This document shows, piece by piece, positions 1-64,000 of a stretch of 64,000 bases of DNA. The DNA lies in contig CM065889.1 in NCBI GenBank assembly GCA_033439255.1, positions 992,001 to 1,056,000 on the forward strand, written 5' to 3'. A program made the translations under genes and the position numbers. Positions within the stretch are counted from its first letter, which is position 1. Each line of letters begins with the position of its first letter. The notes below the pieces were generated by a model, which made no database searches, was not told the DNA's origin, and saw only the letters and a list, made by a program, of their open reading frames with translations. The DNA comes from Hericium rajendrae (Eukaryota; Basidiomycota; Agaricomycetes; Russulales; Hericiaceae).

Positions 1-498
1 ACGACAAGAGTGAGAAGTCGGCATTGGACAAGCAATTGTGCGTGGACAATGAACACTTCGAGGGGCCATTATGACTTGGAGCAACCAAAGAGAGAGCAGA
101 TGATATCAATATCGTGATGTTAGATATGCCCAAGTCAACTTCACAATCAGTTGTGACACAGATTTGAGATGCAGAAGAGACCAAGCTGTCACTGAGTGAG
201 GTCAACTTCCAGAAAAGACGGAGAGCAATGCTATTCTGAGAGGAATTAAACACCAAGCAGATGTGAAGCAGGTGTGTGCACAAAGGCTTTGTAATTAACT
301 GCTCCGCACAATAGATGACTTAACGACAGGTCTCTGTTGCTGTAGCGAAGTCGCACTGTGAGCCAGGCGGCAGCCGAGACCTGTGGCTCCAGACAAGGTG
401 AACCGTGACGCGGCCGAGACCTGTAGCTTCGGCTAATTTTCTCTCTGTAACCTCTACTGCCAGCACGATAACCTATATTCCAACCTTTCATAGTCAGC
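1..498. other. Upstream non-coding region
   Basis: No coding region or RNA gene is supported here. The stretch precedes the start codon at 499. It contains two similar GC-rich segments with the words CCGAGACCTGT at about 378 and 413, which could be promoter or 5' UTR of the following gene. No TATA box is obvious. Confidence 0.4.
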
Positions 499-2702
499 AT
501 GCCGCCGCGGTCTCGAAAAAGAAATCGGGACCCTCACCAGTTTCCCGCTCTTGCTCAGTCAAACGGCGAGGATCAAGATAAAGTGCCACGCAAGCACCGG
601 CGTTCCGAGCTCGAGCTGCTCGCAGAGGACGCCGCGTGCAATGGTAATGTCCAGCATTCAACGCGACAGGGCACAACGTGCCAGGGCACAAGCACGCAGA
701 CACGGAGCGGGACAACAGTACCCCAAGTTGTCATCCCCACGCGTCGTGGACAAGATACCCAACGAGCGCAACGTCGTGGACAAGGTGCCCAACGAGCACA
801 GCATCGTGATGTCCCGCATAGCACCACGGGCAGCAATGGATGGAAACAAGGACCACATCGTGAGGTGCCACATGAGGAGGTAGAAGTGGAAATGGAAACT
901 AGTAAGTGAAGTTCGGCTTGATTTACGAGATGAAAACTTACCTGAGAACCTAGCAGAAAAGTCGAGAGCCCCTCCAGATGATAGTGAGACTGAGACCGAT
1001 GATGGTACCGAGCCCGCGCCGGTTGTCCGTCAAGCCGTACGAGAAGAAGAAGAAGAATCGTCGCAGATCGGCGAAGACGACGATGCACTGGCGGGTTATC
1101 GGAGTGAAGACGACGCGGAAATAGTAGCGATAGATAAAGGGATAGCAAGGTTGGAGGATCTTGGGCGCGAGATTGGTGATAGGTTCCTGGAAATGGATGG
1201 GGAACGAGGTAAGTACGATGAGGACACAGACAACGGTCAGTATTCTATATATCTATTCGACTCGAACGTACCTACTCACCTTTGATCTGCGCGCAGATAA
1301 CCTCTTCGACGATGATCGTGATCGCTCCCGTGGACCCTCTGAGCCTGACGAAGACAAGCCCAGCCAAGACGAAGACCGGAATGAAGACGACGATGGCGAT
1401 GCGAATATGGGAGATATCGAGGAAGATGAAGATTATGAGCCTCCAACGAAGAATAAGAGAAAGAAAGTCAGCTTCAAGCAGCCTCGAGGTCAAGGCATGC
1501 TCGAGTTGAATCGGAAATTTTCTGATCAGTAAGCAGACGCTCGATTCCTTAACTCGGATTTCCCAACTCGGACAACTCACTAATTGCACCCATGCCTATC
1601 GTCCTCCCTCGCACACTCCATGCTACTTGCAGAACTGGATTACGACCCGATTGGCGCGAGATCACGCACTCACAAGATACGACCAGGCGCGGTTCCAAAC
1701 ACAGCAAATCTTCGGGTCCGCCGCCTCGCGATCGAACACAATCGGAGGCGAGTGAAGATGATGACGAGGCTTTGGAGAGCTGGGAGTTTGGAGGGCAACA
1801 AACGAAGATACATCGCTCAAGTCAGGTGCGTGGTATAAGTTTTATTCTATTGTATAAACTGACACTGGTGATCTGTAGGTACAGATCACCTTCGACACCC
1901 TTTCCTCTCCACTCGACGAACCACCCCCCGTTGATGACTACTCGGGCCGTTCACCCAGCCCCGTTTGCTCGCCTCATGAGCACGAGCTCGATCTTGCCGA
2001 AGACGAGGACTTCCAGCAACTCGAACGAGCCTGGGAGATCAAGAAAGGCCTCTTGATCGAGGATGGGAACGAATTCCGGCCAGACGAGCGCTGGGAGGAC
2101 CAGGAGGTACGTTTTGATTTCTTTCAGCACGGCAACGATGAGAACGAGTCCGAACGGACTCATTCTCCTTCTCATCATCCATTTTCGCAGGAGTCGACTT
2201 GCTCCGACCCCATGGACTACGAGAACGAGCCACAAGATGCTCGTTCTCGTGGAGCCCGGTCCTCTTCGCGTCAGGATCCTCGTGCCCAGCCTCCTGTCGA
2301 CGAGAACAAGCCACAGGAGGCTCGTTCTCGCGGTGCCCGACCCTCCTCGCGGCAGAACCCCCGTATCCAGCCTACCAACTACGAGAACGAGCCCGGCGCG
2401 GCTCATTCTCTTGCTTCTCAGTCCTCGTCGTGTCAGAACCCCCGCACCCAGCCCCCTGTCGACGAGAACAAGCCCGGCGCGGCTCGTTCTCATACTTCTC
2501 GGTCCTCGTCGCATCAGAAACCCCACACCCAGCCTTCTGTCGACGAGAACGAGCCACAGGAGGCTCGTTCTCGCGGTGCCCGATCCTCCCCACGGCACAA
2601 CCCTCGCATCCAGCCCACCAACCACGAGAATGAGCCACAAGAAGCTCGTTCTCGTGGTGTATGGCCCTCCTCGCGTCAGAACCCTCGCATTCAGCCCAAC
2701 AA
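499..2702 (+). pseudogene. Acidic repeat-rich protein, 5' part
   Basis: I do not recognise this family. Exons are joined by introns with GTAAGT/GTGCGT donors and AG acceptors: about 1207-1295, 1530-1632 and 1828-1878. The product starts with a basic Arg/Lys-rich stretch (MPPRSRKRNR), passes through strongly acidic segments (runs of E and D near 1050-1110 and 1330-1440) and a Lys/Arg patch (KNKRKK) that could be a nuclear signal, then enters 28-residue repeats built on ENEPQEARSRG. The reading frame is cut at 2702 by element A and resumes in frame at 5259. The first splice after 899 is uncertain. The gene may be a repetitive, transposon-associated family rather than a housekeeping gene. Confidence 0.55.
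2139..2702 (+). repeat. 84-bp coding tandem repeats, block 1
   Basis: About seven imperfect units of 84 bp (28 codons). Each unit contains an inverted repeat, GAGAACGAGCC then 5-8 bases then GGCTCGTTCTC, which codes for E-N-E-P-x-E-A-R-S-R. Units differ, but the two arms usually change together: the first unit (2140-2167) has GAGTC with GACTC in place of GAGCC with GGCTC. The array continues at 5259 beyond element A. Confidence 0.85.
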
Positions 2703-3109
2703 CATCTGGAAAAACAGGAAGAGCTACAGTGGGCTACCATGAGCTACAGTAGTGATCAGAATCCTACCGTAGTGACCTGTAGCTCCCATAGCTCCTGTAG
2801 TACTCGTAGGACCCCCCCCTACTACCGTGGCTCTGATAGTGAGCCGTAGTGACCTGTAGTGAATATGTCTCTACTGTAGCAATGAATCTCTTTACAGTAG
2901 TTATACAATTCAATGTATAAACAACTGTTGATATCCTTATATTTCACTCAATTGCAATATATCAGAACATTCAGAAACTTTATTTAAGAATAACTACATA
3001 ACATGAGCTAGCTAATCACTACTCCATACTACATTAGGCCACTTGTGCTGTCATCTCACAGATATATAAACACCAGCCCCCTCTACTGTAGTACATACAT
3101 AGGTCAGAC

Positions 3110-3475
3110 AGACATGCAAGTGAGCAGGTGGGCATGTGAGTGAGCAGGTGGGCATGCGAGTGAGCAGGTGGGCATGTAGGCAAGCAGGTGAGTGGACGAG
3201 CATGCAAACAAGCAGGTGAGCAGACGAGCATGTGAACAAGTGGAAAGGTACATAGGTGAGCAGGCAGGTGTGCAGATGAGCAGGCAGGCAAGCAGATTGC
3301 GAGCAAGCCATTGGGCAAGCGAGCAAGCCATTGGGCAAGCGGGCAAGCCATTGGGCAAGCAGGCAAGCTATTGGGCAAGCGGGCAAGCCATCAGGCAAGT
3401 GAGCAGGCAAGCAGGCAGGCATGCATGTGATGGTTGCATGGGCAAGCGGGCAGGTAGAGGGCAGATGAGCAAGCA
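3110..3475. repeat. Low-complexity tandem repeats inside element A
   Basis: Two runs of short tandem repeats: GGTGGGCATGTGAGTGAGCA-like units at about 3118-3190, and GCAAGCCATTGGGCAAGCG-like units at about 3296-3400. All frames across them stay open by periodicity and give Pro/Cys/Ala/Leu-rich peptides, so those reading frames are not credible genes. The position matches the GC-rich tract of elements D, F and G. Confidence 0.7.
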
Positions 3476-3719
3476 TGTCAGCGCTGAAACAACCAATAAA
3501 ATAAAAACAAACATACATACAATGTACCAGTATCACTCTTGTAGCCTTCTCTTACACCCTTCTAACCTGAAAAGAGATGAGAACAAAAGAATAACAGACT
3601 TACAATAAAACAAGAGAGAGAGAAGTGAGAGAGTGAGAGAGTGAGAGAGAAGAGACTTAGAAAGAGTGGCAAAGACGACGCGCTGCTGGCAAATCCTGAG
3701 GCCAAATAACACCAAAGGC

Positions 3720-3755
3720 AGAAACCAGATTGCCATATTTGGCAATCTGGTTTCT
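3720..3755. other. Perfect 16-bp hairpin in element A
   Basis: The arms AGAAACCAGATTGCCA and TGGCAATCTGGTTTCT are exact reverse complements separated by TATT. This is one of the strongest inverted repeats in the window and lies in no gene. A GTAAGT-type donor on the minus strand lies just to the right, near 3800. Confidence 0.85.
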
Positions 3756-3860
3756 GGCTCCTGCACGAAAAATGAAAACATTGCAAGTTATATTACTTAC
3801 AAAATTTCCTTCAGTGTTTATAGATATGAACTCTACACTGACTTACACTTGTCCAATGCT

Positions 3861-3902
3861 GGCAGAAATCAGATTGCCAGATATGGCCATCTGTGTTCTG
3901 CC
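3861..3902. other. Imperfect hairpin related to the one at 3720
   Basis: Left arm GGCAGAAATCAGATTGCCA and right arm TGGCCATCTGTGTTCTGCC pair over most of their length around a GATA loop, with three mismatches or wobbles. The arms resemble those at 3720-3755, so this is a diverged second copy. Confidence 0.65.
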
Positions 3903-4019
3903 CTGTTGTGCGCCTTAGCTGCAAGGAGCGTGGAAGAGTATCTGGGTCCCCTGGAGAGTTCTGCATTTCTCTGCTACAAACATCAGTTTTCATCTGATTA
4001 ACACGTACCTAGTACTGAC

Positions 4020-4720
4020 CGAGCCGGACGAATCGTTGCTTTCGAACGATGTCTTGTATGCCATGATCTGTTGGATATTAAAGGCGCTATGGCCAGAATG
4101 CTATAAGTGACATTTAGTAGATACAAAAAGTGATATAACTTTATTAATATTGCATGCACCACATATCTTTTTGGCTCATCTGAATGTTCTTATTCGTAGC
4201 TTCCAAGCAAGCCCTCATACGCTACGTTAGGTGCAGAACTCGTGCACCAGCGGCAAAATCTCTGAAAATGGGGGTCAAACAGCAGTTTTGGCATATCTTC
4301 ACAACGAGAACACGCACCGCTGACGTTTCAGACATTCCTGAATGCGGTTGAGCGTAGCTTTCGAACGGTGCCCTACACAACCTGATCCAAGAAGATTTAA
4401 AAATCGTCCCTTTGAGCGAAAATTGGATATATCATGATGAATATTGGACATACCACAAAAATCTTTATCTCGTTAAAAGGAGCTCATCAAGAGCTTTCGA
4501 TCGAGTTATTGTGCACCCTGATGGGTGAAAAACTCGAGGCACTACAACAGAATCTCTGAAACTGTCAGCAAGAACATGTTTTGAGGATATCTTTACAACG
4601 AGTAAACGCACCGGCAACATTTCTGGTGTTTCAGAAAGCAGCAATCAGTAGCTTTCGAACGCATGTACATACATGCAAATCGGTGCAGTGCTTGGTGCAC
4701 AACATCAAAATCTATGGTAT
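4020..4720. repeat. Diverged repeats in element A
   Basis: Three or four segments of roughly 150-180 bp share the words AGCTTTCGAACG (near 4352 and 4641; related words near 4040 and 4493), ACAACGAG and GCACCG. No open frame of note. Meaning unknown. Confidence 0.45.
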
Positions 4721-5258
4721 CAAAGCGTCAGCCACACATACCTTTTGAAACTTGAAGTCGTCTATGCAAGGGTGTTATCCTAGACTTGTTGAAAAGTGTT
4801 AGTCAAGAGTATTTTAATACACTCACATTTGTTCTGAGTTATTTCCTGCTTGCCTTGGAACTGCAAAAAATGCAGACACACAGTATGAGCAGGACTTGCT
4901 TAGAGGCACATATGTGTGCGTAACATGTCACTAGTGGTGATAGCACATTAGTAATCAAAACTGGCAGATCATATGATGAAATACAAGCCTCACATCACTT
5001 TTGAAAGACTTTTGAGCAATATAATGGATTAAAAAGACAGTGTCACTACAGAAAACTACAGGAGACTACGGTAGGACAAGACAAGCTATGGGACCTGAAT
5101 GCAGTCATACAGTATGTAATAGAAGAGCTACAGGATCAGCCGGAAAACACCGGTAGCTACCATCAGTGCTTCTATATCTACATCAGTGCTTCTATAGGCA
5201 CATCAATGCTTCTATAGGCACATCATCTGATTTAGTAAAACTCCGGTTTTTCCTGATG

Positions 5259-7145
5259 AACCACAAGAATGAGCCACAAGAAGCTCGTTCTCGCGGTGTC
5301 CGGCCCTCCTCGCGTCAGGACCCTCGCATCCAGCCCACCAACCACGAGAACGAGCCACAAGAAGCTCGTTCTCGCGGTGCCCGATCCTCCTCGCGTCCGA
5401 ACCCTCGCATCCAACCCACCAACCACGAGAACGAGCCCGGCGTGGCTCGTTCTCATGGTCCTACGTCATCTTCAGGCCAGCGCCCTCGCACTCAGCCCCG
5501 CATCGACGAGAACGAGCCACTAGCAGCTCGTTCTCGTGTTTCGTCCTCGTCTGCGCACCAGGAACTCCGTGTTGACGAGGATGAACATCATGCGGTTCGT
5601 TTTCATGCTTTTGTTTCTTCGGATTGTGACTAACTCCATAAGCAGCTCGATTACTACGAGAACGAGCCTGTTCAGGCTCGTTCTCGTGGTCCAACTTCTG
5701 CGCGCCAGCACGACCGGATGCAGGTCAAGATTGACGAGAACGAGAACGAGTCTACTGGCCCTCGTTCTCGTCCTGCTAGCTCTTCGCGGGGCAAACAGGC
5801 CAGGGATCTCAACAACCGCGAACTCAGTCGTCGTCCCCCATCCTCACAGCATGGTGTATCTACACCAAAGAATCCACCTGCACGCGATATGGGTGCCGGG
5901 CCCCGCTCTTTTTCAGCACCGAAGAAGGTTTTTTCTTTTCTTTTTTCTTTGGCTATGTATTTGTCTAATAGTCTATTGTCTTGCAGCCTGTAACACCCGC
6001 ACGCGGACCACTGCCTCCAGCATCTGCATCTCAACAGGTAAGTTTATGTTTAATTCCTCACAAATTCAATGCTGATGTTTATCATTAGACACCACACACC
6101 TCATCCTCGTCCTCGCAATGGCGAGGACGAGGATGACACTGAGACCGAGATGCAACGTACCAAGACCAGGAAGCCGACCAATGCTGATTTGCCTCCCGGT
6201 ACAATGCCGCGCTGGCAAGATATATTTTTGCCAATGGTTCGGGACTTCTTGGGTACGTGCGCTGATCCATGGGACACACAGGAGCTCCTTGAGCCCATCC
6301 AGAACCTTTGGGATCTTGTTTTCCCTTCTGTACCTCGGGAATTCAAGGACAAAGAAGATATGGTGTATTCTCTTGTGAGTTTTTCTCTGTTGTCTCTTCA
6401 ATAGCTTATGTCTTGTGGTTAGTTGATGCAGCGCATATACGAGTGGCGCCGTGGCTTTGCTTATGCAGCCATTGACGCTGTGGCAGATCATTTCTGGAGT
6501 GTAGAGTCTGCTATCGACAATGATCTCGATGCGAAAGAAGACTACGCTGCGAAGATGCTGGGGATTCAAGATGCTGATGATGGTGCAACCATTCCATTTA
6601 TCTTTCGCACCTCGTATAAGGACAATAATGGGCACCTGGTAAGACTGCTGAATATTATCTTTTGCTTATTAACATGTTCTTGACAGGTATACAAAGATGC
6701 TTTCCTATCTCGAGTCATCTTGCAGACCCTCACTGCTGCACATGTGCAGAGTGTGTCAGAGATGCCCGAGAACTCTCAGCGGCTTGAATGGCCAGTTGGT
6801 GCGCTAGCACTGGCTACTACTGCAGTATGTCTCTTTTCTTTTTGTTTCATTTATCTGACTTGTATATAGGTTGAGCGTGCTTGGACCCGGTGGTTGCGTC
6901 CTGACCCCAATGCACCTGATCCTCAACTGGAGGCAAGGATCAAGAGCTGATTCTCCAATGGCATCTGGGGTAACATTACTGATGACTATGCAGAAGTCAT
7001 CGCTGGCTTCACTGATGAGAAGTGGGGCATTATTATAAAGGCAGTCAAGCAGTTGCTTCAGCCAAAGCGGAAGGCGACTAATGCTCCTGGCAAGTCAGCC
7101 ATCTCTGCCCGTCGTCGTGGTCTCAAGGCTTTGGCCAACAAGTAA
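5259..7145 (+). pseudogene. Acidic repeat-rich protein, 3' part
   Basis: Continues the reading frame broken at 2702. It starts with four to five more 28-residue repeats, then a Ser/Arg/Pro-rich linker (5640-5930), then several exons that look like a folded domain: an exon with RWQDIFLPMVRDFLG (about 6210), MQRIYEWRRGFAYAAIDAV (6427), YKDAFLSRVILQTLTAAHV (6690) and ERAWTRWLRPDPNAPDP (6873). Introns have GTAAGT-like donors at about 6376, 6639 and 6826. The end is ALANK then TAA at 7143. An in-frame TGA at about 6948 and element A suggest this copy is dead. The C-terminal domain resembles uncharacterised Agaricomycete proteins, but I cannot name a family. Confidence 0.5.
5262..5790 (+). repeat. 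84-bp coding tandem repeats, block 2
   Basis: Continuation of the array at 2139-2702. Hairpin arms are kept in almost every unit (for example GAGAACGAGCC/GGCTCGTTCTC at about 5347-5373 and GAACGAGCCTG/CAGGCTCGTTC at 5662-5685). One degenerate unit near 5578-5607 sits at the probable end of an exon. Confidence 0.8.
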
Positions 7146-7409
7146 AGTTGATCTGCTGCATTGGTTGATGGTTGGGCATGTCTTTGACTTGGTGCTTGGA
7201 TATTTTTTCATCATTTGTGCTTCTAATTTTGATCTCCACTCAGTTATAATTTTTCTTTTAGATCTCTTCTGGTCTGGTTGATCCCTACTCAGTTCTGCTT
7301 TTTCTTTTAGATCATTCTAATATCTTCTCTAAGTATCCTTTATCCTTTACTTCTAAAGCCCTTTAATGCTTTCTGATCTTTCCTTTTTAACTTTGCTTTC
7401 ATGCTTTTT
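7146..7409. other. AT-rich spacer
   Basis: T-rich sequence after the stop of the repeat gene, with several CTTTTAGATC-like repeats (about 7254-7310). Probably 3' UTR and intergenic DNA. I see no gene. Confidence 0.4.
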
Positions 7410-8086
7410 CATCTGAGTATGCCTATCTGATTGATTTACATCATCTACTGCATAATATTGAGCTGCATTTTGTATTTTTGGTGTGATTCTGGTCTAATCT
7501 AAAATTCTGCTCTGACTCTAAATTCTGATCTGACTCTAAATTCTGATCTGACTCTAAATTCTGATCTGACTTAGAACTCTGATCTGACTCTAAATTCTGA
7601 TCTGACTTGAATCTCTGATCTGAGCAAAGTTTCTGATCTGACCCTAAATTCTGATCTGACTTAAAACTCTGATCTGAGTAGGGTTTCTGATCTGAGCAGA
7701 GTTTCTGATCTGACCCTAAATTCTGATCTGAGTAGGGTTTCTGATCTGAGAGATTTCTGATCTGACTTTGAATTCTGATCTGACTCTAAACTTTGATCTG
7801 ACCTAGAACTCTGATCTGACCAGAGTTTCTGATCTGATCTGATTTTCTAATCTGACTAGAGTTTCTCTGATCTGAGTATAGTTTCTGATCTGACTTAGAA
7901 CTCTGATCTGACATCAATCTGATTGATCTGATTTCAGAAAAAATCTGAAAGCAGATTATATTCTGATTAGCAGATTATCTGTCTGACATCAGAAGTCAAT
8001 TCTGATTTTAGACTTATTTCTGATCTTCTGAGTGTCTGATATCAGAAACATTTCTGATATCAGACAAGTCAGACACAGTTCAGATG
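7410..8086. mobile_element. Element B, TCTGATCTGAC-repeat remnant
   Basis: Runs from CATCTGAG to CAGATG and consists almost wholly of short direct repeats of TCTGATCTGAC and TTCTGATCTGA, on one strand in the left part and turning to ATCAGA near 8030. The same TCTGAC/GTCAGA words make up the subterminal arrays of E1/E2, so this is probably an internally deleted relative. No target duplication could be assigned. The left boundary is a guess from end sequence. Confidence 0.45.
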
Positions 8087-8545
8087 CATCAGAAAGTTCC
8101 AAGGGTTCCTGATGTTGCACGCAGCATCGCGCACACCAGCTGCACGTGTGCCAGCCCCACCTATGGCATGTTGTATACAATGTAGTATACTTGCATGTAT
8201 CAGTAGTTTGATATAAATAAATTTGACCTGATTTCGAGCACTTGAAACCATAGTCTCTACACCAACTATAGATATTATAGCAACCTGAGAGTCCATAGTA
8301 ACCTTTGGAAGCTCTGTATGGAACATAGTATCTATAGGATACATAGAGGGAGACTAGTTACATAGTAGGCATAGTAGTGTCCTATCACTATGTAATACTA
8401 TATACCCCTCACCCATGACTATGATAGCTATGATAGCTACCATAGTCCTGTATAGCTATGTGGCCCAACTACATAGCAGCCATAGCACTATGGAACCAGG
8501 AATAGTATTGGCTGGCAGCTATGTAGATTTCAGATTTTTCAGATG
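8087..8545. mobile_element. Short CATCAG element or element end
   Basis: Starts CATCAGAAAG immediately after the CAGATG end of element B and ends TTTTTCAGATG. Its right part (8340-8520) is an array of CTATGATAGCTATGATAGC words as in D, F and G, preceded by a GC-rich scrap (8117-8165). Best read as an internally deleted member or a broken right end. Confidence 0.45.
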
Positions 8546-9754
8546 AAATAGAATAACTATAGATTATATGTCTGAGTAGAATACATGAGCTACTTATGTA
8601 GCAAGTGTACGGTATATTACTGAGTAGCAGGTTCAACATAACCCATTCTAATCACTAGTCTCTGACACGGCACTCAGCAACTCCTGGCAGCTGTGATTCT
8701 CGGCTTCGCTCGGAATTCGTATATAAGGCTCATGCAATGCGCATTGCCTCTTGCTCTTTAACCTTCACTATCCCTTGCCATGTTGATGTGTTTGTCATCA
8801 TCGTTTGCTCACTCGCCATCGTTTGCTCGCTCACCATCGTTTGCTCACTCGTCATCGTTGTTTGATTGCTCTCATCATCGTTCTCTCTGTTGTTAAGGTA
8901 AGCTCTTATTCTTAGTTCTGTTATAACTTATATTAATGTCTTCATACTTATTACAGCACTATTGTAGTCTTGACTAGGTAAACTTTGTTATACTTTGTAC
9001 TAATGCCTTTAATTTCCTCTGTAGGTTTTCACTTTTTTGTTAGTCTGATAAGTTTTCATGTGTTATCTTTGTTATCTTCTAGTACTAATGTTTTGTAAGA
9101 TGTTGTAGTCTTCTATTTTGGTTTTGTTATCTTATCTTATATTCTTTATCTTATCCTTTTATCTTATCTTATCCCTTTATCTTATCTTATCTTAATTCTT
9201 TTATCTTATCTTAATCTATTATCTATTTGTATTATTTATTTTTATAGTTGCTTATATAGTTAAAAAGTTTGTTAATCTAGTTTGTTTTATTGTTATATAA
9301 TGTTTAATAAGATCTCTATTAAATTGCTCTTTCTGTTAATTTCATTGAACTGTGATATTCAATCTATTCTGTATATCAAATTCTGAAATAATTTAGATAA
9401 ACAAACTATAGTGTAGAAAATTGACATAGTCTTGATAATCTCAGATAACATGAATAGTATTCATACAATCTATACTATAAATAGTATGCATATTATATAT
9501 AGTTAGCATAGCTTATATAGCTACCTTACACTATGATATCTATGTCTTATAGCTATGATAGCTATGATAGCTATGATAGCTATGATAGCTATGATAGCTA
9601 TGATAGCTCTCTATAGCTGTCCTATCTGGCTCTATAGCTCTATATAGATGACCCTCAAGCTATATAGAGCTATGAAGAAAAGGAGACAGCTATCAAGCTA
9701 TTAGAGCTATGTAGCCAATATAGTCATATATAGCTCTGACAGATTTACAAGATG
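8546..9754. mobile_element. Element C, right half of a D/G-type element
   Basis: Contains a promoter-like block (8672-8760, TATATAAGG at about 8722), a 5' exon-like stretch with 18-bp repeats around CATCGTTTGCTC (about 8788-8860), a GTAAGC donor at about 8899 with several later intron-like segments, TTATC microsatellite DNA (9120-9240), and a TATAGCT array (9490-9730). It ends in the complement of CATCTTGTAAATCTG. The layout matches the right half of D and G. The left half with hairpins is missing. Confidence 0.55.
8672..8900 (+). promoter_or_regulatory. Promoter-like block of element C
   Basis: The order CTGGCAGCTGTGATTC, then CTCGGAATTCGTATATAAGG, then a T/C-rich leader with LTR-like words and a GTAAGCTCTTATTC donor is repeated nearly word for word in G (17826-18045) and more loosely in D and F. 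Conservation of the TATA region and donor across copies supports a real promoter and first exon. Confidence 0.5.
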
Positions 9755-9899
9755 AGGCACCATATAAATGAAGGTACGTACTACGTCTTTGATGGGTCTT
9801 CAAATTTTTTTGACTTAGGGTAATGATCTTCTCCAGCTGCTTAGGAGTTAATGAGTCAAGACCAGCAATGAGCGAGTTAGTAGAGCTCTTAGACGACAT
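9693..9899 (-). CDS. Small unassigned ORF
   Basis: From ATG at 9899 the frame reads MSSKSSTNSLIAGLDSLTPK and ends near 9693. It is Ser/Lys-rich with a predicted helical middle, has no recognised motif, and overlaps the right end of element C, so it may be chance. Listed because it lies in the otherwise empty space before the Plavaka gene. Confidence 0.2.
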   Translation of the reverse strand: MSSKSSTNSLIAGLDSLTPKQLEKIITLSQKNLKTHQRRSTYLHLYGASSCKSVRAIYDYIGYIALIA

Positions 9900-10218
9900 G
9901 ATACAGTGGATGGAAGGTGAGTTATCATGCAGAACAAGTGGGACTTGAATAGAGACAGCTGGTAAGTACAATGTGGCAAGGGATCAAGTGAAGCAAGACT
10001 GAGATGACATGTTGAGTCATCTGATTGTTTGACTATGCATGGCAGTTTGCCAGGCCTGACTAGTCTGCCAGGCCTGACTAGTCTGCATAGTGCTCTTGCA
10101 GACTTGACTACACATGGTGCTTTCTCTATACTTCAAGTACTTTCCACCATTACTTCAGGTTGCTTATATCTTACACTCAGGTTCTGCTTCTTACTCTCTA
10201 CCTCAGCACATCACCGTC
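9900..10218. other. Spacer before the Plavaka gene
   Basis: Contains a perfect 21-22 bp direct duplication around GCCAGGCCTGACTAGTCT at about 10049-10090. Could hold the transposase promoter or first exon. No terminal inverted repeat of the Plavaka element itself was identified. Confidence 0.35.
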
Positions 10219-12029
10219 ATGCAGTGCATAAGCTGCAAAGCAACATTTACCACCAACAGAGGGTGGCACTCACATCAGACTCAGACTGCAGATTGTTGCT
10301 AGGTTCTTCACCTTCAAGAGCAAGCAGACCTGGCTCCATTCCACAATTATCTTGCTGATTCAGACCAAGAAGAAGATCTGCTGATATTTGAGGCCAATGA
10401 TCCTCACCTCGAAACTCAGAATGTATTTTCTTCCTACAACAACACACCACCATCCCCTCCTCCTCATCAGCCTTTATCCCCTCCATGCTCGCTGAACTGT
10501 AATGCACCACATCATGTGTTTGTGGATGATATGTCCACAGATGAACCATGCATGGTCACATATCAAGGCACCAGAAACGTCGTGCATTACGACACTGATG
10601 TGCGGTCAGCATATCAAGCCAGCATAGCACCTATGGAGAATATGTACCACCCGTTCAACAGCCATCTTGACTGAGACTTTGCAAAATGGGCTACAGAACA
10701 GGATGTCAGCCAGAATGCATTCACAAAGCTTCTAGCAATTCCTGGAGTGAGTAAATAAATCAGATTTTGCATGAATGCCTTCTGATCTCACATCTTAGGT
10801 CTGTGAAAAGCTCGGCCTTTCTTACCATGACTCACAGTCTCTCAATCAAACAATTGACAAGCTACCTGGCTCTGCATCATAGCAAGCAGCACCAGTTGAA
10901 GTCCACCATGATAAATTTGGCACTGTAACAACTGATTTTTTCTTTTGTGATGCGTTAGAATGTATGAAGTCACTCTACAGTAACCCTACCTTCATCGACT
11001 ACATGTTGTTCACTCCCAAAAGGCAGTACAGTGACAATAGCAAAGAGCAGCAGCTGTACAATGAGATGCAGACTGACAATTGGTGGTGGCAGACCCAGGT
11101 ATGTTGTGCAGTCCAGTTCAACTTGACATTACAACTAATTACCATACTACAATAAACAGATCAAGCTCCCTGATGGCACGACTGTTATCCTGGTCATATT
11201 TAGCTCTGATAAAACCCAATTGAAGACTTTCAATTGTGATCAGAGAGCATATCCAATGTACATGACCATTGACAACATCGTGAAGCATATACATCACAAA
11301 CCATCTCTTCATGTGCAGATCCTTGTCAGATATCTCCCTACTCCCAAGCTGTCTGACTTCTCCAAGGAGGCTGTATGCATTGTGCATGCATGCCTTTTCC
11401 ATGCTGCTCTCTCAATAATCATGCAATCATTGAAGGGCCCCGAGCACGAGGGTGTGGAGATGACAAGCGGTGATGGCACAGTCTATCGCTGTCACCCAGT
11501 TATTGCTGTCTATGTTGCAGATTATCCGAAACAGTCCCTGGTTGCATGTACACACCAAGGATCCCAGTATCTGAAGTGTCACACTGTGACTATCAAGTTT
11601 GAAGACCACAATCTCAACTGGAGAACTCAAAAGCAAGATGCTACACTCAAGACGCTTCACCATAGTGTGCAGCAATCAACTGCAATGCACAGAGAGGTCA
11701 TACTCAAGGGTGCCAGCCTTATGCACATTGAGGAACCTTTCTAGGAGGAGTTCCAGTACTGTAACATCCATGATATGATCTCTCCCAACATCCTGCATCA
11801 ATTGTTTCAGGGCCTCTTCAAGTACATTGTCATCTGGGTCTCATCAATTGTCGGCACTACAGAGCTCGATGCATGATTCAAATGCTTGCCACATACACAT
11901 GGCATGCACTCATTTGACAATGGCATTGACTGTTTGAGCAAGATCTCTACTGGCGAGCACAAGGAGATATGCAAGCAACTCTTGAGTTGCATTATCGGGA
12001 AGGCTCCAGCTAGCGTGATTCATGCAATA
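10219..12029 (+). pseudogene. Plavaka-type transposase, N-terminal and central part
   Basis: Begins with a CCHC-like finger (CISCKATF...GWHSHQ...C) typical of the N-terminus of these fungal transposases, then an Asp/Pro-rich linker, then YHPFNSHLD, FAKWATEQDVSQNAFTKLLA and the conserved block with MLFTPKRQYSD, DNWWWQTQ, VILVIFSSDKTQL, YPMYMTIDNI, YLPTPKLSDF, VAVYVADYPKQ and HDMISPNILHQL. Order and spacing follow the Plavaka family, relatives of CACTA/EnSpm transposases that cut and paste DNA. Introns lie at about 10749-10798 and 11099-11159. In-frame stops occur in the FNSHLD region (about 10670), near 10881, after MHIEEPF (about 11742) and in the A-x-FKCLP region (about 11870), so it is inactive. 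Interrupted at 12029 by element D. Confidence 0.85.
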
Positions 12030-12399
12030 CATCAGGGAAATTGAAATTCTACATAGCCCAGTGTTGGGTTATGTGTCCTATCAGAGTGCTATGAGGTCTA
12101 TGTAGCTACCCTTCTCAGCTATGTAAGGCTATGAGACCTATCATAGCTTTTATAGCAGTAGGTGAAAACTATATAGTGCTATATACTTCTGAGGGGGAGC
12201 TATGATTGCTATATAAACTTATTGGTTTGCTATGGTCCCTATGGATCCTATGGCCCCTATATTAAGTGAGATAGACCCCATAACTATCCAGTCAAAAATT
12301 TCATATTGCACGTTTGAAAGCATGACAAAAATCATATATTTAATCCTATTAAGGAAGATTGTAGCTACAACACAAAGTAAAGACATAATTGCTACATGT

Positions 12400-13380
12400 A
12401 CACAAGGCGCACGGACTTTACACATTACGGTGCAGCCATGCGTGAGGCACAACGGCTGTGCATGACATAACCGAAACGCGAGGGCCGTGCGCGACTCAGC
12501 AAAGGTCTCCACCGGTGGTAAGGGCAATGCCGGGACAGCGGGGACAGGCTCGAGCTGGCAGGAGTACGCGCGAGTCGGCAGGGGTATGTGCGGGGTGCGT
12601 GAGCCATGCATGAAGGCCGTGCGCGACACGGCGACGTCGCACGTGAAACCGGAGGGCCGTGCACGTCGAGGGGACCACACGAGCGAGAGCGGACGTGCGC
12701 AATGCATGGAGGCCGTGCCCGACGACCAGGCCATGCTCGAGTCGCGCGCAGGGCACACGCGACAGCGAGGGCGTGCATGAAGCACGGAGGGCGTGCGCCG
12801 ACGGCCAGCACGCGTGGCCGTCCGCGCGACAGCCGGGCACGCATGCGACTGCAGGGCCCTGCATGCAACGGTGGGGCCATGCGCGCGATGGTGGGGCCAT
12901 GCGCGCGATGACAGGGCCATACGCGCGGCCGTCGTGCGCGGGTGCCATTGGGCACTCGGGGGCGTGCGTGAATACAGGCGTGCCGATTGGGGGTTAGTGA
13001 GGCAGTACGCGCGGAGTCGTGCAGGGCGAGCACGCATGCGAGCGCGGGCGGACTGCCAGGGACCGTGCGCAGGCAGTGGGAGGCGCAAGCGTGGGCAGGC
13101 AAGCAGAGGCGCCGCGGCGCCCGTGTCCGGACGAACAGTCGCGGGCTTGCCTGCGCTGTCGACGCTGTGCGCTGGCGCGTTGTTGACGGTGTGGGGCCAT
13201 ACGCAGGCGTGCACGGACTGCTGGACCGTCACGCATGTCGTGCTGCACGACGTTTGCTCGAGCCCCGTTGCCACGGCAACGAGGCTCGATGAGGTGGGCG
13301 ATGGTGCGTCGGTGGCGTTGTCGAAGAGATGTGGTGGGCGCGGTGGGGTCGTGGTCATGGTGTGGGGGGCCCGAAGACAG
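12400..13380 (-). ncRNA. GC-rich putative non-coding transcript of element D
   Basis: This tract is built from overlapping words such as GCATGCGTG, GGGCCATGCGCGCGATG and CGTGCGC. Several long frames are open on both strands at once (up to 379 codons on minus), as expected from composition alone; they are Arg/Ala/His/Pro-rich and share no peptide with the matching tracts of F and G. On the minus strand it follows the intron-like segment and hairpin a. I infer a non-coding exon. Transcription is not shown by sequence. Confidence 0.35.
13259..13288. other. Hairpin b of element D
   Basis: CGAGCCCCGTTGCC pairs with GGCAACGAGGCTCG over 14 positions with one C-A mismatch, leaving a two-base turn. 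The same hairpin with altered but mutually complementary outer arms occurs in F (55295-55322) and, weaker, in G (17127-17152). Confidence 0.8.
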
Positions 13381-13384
13381 ATAT

Positions 13385-13418
13385 GCGAGTATCGCTCATG
13401 TAAACGAGCGATACTCGC
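13385..13418. other. Hairpin a of element D at a putative 3' splice site
   Basis: Arms GCGAGTATCGCTC and GAGCGATACTCGC are exact complements around an 8-base loop. Read on the minus strand it directly follows a segment with donor GTAAGTAA (about 13460) and branch-like GTACTAAC (about 13425). Same arrangement as in E and F. Confidence 0.8.
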
Positions 13419-13799
13419 TTTGTTAGTACCGAAAATACAAAGAACATTGTAATTACTTACCTTACATGGCCCTCGCTGCGTCTACTAGCCCATCGGAGTG
13501 TCGATCGACGCCTTGCGCCGTGTGTTGAGCGAGGTTGAGCGAAGGAAGGCAAGAGTGGAGAGAGGAAAGTGAGAAAGTCGTGCCGAAGTCCCTCAGCCAC
13601 AGAGCACTTGACGCGAGCCCAGCTTTCTTCGACGTCAGAAAGTCAAATAAAATCGTGATAAATCCAGAAAAAAGGGAGCTTCTATATACTAATCGTAAGA
13701 CCAAAATCAATGAGCTAACTGGATACCTAACGGACAGTACGCTCGCGAGCCGGGAAGTCAACTTAACCAAGTCTAATTCCTAGCCTTTCTCGCGGCTCT

Positions 13800-14006
13800 C
13801 GGCAGCGCCCGGCAGCCACATTTGTGGCTCCGACCGGGCACGTCCAGGCTCAGCCTTATAAGGCACGCGCGACGCGCGTCGTCTCTCTCTTCTCAACCAC
13901 CACAATCTCTACTGCCACGTCGTCATCTTCGTTCGTCGTTGTTTGCTCGTCGTTGTCTGCTCGTCGTTTGTCTGCTCGTCGTTATCTCTGCTCGTCATCC
14001 TTAAGG
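13800..14006 (+). promoter_or_regulatory. Promoter and leader of element D
   Basis: Contains CGGCAGCCACATTTGTGGCTCC, whose CCACATTTGTGG part is an inverted repeat, then CCGGGCACGTCC, TTATAAGG at 13857, a CT-rich initiator region, and GTCGTC/GCTCGTCGTT repeats up to a GTAAGG donor at 14005. F has the same GGCAGCCACATTT, CCGGGC and TATATAA words on the opposite strand. Confidence 0.5.
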
Positions 14007-14242
14007 TAAGGCTGCTATTGCTTTCTTTCTTATATTCTTATACTGATACTTAGTACTATCTCAACAGATTTTCGCTTTTTTAATACTTTGGTAAGTTTGT
14101 CTTGTAGTCTTCAGTTGTTATATCATTTACTAATGTATGTATGCTTACTAGATTTTCGCTTTTTTGTCATCTTGGGTAAGTTTGTTTTATAATCTTTTGT
14201 ATTGACTTTGGCTAATGACTTTAGCTAATGTTTATCTTTTTG
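14005..14242 (+). ncRNA. Introns and micro-exons of element D
   Basis: Three intron-like segments in a row. Between them sit micro-exons of 23 nt (14068-14090) and 24 nt (14152-14175), both starting ATTTTCGCTTTTTT after an AG and ending before GTAAGTTTG. No protein of useful length can be made by joining them. The same motif lies at the same place in C, G and F. Confidence 0.45.
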
Positions 14243-14710
14243 TAGTGTATTTAAAAATTTGTACCTTTTATGTAATGTTTAGTAGTTTTCTGGTGTTGTA
14301 GTTAAGTAGAGTAAAGAAATGAAGATATGTTTTGATTCATAATATGATTGACTTTAGATTGTTGATGTGATCTTTGATTAAATATATAAAATTCTGTTTG
14401 TTGTCTAATTATAGATTGAATAGTGTAAATAGAGTCTATTGCTTGTATAGATGTGTCAAGTCTATCTTGTAAATATAGCTTACATCAATGATATAGCTTT
14501 CATAGCTTCTATAGCTATGTATCCTATTATAGCTGTATAGTCAGCTATGATAGTTATGATAGCACTTCATAGCATCTCTCTTGATCTCTATAGCACTATA
14601 TAGCATCCTCCCTTGACTATATAGGCTATGGAGTAAAGGGCAATGCTATGGTCCTAGGAACTCTATATAACTCTGATAGAGCTATGTAGTACCTCTACAT
14701 TTTCCTGATG

Positions 14711-15768
14711 ATACATGCACTTCTTGATTTTGTACACCTTGCACAGTACGAGAGCCACTTGGATGAGACTCTTTTATATACCTTCAGGTGTCACTTGATG
14801 AATTTCACAAGAACAAGAAGATATTCTTGGATCTTAAGGCTCGCACAGGTGGTTTTTTTTTGTTGTGCTTTCAACTTCATATCACTGACTATTCTTTTCT
14901 TTGCAGGTGGTCACTTCAACCTTCCAAAGCTCCATGCTATGCAACATTATGTCAACTCCATACGAGAACAGGGGACAACTGATAACTACAATACTGAGGT
15001 GACAGAGTGCCTTCATATCGATTTTGCCAAGGACACCTATTGTGCAACAAACAAGAAAGACTATCTGCAGCAGATGGTCTGTTGGCTTGACTGGAAAGAG
15101 CATGTAGCAATATTCAAAGTCCATCTACACTGGCACCAGAACACATTGCCACCACTGCGGCTCTCATGTAATGCTCGTCTTGGGCATGTTTTGACAAAGT
15201 GACTGAATCATCATATAGTAACATTTCCTCACCTTCTCACTGCCTACCATGCATAGTATTTTTTGCAAGCCTTAACAAACTTTATTGCAGGATACTGCAA
15301 GCTCTCAGCTCATCAACAGTGGCAGAAGCCTATCAATATTCTCTTCAATAATGTTCAAGTGTGGGACCACATCAAATTTCGACTTAAGCACTTGCAGCTC
15401 GATAATGCATCTGCTATCATGGACACTGCCATCACGATGCCATCACAAAGAGCAAAGTCTGCTCAGTTCAATACTGTTCTGGTCACTGTTGATGACAATA
15501 TAGAAGATACCAGTGTTCAAGGTATGATCTTTTTCATTCTGTTATTGTTCGAATAGCTAAAGGTCTAGCAGGTCTTTGTGTTGGTCACCTGCATGTAATC
15601 TTTCAGATTCTGAGTATGCTTAACAAGACAATATTTGAATCTCAAAATATCTCGCCCCCTGGTCATCTAGCATATATTGAGTGGTACAGTCCCTTCAGAG
15701 CAAAGGGGGCCCATCACTGCATGTATCCTATTAATACCTTGAAGGGTTGTATTGCTGATGTATCAGTT
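14711..15768 (+). pseudogene. Plavaka-type transposase, C-terminal part
   Basis: Continues the frame cut at 12029: HALLDFVHLAQYESHLDETL, then (after a frameshift near 14785) SLDEFHKNKKIFLDLKAR, an intron to 14908, then GGHFNLPKLHAMQHYVNSIR, TECLHIDFAKDTY and MVCWLDWKEHV. A later exon has PPGHLAYIEWYSPF (about 15655) followed by CIADVS, which is the usual C-terminal region. The HFNLPKLH and LHIDFAK blocks are hallmarks of the family. Frameshifts, a stop after LGHVLTK (15200) and element G at 15769 confirm decay. Confidence 0.8.
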
Positions 15769-17126
15769 CATCTGAGAAAACTAAATTCCATATAGCTGCA
15801 GGTTACATTATAGGTGCTATCATTGAGCTATGAGAGCTATGAAGTTTACTTATCCAACTATATAGAGCTATGAGAGTTATGAGAGCTTCCATAGCTTCCA
15901 TAGCTAGTAGTGCCTGCTATATGTTGCTATCATAGCTTCCATAGTAAACAGTTTGAAATATATAGCATTATGATACTTAGTCAGGTGAGCTATGATTACT
16001 ATTAGTATTATGTCAAGTCAGGTAGGTACAGACAATTCCAGAACAATTAATTATATTCATTGTTATTACTAATACAATTGAGAGTATACTACATTATGCG
16101 TGGCGTGCACAGGCCAAGTGCAGGCAGGACTGGCACGCATGCTCGCAGAGCGCGAAAAGGTGCACATACGCATTATTAGGCCGCGGCCAGTGTGCCAACA
16201 CGGCAGTTCTGCATGCAAGGCACGATGGTCGCATGCAAAGTCCGGGCCCATGCCCGAGGTTGCCGCAGGCTCATACAGGCCGTAGGGTCCGTGCTCAGGG
16301 CGCAGAGTCCTGTACACCATACGCCGTGCTGTCGTAGATGCGTACAATGTGAGCAAGGTTCACGGGCAGCGGTCTCATGCATGAGGTGCAAAGACAGGTG
16401 CAGGGTGCACAGGAGGCGTGAGCGGAAAGCAGCAGATGTGCTTGAGGCACGCGCGGTGGTGCCGGATGTCAGACCCATGCACGATGCATTGGGGGAGGAG
16501 ATGCGCAAGGTGCAAGGGGTGCACGCAAGGGGTGGCAGACAGCAGACCTGTGCATGAGGTGCGTGGAAGAAGTGCACAGGGCGCGGAGGGTGTGCTTGAG
16601 GCGCAAGTGGTGTGCAGGAGGTGGTGCCAGATGCTGGGCCCATGCACGATGCATTGATGCATGTGCACGAGGCATGGTGGATGTGTGCAAGGGGTTGGGG
16701 TGCAGCGGGCATATGTGTGAGGCACATGAGGCTGGGACAGGGCACGGAGGCCGTGTACGACATGGCAGGCCCATGTGCAATGCAACAGATCTGCATGCTG
16801 TAGGCACGAGCACATGGACAGAACGTTGCTGGGGCTGTGCACAGCCTCACATACATTATCAGGGCTGTGCAGGACCGTGCCTTGGTGTTGTGTGCTAAAG
16901 GGCATTGTGTGGGTCGTGAGATGTCATGCGGGCATGAGAGCATTGAAGCTTGCGTGGAGCATTGCACATGCATGCAGAGCACAAGTATGAGGCCTTGCAC
17001 ACACATGCGAGGCACGGGACAGGCGTGCCGGGCAGCCCGGAGATGTCAGGTGCAGGCACAGGCATGAGGTCGTGGTCATGCACTAGGAATGCTTGACGCA
17101 CTGGAATCGTGATCACAACAGCATTT

Positions 17127-17152
17127 GAATCCTGTTGTCATGGCAACAAGAT
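17127..17152. other. Degenerate hairpin b of element G
   Basis: TCCTGTTGTC and GGCAACAAGA pair imperfectly around AT. The position and the core TTG-C/GGCAA match hairpin b of D and F, so this is a decayed copy. Confidence 0.5.
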
Positions 17153-17825
17153 GCTACAATGTGGGCATATGCGCAGGCATGAAGGGAAGGTGTGGTGACG
17201 TGGCCCATGCCCGAACATCGTTCACAGCATGCAAACGATGCAGAACAACATAACGCAATGACACAGCTGTTGGTAGTGGGCTGGGCGTGGAATGTTGATG
17301 CCGCATATGGGCAGCTAGCATGTTGGGACATCATTCAAGGGCAAAGAGACAGATGGGGGTGCAAGGAGGGCCGTGGGGATGAAGGATATGTGATGGAGAC
17401 AGGGCGAAAGCAAATGAATGAGCGTCGCTCGAAAGCAAGCAATGCTCTTGATCAGTATGAAAAGATATACAAGAAGGTTTTTTTTACTTACCTTCAGCCC
17501 CTCGGCATAATTTCCATACCCTAATACATTTGAATCGGTGAGAGAGAGAGACAAATGGGGGGAGAAAGAGGAGGAAGAAGAGGAAGAGGTAGGTAAGGAT
17601 GAGGAACAAGAGACAGAAGTCTCGACGCAAGTTTGGTGCTTCAGCCACCGAACGCGAGTTCAAACATTTTGAAGCGTAACAAATCAAATAAAACAGTAGA
17701 AAATTATAGAAAAAGCAGAGAGCTAAGTATTGCTCGTATAAATACATTGAATGAAGACAGTATGTATCTACTATAGGGTGCATTTGTGCATATCATGTGT
17801 AAGATTGTCACGTCTGGTGCCCAGT

Positions 17826-18045
17826 CTCTGACGCAATGCTTGGCAAGCGCTTAGCAGCCACAAATCCCAGCTTTGCCCGGGATTCGTATATAAGGCTTGC
17901 ACGATGCACGTTACCTCTTGCTCTTAACCCCCACCATGTCTTGCCATGTTGATGCTTTGTCATCATCGTCCTTTGCCCACTCAGCGTCAAGGCTTGCTTG
18001 CTCGTCGCTATTACTTGCTTGTTTGTTACTGTTGTCTCTTTAAGG
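17826..18045 (+). promoter_or_regulatory. Promoter and leader of element G
   Basis: Contains TTAGCAGCCACAAATCCC, TTTGCCCGGGATTCGTATATAAGG (TATA at about 17888), CCTCTTGCTCTTAACC and CCATGTTGATG, followed by GTAAGCC at 18043. The block from the TATA box to TTGATG is close to element C, base for base in places. Confidence 0.5.
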
Positions 18046-18300
18046 TAAGCCTTTATTCTCCATCTTTTATTTCTTATGCTAATATCTTTATGCTTGTTAA
18101 AGTACCTTTGTATCCTTACTAGGTAAGTAGTATTGTATCTTAACACTAATATCTTTGAATGTCTTGTAGGTTTTCACTTTTATTATTATTTGGTAAGTTT
18201 CTATGTGTTATCTTTGTTATCTTCTAATACTAATGTCTTTTCTTAATTATATATTTTCACTTTTTGTATTCTTTGTAAGTTTGTTATCTTTTGTAATTAT
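18043..18300 (+). ncRNA. Introns and micro-exons of element G
   Basis: GTAAGCC donor, then an exon-like TACCTTTGTATCCTTACTAG, GTAAGTAG donor, then GTTTTCACTTTTATTATTATTTG before GTAAGTTTC, then ATTTTCACTTTTTG before GTAAGTTTG. The TTTTCRCTTTTT motif is shared with C, D and F. Confidence 0.4.
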
Positions 18301-19248
18301 CTACTAGTCTCTGTAGCTATAGTAATGTCTTGTAATGAAATTGATTGAATAATATTATTTTATTTTATTTTCAATGTTTGTGACTGCAAGACATCAGATT
18401 ATTGGATCTATAATATTTATATACATAATAGAATTGCATATTAGATAGAAGTAACATAGACTGAATAGCAATCTTACTAGCTAGATATAATATAATAATA
18501 GAGATACAGTATATAGTTGGTATAGCTTCTATAGCTATCTTATCCTATAATAGCTATGACAGCTATGATAGCTTATACTCTATGCTATGATAGCTATGTA
18601 GCTTATGCCCTATGCTATGGCAGCTATGATAAACTATGATAGCTTTGCATAGATTACTTGACTGCTATGTATAAAAGAGGACAGCTATGGACCTAGGAAA
18701 GCTATGTAGCTGATATAGTGTTATATACTAGTAACATATTTCTCTAATGTTGTCGAGATCACTGATATTAGAAGGAGTTGCTAGCTAATACCAGAGTTTG
18801 GCGAGAGAGCAAATAGAGTATGGACTTGGAAGAATGTACTTGACCATTACAAGTCTTTTTTTTTATTAATAATTTTGTAGACAAGTACACATATCAAACT
18901 ATCTACTGAATTGTCATCATGATATAGAGCCTTATAGCTTTGAGAGCTGATAGCAAGTATGATACTTATGACTGGTCATCAGATAAATATAGTCCCCATA
19001 GGTATGACATGAAACTATACAGCCTACATATGGTACGTAGGCTACATAGAAGCCAGATACAACTATATAGCCCACATAGTTGTCATACCATGCTATATAG
19101 CCTACATAGTAGAGGTTTCATCTATATGAGCTATAATAGAGTATATAGAGCTATATAGCACCTTATGTTATCTATATAGCATTATATGCATTATCACAGA
19201 GTGTAGATGTATAGGTATGAGCTATGTAGGAAACAGTTTTTTCAGATG

Positions 19249-20215
19249 GTGGGTTGGGTTGACAGGTATATTGATTGTTGAGGGATGTGAGATATTGAGT
19301 TTGGGTTAGGGTTGGACAGTTGTGACAGTTCCAACCATCTCAACCATCCCAACCATCCACAATTGAATAGCTTGCATAAGCATTTTGGAACAATTGAGAC
19401 AATCAGAACAGTTGAAATGGTTGAGACACTTTTAGAAACTATAGACCCTTGAGAAATAGAAGGTGTGACTCAAGTCACTAGGTGTGATTAGTCACAATAT
19501 CAGCCCTTCAAGTTGTAAGTAACTTCTTGCTCATCTGATTTCAAGATAAGAAAAAGAAATAGATCACATTGTAAGATAAAAAGTGATTAATGATGATAAG
19601 AAAAAGAGTTTTGGTATATAACTGAAGTGCTAGACAGAGTAGTAAGTATGCTGAGCCATTATTTATTCTTGTTGACAATGTGAGTCAAGTGCTAATAAGT
19701 ATAAGGGTGCAAGATAACTTGATTATAGATAGTAGAGAATCACTCAAGTCACCAATCATGATAGGAGTAAGAGAGCAAAGAGTGACAAGCAGTGCAGTGA
19801 TCTGTATCAGAAGTACAATATAATACAGACAAAATGAACAATCTAGAGAAACAGACGAGTAACAAAAAACCTATAAGTACTAGGATGACAATGAGAAAAG
19901 AACAATAGACATCATAATGAGTCGAACAATAGAGTGAAAACAATGGTGACCAAATGGAGAACAATAAGAAGGAGAACAATAAGATGTCTTAAAGGAAAAC
20001 AAAGGCATGGATAAGAGATAGTTTTGGGTTATATGAAGAAGTGAACATGTAATGGAGCAGTTAGAGCATATGACTGATATGATACCTTGATACAGAGAAA
20101 AAGACAAAGAGAAATGGAGTGATCTATGATAATGCTCTATATTTACTATATAATCTTACCATTTATATGTTTCATTTCTTGACTTGGCATCACTCCCTTC
20201 AACATCTACACTATG
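19249..20215. other. AT-rich non-coding DNA
   Basis: No gene seen. It begins with an AACCATC/GGTTGG-rich stretch (19249-19370) and has scattered GACTCAAGTCAC words (about 19470 and 19740). Frames are short. Probably old repeat remnants. Confidence 0.4.
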
Positions 20216-21100
20216 CATCAGGAAGGTTGACAACTTTTTGATTGACCTGACAATTTCTAACCATACTGACAGCTCCTGATTGACCTGATCCACCTGAAAG
20301 CAATCTTGAGAAGCAAATATCTGATCAGACTTTTACATTCAAGGAAAGACATTTATTGTCAGATATAAAAGTTTTTAATCTCTAACTAATAGATATATTA
20401 AAATCTTTGATATCTGAAACTTTTCAAAATCTGAGAGTGTCTGATCCAAAACTATCAGAAAATGTTTCAATTTACTTGTTGATTTTATTTACCTTTTTTG
20501 ATCTGATTGATCTAGTTTTTATCTGATTTTGATCTGATTTTTGTCTGATTTTTTTCAAAAGCAGTTTAAATAATTTTTGACATATATACTATAGACAAAA
20601 AAGGTGCAACATTATAATAGAATATATTAGAAAGCTCAAATCACATATTTAAAAAATCTCAGACAAAAATCAGATCAAAATTAGATTAACTAGATCAAAA
20701 AAAGGTAAATAAGATCAACAAGTAAATGAAAATGTTTCCTGATAACTTTTTCAAATTTGGAGGTCAAATATCAGTCAGATGGATCAGATAGTGTCAGACA
20801 CCATCAGATGCTCTCAGACAGTTGCAGATAATTTTCAGATATTTGACCTCTAGATTTAAAAAAATTCTCAGATTAGACACTCTCAGATTTAAAAAATTTC
20901 AGATATCAGAGATTTTGTTATATCTATTAGTTGAAGATTAAAAACTTATATATCTGATAATAAATGTTTTTACTTAAATTCAGAAGTTTGATCAGATATT
21001 TGCCTGTTAAGATTGCTTTCAGGTAGATCAGGTCAATTAGGAGCTATCAGTAGGATTAGAAATTGTCAGGTCAATCAAAAAGTTGTTAACCTTCCTGATG
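20216..21100. mobile_element. Element H, foldback CATCAGG element
   Basis: The 885-bp segment starts CATCAGGAAGGTTGACAAC and ends in nearly the exact complement. Long terminal inverted repeats reach inwards for about 350-400 bp, each side with TCAGA/TCTGA words and a shared ACTAATAGATATAT-type segment. Flanked by TG on both sides (20214-20215, 21101-21102), a 2-bp target duplication. No ORF. A MITE-like or foldback member of the same end-type family. Confidence 0.8.
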
Positions 21101-21858
21101 TGGTCTCGATGTTTTGCTGTCTTCTTCTCTTTATTAACAATATCTACATGCATGCATGGACTTTGCTACACTGCTTTGATCTACTATTCATTTTATTATA
21201 ATTATTGCAGTGCTACCTTATTCATCCCTTCATTATGTTTCATCTTCATCACATGCAGTACAATGCTACACAGTGCACAGTTACTATCATTATCTTAGAT
21301 ACATTCATAGCTATGCATTCTTCTATATTTGACCAGTTGAGCTAAGTCTTTTAGATCTCAGCTTAACCACTTTGCAGCTCTATAAGATTTACATCTTGTC
21401 AGTTGCAGTACCTTTTATGTCTCTTCACTTTGTGCTTTCTTCTTTCAATTGCTCTTGACACTCTCTATCATTGATCGCCTCTTGAGCAGATCAGCCTTTG
21501 TTGTTTGTATGTAGTCTGAGTCCCTACTCAATCATTACAGGATTTCAGTCCTTAGCAACCATATATAGATAGTCAAATAGTATAAGACTAACATTTTATT
21601 GAAAGAACTAGCAAAAAAAATACTTAGTTAATATGACTGCTCATTATGATTATAAGTAGAGCTCTACCTAGATTAAATTAGCAAATGTCACTATGCTCAT
21701 ACACAGAAAAAGCTCTCAAACAATGTAGATAAAGCTAAATAAAGGTATAAGCAGGGCACAGTATAAATAATCACACTTTTCTAACTAAATATCTACAAAA
21801 CATTAGCAAACCACTGTCTTATACAGCACTTCACAATCTGATAATATAAATGTAATTA
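21101..21858. other. Intergenic AT-rich DNA
   Basis: Lies downstream of the transcription factor gene (which is on the minus strand). No gene is evident. Probably contains its 3' UTR. Confidence 0.4.
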
Positions 21859-24800
21859 TCATCTGTTATTCAAAGATGGTGGTGATTGAATATGAAAGGG
21901 GAATTGATCCTGTGAAGCATAGTGAGATATATTTCTTCCATAATTTGCATTGTCCAAAGCTGATGACGAAGAATTATAACCTGTCTCCACATTGCTGATT
22001 ATGCCGTGACTTCCAGCAATGTTTCCCCCAGTTCCAGCAGCAGCAGCATTGTGTGCATACATGGACACAGCATGCAGGCTCTGATTTTGGGTAAAATCCG
22101 CATTTTCGCCAAAGCCTATCTCACGAAACATGTTGTGCCAGTAACGCATGTCCAGTTCTGAGTAAGCTGCAGTATTGGCCTGGGAGGACAATGCGGAAGT
22201 GGGATATGCATATGCAGCAGAGTTATATCCGTCGAACTCTCTGTTGTTTGACTGGCTCGATGTGTTTAACCCTACACCGCTGGGATCACCGTGATTGACG
22301 GCGGATGAAGGCATGTTAGATCCATCATGGTGCCGATGTGGTATGGATGGATGAGGTGAAGGGACGTTGGGTGAAGTTGGAAAATGAAATCCGTGCACCT
22401 GGGATTGATCGACATTGATCGAACCATGGTTGACTGAAGCCATCGCGTCGCGATGCATAAGTGACTGACGAGGTGAAGCTATGGATGCAGAATCAGTAAT
22501 GTCATACGCAGCGAGCGGGAAACAAAGACGATGGAGACACTCGAATAAGGAGCGGGGCAGGATTTAAGGGCGCTCAGATGGATACGCACAAGATCTTTGA
22601 GAATCCGTTTGAGCATTATGCAGTTCGACCATTTGTAATTGATTATGGGCCTGGTTCGCAGATTGATTCTGTCGGGCTTTGAAGATATCTTGTGCAACCA
22701 GGCTACGCAGAAAACGTGCATGATAAGCAGCACTGGTAGATGCCGGCGAAAGGCTCGATAGTTCTTCGTATGCATCAGCAGTTTTCGATATAATGGAGTG
22801 AATCTCGTTAGTGGCGCCTTCATGCAGTTCAGCCAAAGTATTGGAGCTGCGAAGAAGCTTTCAACAGAATTAGTGTTAAATTTTTTTTTCCACTGGACTC
22901 GGTATGAAAAATCACCTTCAGCAGAAAAACTGCAGAATAAGCAGTCATGACCGTGACGGAGTCCTGGCCGTAACGCTGAGGATATTTAAGTTATACAGAA
23001 GGTCATTAAGAGCAAGCACGTACTAGCATATTCATGGACGCGAATTCCTTTGCGACAATGGAAAGGTTTTCCAAGGCGCTAGTGTAGCACGCTGACAAGG
23101 CTTGCAAGCTCGGTGACGCCCGACTTTGCTGAGTGAAATATTATCAGTAATGGATGACAGTCCCTGAAGATCTGACCTACGGGAGACATAGATGCCTGTA
23201 TGCCAAAACTGTTCAGGAAAAGTCGGACATACAGCCGGAAAAAGCTAAGAAAGGAAAAATGAAATGATTCTCCGTTGGCGCGTCGCATTTCGTGCTGCCA
23301 GGTTTCCATCCACTGTGTAAGTTTCCCGTTGCAGTTGCGCAGTAAAACGTCTTGGTTGACATCAGAATGTGTTGCCCCAGGTGACCCCTTATGAAGGTAG
23401 AAAACATCTGTGGGCTCCGCCTAATTGTTGATCAAACCACCATTAAAAGTGACGAATCAGTCATCTGGAAAGACCTACAGCAAGGCGCCGAAGTTGAACA
23501 AATGCGGCCACAATGACGTCCTCCGGACGAATTGGGGTACCGCCTTCTTCATGCCATGTGTTTGAATGCCGCACGAGATCATCCTAACATACATTAATCC
23601 TCAACTCCAAAGAATTTGAGCACGGTAATGTACCTCAGATAACATCCATTGCCGGCCAGTCTGCATGCTGAGGCTTCGATCATGAACAAAAAGGACAAGG
23701 TATGTGCGCTCGCGATTACGCCTTTCGCGGAGCTGAAATTCGGTCTCACTGGATGAAGGATGGGGAATATAACGATTGAGGCCGAGTTCAACCGCCATGC
23801 GGCACGCCTAAAATGATAACATGAGAAAATGTCACGAAATTCGAAGTAGAACATACATAACCGATGTACGTCCATGTCCGCTGCAGCGGATTCAGCAAGC
23901 GAGACCACCTTCATTTCAAAGAAACATACCGTATCATCAGGCTCTTTCCAGTAGGTCAAGCAGGCAAAAGCCTGTACCACCTCGACGCTCTTCCAGCCCT
24001 CTGCAAATGCTCGCACTGCAAATTCGTGTGCAAGTCTTTGACATGCTTTATATGACTCAGGCTTGAAAAACTTGCAACCAGCCATGATAAGAGTTGTGAA
24101 CAAGAACGGCGACTTTGAGCGCACGTAAGCCACCGAGTGAAGTGCAGGATCAAACAAGTTGATGAATGGATTTAGGCGGAGAAAGAGAAGATCGAAAAGA
24201 AGCCTTGCATTAGCTTCGTCGACAATGCCAGATGTTATGGGGTCATGGAGTCCTGGAATGGGTGAAGCAAAATCAGGAGCGGACATTGACGCAAGACCAG
24301 TCTCTACTCCAGTCGACGGCGCCGGCGCCTCATGCTCCGGGTTCAGAATAGTCTTGAAGAACGGCTGACGTTGATTTTCCCGGCGGATAAGTTTGGCTGG
24401 AAACATGCCCTCGTCACCGCGATCGCCGTCATCCTCCTCTTGCTCATCCAGCGATTGCGATCCGTGGCGAAGACCACCTTTGTAAAGACCTTCGTTGTTC
24501 AGGTTGAGAGGCGGTAATGAATCTGGATAACGAGCAGGTGTGCCGTAACCATCACCAGATCGTAAGCGTTGTGGGTCGTCGTCGGAGCGCCCACCACCTG
24601 ACGCAGACGCGGCTGGAATAGGTGCAGTTGCCTGTGCCTCAGACACCTGTTTCAGCTTGGCGGTACTAAGCCCCTTTTCTAGCCGTCTAAGCATCTTCGA
24701 GGCTTCAGATAATCTGGGAATAATTGCATTTAACTTGAACACAAGGCAAAAACATCATTGACACAGACGTACTTGGATCCAGGTTTGCGGCCTCTGCGGT

Positions 24801-25129
24801 GCTTTTCAAATATACACCTAACAAAGGGTAAGATACGTGACATAGAGAATATATAAGCACGCACTGCAAGTTGGAACGTTTGCAGCGCTGGCACGGCTCA
24901 CTGCCATCTTCAGCACCGACACATTTCATCTGAGAAGGGACTGAGTGAAAAACGAATGAGTTGAGTCGAATCGATAGATACCTTTGCAGCGCGACAGACT
25001 GTACAGGCTCTAGCACCTCTGACGATAGGGGGTTTGGCGCTGCGGACGGTTGTGAGGCAAGTTGAACGAGAGAAAAAAGGTAACGAACGAGGGCATTGCC
25101 TGCGTATGAATCGGAGCGTCAGAGTTCAT
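21859..25129 (-). CDS. Zn2Cys6 fungal-type transcription factor
   Basis: A nuclear DNA-binding regulator. About ten exons. The N-terminal zinc cluster ACTVCRAAKMKC...CQRCKRSNLQC is split by introns at about 24926-24978 and 24819-24866 and carries all six cysteines; a basic linker (KHRRGRKPGSK) and a short coiled-coil-like stretch (LSEASKMLRRLEKGL) follow. The middle region (24600-23490) has the fungal transcription factor domain, with RLLFDLLFLRLNPFINLFDP, RTWTYIGYACRMAVELGLNR and a DDLVRHSNTWH exon. The C-terminal tail (22458-21859) is Ser/Asn/Ala/Gly-rich and likely an activation region; it joins through a GTGCGT...CATAG intron at about 22590-22483 that keeps the frame. Target genes cannot be told. 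The exact start (ATG at 25129) is uncertain, because the first intron would need an unusual boundary. Confidence 0.9.
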
Positions 25130-26264
25130 CGCTACGAAGCAACTTATTGTAGAGGATGGCGAGTCGAAGGCGGGGAGGCGACGTAGCTGAGGACGACGGC
25201 GTTCAAGCATGAGAAAGAATGGCCCGAATGTCGTTTCTTAAGTTGCCGACCGCCGGCGACCGACACTGCCTTCGGTATCTTGGCCGTCCGCGGGCTCTCG
25301 TGTGGTCCCCGGCCGGCCAATTCCATTGAACAACGCCGACTGTCCGACACGCAGACGTACACGGCTAGCAAGCGAATTGATGAAAGCCGACGATCTGTGG
25401 GATCAGTTGCAATCGCCAGCGCGAATTTGAGGGAAATGGGTTGGAGCGCGCTGGAAAACGCAAATCGGGCCTATCATTGAAATCCGGAGGCTGGATCACA
25501 GGAAACCCAGAGTCCGATCGAAACCGCCCGAATCCACTGATTGATACCATCGTCATTGTTATGTAGTCTACAAATTGTAGTTTCTCAGACCAAGCCTCAT
25601 TTCCTCAAGATTTTTGGTGCTGCCCCATGTGCAGTACCTTCATCTGTCACTGATTCTCCACGGCACTGGACCAGTACTTATGGCAAATACATACATCACA
25701 GCACCGAATTCATATTCGATGTGCAGGGGACCTCAGGGGACTCGGACATGCAGCAATGAGCACTGAAGTGACAGCTATGACATGTCTGACGAAAGTTGAA
25801 GTTCGCCACAACGAATCAATTATTATTGTTGATGCACACATACCAAAAAGCAATATGGCCTAATGGCTCACGATCGCATTGTTCCTTCTTGAATCAAAGC
25901 GCACACGGTTCTATCACCGTGCTCGCCATCCATTTTTCTAATATTCATCCTTGACAGTGGCGCTCGCTATCTCTCTACGTGCCTGACAGCCACAAAGTGC
26001 TGGCACCGTCTGATCCAGATCACCATCATCCTGTGATCCAACTCTCGAAAGCCAGTAATAGGCCCGAATCGTGTCTACCATCCTGACCTCCTAAATCACG
26101 GATCCATTAGATCGTCGGTTGTCATCGGTCACCTTGCTAGCCGTGTATGTAGTCGCCTTCGCCTCACTTAAATAACATAATTGCCAATGTACGGTACAAC
26201 TTCGGCATAATTTCACGAATGTCAGAAGGAACCCCGCCTCAAGCTTAAGCATTCTGTCAACCGC
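25130..26264. other. Intergenic region between two minus-strand genes
   Basis: Contains the promoter of the zinc-cluster gene and the 3' end of the PHD gene. The part 25210-25520 is GC-rich, with CCGGCGACCGACACTGCC and CCCGGCCGGCC words. No gene seen. Confidence 0.4.
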
Positions 26265-29164
26265 TCAGCTATCCTGCCCGGGGATCTCTCTCTTCGTCGT
26301 ACTACTCGGAATTGCCTGTCGACGAAGGGATCGACGATTCGGTCTCGCCCTGACGGATGCTGGGGAGCCCTGCACGAGATGCTCCCCTGATTTCGACGTC
26401 GAGGCTATGTTAGGGCGAGGCGGTAATCGGATCTTCAGACTGGAGCTACCCATTGGGGCAGTCAAGGCTACTGCAGATGTCTGGGCTGGGCTTTCCGTCG
26501 GTGAAGACGTAGGACGCAATGGGCCAGAGGACGGCTTTGCAGAAGGTGGTAGTGCAGCTCCTCGTCGCAGAGTCTGTCGAGACCGTATGGCTTGCTTCAA
26601 TTTGACATTAGCTGGAGCAGGTATTGCCGGCGAACGCTGATCTGGCGATACCCCTTCATTGTTCGCAAAATCGGCCGTGTCCAGACTTGGGACAGACTGA
26701 GCGGGAAGAAGCTCAAAAGTTGCGTAGATATATAAGTGAAATTTACGAACGTATGACACATCGCGTTTCGACGCTCGGTCAGGTTGTTTGCGGGACCGCG
26801 GACTTCCTATGTCACCTGAATGAGACATGACGCGGCTTTGCGAGTTGTCTTGCCCCTGGAAAGTTACTTCGATGGGTACTTCAGGTAAGACAGGAACGTG
26901 AGCTCCTGCAACAGTTTGAACACCTTTTTGGAGTTTCATCTGCTGAGATGCAAAGATCAATTCATCGGAGGGAACTGTTGAAGTATCAAAAGCTCTTGAC
27001 ATGTCGAGAAGAAGCTGCCACAACATCGATGAGAATCCGTCCTTTGTGTTCTCAAGGCACATATCCGTGAACCTCACCAATGCTGAACGTAGATCTTCTA
27101 CATTCCACGAGGCGATGTCACGCAGACCACAATGCGGACCATGGTGCGTGCAAGCATCCGATGCGTCTCCATCGAGTGAGGTTAAAGACGTAAGAGGCGA
27201 AGAAATACCGCTCGTGCTATCAAAAACTTGGCTATGCACGATTTCAGCACAAGGAAAAGAAGAAGAAAAACAGTGGACTCACGCAGTGACTTGATTTGAT
27301 TCCATACTCATCTTTTCCCAAAAGTCCAATTTAAGAACACGCTCTGGCACTCTGTATCGCCGACCGTTGATGAATATTTCATCCACGGTCACTCCGTTTG
27401 TTGGTATTCTATCTGGCGCGACGATCTCGATGTTGCCATTGTTCGGCTCATTCGGATGCGCCACGTGAATCGCATCAGAGTTTTGCTTAGATAGGCGGCT
27501 TTTTAGGACCTTAAAAGTCGACGTGAGTACATTAGGAACATGAAATATCACAAAACTCTCACCAAAGTTGTTTCTGCATGGTTCGGACACATCCATTTTT
27601 TGTCAAAGGGAGGCATTGCTAGTAGAGGCGGATCTAAACAGTCAAGATGCCAGTGAAGGGTGCAATAGTCGCAGGAAATGATGCTATTCCAATGCTCCTC
27701 GGTGCCACCATGCGAACGCGTAGACGAAGAGCGCGAACGTCTCGTCACAATCGCTTTACTGAGTCCGTCAGGTAATGCAGACGCCCCACAACGAAAGCAC
27801 AGCACGGGTAGTCCATTCCTGTCCTTCATTCTATAAGGATCACGATCTTCGAGCTCGCCGTGGCGACTACAATGTGTATCAGTAACCTAGACAATGCTCA
27901 CTCCACCAAGACCATGGATGTGGAAAAAAAGATAAAACTCACTTGACTCGCGGAGCTTTGAAGAGCGAAGAATCCACGTAAGTACCACGAGCACTAGTCC
28001 CGACTGAGTGACAGAAATATTTTGAACGGGACTACAAGAACTGGTTAATAGATTCCTTACCTTGTCGAAAATAAGAGCGAATTTCTTCAGGGAGTTCAAA
28101 CTCGGCAGGTGATGCGTGATAAATTTGGTTGATTAATGGCGACAGAAGTGAATCGTTGGGCTTGATTGAGGGTTTCTAATCGATATATACTCAGAGACAG
28201 CATAACGGTACTACGAAAAGTATAATTCGTACCTCGCGAGCCTTACACTTTGGGCAATACCACTGGGTCTCACCCTCTGGAAGGTCTGACGCCTCCATCG
28301 GAGGATCAAGACACCATAGGTGGTAAGCACATGGACAACCGTCGCAGTATACCAGTGATCCTAACGAGCGACAGGCGGAACAATGATCTTCGTTACGCTG
28401 GAAAAGCTGTTTTCATGTGACCGAGTAAAACAAGCCGAGAAACTCACGATAGCTGACATGGAATCACCTGCCTGCAAAGTGACCGCCGGTGGCTCTTCCT
28501 TGATCGACAAAGCCACTCTCTCTTTCCCCTTGCTGTGTTGAGAGTTTGTGAAACTCGAGCTGTTGACGTCGTTGTCGCCAAGCGACACGGAATTGGAGCG
28601 AAACTTTCCAATGCCATCCGGGTCTCGATTGATATCACCAGTCCCCATGGCCGACATCAACCTGGCAGGTAGCAAAGATGTGCCATCGATGCTTCGACTG
28701 GAGATACTTCGAGCATGTTGCACCACACTACTAAATGGACAGTGAGGGGAAATGGCGGACGAGGTGGCGTAGTTGAGAACCGCGAAGAAGAGTACCCATT
28801 GTCAGGCAAAGCGTAGAGAGCAGCAATGATGGACCGTGTACCTCTTATCAACCCTTGCCCGTTTACGTCTAGGCCCCTCTACCTCAGGCTCTGCCTCTAA
28901 ACTTCCTACTACTAAGGGACCCGCTTGAATCCCAGTGTATGTTGTTCCTGGATCGTGTTGAGGGAGAAACGACGGAAGAGTGGACGGCTTCCTGGAGTCG
29001 CGTCTCATCGCTGCCTGATGCACAGAGGATAGTGGGGGTGGCTCTGGGAGGATTTCGGTAGCTAAACTGGAATCCCCAGGATCCAATTCGAAGCTAGGAC
29101 TGAGCCTCCGTGGTACTTCTGGGTGTTGTAATTTGTAGGTGGGAAGATTGGCCACAGAGGTCAT
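26265..29164 (-). CDS. PHD-finger protein, Rco1/Cph1-like Rpd3S subunit
   Basis: Likely a chromatin reader of an Rpd3S-type histone deacetylase complex. Exon 1 starts [20 protein letters not shown] and ends with a basic KRARVDK patch. A canonical C4HC3 PHD finger follows (about 28388-28240): [17 protein letters not shown], then YHLWCLDPP, then WYCPKC. A second, atypical PHD-like finger (27800-27590) has [26 protein letters not shown] and MCPNH. This pair of fingers with the second resembling [13 protein letters not shown] is the signature of S. pombe Cph1/Cph2, yeast Rco1 and animal PHF12. A later motif [17 protein letters not shown] resembles their Sin3-interaction region. The last exon (27235-26265) is Ser/Pro/Arg-rich. 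It joins through a 27290-27236 intron in frame. About nine exons. The assignment within the family is inference. Confidence 0.8.
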
Positions 29165-29508
29165 GATGACCAAATGGCAGGTGGCTTGTGGAGGATATGG
29201 GATACGTAAGGGGTACGAGTTGGAGACACGGCAAAAAGACACCAGTCTGTCACAAGTCCAATATTAGCCGCAGTGGCAAAGTTGATAGGATATGATCCGC
29301 GCTTCATGCAAATGCCTCCAGCCCCTTTTTCTCGAGTATATACAGCAAGAATCATAAACGCCGCGCAGAGCACGGCAACCTTTGCTACTACTCGAGTTAT
29401 CTTTTGGTCTGTTTTTTGACCCCACTCATTAAATTTCTGTGTTCGACAGAAGATAGAGCTGCGGTAGTTTTTTTCTTATTGATATCATGCATTCTTTATA
29501 ATTGACGC
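29165..29508. other. Promoter region of the PHD gene
   Basis: An open frame on the minus strand (29373-29165, with VLCAAFMILAVYTREKG) runs into the start codon of the PHD gene in another frame. I cannot support it as a gene. Ends at the duplication flanking the MITE. Confidence 0.3.
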
Positions 29509-29920
29509 AAGGACCCATGAATATCCCACCAAAGGGCCCAAAAATCGTCCAAGCTGGGATCCCGGTGCGGACGAAAGGGCCAGAATTTCGGCCGAGGTCC
29601 GATCGAAACCGCTACGAATATGGGGCCCCTTGGCCCAGCTCCCATCCTTGGTGCGGACGGACATCCGGTGCTGAGGGCAGAAACCCGGCAGAGAACGGCA
29701 GAAAGCACAATTTTTACAACCTATCGTTGGTTTCCATGTTCGATCCCTTCATGCGGCCACAATCCGCCCTGTTTGGCCCCTGAACTCGGATCCATTTTGC
29801 TGACGGACCGGCCTCGGAAAGTGATGTCGCACCCAAATTCGGACGTTTTGGGCATGGATTTTGTGCTGACGGAAGGCCAAATTTTGGATGCAACCTCTAG
29901 GCGCATATTCATGGGTCCTT
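29509..29920. mobile_element. 412-bp MITE-like element
   Basis: Terminal inverted repeats AAGGACCCATGAATAT and complement, flanked by a 6-bp direct repeat TGACGC (29503-29508, 29921-29926). Interior is GC-rich, with short inverted segments (ATGGGGCCCCTTGG near 29619) and no ORF of interest. It differs in ends and duplication length from the CATCAG family, so its helper is another superfamily, not determined. Confidence 0.7.
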
Positions 29921-30601
29921 TGACGCTGTGGCTGAGAAATCCGCCGTATCGTATATTGAGAATTCCTCCAAGTAACCGATCGACTCTCTAGTATGTACAG
30001 CCGTTTACAAAACGATGGGCCGCTTGTGGCAGAAGCTGATGCGTACGTCGGATGTTCAACATTGCAGCTGTACAGGTTGAGCTCGATTCTAGCTCACAGC
30101 CGGTGGCAATAGCAGCACTGGCAGGTGAGACACTGGTGAGACGCGACATGGTCTGGCGCGGCGCCATACAATCGCAAGTGGTTTCCGACCTTCACCGACT
30201 CAAAACCCATGTTTACATCATTTTTCTCGGGACGGCCTATCGTTTTGTATGCGGCTATAATACCCGTAAGAAGGAAAATGTCGATGACAGAATACGCATA
30301 GTATGCAGAGAAGACTGCAAGTTGCACTGCACGTAGCTCAAAGGGGTCATATCCCGTCAAGGCCCTCAATTGAACAAGAAGTAAATATTTCTGTAGTCAT
30401 CACAAGTTATATGATTCACGAGAAAAACTGTCAAAAGTAGAAGGGACTATCCAACTAGGCTGACATCGGATGTGTACAAATAGCTCCAATACAACAGGGA
30501 AAATCTGAGAAGATTTGGGATAACGAGCAGACAGCGCAGACAGTAATACCACAAGGATGAAAAAAAGCATCGACCAGAAGTCGCCACAAATTTCCGATCA
30601 G
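29921..30601. other. Intergenic region with an uncertain small ORF
   Basis: A minus-strand frame 30369-30094 starts MRALTGYDPFELRAVQLAV and has one membrane-like segment (IDIFLLTGIIAAY). A plus-strand frame overlaps it. Neither shows intron structure or recognised domains, so I leave them unassigned. The rest is 3' flank of the kinase gene. Confidence 0.3.
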
Positions 30602-32256
30602 TCAGTCCAAAGTGATCCTCATTTGTTCCAAAGGTATCGGCACAAAGTTGTGAACATCGATTGATCTTGAGCGTAATTCTGCCTCGCAATGTGGCGGAAC
30701 AAGCTTGTGGATCAGATCTGGTCGAACGGATAGCTCTAGCACAGAGAATGAGGACACAGAGAATCAGGTCATATTCCAATAAGCACATCTGCCAAAACTC
30801 ACCTTCCCGTGTGAAGTCAAATAACGCCGGGAACTCCTTCCCGTTCGGCATCTTCGCACCCTCTCCGCGAAGCTCATCAAAGAATGGATGCACCATCGCT
30901 TCGATAGCACTCAACCGAGCCTCAGGCGTGTATTCCAAAAGTTTGGAGACAAGGTCTATCGCCTCCGGCGCTGTGCGCGGTCGGAAAACCTAAATATTGT
31001 GGGATGCGTGAAGCTGTATTCTTCAGTCGAAGAAAAAATACAAACTTTCGAAAAAGGGTGAGGCTTAATCTGCGGGAATTTGTGTTCCATATAGTTGGGA
31101 TTCATCGTCTTGATTTGCTCTCGCGAAGGAGTTCCCAATACTTTGATAATCTCCACGAGCTGGTCAATGCCACTTTCTCCAGGGAAAAGGGGCTGCCCGA
31201 GCATTAACTCGGCCATGACACACCCCGTCGACCAGATATCTAATGGACAAGTTAACAAAACAGTATCGCATCGCTGGGATGATTCTAAAAAGCACCGATG
31301 TTGGTTGTATAATTTGTCGCCCCAAAGATGAGCTCCGGCGCACGATAGTATCTGGAGCAGATATAACTGACATTCGGCTCTCCTGCTACCAGGATTTTTG
31401 CCGAGCCGAAATCGCACAACTTTAGTACGCCCGTGGCTGGATTCAGCAGAAGATTCTGTGGCTTGATGTCACGGTGGCAGATCCCAACTGAGTGTATGTA
31501 GGCCAAAGAGCGTAGAAGTTGATACATGTACAATTTGACTTGCAGCATGGGCATGGGTTGCTTGAGTTTTGCGTAGTGGCGACTCGCGCGATACACAGTT
31601 TCAGGTACGTATTCAAGCACAAGATTGAGGTAAACCTCATCTTTCTATAGACAATTTAGTCTAGCTTCCTTGATCATGGGCATACATACCTTATCACCGT
31701 TCGAATAGAAAAAAGCCTTCAGGTCAACCACGTTCGGATGTGTTACAAGCCTCATAATCTGCAATTCGCGATTCTATAGTGAAAAAGAGAAACGGCGATG
31801 CCTTAGCCCGGATTCAATGATTGATATGAACACTCACCTTGAATCGTTTGTCCTGCAGCACCTTCTTGATCGCAATATCTTCTGCCTGTTCCGGGTTCGA
31901 CACAAGCCTCGCCTGGAACACAACACCAAAAGAACCATTTCCTATCACTTTGCAGTTTGTATATGCAAGATCGCGCGTCTCCCCCGACTTCCCATCAGAT
32001 GCCGCTACTTTGACGACTTTGCGGGGATCATCGATTGCTACACATTGCAGAATGTTCCAAAAGGCGAAAATTATTGAGATTGAAGACCAAAATCAGACCA
32101 GCAAAGACATTCAGAATGCCAGCAGAAGTATTGAAGGGCCGCATCATAGCACGAAAGCACGAAAGCGCAATAAGTGAGTGGGCATGTTCGATGATACGAT
32201 GAAGAACGTAACGTACGATTTATCTTGACACCGTTAATCGGAGCGTGTGTAGTCAT
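30602..32256 (-). CDS. Glycogen synthase kinase 3 (GSK3/shaggy family)
   Basis: A Ser/Thr kinase that phosphorylates primed substrates in nutrient, stress, morphogenesis and cell-cycle signalling. The roughly 390-residue product shows, in order, [13 protein letters not shown], the glycine loop [13 protein letters not shown] (about 44-56), the ATP lysine in [12 protein letters not shown], the catalytic loop CHRDIKPQN, the DFGSAK metal motif, the activation loop with [14 protein letters not shown] (the Tyr is the usual autophosphorylation site), then [20 protein letters not shown] and [17 protein letters not shown], all diagnostic of GSK3. About seven exons. The last join (GTGAGT...GCTAG, about 30800-30737) gives the family C-terminus [12 protein letters not shown]. 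The N-terminal exon is short ([13 protein letters not shown]). All catalytic residues are present, so it should be functional. It is transcribed away from the cytochrome b561 gene. Confidence 0.95.
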
Positions 32257-32835
32257 TACACCAAATTTAAATGGATGCCGTGTGCGTCACGATGCCTAGA
32301 ACAGAAAGAATGAGACTAAAGTTTGTAAATCAGAGGGTTGAATGTCTAACAGATGTGTTTCACCCTAATCCGCTCGAAGAAAAAGTACCGGGCAGGACGG
32401 AGGTAGAAAAAATAACAACAATAAAGCGCGAGTGAGGTTAGACGATCAAGAGGGTAAGCGGACGGCGAGGAAAGCGGTAGAAGACGTGGTTGGGATGGAG
32501 GCGCACAGTCGGGATGCCACATGGGCCTTGTGACCTACGGTGGCGCACAAATAGTGACAAACTTTGCTGCGTCTTCTAGGACGAACGAATCTGACAGGAG
32601 CAACATATTGGTCTTATATAAATTGTTCTGAGATACCCTGCGAATGCTACCTTTGGCTTGGGCGGTTGAAGCTGAGTCGAGCCCCACATGGCAGGCTGTG
32701 AATTTTCGTGGCATCGCTTTCGGCCAAAGCCAATCTCCGTCTTCCTATGCCATATCCGTTACGCCGCTATTCCCACTAGCGTAGTACTTATTTTTTCTTT
32801 CCCATCAAGCGATACAATCGTTCATAAGCTTCAGC
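32257..32835. promoter_or_regulatory. Divergent promoter region of the kinase and b561 genes
   Basis: A 579-bp intergenic segment between two head-to-head genes. TATATAAA-like sequence (CTTATATAAATTG) at about 32613. C/T-rich stretches precede the plus-strand start. No operator could be assigned. Confidence 0.5.
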
Positions 32836-33923
32836 ATGGACTCGAGTGAAGGCAACGAGATTGGTCTTACAGCATTGTATCAATCCTTTGACACTTCCCC
32901 TACCATGGTACGCCTTGAAGACACCCAATATGTTAGATCAGAGGACCGGAAAGGAGATAGCCTAGCGTTTTACACGACTATCGTTAGTTGCAGTCCATGC
33001 GCGCAAGATCTCAGCTGATCATTAGTTTCGACTACGTAGGTTTCCGCAGGGGTACGTCGAGCTGACAGTGAATCGAAAGTTATATGTCCTTATATTCATT
33101 GTTCCTAGGTCATTTCCCTACTTACCTGGGCCATCATAATCAGCAACAATCCCACGTCTCTCGGTTGGTTTGCTTTGCATCCGACATTGCAAAGCATAGC
33201 TATCATATTGCTTGTACTGGGTAAGCCAGCTTTACTAGTATGGAATAGTATTAGAAACAAACTCCTATCGAAATCGTACAGGCATTCTAACGCTCCAGCC
33301 CACATCTCAACCGAGTACTAAATCTGCTGGACTGAAGCGACACCAGGCCCTGATGATATCCAGCCTCTTTTTTATGGCTCTCGGGACCTTTTCAATCATT
33401 TGGAACAAGTACAGTCATGGTTCAGCTCATTTTACAACATGGCATGGGGTTGGTGTACATTTATTGAACATGCCATGCTCTTCTAACATAATATGCACAG
33501 ATCTTAGGTATTCTTCTGTGGATGCTACTAATGAGCCAGTTTGCTCTTGGAGCTAGTAGTGTCTGGTGCAATGGTGCTGCACTGGGTGGTGAGCTCAAAG
33601 CTAAACAGCTATGGAAGTATCATAGGTAATTAACAAGTAATTTTCAGGCAAAAAGAACATTTACATTTGTTTTAGGCTTTCAGGATACATTTTAGTTCCC
33701 ATAATCCTTATAATTGTAAATCTTGGCGGAGCTTGGTCAAATTGGTCAGTTAGTCATAGTGCATGGAGTATACGTTTTATTACATATAGTGTTGCTCCTT
33801 TATTTCTACTGGTAGCCTTATATACACGTATCAGGTAAGACTGTTGTATTTAAAGATATATCTTATATATGACTGACTCATCTGTTTTATAGATTATCAA
33901 AGATATCATTTCTTTTAAAATAA
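32836..33923 (+). CDS. Cytochrome b561-type transmembrane protein
   Basis: A membrane haem protein for transmembrane electron transfer (ascorbate- or ferric-reductase-like). Seven exons joined by eye, with introns about 32908-32996, 33039-33108, 33231-33282, 33449-33501, 33627-33676 and 33837-33893; every join keeps the frame. Hydrophobic segments include VISLLTWAIIIS, IAIILLVLG, LMISSLFFMALGTFSI, GILLWMLLMSQFALG and YILVPIILIIVNLGG. Four histidines at the expected positions (ALHPTLQ, KRHQAL, TTWHG, KYHRLSG) would bind two haems. The short N-terminus (MDSSEGNEIGLTALYQ) has no clear signal peptide. It most resembles the CYB561D1/D2-like branch. About 225 residues, a normal length. Confidence 0.85.
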
Positions 33924-34154
33924 TGCTCAACTTTTTTAACAATGCCCTAAGTAGCTAGTATTCATATTGTTCATTCTTTCAAGAGCCTTACAAAATTGTA
34001 ATATATACTGTTTTTTTGAATCACAATGACTGCAACATCTTTAGAATGAAGCTAAGCTAAACTAATTAGTATTTTGACATTAGACCATGTATCTTTGTCA
34101 ACTTGTAGCTGTATGTTTATATGATGTTTTGCATTCAATATACTATACTATCAT
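33924..34154. other. 3' flank of the b561 gene
   Basis: AT-rich, without a gene. Ends where the LTR begins. Confidence 0.4.
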
Positions 34155-34662
34155 TGTGACACTCCTACGGAGGCCACGAAACCGGTATGTAGTCTAAGGT
34201 AGCTGGCAGACAAGGAGAGGAAGGAAGTTGTAGGTCGGCCCTGGAAGGCACCTCAGAGAGCGAAGCTCGGCCTCTACGAGCGATGCGTGGGAGCGATCCT
34301 ACCCAGCTCTTGGGGAACGGGGAGGGAGCGAACCTCCCTCTGGAAGATAAGAGCTGGGGAGGAGCGTCGCATCTCGAACTGCGACGTGAGTCGTTCCGTT
34401 CTTAGAGTCGATAGAAACTGTTAGAAGGCGAGAGAGAGAGAGAAACATATGAGAGAGGAAACAGAGAAAGAGACGAGAGATAGAGAAAAAGAAAAGAGAA
34501 AAAGAGACAAAAGGAAACTTGATTGTAATGGTTAGACAAGAGGTACAAGACGAGTGCTGGCACTCGTTTCTAGCATTCGTATGTTACGTAAGTACTTCCT
34601 ATTTCGACTTTCTTTGTCTTGAGGCTAAATCCCTCCTTCCCTCATTGTACAGGTGCGTCACA
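34155..34662 (-). mobile_element. 3' LTR of a chromovirus-like element (Gyp-B2)
   Basis: Bounded by TGTGAC and GTCACA, the usual TG...CA ends with a short inverted repeat. On the minus strand it is preceded by a G7 purine tract (34665-34672), placing it as the 3' LTR of an element reading right to left. Contains a GAGAGAGA-rich stretch (34425-34510). The partner LTR is not in the window, because element E1 cuts the internal region at 37349. Confidence 0.7.
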
Positions 34663-34738
34663 TAACCCCCCCAGTCTCTAGACAAAGGAAGTCTAATTGC
34701 AAGAATATCCAATACGCGCAGCGGGAACGAGAAGATCT

Positions 34739-37348
34739 TCATGATGTGGACGAGGATGGTGCTTGAGGTGGCCGTTCAAGAGGCAGTGTGACGGTGGAAA
34801 ACTGTAGTGCTCCTGGATGCTCCATAAGGAGAGACTGGGCGTGTGCGAGGGAGCCGTGCAATGGACCGCGATGGCACCGTTCATTGGGAAGAGCACTACG
34901 GAGCTGCTTCTTCCAGACACTGTCTGAAAAGGCCGAGAACTGTGGTGTTTGAGAAAGAGATAGACGGTGCTGGAACCATGTCTCCGTGTCCTCAGTCCAT
35001 TCGTCTGACCACAAAGGACTTTCATTAAAGACTGCGGGCGAGGGCCAAAATGATCGACCATCGCGCAGGCGGCCTACGAGACGATTGACTTCATCTGTGG
35101 TGATGGTGTCGCCAGAGCAAGGTACTGGCGTGCCATGACGGTCACCCTGGCCATATTGGCGGACATGCGAGGACGGGCCTGTCAATGCATCCATGGCGAG
35201 TGAGCTAGGACCGTAGTGCAGTGCGAGACGCCAAGAGATACTGCTGTGGAGGAGGAACACACGGCTGTTAGGACACCGAAGAAGTTCCCTGAGCACGGCC
35301 TCGTGATGGTGCATCTGGGGCGCATGGAAGGCAGACCAGAGCGGGGCCTCTCGAGAAGGGCGCAGAAGTGGCTGTGGTTGGTCTGGAAGGGACTGCAGTG
35401 AAATACGCCATTCGAATTTAATGCTGCAAGCCAGCATTTGATGGACCAGGGTCTCCCAGGTCAGGTTGGGGTTTGCCGTGCGCCAGCCATGAATGTGAAT
35501 TTGGGTGCGGCTGTCCATCTGTAGGTAGCCTTCATAATTGAAAGGAATTTTATCCCATACCCGGAGGGTGCGGCCCACCGGGAAGGATAGTGCCACTGGC
35601 GCTTCATGGGAGAGGTCTGCAAGGTGATCAGGCAGTTCGAACGCATGGGGTACATGGGGCTCGGCAGAATCCGGTGGAGACGGTTGGAATGCAGGCACAG
35701 ACAACGGGGCCAGGAGCAGAGTGGTGGGTTGCATTGCCGTTGAATGCTCTGAGTCCATAGCAACGTCCTCAGGTGCATCGTCTGCATCATCGGTGATGCG
35801 GGATGCCAAGGACAGGTGCTCGCTGTCGGTGATGCGGGATGCTAAAGATTGGGGCTCATCGTATGGGTCGTCGCCAATGCGGGCTAGAAGGGTGGGTGGC
35901 GAAGGCAGCCGCAAGGAAGTTTCCTTCATGCGTGCCAGGAGTGTTGGCTCCGGGGATGACTGCCGGGAAGGTGACTTGGAGGCAGTGGGAGCAGGACCCG
36001 TGGATGTCACACGAGATGAAGTGGACCCCACCGTGAGTGCAGAAGGCAAGGGCGTGTGAGGCACGAGGTCACTAGAACGATCAGCCCGGGAGGTCGGCGG
36101 ATCGTCGCATGGTGGTGATGCCGGTGTGCAGGAGTGGGCTGCATGCTTGGGAGATGCAGAATACCGGTGTCGAGGTTGCAATGTGGAGCGTGAATAGTGC
36201 CTCAGATTGCAGGCACGGTAGGTGAAGCGGGGCCCAGCGTAGCAGGGCGATGAGGCTCGTTGACAGTATGGGGACCTGAGGGAGCGAGACCTCCCCCTGT
36301 GAGAGACATAGTGGGTGCGTGAAGGTGAACGTGAATGATGGAACCTATCGCAGTGGTGCTCGTAGGGGTGAGAGCGGCGTGGTTCGTAGTGGTCGTATGG
36401 GTGGCCGCATCCTGGGGAACGCGACCTCTCGTAGCAGTAGCTACAATGGTGAAAGGACGGGGATATGCTGGATCGTCGATACGATGTGCGCCGTTCGGAA
36501 TACTCGCACCCGGGCATTGCGTGGAGAAGGTGACTGAGGGGGCGAGCGATGAGACGGTGGTGGTGGTGAGCATTCACGAGAACGGCCTGAGTGGAGTGTT
36601 GGAGCTTGACTTAGACTCGGGGGCCCGGAGCCGGGCGACGGCGGCAGCAGCGGGTGTGGTGGAATGGAGAACGACAGGGCAGTGGGCTCAATTGGCATGC
36701 CTTCGTCATCCGAGCTGCCTCCTCCGTCCAAGTAGTATGCCATGTCGCGCACAGGCTTGGAGGATGAGGGCGCAGCCAGCTGCGAGGAAGTTTGCTGGAG
36801 GCGCCGATCGACCCGGCGATGGGACTTCAAAGCCTTTTTGCGATGGGTATTCTCCACGTCCATCGTCATGTGAAAGTCTACAGCATCGAGGACATCGGGA
36901 TTGAGGCCAATGAGTCATGAGTCCTTCAGGAAGGAAATGCCCCAGCGATAGCGCACCAGATTGCAGTGAGATGCGAGTATGGTTAAATCTGGCCAGGTCC
37001 CTGGGGGTGTGGAAAAATCGATCACCATCCCAACGCCCCAGCCGAATGTGAGGTTCCAATCACGCACTTTCGTTTGCCAGTTCGGGATATCGATGGGCAC
37101 ATGTTCCCAGACAGAGCCTAGGTTGAGGAGCATCCACCTAAGAAATCCTCACCATTCAAGCACGGCTGCTTGCAGCGCGTGACTGAGTGCAATTTGTGCA
37201 TCTCGGGAGCCCATCGTAAATAGTGGCGCAGGATCTGGAATTGCTAGCAGCAAGACGTCTATGCCTACATAAAGTGCGAGGGCTGAACCGATTGAGGTGA
37301 CGCTTTCGATATCGTGCAAGACCGTGAGGGGAATAGTGAGGTTGAGCA
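34739..37348 (-). pseudogene. Third ORF of a chromovirus-like retrotransposon (Gyp-B2)
   Basis: Function unknown. From the right it reads VLNLTIPLTVLHDIESVTS, FTMGSRDAQIALSHALQA, VLEW-stop-GFLRWMLLNLG (TGG to TGA), TWPDLTILASHCNLVRYRWG, a second stop after ISFLKDS, then a basic and Ser/Pro-rich stretch. A frameshift near 36500-36577 leads into a 612-codon frame with an Arg/Ser/His-rich start and a folded-looking end: RVWDKIPFNYEGYLQMDS, HIHGWRTANPNLTWETLV, MHHHEAVLRELLRCPNSRVF and WRLALHYGPSSLAMDALTG. The EW-GFLRW block also occurs in the ORF at 58087-59158. Such ORFs lie between integrase and 3' LTR in Agaricomycete gypsy elements. It ends 76 bp from the LTR. Confidence 0.6.
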
Positions 37349-38094
37349 CATCAGTAAACCTGGAAATTTCTGATTGGTATCTGATCATATCTGATTTGAT
37401 CTGATTCAGACAATCAGACAGTCAGATGAGTCAGGTAGGTCTCTATCGTCCAGTGTCTTTCAGATAAAAACATCTGATTCTAGATGGTCATCTGAGTGTC
37501 AGATAATTGTCTGAATGTCAGATAGTCATCTGAGTGTCAGATAGTCATCTGAGTGTCAGACAATTCTCTGAGTGTCAGACAAAAGTCTAGAAGTCAGATA
37601 CTATCTAGAAGTCAGATTGTGTCTGATATTTATCTTATTTGTATCTGAAGTCAGAATTTCTCTGAAAGTTGAAATTTGTCTGAAGTCAGACTTTAGTCTG
37701 ACAATCAGACATAATATTATTTCAGACATAAATCAGATTATAATTCAGGCTCAAATTAGGTCAGACTAAATCAGCATCAGAACAGGGTTCAGATCATTCA
37801 TTTCAAAACAGACATCAATATCATACAAGTCAAGCACTGAAGCTGCACAGGCTAGACTAAGAGTACACTATTGCTACAGGCACTGGAGGGTGCTAGCACA
37901 AGCAAAAGATAATCCTTTACAAAAAAAGGGGGCAGTGTCACAACATTAGTGACTGCTTTGAGCCAAACATGCCGCATGCCAACAACAAATGTAGTTTGTC
38001 ATAAGATGCATGCCGAAACAGTCAGCAGCAGATGAGGGACAGTCAACAGCAGTGGGAGCAGCAGTGACGTGAGGGGTCAGAGAATGGGGGCAAA

Positions 38095-38712
38095 GACTCT
38101 GTTAGTATATGAGAGTGACAAGAAAAAACGGCTATTACTCACCTTATATTTCGTTACACGTTGTCATCATAACGAAAAGATGCAATACGCACATCTGCAG
38201 GACACAAAACGTAAGTGTTCTGTGTCCTACAGATGCAGTCACAGGGCTGAAAAGAAAACAAACATACCTGTTGCCACAATGGTGCCAAATGCTAGGTGGA
38301 CCTGTGGCAGTGAGCACACAGCAGAGGGTGCAGGGATGTGGCAGCGGGCAAGGGGATGAGTGGGTCAGCGAAGCTAAAGAGGGGTATCACTCGATGATAA
38401 CAAGTGATACTCTCATATTGAGTATGTGAACAACAAGAACGAAGGTATTACTCACCGCAAGATCGCACGCGGGCACAGGCAGCATCATACAGCATGCGTG
38501 CGCTGGCGGAGCCCGGCGGTGACGTGTCACGGAAGTGGGGATGTACACGAGCTAGGGCAGCACTGTCGAGGGTGCGGGCAGGGTGCGAGGAGGGGAAGTG
38601 AGATGAGGGTGTCGAAAGAAAATGAACATCGAGAGTATCGTTCGATATCGAGCGATACTCTCGTTATTTTGTTAGAGCAAAGAAGTATAGAAGAAAGATA
38701 TCTTTACTCACC
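38095..38712 (-). ncRNA. Leftward hairpin-intron modules of E1
   Basis: Three minus-strand intron-like segments start GGTGAGTAA (plus-strand TTACTCACC at about 38138, 38451 and 38706). Branch-like words are ATACTAAC, ACTCAAT and CTCTAAC. Hairpins follow at 38631-38662 (GAGAGTATCGTTCG with CGAGCGATACTCTC) and 38384-38410 (GTATCACT with AGTGATAC). A 44-nt hairpin at 38192-38235 starts CATCTG and ends CAGATG. The exons so defined have no shared peptide. Inferred to be a spliced non-coding RNA. Confidence 0.45.
38192..38235. other. 44-nt hairpin with CATCTG ends
   Basis: CATCTGCAGGACACA pairs with TGTGTCCTACAGATG apart from one C-A mismatch, around a loop that contains GTAAGTG. Its ends repeat the terminal hexamer of the whole element family, so it could be a miniature insertion. 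Confidence 0.6.
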
Positions 38713-38719
38713 TAAAGAC

Positions 38720-39078
38720 CTCCACGTCTGGAGAAAAGCTCGAACCGGTCCTTCCCTCCAGTTTGACGAATAGGAAGACGGAGAGGCGGAGAGCAAAGGA
38801 GGCGGAGAGCAAGGGAGACGGATAGAGAGGGAGAGAGGGAGACGAACGAGCAAACAAACAACGATGTGCGCTGATTGCTTGAGCCGCCGAGGAGATTGCC
38901 GGTCGGAGATTGCCGACCGGGCCGGTGGCTGCCAGATGCGTGTTGCACGTCTAAGTCGAATTCACGTCTAAGTCGAATTTTGCTGCTGCTCACCTCAATA
39001 TCGCTTCGTTTCTGGATATTTGAAGGCCGGAGGGACGATTTAAAGAGTGTTGGGACTTGATGGAGGCCAGAGCAGCAT
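38720..39078. promoter_or_regulatory. Central divergent promoter-like block of E1
   Basis: Lies between the leftward and rightward intron arrays. Contains a purine-rich tract (GGAGGCGGAGAGCAAAGG repeats, 38770-38845), GATTGCCGGTCGG/GATTGCCGACCGG repeats (38892-38925), GGTGGCTGCC resembling the GGCAGCCAC block of D and F, and a tandem 17-bp repeat CACGTCTAAGTCGAATT (38947-38980). No clear TATA box. Confidence 0.4.
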
Positions 39079-40617
39079 CAGGTGAGTAATATCTCTTGTT
39101 ATTCTTCTGTCTATCGTGCTAATTTGGGGAGTACTGCTCGATAACGAGCAGTACTCTCCTTTTCTCGTTTGCATCAAACCCCCCACCCCGTCCGTCGCGT
39201 GTCTCGTGCCCCCATGCCCCGCAAGCTGCCCCGTACCCCGTGCGTGCTCCGCCTCCACCTCGATTCCCGCACGCCTCCATCTCCTCCCCGCACGCCTCCG
39301 TCGCCTCGCGCATGACCTCGCACGACCTGCGCGACCTCGCACGACCTGCATGGCCTGCATGGCCCTGCACCCCGCCTCTCCCGTACCCCATCTCCCCGCA
39401 CGGTCCGCCTCATACCCCGCATGCCTTCCTCATCTCGCGCAAGACCCTGCATGCATGGGCACGAGCCCACGCGGATGCACCGGCGCGTACGACTTCGCGT
39501 CCACTCTATATCGATTCGAAGGCCGGAGGAGATCGGGAGGGATGAGGGTTTGAAGGGAGGAGGGGGCTTCGAGGAATCGCGGGTGAGTATCCGTTCATTC
39601 TTCTATTGTTGATCATACTAATTCGGGGGAGCACTGCTCGTTATTGAGCAGTGCTCCCCATTATGTGTTCTATCTCAAGACCTACAGCCCCACCCCGACT
39701 CTTGTGCCCCGCGCCTGCACACCACTTCTCCCGTGCCTCATTCCCCACGCATGCCCCGCCTTTGCCCCTCCGCACGATCTCGCACGATCCCGCATGGCCC
39801 GATGCCCCCGCCGTTTTGTGCATGGAATTGAAAGTCGAAAGGACCAATGGAGTGCTCATGGGGATTGTTGGAGGCAAAGGTGAGTCAAACCGACTAGTAT
39901 TATGTTATCAATGGTACTAATTCAGGGAGTGCTGCTCGTGATCGAGCAGTACTCCCTCTGTTCCTTCCTCATCTGCCGCACCCCTCTCCTGTATGCCGCG
40001 TGTGCTCTGCCTCTGCCTCTCCCTCCACGCCCGTGCCCAGCGCGACCCCCACACCTCCCACACACCTTCGCCTTCTCGCACACAACCAAACACAGATGCG
40101 AATGACCCCTCACAACACCAGATGGCTGCGCAACGGACATGCACGGCCCCGCCGTCTTTTGCACAAAATTGAAAGCTGAAGGAATGAACGGACAGCCCGA
40201 AGGGCTCGCTGGAGGCAAAGGTGAGTCACGATAATGATTATATATTGCCTATGGTACTAACTCGGGGAGTACTGCTCGTAATCGAGCAGTATTCCCCATT
40301 TTCTGTCCTGCATCAACCACCACACCTCTCCATCGTGACTTCTGCATATCGCATGCAGCTTCTCCCATGCCCCGTCTCCCGTGCATGTCTCGCCTCTCCC
40401 GCGCCCTCTGCGCCATGCCCGTACGCCTCGCATGCCCTCGCTGTTGTCTACACGGCCCCGCACGGTCTCGCACTACCCACACTTGCCCGTAGCTGCGCAT
40501 GTTACTTCGCGCGTGGGCACTGCAAGGCCGTGCACAGAAAGGTAAGTAAAGATCTGTTATTTTTCCTGTTCACTGCACTAACGACAGGAGTACTGCTCGA
40601 TAACGAGCAGTACTTCC
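39079..40617 (+). ncRNA. Rightward array of five hairpin-intron modules of E1
   Basis: Five modules with donors at about 39080, 39582, 39880, 40220 and 40541 (GGTGAGT or GGTAAGT). Each has a 45-60 bp T-rich segment, a branch-like CTAAT/CTAAC, and within 4-9 bases a hairpin: 39129-39156, 39626-39659, 39925-39956, 40264-40297 and 40587-40617. Arms are GAGTACTGCTCG/CGAGCAGTACTC or variants such as GAGCACTGCTCG with GAGCAGTGCTC. Between modules lie 200-400 bp of C-rich DNA (CCCGCACG, CCTCGCACGA words). Reading the hairpin as peptide gives unstable sequence, so RNA or DNA structure is what is kept. Confidence 0.5.
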
Positions 40618-40879
40618 CGTTATTCATTCTGCCTCAACACCCATACCTCTGCATGCTGCCTCTCTCACACCCCATGCTCTGCATCTCCCTCCACCTCATG
40701 CCCAGCCCAACTCCCGCGGACCTCCGCTATCTCGCACACAGACTCGCATGGGCCCGCACGGGCAGATGCAGTGTTCACACCTCGCGTGTGGCCTGTACGA
40801 CTCCCTGTGCCTATGTAATTATTTAGCTCTAGAGTTTTGTATAAGTTTTGTGGTGGCCATGATGGTTATAGCTTGTGAA

Positions 40880-41990
40880 CCTCTCCCTTAGTCTGAAATC
40901 AAGTCCAATCTAATTCCAATCCTTGGCCTAAATCTAAGTTTAAGTTTGATTCAATGGAGATCTATCTGACTTCATCTGAAAAATAGTGTTTGTCTGACTT
41001 GCATCTAGAATCTGATGAAATTACTAATGTCTGATAAGTACATTAACATCTGAAGTGTCTGAGGTACACTGAATAATAGAGACATATCTGATTGTGTCTG
41101 AGCAGCATTTCTTATCTAACAACATTAATGATATCTAATAAGTGCAGAAAGTCTGATGCATCTTAAATTATTTGGATAATAGAGATCTATCTTACTCTAT
41201 CTAAAAAGTAGCAATTGTCTAATTTTTGTTCAGCATCTGATAGGCCTATCTACATCTGACAAAAGTTTGAAAATCTGATAAGTCTGAAAATATCTGGACA
41301 ATAGGGACATACCTGACTTTATTTGAGAAGTACCAATGATCTGACTTTTAATAGATATCTAACAAAATTACCTTTCTCTAACAAATATGTAAAAATCTGA
41401 TAAGTCTGAAAACATCTGGACAATAGAGATCTACCTGACTTCATCTGAAAAGTACCTATAATCTGACTTTTATTGAATGTCTGACAAGATGATCATTGTC
41501 TGATAGATGTGTAAGAATCTGATATGTCTGAAGATATCTGGACAATAGAGACCTACCTGACTCCATCTGAAAAGTAGCAATGATCTGACTTTTATTCAAT
41601 GTCTGACAAGATGACCTTCATCTGACAGATGTTCAAGAATCTGACATGTCTGAGAACATCTGGACGATAGAGACCTACCTGACTTCATCTGAAAAGTAGC
41701 AATGATCTGACTTTTATTCAATGTCTGACAAGATAACCTTCATCTGACAGATGTTCAAGAATCTGACATGTCTGAAAACATCTGGATGATAGAGACCTAC
41801 CTGACTCTATCTGAAAAGTAGCAATAATCTGACTTTTATTCAATGTCTGACAAAATTACCTTCATCTGACAGATTTTTAAGAATCTGATAGGTCTGCTTA
41901 TATCTGATATTCTTCTGATTTTACAAAATAATCTACACACTATTTTATTCATATGTGAGTCAGACAAATGGACCTGTTCAGAACTCTCAG
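40880..41990. repeat. About 120-bp subterminal repeats of E1
   Basis: Roughly eight diverged units, each with CATCTGGACAATAGAGACC, TACCTGACTTCATCTGAAAA, GATCTGACTTTTATTCAATG and TCTGACAGATGTTCAAGAATC. They may be transposase-binding repeats. Mirrored in E2 at 42530-43640. Confidence 0.8.
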
Positions 41991-42039
41991 ACAAAAGTCA
42001 GACAATCAGACTAGTCAGAAGATTCCTCATTTCCTGATG

Positions 42040-42475
42040 TGGGGTGTATTCAGTAAAGATCCGGCGGAGCGTGTCCACCGTTGTCTTCCCGGAACCCGAG
42101 CCTTTGATAGCCTTGACCCAAAGATGTTGGGAGAACATGTCGAGGAACAGGCCAATGTGGTCCAACTTGCCTGTGCCCACGGGCATGGACAAGTAATCGC
42201 CGACGAGCAATTCAAACGGGTGACGACGCGTGATGGGCTCGAGGAGCGAGTTGATGTGAGGGGTTCCGAAGTTCTTGCAGTGTGAGCATTCGCGCACTGC
42301 GGCCAAGATGGAGGCATCCAGCTTGGGGCTCCAAATACGGTCCATAAGTGCAATCTTGATACTATCGCGGCCCCAATGCCCGCTCGAGACATGTTCCTCA
42401 TAAGCAAGCACTTTGGCCTCGGCCTGCGTGACGCATTCGTACTTCGTGCGAGCACGCACCGAGGTTCCACCTTTA
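42040..42475 (-). pseudogene. Integrase fragment of Gyp-A
   Basis: An open fragment reading VRARTKYECVTQAEAKVLAY, then an HHCC-type zinc region (EEHVSSGHWGRDSIKIALM, RECSHCKNFGT) and the start of the catalytic core (PFELLVGDYLSMPVGTGKLDH with the first Asp). It stops at element E1 before the remaining catalytic residues. On its right it joins, across E2, to the end of RNase H: removing E2 and one TA gives KLWQIKGGTSVRAR in frame. Confidence 0.85.
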
Positions 42476-45400
42476 CATCAGGAAATGAGGAATCTTCTGA
42501 CTAGTCTGATTGTCTGACTTTTGTCTGAGAGTTCTGAACAGGTCCATTTGTCTGACTCACATATGAATAAAATAGTGTGTAGATTATTTTGTAAAATCAG
42601 AAGAATATCAGATATAAGCAGACCTATCAGATTCTTAAAAATCTGTCAGATGAAGGTAATTTTGTCAGACATTGAATAAAAGTCAGATTATTGCTACTTT
42701 TCAGATAGAGTCAGGTAGATCTCTATCATCCAGATGTTTTCAGACATGTCAGATTCTTGAACATCTGTCAGATGAAGGTTATCTTGTCAGACATTGAATA
42801 AAAGTCAGATCATTGCTACTTTTCAGATGAAGTCAGGTAGGTCTCTATCGTCCAGATGTTCTCAGACATGTCAGATTCTTGAACATCTGTCAGATGAAGG
42901 TCATCTTGTCAGACATTGAATAAAAGTCAGATCATTGCTACTTTTCAGATGGAGTCAGGTAGGTCTCTATTGTCCAGATATCTTCAGACATATCAGATTC
43001 TTACACATCTATCAGACAATGATCATCTTGTCAGACATTCAATAAAAGTCAGATTATAGGTACTTTTCAGATGAAGTCAGGTAGATCTCTATTGTCCAGA
43101 TGTTTTCAGACTTATCAGATTTTTACATATTTGTTAGAGAAAGGTAATTTTGTTAGATATCTATTAAAAGTCAGATCATTGGTACTTCTCAAATAAAGTC
43201 AGGTATGTCCCTATTGTCCAGATATTTTCAGACTTATCAGATTTTCAAACTTTTGTCAGATGTAGATAGGCCTATCAGATGCTGAACAAAAATTAGACAA
43301 TTGCTACTTTTTAGATAGAGTAAGATAGATCTCTATTATCCAAATAATTTAAGATGCATCAGACTTTCTGCACTTATTAGATATCATTAATGTTGTTAGA
43401 TAAGAAATGCTGCTCAGACACAATCAGATATGTCTCTATTATTCAGTGTACCTCAGACACTTCAGATGTTAATGTACTTATCAGACATTAGTAATTTCAT
43501 CAGATTCTAGATGCAAGTCAGACAAACACTATTTTTCAGATGAAGTCAGATAGATCTCCATTGAATCAAACTTAAACTTAGATTTAGGCCAAGGATTGGA
43601 ATTAGATTGGACTTGATTTCAGACTAAGGGAGAGGTTCACAAGCTATAACCATCATGGCCACCACAAAACTTATACAAAACTCTAGAGCTAAATAATTAC
43701 ATAGGCACAGGGAGTCGTACAGGCCACACGCGAGGTGTGAACACTGCATCTGCCCGTGCGGGCCCATGCGAGTCTGTGTGCGAGATAGCGGAGGTCCGCG
43801 GGAGTTGGGCTGGGCATGAGGTGGAGGGAGATGCAGAGCATGGGGTGTGAGAGAGGCAGCATGCAGAGGTATGGGTGTTGAGGCAGAATGAATAACGGGA
43901 AGTACTGCTCGTTATCGAGCAGTACTCCTGTCGTTAGTGCAGTGAACAGGAAAAATAACAGATCTTTACTTACCTTTCTGTGCACGGCCTTGCAGTGCCC
44001 ACGCGCGAAGTAACATGCGCAGCTACGGGCAAGTGTGGGTAGTGCGAGACCGTGCGGGGCCGTGTAGACAACAGCGAGGGCATGCGAGGCGTACGGGCAT
44101 GGCGCAGAGGGCGCGGGAGAGGCGAGACATGCACGGGAGACGGGGCATGGGAGAAGCTGCATGCGATATGCAGAAGTCACGATGGAGAGGTGTGGTGGTT
44201 GATGCAGGACAGAAAATGGGGAATACTGCTCGATTACGAGCAGTACTCCCCGAGTTAGTACCATAGGCAATATATAATCATTATCGTGACTCACCTTTGC
44301 CTCCAGCGAGCCCTTCGGGCTGTCCGTTCATTCCTTCAGCTTTCAATTTTGTGCAAAAGACGGCGGGGCCGTGCATGTCCGTTGCGCAGCCATCTGGTGT
44401 TGTGAGGGGTCATTCGCATCTGTGTTTGGTTGTGTGCGAGAAGGCGAAGGTGTGTGGGAGGTGTGGGGGTCGCGCTGGGCACGGGCGTGGAGGGAGAGGC
44501 AGAGGCAGAGCACACGCGGCATACAGGAGAGGGGTGCGGCAGATGAGGAAGGAACAGAGGGAGTACTGCTCGATCACGAGCAGCACTCCCTGAATTAGTA
44601 CCATTGATAACATAATACTAGTCGGTTTGACTCACCTTTGCCTCCAACAATCCCCATGAGCACTCCATTGGTCCTTTCGACTTTCAATTCCATGCACAAA
44701 ACGGCGGGGGCATCGGGCCATGCGGGATCGTGCGAGATCGTGCGGAGGGGCAAAGGCGGGGCATGCGTGGGGAATGAGGCACGGGAGAAGTGGTGTGCAG
44801 GCGCGGGGCACAAGAGTCGGGGTGGGGCTGTAGGTCTTGAGATAGAACACATAATGGGGAGCACTGCTCAATAACGAGCAGTGCTCCCCCGAATTAGTAT
44901 GATCAACAATAGAAGAATGAACGGATACTCACCCGCGATTCCTCGAAGCCCCCTCCTCCCTTCAAACCCTCATCCCTCCCGATCTCCTCCGGCCTTCGAA
45001 TCGATATAGAGTGGACGCGAAGTCGTACGCGCCGGTGCATCCGCGTGGGCTCGTGCCCATGCATGCAGGGTCTTGCGCGAGATGAGGAAGGCATGCGGGG
45101 TATGAGGCGGACCGTGCGGGGAGATGGGGTACGGGAGAGGCGGGGTGCAGGGCCATGCAGGCCATGCAGGTCGTGCGAGGTCGCGCAGGTCGTGCGAGGT
45201 CATGCGCGAGGCGACGGAGGCGTGCGGGGAGGAGATGGAGGCGTGCGGGAATCGAGGTGGAGGCGGAGCACGCACGGGGTACGGGGCAGCTTGCGGGGCA
45301 TGGGGGCACGAGACACGCGACGGACGGGGTGGGGGGTTTGATGCAAACGAGAAAAGGAGAGTACTGCTCGTTATCGAGCAGTACTCCCCAAATTAGCACG

Positions 45401-47168
45401 ATAGACAGAAGAATAACAAGAGATATTACTCACCTGATGCTGCTCTGGCCTCCATCAAGTCCCAACACTCTTTAAATCGTCCCTCCGGCCTTCAAATATC
45501 CAGAAACGAAGCGATATTGAGGTGAGCAGCAGCAAAATTCGACTTAGACGTGAATTCGACTTAGACGTGCAACACGCATCTGGCAGCCACCGGCCCGGTC
45601 GGCAATCTCCGACCGGCAATCTCCTCGGCGGCTCAAGCAATCAGCGCACATTGTTGTTTGTTTGCTCGTTCGTCTCCCTCTCTCCCTCTCTATCCGTCTC
45701 CCTTGCTCTCCGCCTCCTTTGCTCTCCGCCTCTCCGTCTTCCTATTCGTCAAACTGGAGGGAAGGACCGGTTCGAGCTTTTCTCCAGACGTGGAGGTCTT
45801 TAGGTGAGTAAAGATATCTTTCTTCTATACTTCTTTGCTCTAACAAAATAACGAGAGTATCGCTCGATATCGAACGATACTCTCGATGTTCATTTTCTTT
45901 CGACACCCTCATCTCACTTCCCCTCCTCGCACCCTGCCCGCACCCTCGACAGTGCTGCCCTAGCTCGTGTACATCCCCACTTCCGTGACACGTCACCGCC
46001 GGGCTCCGCCAGCGCACGCATGCTGTATGATGCTGCCTGTGCCCGCGTGCGATCTTGCGGTGAGTAATACCTTCGTTCTTGTTGTTCACATACTCAATAT
46101 GAGAGTATCACTTGTTATCATCGAGTGATACCCCTCTTTTAGCTTCGCTGACCCACTCATCCCCTTGCCCGCTGCCACATCCCTGCACCCTCTGCTGTGT
46201 GCTCACTGCCACAGGTCCACCTAGCATTTGGCACCATTGTGGCAACAGGTATGTTTGTTTTCTTTTCAGCCCTGTGACTGCATCTGTAGGACACAGAACA
46301 CTTACGTTTTGTGTCCTGCAGATGTGCGTATTGCATCTTTTCGTTATGATGACAACGTGTAACGAAATATAAGGTGAGTAATAGCCGTTTTTTCTTGTCA
46401 CTCTCATATACTAACAGAGTCTTTGCCCCCATTCTCTGACCCCTCACGTCACTGCTGCTCCCACTGCTGTTGACTGTCCCTCATCTGCTGCTGACTGTTT
46501 CGGCATGCATCTTATGACAAACTACATTTGTTGTTGGCATGCGGCATGTTTGGCTCAAAGCAGTCACTAATGTTGTGACACTGCCCCCTTTTTTTGTAAA
46601 GGATTATCTTTTGCTTGTGCTAGCACCCCTCCAGTGCCTGTAGCAATAGTGTACTCTTAGTCTAGCCTGTGCAGCTTCAGTGCTTGACTTGTATGATATT
46701 GATGTCTGTTTTGAAATGAATGATCTGAACCCTGTTCTGATGCTGATTTAGTCTGACCTAATTTGAGCCTGAATTATAATCTGATTTATGTCTGAAATAA
46801 TATTATGTCTGATTGTCAGACTAAAGTCTGACTTCAGACAAATTTCAACTTTCAGAGAAATTCTGACTTCAGATACAAATAAGATAAATATCAGACACAA
46901 TCTGACTTCTAGATAGTATCTGACTTCTAGACTTTTGTCTGACACTCAGAGAATTGTCTGACACTCAGATGACTATCTGACACTCAGATGACTATCTGAC
47001 ATTCAGACAATTATCTGACACTCAGATGACCATCTAGAATCAGATGTTTTTATCTGAAAGACACTGGACGATAGAGACCTACCTGACTCATCTGACTGTC
47101 TGATTGTCTGAATCAGATCAAATCAGATATGATCAGATACCAATCAGAAATTTCCAGGTTTACTGATG
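42476..47168. mobile_element. Element E2, right copy of the hairpin-array element
   Basis: 4693 bp, the inverted near-duplicate of E1 (E1 position p corresponds to about 84516 minus p). Flanked by TA on both sides (42474-42475, 47169-47170), and its removal restores the Gyp-A pol frame, so it is a simple insertion with a 2-bp target duplication. The hairpins mirror those of E1: 43898-43928, 44218-44251, 44559-44590, 44857-44889, 45360-45387, 45853-45884, 46106-46132 and 46281-46324. Confidence 0.88.
45804..46420 (+). ncRNA. Hairpin-intron modules of E2, plus-strand set
   Basis: Copies of the E1 leftward modules, now on plus: GGTGAGTAA at about 45803, 46059 and 46372, with hairpins at 45853-45884 and 46106-46132. 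Same layout, same inference of a spliced non-coding RNA. The opposite set (minus strand) spans about 43898-45437. Confidence 0.4.
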
Positions 47169-47170
47169 TA

Positions 47171-48696
47171 ATCTGCCACAACTTCCCCTCCTCGATGCAA
47201 TACTGCGTTGAGCGATAACGCGCGCGGCGCTTGTCGCGAACGCTCGATTCTGGTGAGTCTTGTGTGAGCAATGCATTGATGACATCTGCAAATAAAGGCT
47301 CGCCAGCGAAGCGCTCGCGGAGGGCGACAATCGCCGGTTCGTTCTCCGTGATAAGCATGAGGTCGTACGCCAGACCTGTGGAAGCCTCCCAGTCCTCGCT
47401 AACAGTCCAAGTACTGCCATCGTCGGTTGTGCGCGGCGCTCCTTCCGCCTGACGGCTAAGGCCGTCAGCCACCACATTCAGTTTGCCCGGAACATGCTTG
47501 ACATCCACAATATTGAACGCAAGGATCCCATCTCACCAGCGCACGTGTGCCGCATTCAGCTTGTCGCTGAGCAGGACATCTCGAAGAGCCTGACAGTCAG
47601 TTTCGACAATGACGGGGAAACCCCAGATAATGTCGGAGAACTTATCGAGTGCGAATTTGAGCGCGGAGAACTCGAGTAGGAAAGGCTTGTAATTGTGCTC
47701 CGCGGCCGATGTGCGTTTCGACGCGAAGGCGAGTGGATGCAATTTGCTGACGGTCTTGCCGCTAGGTAACTCCGTGGTCATGCGTTGCGTCAATACGCCT
47801 GCAAAACCTTCTTGACAGCCATCCGACGTGACAACAAATGGGGTTCCGTCCCAGCGCGGTCCCCGCAGCACTGGTTCGCTAGTAAGGGCGGCCTTGAGGC
47901 ATATGAACGCGGCCGTATGGTCCTTCGTCCAATGATCGGCCACCCGAAATGCCTGCATAGTGCACCGGTATGCCGACTTCGAACACGGTTCCTGCAAATC
48001 GACTTTAGCGAGTAAGTCACACAGTGGGCCTTCGAGCTTGGCATAATTCTTGACCAAGTCCCGAAAGTGTCCGGTAAGTCCGAGAAAGGAGACGAGATTG
48101 AGCGCATCTGGGGGCTGAGGCCAATCAACCACCACAGTAAGCTTCGTCAAGTCTGGCATGACTCCTTGCGGCCCCACGCGAGCGCCAGCAAACACAGCCT
48201 CCGACATAAAGAAAGCAGACTTGCTCGCAGAGAGAGACAAGTTGCGCTCGCACACCCGCGTTAAAACGCGTCGTAACTTGGCCAACATTTCCTCGAACGT
48301 GTTTGCGGCAGCCCCTCCGTCATCCACGAACAACTCCATGACGTCCTCCGCGATGAGATCATGCATGTGCATCGCCGTGACGTATGCAAACGCCGAAGGA
48401 GCTCCAGTAAGGCCGAAGGGCATGCGCTTGTACCAGAAGTAGCCCCGACCTTCCACATAGAAGGCAAGGTACGGTCTGGAGTCGACATCCACAACGACAG
48501 CATTGAAGCCGGCAGCAAAGTCGAAAACGGATATGTACTTGTGTCCGCTGAGCCGTTGCTGCTTGGCACGTATATCGCCTTGAGGCATCGGGGCGACCTG
48601 CGTAGCACGATTGACTTCATTGAAGTTCTGACAAACGCGCCATTTCTGCTCAGGCTGTGTCGTGTTCGAACGATCGCGCGCGTCTGGTCTCGGCGG
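47171..48696 (-). pseudogene. Gyp-A reverse transcriptase core and RNase H
   Basis: Continues the pol frame from 51594. QKWRVCQNFNEVNRATQ and ISVFDFAAGFNAVVVDVD carry the first catalytic Asp; YFWYKRMPFGLTGAPSAFAY is the palm block; the active site is LFVDDGGAA (FVDD in place of the usual YVDD). RNase H has VVTSDGCQEGFAGVLTQ, FASKRTSAAEHNYKPFLLEFSALKF and VETDCQAL, then VPGKLNVVADGLSRQ. One TGA (TGGTGA for Trp-Trp, about 47533) breaks the frame after AAHVRW. The end at 47171 abuts E2. Confidence 0.85.
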
Positions 48697-48868
48697 TGGA
48701 GTGGGGAGACTAGGTCTCCCACCCTCCAGAGGTTGGGTCAGCAGCGGTGTGTAGCCGAGGGCTTAGTCAGCATAGCCCATGTCCATAGCATGTTCCTGTA
48801 GCGAGCCTCATCATAGCATTCATCTGCATTCCTTCGGGGCATAGCTAGAGTCCCCTGGGCCCACTCCA
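48697..48868 (+). mobile_element. 5' LTR of the 2.9 kb LTR satellite
   Basis: 172 bp, TGGAGTGGGG...CCCACTCCA, with a 9-bp inverted terminal repeat. Differs from the 3' copy (51422-51593) at one base. Preceded by the target duplication GCGG (48693-48696). Confidence 0.9.
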
Positions 48869-49156
48869 CCTGGTGATGAGAGTGTGAGTTCGACATACGC
48901 TGCTCTGCACTCGTTGTTCTGTCCTTTTTGTCTTTTTTCGAGCTCTCGTCGTCTTTTGTCGCTCTCGCACGCTCGTGTCGCGTCATACACTCGTCGTTCT
49001 CAGCTCCCAGATCCTCCGTGCTCTCACAGTGTTTTTTGTTGCTCTCAGGTTCTCCCAAGTGCTCTCTGGTGTCCTCTCCCACCCTTGTTTCGCGCCCTAT
49101 CAACGAGAACTCCAACTCGTTCGAACTTCGAGTCGATCCCCTGCGAATTACCCGAT

Positions 49157-51345
49157 ATGGGCAAGAAGAAGCGCGCTACCACAGCTGCTTGGAGAGCAGC
49201 AGCAGCATCACTCCCCCTGCCCACCACCACGAGCTCCGCGACCCCGCTCATCGCCACCGTCGCATCCGCCGACACGCTAGGCACAACCGCCACGAACGAG
49301 CCATCGCCGGCGCTTACACGGCAGCCAGCTGACTCGCACGCGCGTATCGCGTGTCCCGCACACCCAGCCCTGTCTACCGCGTTGCATACGACCCTCGGGA
49401 GCCCAAACACCATATCCGCGCCGCGCAACGCCATCCCGGCACCACTTGCGACTGAACACGAGTCCGACGGAAGCCGAACGCCCGCCACAGCAAAACCGCG
49501 AGAACCGTGCAGCGTGCAAACGCACCCCGCTCCCGTTACCACCCCTCGCACGTCAAACGCGGATACCACGACCCCGCACACCTCACGCGCGACGCCCAAC
49601 TGCACCGCACGCCCTCACACCACGGAGAACGACCCGCAGGACGAATTTGGGCCGAGCAGGGATAAGGTGCGGAGTGCGGGCGATGCAAACGAGGGAGGCC
49701 CACAGTTGGTACGCACCCCCGCCTCTCCTGTACCACACATGCGTGCCGCGACGCCGCCCCATGTGTCCATCCTGCCCCGTCTCGACACATGTCCTTGCGC
49801 GCCCGCAAACGAGCCCAAGGAGCACCTGGGAGTCCGCGCAGACGACACAACAAGCGCGCGTGCGTACCTCGGCCCCAGTCCCGTCTCTCCGGCATCCCAC
49901 ACATCCTCCACCGTCCCCACCGATGTCCCTGCACTTGCGCACAACGATGTAGAACCGCCGACGCCCGGAATCGAACCGGGTGAGCCCCGTATGGCCGCCG
50001 CGTACGAACCACTAGCGCCCGAACCCACCTTCATCGATCGCGCACAACACGATGACATTGTGGCACTCGCGATCCGGCAGGGCTATGCGGCAGGTCGAAA
50101 GGAGGGCCGAAATTCCGGTTTTCGCGAGGGGTTGGCGGCGAACACAAAGGCAGGACGCGTGCATCGCGAGGAGGGTCCGAGCGAAGGCACCAAGCCGGGT
50201 AGCCTCGAGGTGAGCCCCCCCGCATCCCTTGCCATGTCGATCGACGAGATCGACGCCGATCTACTCGTGCGCGTACGCAAGGAGGCGGAACACGGGGTCT
50301 GGGAGGAGGGTCTGGAAGCCGGGATGATGATGGGAAGGAAAGAGGGTCGCGAGGAGGGCTATGGCGAGGGATTACAGGCAGGGAGGAAAATGGGAATGAT
50401 GGAGGGCCAGGAGCACGGATTCACCGAAGGGAAGTCCGCAGGGGTAGAGGCAGGGCACGTACTCGAACGAGTCGAGGTACGTCGCATACCCCGTACGTCC
50501 CGTCTCATCCAGACAGACCCGCGCACCATGCACGTCGAGACCGCCATCGGTACGGATGCGACTCCCAAGACCGAATGCACCAACACCGCCATCCAGACAG
50601 ATGTCGTCTCCCCACCCCGTACCGTATCCTTCGCGTCCCAGACTGACGTCGTCTATGGCAGAATCCGCGCGGCAGTAATGCCCCCGTCCCCTATGACCTC
50701 CGTCCCACGTCCTGCCCCCATCTTACTACCACCGATGCCTGGATTTGAACCGGGAGGGCAGCACGCAGCCGCCATGCCATTCATTGAGAATCCCGACCCC
50801 GCTCTGCTCGACCCCATACATCTCAAGGAAATTGTCGTGACGGCACTGTATGATGGCCATGCTGCGGGCCTGAAAGAAGGGCGGCACATGGGTTTGCAGG
50901 AAGGAGTAAAGGTCGGGCGTGAGCAAGCTCACCGAGGCACGTCACATTGTGCGCATCTCGTGTCAAGTCCAGACAGATGAACTGCCCACTTCGGTTCCTG
51001 TGCACACTGCAATCCTGCCCGCACCATTTTCGTGGGCTGACGATGCCGATTCACTCCCAATCTTGCCTCCCCCGCCTCTATGTTCAGCACCACCACGTGA
51101 TTTTTCTGCTTTGCGGTCCGACTTAGTGACTCAACCCTTTGGATCCATACAGCGACGGGTACAACGTTCCCGAGGACATGGCATTCAAACATCTCCATTT
51201 CGTCGACACCTGCCTTCATCACCGTCTTGGCGCTTGTCGATACCACCTTCACGTCCTGTTCATTCAGTGAAGCATGATGCTTCTGACCTTGAGTGGGCGA
51301 CAGATCCTCGTCTTTCGGAGCTGTCTCGTGTCTTGCGGGGCCTTG
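49157..51345 (+). CDS. Repeat-rich ORF of the LTR satellite
   Basis: Function unknown. The likely start is MGKKKRATTAAWRAAAAS (49157); a longer frame opens at 48884. A Thr/Pro/Ala-rich half is followed by three related segments of about 55 residues: QHDDIVALAIRQGYAAGRKE, DADLLVRVRKEAEHGVWEEG and HLKEIVVTALYDGHAAGLKE, each leading into GxxxGxxxG helical repeats (GREEGYGEGLQAGRKMG). After about 50940 the frame must shift, continuing as SCQVQTDELPTSVPVHTA, FSWADDADSLPILPPPP, FGSIQRRVQRSRGHGIQT and DPRLSELSRVLRGLGWV, a tail I recall from uncharacterised mushroom proteins. The position suggests a gag-like structural role, but no zinc knuckle is seen. Confidence 0.55.
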
Positions 51346-51421
51346 GGTGGGTTCACTCTTCATTTTCATCAGATCAGGTTTCAGAGGCAACGCGGACGTT
51401 GCCATGTTGGAGGGGGGCACA

Positions 51422-51593
51422 TGGAGTGGGGAGACTAGGTCTCCCACCCTCCAGAGGTTGGGTCAGCAGCGGTGTGTAGCCGAGGGCTTAGTCAGCATAG
51501 CCCATGTCCATAGCATGTTCCTGTAGCGAGCCTCATCATAGCATTCATCTGCATTCCTTTGGGGCATAGCTAGAGTCCCCTGGGCCCACTCCA
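51422..51593 (+). mobile_element. 3' LTR of the LTR satellite
   Basis: Near-identical to 48697-48868 (one C/T difference), which indicates a recent insertion. On the minus strand it carries a short run of open frame that fuses by chance to the Gyp-A pol ORF. Confidence 0.9.
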
Positions 51594-53029
51594 GCGGTAA
51601 GTCAAACATAGGAGGTAGCCCGGCATCGATGCACTCATCGTTGACTTTGTGCTGCAGCTCGTCTAATGTGAGCCCTCCTCCGTCGTGGGCTTTCTGTGCT
51701 AAAGTCGTCGGCGAAACGGCCTTGACTTGAGACGGATGCACGGCTTCGATGATCCCTGCTCCGAGCATCTCGTCTATCTTCTTATCGAGGTAGCTTCGTT
51801 GGGGCGGGGTTAATGGCTTCTGGCGAGGCTTGAGTGTGAACGACATCTCCGGCGGGATATCGAATTTGATATAAGCCCCATCCGCATGTTTGACTTCTCC
51901 CAGGGACAGCGCGAAGCAGTCGGCAAATTCAGCGATCAGCTCCAGAGCTGTTTGGCATTGTTCTGGTGTGAGGTCCGGGCCAAGACTGACCAGCCGTTGG
52001 ACCTGTTCTACTCGAGCAGGCAAGAACGGGTCATGCAACCGGGTGAGAACTTCCGGGTCCAGCTCGACCGCATCTACATCCACGAATTCGGGAATAACAT
52101 CAGTGGGTATGGATGCTGTTTGCTCAAAAACGGCTGGAACTTCCCTGGAGGGGAGCAGTTCCTCGCTCCCCCATGCGTCTCCGCGCGCGAGCTCTGAGAG
52201 CTCTTCGAACTCGTTCTCCTCTGGCTCTTGCCTCCCGTTGTCGCCCTCTGAATCGTCCAGCGCTACGCTATCTCCCTCGCTCGTCTCGCCCAACATAGGC
52301 GCGCCGTCCTTAGTATCTGGCTCGATAGTCGGCTCTAGTTCGTCCTCCCCAGTTCCGGAAGCAGGTTCCGAATGGCCCTCAGGCGATACCAGAGAAACTA
52401 GATCAGCGTGGTTTACTGCTTTACGACGTCTAGCTCGAACTCGCCTTGCGGGGGATTTCACTCCCCCTATCAACACTTTGTGCTGTTTCCTATCCAACGT
52501 GAGACGGTCTCCTGTGCGCGCTACGGCGTGCACGTAGTATGGCAGCTTGAGTTGATTGCGAAGTTCAGCGCTACCGTCGGAGCCTTGGACTTGAACGACG
52601 TCCGAGTCGTAATCGTGAACGGCTTTGAACGCCTGTAACAACGGTTTCCCAAAAAGGAACCCCCATCCGCCGTTACTGTCGAAAACCTCGAAATCGCCCT
52701 CCACAACTACACCGTCCAGTTCCAAACGGCCATGCCACGTAGCCTGAGAGGGAACTTGAACGCCGTTGGCCATGCGCAATATTTTTGACAATGGCTGCAC
52801 CTTGCCTAACCGGTGTTTGATCTGTGAGAACACCGAGGTGCACATGGCGCCAACCATGGCACCATCGTCGAACAGGCTGCGAACCCGGACCTTTTCCCCA
52901 GAAGGTCCGTGTAAGACGATATCGTGCATGAACGGCGTCGACGCAGCGCCGCTTAGCGTAGATACTGAATGCTCCACCGAATACAAGTCAATCACGTTCT
53001 GCACATTGCACGAAAACGGAACATAGGAC
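51594..53029 (-). pseudogene. Gyp-A protease and start of reverse transcriptase
   Basis: Reads VIDLYSVEHSVSTLSG, then an aspartic protease domain with SLFDDGAMVGAM where the usual motif is D-S/T-G; the third position Gly is kept and a second Asp precedes it, a variant I associate with some mushroom gypsy elements. A later block is GGWGFLFGKPLLQAF. An acidic linker follows, then RT start motifs: KHADGAYIKFDIPPEMSFT and RQKPLTPPQRSYLDKKIDEM. Ends at the LTR satellite. Confidence 0.8.
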
Positions 53030-53593
53030 TCTAAAGCATTACAAGTGCTTATATTCGCGGAGCTGCAGTCTTCATCCTCGCGAGGTGCTTCCTCACTCGC
53101 GAGGACCAGTAAGTCTTGTCCATGGGATTGAGAGTCTTGGGTCGCCCGGTTCCCCTTTATGCGGATGACCCTACCTCTTTTCCCTGATCCTCGGACAGCT
53201 CCTCAATCCCCGACTGTGCCCACAACCCTTCTTCACCCACCACCTCTGCCACAAAGTTCACCCCCGCATCGACCGGCCTGCTCCCTCCACGCAATACTGC
53301 ACTGCAAATCTGATGCCAGGCGATCTCCTTCGGATGCAGCAGTAGCTCCCGCGGTGCAATGCAGTCAAACTTGATGTGGCCTTTCTTGCCGCATTTGTAG
53401 CATTCCCCGGACCCGAGGGGTTCACTGCCTGGGCACAGAGGGAAGGGAGTTTCTTCGTTTACGCGCGTCGAAGGACCATGGGTTTGAAACCACTGGTCGA
53501 CTTGCGCGCGATACGCCTGTCGTCCAGCGTCGGTATTAGGATGATGCGGCATGCGTTGTAAACGACTCTGTAGTGCCGCGCGTTGCTCGGGAG
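53030..53593 (-). pseudogene. Gyp-A gag C-terminus with zinc knuckle
   Basis: From the F junction: PEQRAALQSRLQRMPHHPN, DAGRQAYRAQVDQWFQTHG, then CYKCGKKGHIKFDC, a CX2CX4HX4C zinc knuckle that binds nucleic acid. The N-terminal part of the same gag lies across F at 56391-57803: joining with one AG gives RPPVTPEQRAALQ in frame. The protein passes towards protease at about 53030. Confidence 0.85.
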
Positions 53594-54049
53594 CATCAGA
53601 AAAATCTGCAAGTGCTACATAGCTCTATGAAGTCTACATAGATTTCATAGTTCCATAGCACTGCCCTTTTCTTTATAGCCAGCATAGCTAAAGGGGGATG
53701 CTATATAGTGCTATGAAGCTCAAGGGTGATGCTATGGAGTGCTATCATAGCTATGAGAGCTGACTATGCAGCTACCATAGCATGCCTAGCTATGAAAGCT
53801 ATAAGTATTTATCAAAGCTATGAGACTTATGCCACTTACATATTCTATATTCAATATGTAGACCTGACATATCTATTCAAGCAATAAAGCCTATTGAAAC
53901 TATAAATTTTAATCAAATTCATATAGCAAAGTCCAAATAAAATGATCACACAAATATAAGCTTTGATTAATGTATCAAATTTATATTCATATTATTATAC
54001 TACTACAAACAAACATACTACTACTAATCACAAAAAGATAAAGACACTA

Positions 54050-54295
54050 CACTTACTACTAAAAGATAAACACAAGATAAGTATACTAAACTTACAAAGA
54101 TTACAAAAAGCGAAAATAATCTACAAAATAAAAGGTTGATTAGTAACAAACCCAGTGACAAAAGAATAAAGACATACTAGAAGTGTTAAAAAGCGAAAAT
54201 GTTAAAAAGCGAAAATGAACAACCCTAAGATATGAATGACATAAGCATAGGACAGCAAACCTAAAGAAGAAAGACTTACCGAAGGTAGAGAGGAA
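54050..54295 (-). ncRNA. Introns and micro-exons of element F
   Basis: On the minus strand, after a GTAAGTCTTTC donor (about 54282), the motif TTTTCGCTTTTT occurs three times (about 54203, 54185 and 54107), twice in tandem and once after TTGTAGATTA, before GTAAGTTTAG. Same motif and place as in D and G. Confidence 0.4.
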
Positions 54296-54445
54296 AGACC
54301 CGAGGAAAGTCGGAGCGAAGGGAGAATGTAGTGGTTGAAGAGAGAGAGAGAACGCGCGTCGTGCGAGGGTTATATAGGTGAGCGCGGGTTTGCCCGGCGG
54401 AGCCCTAAATGTGGCTGCCGGTGCTCGGCCCGGGCACCACGTCAG
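54270..54445 (-). promoter_or_regulatory. Promoter of element F, leftward
   Basis: Minus strand: GACGTGGTGCCCGGGCC, GGCAGCCACATTTAGGGCTCC, CCGGGCAAACC, TATATAACC at about 54375, ACGACGCGCG, then a CT-rich initiator and leader to the GTAAGTC donor. Closely parallels element D's promoter. Confidence 0.5.
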
Positions 54446-54622
54446 AGGCTAAGTGCCAGATTTCAGTAAGTGTGCTTCGCTGCCCAGTAGCTTGCAGTAC
54501 TTTAGTTAGAGATGTACCTCATTCAATCGAATTATATTATCAAACGCTATCTACTCTCATTTTCCCGGAATTGTTGCGATTTTACCTGCTTTAGTAAGTT
54601 CGAAGACATTCGAACTCGCGCA

Positions 54623-54647
54623 CGTTTGGTGGCTGAACCACCGAACG
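54623..54647. other. Central hairpin of element F
   Basis: CGTTTGGTGG pairs with CCACCGAACG (one G-T wobble) around CTGAA. G has a related sequence at about 17630-17654. It sits midway between the two divergent units. Confidence 0.6.
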
Positions 54648-54830
54648 GCGCGTCGTTTGACTCGGACTTCGTCTCGAACTCCAAGTCATCATTCCCCTTC
54701 CTCTCAGCTTGTCTCTGTCGTTATTCCTCATCACCCGCGTCAACATGAAGGCCGGATAGATTGGGCATAGGTCGAGGGACTTAGGTGAGTAAAAAAACAC
54801 TTGTATTCTTTTTATATCGTACTAATCTTG

Positions 54831-54860
54831 AGAGTCTCGCTCGATAACGAGCGAGACTCT
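54831..54860. other. Hairpin a of element F at a putative 3' splice site
   Basis: AGAGTCTCGCTCG and CGAGCGAGACTCT are exact complements around ATAA. It directly follows GGTGAGTAA (54784) and GTACTAAT (54819). Compared with E, positions 5-8 of the stem differ on both arms together. Confidence 0.85.
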
Positions 54861-54869
54861 TGTTCTTAC

Positions 54870-56030
54870 ATGCTCTTCGACACTCCCCGCCCCCCTGCTC
54901 GCCCTTCGACAGCCCACTCCGCCTGTCGCGCACCACCCGCGCCTGTCTCCCTCCCCGCGCCCGCGCCTTCGACAGCGCATGCCACGTACTCGACAGCCCA
55001 CTCCCGCGCCGCCGACACATCACTCCACGACGTCCCCATGACCCCCTGCCCATTTGCCGCAGCCCGTGGGTGCTTGCATCCCGGCACGTCACCCACGCAC
55101 GGTATCAATGGGCCCCATTCCGCGCACACGTCTGCGACAACGGGTGGGGAGCTTCCCACTGGCTCGCGCTCGGCCAACATCACGCCCGGTCACTCTCAAC
55201 ACCTACGCGTGGGCGCTCCCAGCACACACACGCGACACACGCGCGGCCTCAAGAGCCTGCCGACGCCTTGTGGATGGCCAGCAAGATTAACATCGAGTCT
55301 CGTTGCCGTGGCAACGAGACTCAACGACGCACACGCCAGTGCCAGCGCACGAACTCACGCGCACGGCCCCATCAACACCGGCTGCTTGCGCACGCAAGCC
55401 AACACACGCCTCCCCGCACCGCAGCGCCAGCGTACGGCCATGGGATGCATGTACATCCCCAGACACGCGCGCGTACAGCGTGTAGAGTCCCAGTCCGCCC
55501 CGCATGGACCCAACGGCCGACGTACGGCCGCAGCGCACGTATCCACGGCCGCAGCACACGTGTCCACGCCTCCGACACCCCGTGCACGCCCTGCACGCCT
55601 CGCACAAGATTCTTCACCTTGCGCACGGCTCTGGCCTTCCGCACACGCCTGCCCGTGGTCCGGCCGTCTCGCGCACCGCCCGCGCGCATTGTTTGTGACC
55701 CACAGGCTTTGCGCACGGCCTTGCGGTCGCGCACGGCTGCGCCGTCTCGCACAGGCCCATGGGCCTCGTGTGCGACCTGCGCACGGCCTCCGCGCAATGG
55801 TGTCCGCCTGCCGCCTTGACATCCCAGGCCCAGCCTCGACATCCCACACTCCGCCCTGACGTCCCGCGCCCCGCTCTGACAACGCGCGTGCATCCCTAGC
55901 AACACCCGCACCGCTGTACCATCCCGCACACCTCGGCCGCACCTATGTCAATGGCGCCTCCCGTGCCTTTCGCGCCTGCAGTGCCTTCCTCGCGCGTTGC
56001 CTTGCCGGCATTATTGGTGGCCGGGACTTA
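54870..56030 (+). ncRNA. GC-rich putative non-coding exon of element F
   Basis: C-rich DNA with CGCACG, GCACGCC and CTCGCAC words. Frames of 352 and 319 codons are open on plus and others on minus over the same bases. They are Arg/Pro/Ala/Thr-rich and not conserved with D or G, so I do not call a protein. It follows hairpin a and contains hairpin b. Confidence 0.35.
55295..55322. other. Hairpin b of element F
   Basis: GAGTCTCGTTGCC and GGCAACGAGACTC are exact complements with a two-base GT turn, a 13-bp perfect stem. The inner CGTTGCC/GGCAACG is identical to D; the outer part differs from D on both arms together. Confidence 0.85.
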
Positions 56031-56390
56031 GGTTATATCTACCATAGCTAGTGACTGCTGTAGCTACATTGACACTATCAATAAAGTAACCTTGAACAAC
56101 TTGGCCTGTGCTCTTGTCTGTTATATAATAAATTTAAGCTTGATGTCTTGGGTGTCTATCTGTCCAGTCATAGGGCACATAGCTTCCATAGCATGCTTAG
56201 GAGGTTATATAGCAACCATAGCTACCCCTCATGACTACATAGTGCTATATATCTTGTGCCTACTGCTATGGAAAGTATGATGTCTATCATAGCTCTATAT
56301 ATCTGAGGAGGGGACTATGTAGACCACATAGTCATATGATAGACCACATAATTTGACACCAGGCTATGTAGATTTCACATTTTTCTGATG

Positions 56391-57803
56391 AGTGACTGGT
56401 GGGCGCGGGGTAAAAGGAGGTCGTGTGGCAGTAGGAGGAGCCGCTGGTCAGCTGTACGAGTTGCCAGCATTCGTGGCGTTCCCGCCACCGACTGGAGGAC
56501 TACGACCACTGACGGCCGCCGGCCTACGTACTTCCAACGCCGCCATACGGCGTGTGAGATCCTCGATCCGTGCGTTCTCGTGCCGGAGCTTGGCCACCTT
56601 GTCTCTGAGGTAGTCAATGTCGACACCCTTGACGGCCGTGGTGAACGCTGTCCAGTCTGTGCAGGTGCTCGGGACCTTATCCTTCAACATATCGGGCATC
56701 TTCTCGCGCACCGGCCAGATATACGTGTCCGACGCGGCCATGCCTCCCTCCTTCGCGAGAGCCAACACTTTCTCCGCCCACGCGACGTGAGTCCACAACT
56801 CCTTCCCCGACACGCTCGTCTTCTCTCCTAACTCGCTCTCCCGTATCCTCATAGCGAGCAACTCCCGCTGGATCTCCTGCGGGGTGCGCTTCGACTCCTC
56901 GATCTCCGGCCACTCTGCTGTGAATGCGGTCTCGAACACCTGCCAAGATGCGACGGACGTGCTGGTGACGCTCTTGTACCAGCGATTGGCCCTCGATCCA
57001 GACGCAAGGTAATCCTGCATGTTCTTTATCTTCTCCTGTTCGTCAGTGACGTCTCCGATGCACATTTCCCGGCGAAAATAGCGCAGAAAATCTTGAGCAT
57101 CCTCGCCGTCCTTGCCGTCACCGCGGAACCGTTGCATGGTCGAGTTCGACATGGTAAATTTCTTCTTCTTCTTCGCGGGTGGCTGTACGGCTGGCAATGG
57201 TGCGGCAGGCGGCTGGGGTAGAGGCTGGGTGACGGAGGTGGACACGGGAGCAGTGGTCGGGCGAACGATGGTGCTAGTGAGGGACACGAGAGGGTTCAGT
57301 TTCGCTTTACCGAGGCTATTTAGAGATGGCACGCGATTGAGGCACAATCGATTGGGGGACGCGGGACGTAGTGGTACTGATGGCTGTTTAACAGGCCCGA
57401 TGTGCGTGAGATCGATGCACGCAGGTTTTACGTCGGGGGGCTCGAATTTAATGTCTGACGGCTTTGGCCTGACGTCTTGCGCCAAGTCGGAATCGCTATC
57501 CCGATCGCCATCGACTTTGGGGTACACGAGGAAACCTTGAGGCTGTCTGGCCTTTGGGAACGTGTCGCCAAACAGCGGTGCATCCGGCATGGATCCAGGC
57601 ATTGAATCCGTGTCATCGTCGCATTGCGCGCTCTGGGGGGAATCGAACGGGCATGACGGTAATGAACTGAGCATCGAATTCGGAGTAGATAAAGGGGAGA
57701 GGGACTCAGGAGTGCCAGCGCTGCTGCTGGCAGCGGCGTTCTTTGTCGTTGCCCATTTGCCGCCAATTCGGGGCTGGGTTTTCCAATGGGGTACTTCCGC
57801 CAT
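56391..57803 (-). pseudogene. Gyp-A gag, N-terminal and capsid part
   Basis: Starts MAEVPHWKTQPRIGGKWATT, followed by a Ser/Pro-rich acidic region, a KKKKKF patch, then the capsid-like domain: MQRFRGDGKDGEDAQDFLRY, NMQDYLASGSRANRWYKSV, WQVFETAFTAEWPEIEESK and the TYIWPVREKMPDMLKDKV block, typical of Ty3-type gag. A leucine/charged stretch near 56640-56540 could be a coiled coil. A TGA follows NAGNSYS (about 56447), and the reading frame continues (RPPFTPRPPVT) to element F. Confidence 0.85.
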
Positions 57804-57837
57804 AGGAGAAACGACGAAGCACGCGCGAGGGTGCTAA

Positions 57838-57940
57838 GACACGAGAACACGGGGACACGAGAAACACGAGAAACACGAGAAGCACGAGAAGCACGAGAGG
57901 GAACACAGGAGACACGAGAAACACAGGAAGACTAGCACGC
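57838..57940. repeat. ACACGAGAA microsatellite in the Gyp-A leader
   Basis: About ten imperfect copies of a 9-10 bp unit (ACACGAGAA/GCACGAGAA) between the 5' LTR and gag start. Leader sequence, no coding role seen. Confidence 0.7.
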
Positions 57941-57964
57941 AGCAACGTTGCGTGCTTCGGATCG

Positions 57965-58086
57965 CACTCTCATCACCACGATGGAGAGGCCTAGCGGAAT
58001 GCTCTCATGGAATGATCTGATGATGATGCTACTCTACACTGAGGCTCTAACTCTATGCTCTGCTGACTAAGCCTCGGCTATCTCCA
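57965..58086 (-). mobile_element. Gyp-A 5' LTR and primer-binding site
   Basis: 57982-58086 is a 105-bp LTR on the minus strand with ends TGGAGA and TCTCCA. It is followed, three bases on, by TGGTGATGAGAGTG (57965-57978), identical to the post-LTR sequence of the satellite at 48871. The LTR also shares ATAGCCGAGG(G)CTTAGTCAGCA with the satellite LTR. The 3' LTR is absent, lost at the E1 junction. A 105-bp LTR is very short for a gypsy element. Confidence 0.65.
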
Positions 58087-59158
58087 CCTCCTCGGCTATC
58101 CCGGCTCCCTCCGGACCTCCCGACTCCCTAGTCCAACGTTGACGTTGTCGTTCCTGTTGTCGAGCGCGTTTGAAAGTGCTCATCTCGGCACAGTGGGCGC
58201 GGAGCTGGGTACTGTCCCAGTCTCGCCCGTTGTGTCGAGCGGGATCTAGGCAAGCAACGGACGAGTTCCCATGAGCTGCCTGGTCCCAGAGATACGCCAC
58301 GGGGACGCGATGGTGAAGCATGAGGTCGACATCCGAGAGGCGCGCAGGACCTACCACAGGATCGAGGTAGGTGCCTACGTGGGCGAGGCTCATCCATGGG
58401 GTGTCGTGGACGACACTTCGCCAGTGTTCCAGTGCGGGCAGGAGCTCGGAGTAATTAGGCGGGCTATGAGCCAGTATCCAACGTAGAAAACCCCACCATT
58501 CTAAGTATGATCCTCAGGCGCGGAATAAGAAAAGGCATAGCTCTGCGGCTGAGCGGGCGTGGGGTGAAGGGGCATCCATGTCCATGGGAAAGTGATGGAC
58601 GCCGAGCCCATGAGCGATAGAAAGAGTGACACTTCAAAGCCACGAATACTCGTCCCAGATGGCGGTCCAGGCGTCATGGTCCAAGACGTAACCTTCGCCC
58701 TGAGGATTACCTCGGAGGAGATTAAGTTCGCTGTTTTGGAACCAGGCCTAGTGGCCGCTTAGTCATTCGTCGAAGACGGGGCGGTACAGCATCCAGGGCA
58801 ACGTGTTGTCGTACCATATGGGGTATGCCGCGTGGTCGGGTGTCGCAAGATACGGTGGTAGCAGGTAGCGACTGGAGGTGCTGCGCATATCCGAGGGTAA
58901 GGGCCCGAGGTTGTGGTGTGGTTGGGGTGCGAAGTCGCCGAGGGAAACCCAGGTGCGTGCGCCATCCACCGTAGTCCATGCATGAATGATTTGGCGGTCG
59001 GCGGAGATGAACGGCACGTGTCCCTGCTCAGGGTCCCATGTAGCGAGAGTCGTGCCTTCGTCGATGCAGTCGGATAGCGCAGCGAGCAGAGGTATGGAGG
59101 AGTGGGACGTGGATCCTGCGGTCCCATGCAATGCTCGGTGCGCATTATTGGAAGACAT
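58087..59158 (-). pseudogene. Third ORF of chromovirus Gyp-B1, truncated
   Basis: Starts MSSNNAHRALHGTAGSTSHS (ATG at 59158) and shows THLA-type short motifs such as ATWDPEQGHVPFISADRQII, HAWTTVDGARTWVSLGDF and AAYPIWYDNTLPWMLYRPVF. Four stops lie in the same frame (about 58761, 58749, 58649 and 58512), after which it continues YLEWWGFLRWILAHSPPN, homologous to EW-GFLRWMLLNLG at about 37150. Cut at 58087 by the Gyp-A LTR. Function unknown. Confidence 0.65.
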
Positions 59159-59384
59159 AGAGGAGGGAAAAGCAAAAGAAGGATAAAAGAGAAAACGGAA
59201 TCGATGAGGATGCCTCATCGATGTGGGATGAGGGGAAGAAGGAGAATGAAGAGCCCACTTTCGAGACACAAGGTTATATTTTAGTGGAGTTTGAATTATG
59301 CTCGGAACTAGCCAAAGCGAAGATAAGAGGAGGATCGATAGATAAGTAGATAAGTGCATAGATAGAAAATGATTCTTCGGTGCA

Positions 59385-60875
59385 TCACAATCGATGCAGC
59401 TTTTTGTAAGGAAACAAAATGCGAGGCGTGTTGCGTAGATCACGAGCGGAAAGCCATAAATCGTATTGCGGCAAATATCCTGTCCATCGGACCAGGAATT
59501 CGGTGCGGCCTGAGCATTTGTTAAAGCGATGGGCCACGATACGGTCGACCTGGTATTCTTCGGAAGCCATCTGATGCTGGCACGTGTCAGGCAGAACAGC
59601 ACGGATTCCGTGCTGCTTGTCCGAACGAATATACGGCCGCAGATGTTCTAGGTTGAACACATTCGACCCTGAGAATTTATCTGGAAGTTGCAGGCGATAT
59701 ACTTTGGGATTAATGCGTTCTAGAATGGGAAAGGGGCCAATAGCACATTGGGTGAGCTTGGCGCCTTCGTCCTTGGATTCCGACCACTCTAGGGAATGGG
59801 GATTGACTAGAACGAGATCTCCGACGTCGAATTCTAGAAGCTTGCACTTCTGGTTGTACGCTTCGGATTGTTTGACTTGAGCCATGGCGATAGCCGTGTG
59901 CGCGCTCTCCCTATGGAAATGTAAGGCGTCGACAAATTTGCTCGCATTTTCATAGAGGAGCACAGCTTGCGGGCTCGTTTCGTCTGCTTCGGAGAAGAAA
60001 TCCAGTGTTCCTTTAGGTTTATACCCAAAAAGGACTTCGAATGGACTCATTCCTGTAGAGGCGTGAGGGGACGCGTTATAGGCGTGTTCCAACAGTGGTA
60101 GCCAGTCAGACCAGGTGGATTTATCCTCAGCGACATATGCACGTAGCATGGTTTCGACGTGACAATTGACAATTTCCGTTTGCCCGTCGTGTTGAGGGTG
60201 GTGAGATGAAGACAGGGACATCCTTGTCTTTAGGAATTTCGCTACTACATTCCAGAAGTCGGACATCCATCTAGGATCGCGATCCGTAATGATGTTGTCG
60301 GGTATACCGAACCAGCAGACAACATTTTTCACGAATAGCATGGCGAATCCTTCTGCGTCCAAGCCCGTAGTGGTAGGAATGAATTGGGCGTGTTTGCTAA
60401 GGCGGTCCACGAATACAATGATCGCATTAAAGTCATTGGACCATGTAAGTCCCGCGATCATGTCCATGGATATGGACTCGTAAGGGCGTTTGGGGATCGG
60501 ATTAGGAATCAGCATGCTGTATTGTCCGAAATTTGGGTTCTTAGTTTTCTGGCAGACATCACAAGAGGCGCAAAATGCCTTGACGTCTTTGCGCATTCAG
60601 GGCCAGAAGAATTTCCCACTAAGGATAGCCCAGAGCTTTTTGGGGCCTGCATGGGCTGACTCGTAAGCGCTTTCATGTGCGTGTACCATAATATCGCTTC
60701 GGAGGGACTCCAGGATGCAAAGCCTAGGCTGGAAATCGGCGTCCCTGAAGAAGAGAAGTCCTTCTTTGTCTTTGAAGTACCTAGCTCCCAGATTCCAGGA
60801 GCCAGGTGATTCTTCGGCTGCTGTCCAATGCCTGGCCAGTGAGGGATCTTTCTTATAGCCGTCAATTAGCTGGTG
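59385..60875 (-). pseudogene. Gyp-B1 integrase with chromodomain
   Basis: After a TGA at about 60876 the frame reads HQLIDGYKKDPSLARHW. The HHCC region (HAHESAYESAHAGPKKLW, CASCDVCQ) is broken by a second TGA for Trp (about 60598). Core residues are present: SISMDMIAGL (D), NIITDRDPRWMSDFW (D) and HPQHDGQTEIVN (E). A GPF-like region (CAIGPFPILERINPKVYRLQ) and a chromodomain (VDRIVAHRF, FLVRWTGYLPQYDLWLSARD) end the protein, which marks a chromovirus. The chromodomain would target insertion to chromatin. Confidence 0.9.
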
Positions 60876-62921
60876 TCAGTATTTGGGTGAGGCATGTACG
60901 AGAATGGTTGGAGGAGGATGGGTGCTCTCCCAGTTAGCCTGGATGTCGTAGGGACCTAAGGATTCCTCAGGTTCTATCGACTTATCCGACGGTTCATTCT
61001 CGGGCTGAGCGATACCATCCCTAGCTCGACGGAGGCGTCTTGTTTTGGAAGAGCGTGGGCGACGAGATGGTGACAGATGAGGTGGCTTCGGTTTGACAGT
61101 AGCAGATGGTTGCCCCCCCTCGCCTGCTGCTGGAGAGCCGGTGTTGAGCAGGTGATGAACCACACGGCGCGTGAGGACGGGAAAAGCGCTGCATGGCTCG
61201 ACGACGTCAGCCCAGTCGATGACGGTGAATGCAGCGAACTTGGGAGCAGGAGCCTTCTGTGCGGCGGCCTCAGCGGATTCTGCGAGGTCACGATTGCAGG
61301 TCAGACTCAGGGTGTCGTCGTCGGGAGGGGCATGAAATGATGGAACGGGCAGGAGGAGGCACGAGATGGGGTCCACATTAGAATGGACTCGGCCCGGTCG
61401 ATGGACGATTTCGAGGCCTGATTTGAAGGCAGAAAAGACGGTGCCCCAAGCGGCGAGGTGACGGTTACTATTCTCGTATGTCTGGGCCCATTGCAGGGCA
61501 GCGTGATCTGTGATAAGAAGAATCTCCTCCCCCTCGATGAAGGGTAAGAATTTAACGAGCCCTTCTTTGGCACCAAGAGCCTCGCACTCGGTGCTCGAGT
61601 AGTTGCGTTCGGCGGGTTTGAAGGTACGACTCCAATACACGACCACGTGCTCGATCCAGATGAAGGAGGTGTCGAGGGAAGAACCCCACGTTTCTTCGTG
61701 TTGATCATCGCAAATACGGTCGGAGAGTTTAGCCACTAACTTGGGGACAGGCTTTCCTGCCGTGAAGTCGCAGGTAAGGCGGTCATAGAGCTTCGTGCCT
61801 TTGAGATTGGCAACAGCGATGCATTGGACCTGTTGTAGGGTGCAGCCTAAGCCATCCGCAGAAGCGTCCGTGTACAGACGGTATGGACGACCCTGTTCGG
61901 GGTGCCCCAGAACGGGAGCAGATGTGAGGGTGGCCTTGATTGCGGAAAAGGATTCCTCCTCCGTGGCGGACCATGCCCAGCGAGCACCTTTACGAGTAAG
62001 ATGGAAGAGAGGCGTGGCCATAGATGCATAATGGGGAAGAAAAGAAGAAAAGTAGACTGCCATGCCTAGGAACGTACGGAGTTCGGGTACCGACATCGGA
62101 CGCGGCATGTCTAAGATTTTCTCGACTTTCGTTTTATGGGTGGACAGGCCGAGACGGGAGACTTTGTGACCGAGAAGGATAATAGAGGAGTAGAACATAT
62201 GGCATTTGGAGGGTGAGAGTGTGATGCCGGCCTGTTCCACGGCGCCGAACACCTTGTCGAGGTGAGCGATGTGGTCTTCGTGAGTCTTAGAATATACAAT
62301 GATATCGTCGATATATACCAGACAAAATAGCCAAAGGTAGGGAGCTAGAATGTGTTGCATAACCCGTTGGAAAATAGATGGGCTGTTGCGCAACCCGAAT
62401 GGCATGCGTTTGAACTGCCAGTGACCGGTGTACATTCGAAAAGCTGTTTTCTCAATGTCATCGGGTGACATCTCGAGCTGGGTGAAGCCCGACAGAGCAT
62501 CCAGAGAGGATAACACTTGCGCGCCCACGAGAGAACCCAGTATCTCGGATTGCCGAGGTATGGGAAACTCGTCGGGGATAGTGACAGCGTTAAGCTTGCG
62601 ATAATCGATGCAGAAGCGGGGCTTGTTATTGCGATAAACAATTACGACGGGCGCACTCCAGGGGCTTTTCGATGGTTCAATGACGTCCTGCTCGAACCAG
62701 GACTGGAGTTGCTCCTCGATGACTTCGCGCTTGGCGAGGGAAGCTCCGTACATGGGAACAGAGATAGGGACCTGGCCATCCACCATCCGAATGTGAACTT
62801 TCGAAGGGTGGTGACCCAGTCGTCCATCAAATCCGAATGCGCGTTGCCATCGATGAAGCATGTCCCATGCTTGGTCGTGCAAATGGTCAGGAAGCTGTCC
62901 TACATCCAATAATTCTTCCAT
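60876..62921 (-). CDS. Gyp-B1 reverse transcriptase and RNase H
   Basis: A 681-codon open frame. RT blocks: IEPSKSPWSAPVVIVYR, RFCIDYRKLNAVTI, SSLDALSGFTQLEM (first Asp), FKRMPFGLRNSPSIFQRVM, and the active site LVYIDDIIVYS with both Asp. RNase H: YRLYTDASADGLGCTL, KPAERNYSSTECEALGAKE and ITDHAALQWAQ. An Arg/Ser-rich tail leads to the integrase. The frame also continues upstream of ATG 62921 (EDEDWGPKTAEVPDPTVYPS) to the insertion at 63015. All catalytic residues are present, though the element as a whole is broken. Confidence 0.92.
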   Translation of the reverse strand: MEELLDVGQLPDHLHDQAWDMLHRWQRAFGFDGRLGHHPSKVHIRMVDGQVPISVPMYGASLAKREVIEEQLQSWFEQDVIEPSKSPWSAPVVIVYRNNKPRFCIDYRKLNAVTIPDEFPIPRQSEILGSLVGAQVLSSLDALSGFTQLEMSPDDIEKTAFRMYTGHWQFKRMPFGLRNSPSIFQRVMQHILAPYLWLFCLVYIDDIIVYSKTHEDHIAHLDKVFGAVEQAGITLSPSKCHMFYSSIILLGHKVSRLGLSTHKTKVEKILDMPRPMSVPELRTFLGMAVYFSSFLPHYASMATPLFHLTRKGARWAWSATEEESFSAIKATLTSAPVLGHPEQGRPYRLYTDASADGLGCTLQQVQCIAVANLKGTKLYDRLTCDFTAGKPVPKLVAKLSDRICDDQHEETWGSSLDTSFIWIEHVVVYWSRTFKPAERNYSSTECEALGAKEGLVKFLPFIEGEEILLITDHAALQWAQTYENSNRHLAAWGTVFSAFKSGLEIVHRPGRVHSNVDPISCLLLPVPSFHAPPDDDTLSLTCNRDLAESAEAAAQKAPAPKFAAFTVIDWADVVEPCSAFPVLTRRVVHHLLNTGSPAAGEGGQPSATVKPKPPHLSPSRRPRSSKTRRLRRARDGIAQPENEPSDKSIEPEESLGPYDIQANWESTHPPPTILVHASPKY

Positions 62922-63014
62922 TTGCGAAGAAGGATAAACCGTAGGGTCAGGAACTTCTGCCGTCTTGGGTCCCCAATCCTCGTCCTCTGCAGATACTGCG
63001 GAGGAAGGTGAGGT

Positions 63015-63416
63015 TGCGGTGTAACGGATGGTTTATCAGTTACTACTATAGTCTTCTACTTTCTTACTCTTTTCTACCTGGCTTACTTTTCGAGTTTTGC
63101 AGAGTTTCCTTATTAGGATAGCTGAGTTTGAATCATGTACTTAGAGCGGATTTCCTTATTGGAAATAAGCATCTATCTTGCCAACTCACCACCATCTGTC
63201 TGCTTTTGTCTCAGTCTCTGCTTGTTCTCCTCATATCTGAAAGGTTCTCTTGGGATCCAACCCTCAAAGGAAGGTGTGTGGCCCCCAAAACCCTCATCAG
63301 GAGGTCTATATCTGTTGCTGGCCCTCAGAGGAGGTGCCAGATCATCACTCATCTGCTTGGCTGCAGGACTGAGGCATCCTCGGTTCTGTTAGCTCTAGCT
63401 CATGGACTCTCTCTAG
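63015..63416. mobile_element. 402-bp insertion, possible solo LTR
   Basis: Flanked by GAGGT on both sides (63010-63014, 63417-63421). Taking it out with one copy joins the Gyp-B1 frame as KVS-stop-TSPSSAV, so the borders fit a 5-bp target duplication. It starts TGCGGTG but ends CTCTAG, not CA, so the LTR identity is tentative. It has several GGAGG/CCTCA words and no ORF. Confidence 0.5.
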
Positions 63417-63421
63417 GAGGT

Positions 63422-63961
63422 CTATGACACCTTTATACCCTCCTCACTTGCTCGCCTACCTTGGACTTCCTGGGCAGTAGCGGCTCGACCTCTATCGTCC
63501 GTTACACGCGGCCGCGGTGGTGCTTTAGTGCAATTTGCGTGTTCCTGGAGGCTGCGAAGATGGTCTTCGTCTCGGGGCTTATCCAACGCGGAGTCCGCGG
63601 GGAGCATGTGGGCTATGGTGTCACCCTTGCACAGGTATCGAGGGTGCGACCTGCCATTAGACACCGGGACCGTAGTGGCCGATCCTTTAAGGAGCATATT
63701 GGGCACCATGAGATTGGGTTGTCGTTTCTTAGAGAGATCGGCGAAGGCACTTTCGATCATCCAAGTCGCATCTTCGCTTCCCTCGGGCAGTTTGACAGGA
63801 ACCATGCGCACTTGACCAGGCAGGATGCGTACGTCGGTGGCTACCCTTACTGCATTGGTGAGAGACTGTATTTGAAGGGCCCGGTGGCGAGCCTTTTCTC
63901 ATTGATGAGATTTAGCCTTGAGGAAGCCCGTGAGCTTGAGGCCTTTCTTACGGACCACTAG
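63422..63961 (-). pseudogene. Gyp-B1 pol, region between protease and reverse transcriptase
   Basis: On the minus strand from the window edge: a fragment with GLKLTGFLK, a TGA or TAG near 63903, then RMVPVKLPEGSEDATWMIES, NLMVPNMLLKGSATTVPVSN and YLCKGDTIAHMLPADSALDK, the usual linker after protease in gypsy elements. The protease itself lies beyond the window. A stop (TAG) after IKVS precedes the 402-bp insertion. Confidence 0.7.
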
Positions 63962-64000
63962 GGCACTGTCCCGGGTTCGTGCGACTGAGCGTGCCTTGAC

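Follow-up and report, generated by a model that had tools for sequence, protein, structure and literature searches.

Serial intron-hairpin modules in an apparently non-coding transposon of Hericium rajendrae with PlavakaB-type ends

Non-autonomous DNA transposons are usually regarded as passive ends flanking filler. The closest described systems, which we cite here from excerpts of the papers concerned, include the PlavakaB transposons, which end in CATCA..TGATG and are flanked by duplications of 2 or 3 bp (Kojima 2025, PMC12730594); the fungal telomerase RNAs, which are made by a spliceosomal cleavage whose second step is blocked in several ways (PMC4299874); and intron 2 of yeast SUS1, in which a stabilised stem across the branch site and the 3' splice site abolished splicing (PMC4691836). 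Transposons of Cryptococcus are targeted by siRNAs whose production is fed by stalled spliceosomes (PMC7763443), and an Ascomycota-based screen for fungal structural RNAs tried to keep clear of transposons (PMC8216456). Here we compare with these systems a 4691-bp element from a 64,000-nt stretch of Hericium rajendrae DNA (the window, meaning the whole stretch that was analysed), whose serial modules join an intron-like stretch to a hairpin.

Layout of the element and its modules

The element carries TCAGA/TCTGA repeats inside both of its ends (Table 1), and the genome holds two further copies at 99-100% identity, together with several diverged or partial copies. It looks like the non-coding transposon that the preliminary description had taken it for: transposon ends are present, and ten of its frames (106-212 aa, a subset of the frames of that size) gave no Pfam match above cut-off, which leaves the idea of a coding element unsupported. 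Further evidence against coding comes from another family, in which the C-rich exon-2 region has indels and many C/T and G/A differences (five copies, by eye, over part of the alignment). A known RNA family is likewise rejected for the module, since a search of Rfam with window positions 37000-42500 returned four matches only (E 0.28-0.98), each below its gathering score. The 436-bp stretch between the element and its inverted copy (42040-42475) contains an integrase-like reading frame, identified by eye.

The five plus-strand and three minus-strand modules are all oriented outward from the gap between the divergent donors. Each plus-strand module consists of a GGTRAGT donor, about 30 nt, the motif CTAAY and then a hairpin of 13-15 bp with a 4-nt loop (n=5); the donors, GGTGAGT or GGTAAGT, begin at 39081, 39582, 39879, 40220 and 40541, and the hairpins begin 44-46 nt past them. 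Predicted folds of these five modules range from -27.5 to -44.0 kcal/mol over 130 nt. The layout is beyond chance: seven stems of at least 12 bp were seen (six module hairpins and the one at 38199-38228) against a mean of 0.13 and a maximum of 2 in 60 dinucleotide shuffles; donor plus CTAAY pairs numbered seven on the two strands, where 200 shuffles averaged 0.045.

The five serial modules of the preliminary description are thus real, with stems of at least 12 bp and four-base loops as it had said, and each donor lies within 1 nt of the place that it gave. The three opposite-strand modules that it reported, one of them hairpin-less, are also present, 38143-38094 being the one without a clear hairpin. 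Two of its details have to be corrected: the segment between donor and branch site, put at 45-60 bp, measures about 30 nt, and the proposed promoter-like block (38095-38712) holds the minus-strand modules, the gap between the divergent donors being 38713-39080.

Table 1. Features of the element and further modules in the window. Positions are those of the 64,000-nt window; L-numbers in the text denote loci fetched from the same genome, L001 being the copy of the element described here.
Feature	Position	Strand	Remarks
Whole element	37349..42039		4691 bp; ends CATCAG..CTGATG; near-identical copies known
Left end, TCAGA/TCTGA subterminal repeats	37349..37760		
Minus module 3	38094..38143	-	Donor and CTAAC; hairpin not clear; model E=0.19
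Minus module 2	38379..38456	-	Donor, weaker hairpin; model E=1.1e-4; outside training set
Minus module 1	38630..38712	-	Donor, CTAAC, 15-bp hairpin; in model training set
Gap between divergent donors, presumed promoters and first exons	38713..39080		Assigned by position alone
Plus module 1	39081..39159	+	Donor, CTAAT, 15-bp hairpin 39126-39159
Plus module 2	39582..39659	+	Donor, CTAAY, 15-bp hairpin 39626-39659
Plus module 3	39879..39957	+	Donor, CTAAY, 15-bp hairpin 39924-39957
Plus module 4	40220..40297	+	Donor, CTAAY, 15-bp hairpin 40264-40297
Plus module 5	40541..40618	+	Donor, CTAAY, 13-bp hairpin 40587-40616
Right end, tandem 122-bp TCTGAC-type repeats	40952..42039		Repeat families D1 and D2
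Inverted near-identical copy of the 4691-bp element	42476..47168	-	
Same module outside the element	13384..13461	-	In training set
Further module	17417..17492	-	Model E=1.6e-6; outside training set
Same module outside the element	54784..54862	+	In training set

Copies of the module and the transposons that carry them

A covariance model built from eight modules (six of the element and the two at window positions 13.4 kb and 54.8 kb) recovered places outside its training set, namely minus module 2, the module at 17417-17492 (E-values in Table 1) and the modules of the inverted copies. Pattern searches of the genome found 250 hairpins when the hairpin alone was asked for with at most one mismatch; 117 matches with CTAA ahead of an exact hairpin; 160 with GTGAGT, CTAA and the 5' arm; and 189 with GTAAGT, CTAA and the 5' arm (one module counted twice), the reversed-pattern control giving 0 for each of the last three. 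With the 3' arm unconstrained there were 399 places (control 3), and with the 5' arm unconstrained 439 (control 8). The preliminary description had named a lack of further copies keeping donor, branch site and hairpin together as grounds for giving up its proposal; hundreds of copies exist, and the module is a genome-wide feature, not one peculiar to the 4691-bp element.

All 15 of the first-listed hairpins of the hairpin-only search are preceded by an intron-like stretch, ten with GTRAGT..CTAAY by the strict pattern and five, by eye, with one element altered (GTGCGT, CTGAT twice, CTAAA and CTCAT). Judged by this constant company, the hairpin and the intron-like stretch belong together. Twelve modules have upstream regions that can be partly aligned with one another, so that the families of module-bearing elements likely share descent from one core. 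Some families have an extra inverted repeat within the intron, such as CTACAG..CTGTAG or GCACGG..CCGTGC beside CTAAT (by eye).

All examined carriers end in CATC..GATG, and 10 of 11 insertions in CATCA..TGATG, the exception being L024 with CATCT..AGATG; a 2-bp target duplication is present in 8 of the 11 and absent at L001, L004 and L029. In another family, five copies of about 2.6-2.7 kb align from CATCA to TGATG and have unrelated flanks. By these ends, which are of PlavakaB type, the carrier belongs to a known kind of transposon, as a variant of it. The L024 locus (C1:727000-734000) holds a 2835-bp module-bearing element with ATAGCT-type repeats, the ends CATCTGAG..CTCAGATG and, by eye, an apparent gene on each side. 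At L029, L031, L034, L037 and L038 the AT-rich parts are near identical and the C-rich exon-2 region has many C/T and G/A changes (by eye), as expected from the decay of methylated cytosines.

Plavaka transposases are abundant in this genome, and the listed Plavaka proteins, which come from many Agaricomycetes, are 47-70% identical over the aligned part. Of the 213 listed module positions, 8 have a listed Plavaka match within 8 kb; the module therefore seems to move chiefly with transposase-less elements. The L041 locus has two long Plavaka frames separated by an apparent single intron, and also TCTGA repeats and an end of the form CTGATG. No left end was found for it, and the sequence searched upstream of the transposase frames, which stops short of that end, gave no match to the module pattern. 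On these two counts the module was rejected as part of an autonomous element. Nor does every CATC..GATG transposon carry the module: a nested element at 2704-5257, which has such ends, gave no match to the module model at E up to 1.

Pairing of the stem and position of the acceptor

In the eight modules 97.5% of cells are paired, 6 of 15 pairs have changed on both sides, and none of 500 shuffles attained the covariation score of 0.429; slides of 1-3 columns scored at most 0.155, in a comparison that favours the structure since it was derived from the same sequences. Covariation beyond shuffles, as looked for in a structured RNA, is present. In addition, 75 strings were found with the 3' arm unconstrained by the search; in 72 of them each of the three variable middle pairs is a standard one, and 98.7% of the middle-pair cells of the 75 are paired (shuffle mean 84.6%, maximum 90.2%). 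Among 38 distinct hairpins (taken from 73 modules of the window and of fetched loci), pairing holds in 452 of the 456 core cells, a total that is helped by placing the 3' arm by best pairing; the pair that stands eighth from the loop is A-T in 27, G-C in 4, C-G in 4, G-T in 2 and T-A in 1. In the distant module L007, two G-C pairs in the loop-side half are replaced by A-T. Since pairing has been kept while the letters changed, the RNA shape of the module probably matters.

In the core of the 38 distinct hairpins, 23 G-U pairs stand against 3 A-C pairs. Off the closing pair the ratio of the two is 19 to 6 in 80 strings and 20 to 15 in 38 picked strings, or 39 to 21 when pooled (p=0.027, from related copies that are not independent), and at the closing pair it is 9 to 16. 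As proof of RNA over DNA pairing, wobble is not decisive.

A set of 42 distinct introns was gathered with a pattern demanding donor, branch site and GAGT, so that an AG is built in; they measure 43-51 nt from GT to AG, the first AG comes 4-9 nt after the branch A, and donor, branch site and AG stand at the usual intron spacing. The acceptor triplets are CAG in 16, GAG in 15, TAG in 6 and AAG in 5, and in 31 of the 42 an AG precedes that of GAGT, its G at, or at most 2 bases ahead of, the first core base. The hairpin accordingly sits at the expected 3' splice site, as had been proposed, with the foot of the stem holding the first AG that follows the branch site. An acceptor beyond the hairpin is not the usual case, since in several classes a long stretch past the stem lacks any AG (by eye). 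A few decayed copies have GGGT in place of GAGT, and no AG ahead of the loop (by eye). On the simplest reading, the module would be a short intron with its acceptor at the foot of the stem, the stem opening the next exon.

The nested element has a parallel arrangement of its own. On its minus strand, GTAAGTA..TTTCGTGCAG runs directly into a 20-bp stem (3716-3759) whose sequence is unrelated. Twelve diverged copies (73-83% identical over the aligned part) leave this stem stretch almost unchanged, and their donor is GTAAGT in 4, GTAAAT in 7 and lost in 1; the CAG has turned into CAAG or CAAAG in diverged copies. Thus the stem is conserved and the intron not clearly so, which would suit a stem that acts in RNA no less than one that acts in splicing.

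Several other hairpins were seen. Tandem hairpins of the type GAGAACGAGCC..GGCTCGTTCTC lie at 2140-2658 and 5265-5771, apparently in coding exons of another element that ends in CTGATG near 8107 (by eye), and the same type occurs between modules in L041 (by eye). On the minus strand of L028, at 2650-3400, about 12 head-to-tail repeats of roughly 60 bp, each containing a long hairpin CCCGAAACG..CGTTTCGGG, follow directly downstream of modules (by eye). A second hairpin type, GAGYCYCGTTGCC..GGCAACGAGRCTC, is found at 13258-13289 and 55293-55324, downstream of the 13.4 kb and 54.8 kb modules and without a donor ahead.

Possible roles of the module and relation to known systems

We favour, with somewhat less than even confidence, a reading of the element as a non-autonomous DNA transposon, with ends of PlavakaB type, in which a unit for non-coding RNA is transcribed divergently and spliced, the hairpin acting at the 3' splice site. 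Transcription would start in the gap between the divergent donors and run both ways. A short intron (43-51 nt from GT to AG) would then be removed, from the perfect donor to the first post-branch AG at the foot of the hairpin, and the hairpin would begin the next exon, holding the acceptor AG at the mouth of the stem. The hairpin arms would bury their own AGs, so that pairing may set or gate the choice of the 3' splice site. Mobilisation would presumably be by a Plavaka transposase. Fungal introns of such length are spliced without stems of this kind, which weakens this explanation, as do the nested element, in which the stem is kept while the donor is often lost, and the few decayed copies with GGGT and no AG ahead of the loop (by eye). 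The proposed action of the hairpin at the 3' splice site is further weakened by SUS1, where the stabilised stem abolished splicing (PMC4691836).

The hairpin could instead work in the spliced RNA, near its mature 5' end, where, by stopping scanning ribosomes or 5'-3' decay, it could make the non-coding RNA more stable. We consider this unlikely: the stem would begin exon 2 if the first AG is used, the predicted folds given above would suit such a role and other elements have additional hairpins downstream, but by itself the proposal gives no reason for the stem to keep so close, within a few nt, to the branch site. About equally unlikely is a role in DNA, in which the palindrome would be a protein-binding or cruciform site that stands beside the intron through descent of all families from one ancestral core. 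The arms are palindromic, common descent is likely from the partial alignment of upstream regions, and at the closing pair G-U shows no advantage over A-C; however, the middle letters of the stem vary between families yet stay complementary, which a letter-blind protein would not need, the orientation and distance relative to CTAAY are fixed, and G-U prevails over A-C in the 38 distinct hairpins.

Less probable again is splicing that goes through the first step only, the donor being cut and the hairpin impeding the second step, so that exon 1 would be freed with a defined 3' end. The perfect donor, the TACTAAY-like branch sites and the stable stem at the acceptor would agree with this, and fungal telomerase RNAs are a precedent, although the trigger in S. 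pombe includes a long branch-to-acceptor distance, unlike that of the module (PMC4299874). Moreover, the foot of the stem does hold an AG, and serial modules would cut a single transcript several times. Despite the Cryptococcus precedent, a source of small RNAs, with hairpins or stalled splicing feeding an RNAi pathway, is very improbable, since usual Dicer substrates are longer than stems of 12-15 bp and the Rfam matches in 37000-42500 were sub-threshold only.

Across many families the same intron-like, structured start is retained while much else diverges, which suggests that an RNA helps such non-autonomous elements survive. A wider possibility, which we hold at less than even odds, is a class of DNA transposons without a protein, whose conserved RNA device, coupled to splicing, joins an intron to a covarying 3'-splice-site hairpin; the device may have multiplied within and between elements by aiding transcription, escape from silencing or the fate of the RNA. 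The hundreds of natural intron-hairpin variants are material for testing RNA structure at a 3' splice site. As to novelty, the preliminary description knew of no counterpart to the layout; this stands for the intron-hairpin module, of which we found no description in excerpts of the open-licence literature, and does not stand for the ends of the carrier, which are already published for PlavakaB (PMC12730594).

Among known systems, PlavakaB, of the CMCT group (Kojima 2025, PMC12730594), shares with the present elements the CATCA..TGATG ends and, for 8 of the 11 insertions, the 2-bp duplications, in a genome where Plavaka transposases are abundant; unlike it, these elements have no recognised transposase and carry instead an intron-hairpin module, which the excerpted text of that paper does not mention. 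Fungal telomerase RNA (PMC4299874) likewise combines a strong donor with a branch site in a non-coding RNA, but the excerpts name no covarying acceptor stem, and it is a single gene, not a transposon. In SUS1 intron 2 (PMC4691836), as proposed here, splicing is modulated by a structure in the RNA that spans the branch site and 3' splice site, although the SUS1 stem is weak and encloses the branch site, whereas the stem of the module is strong and leaves the branch site outside. Fungal introner-like elements, in the partial accounts that we draw on, are also repeated introns with RNA structure; here, in contrast, no stand-alone insertion of the module as an intron was noticed, and the intron is carried by whole transposons of about 2.6-4.7 kb.
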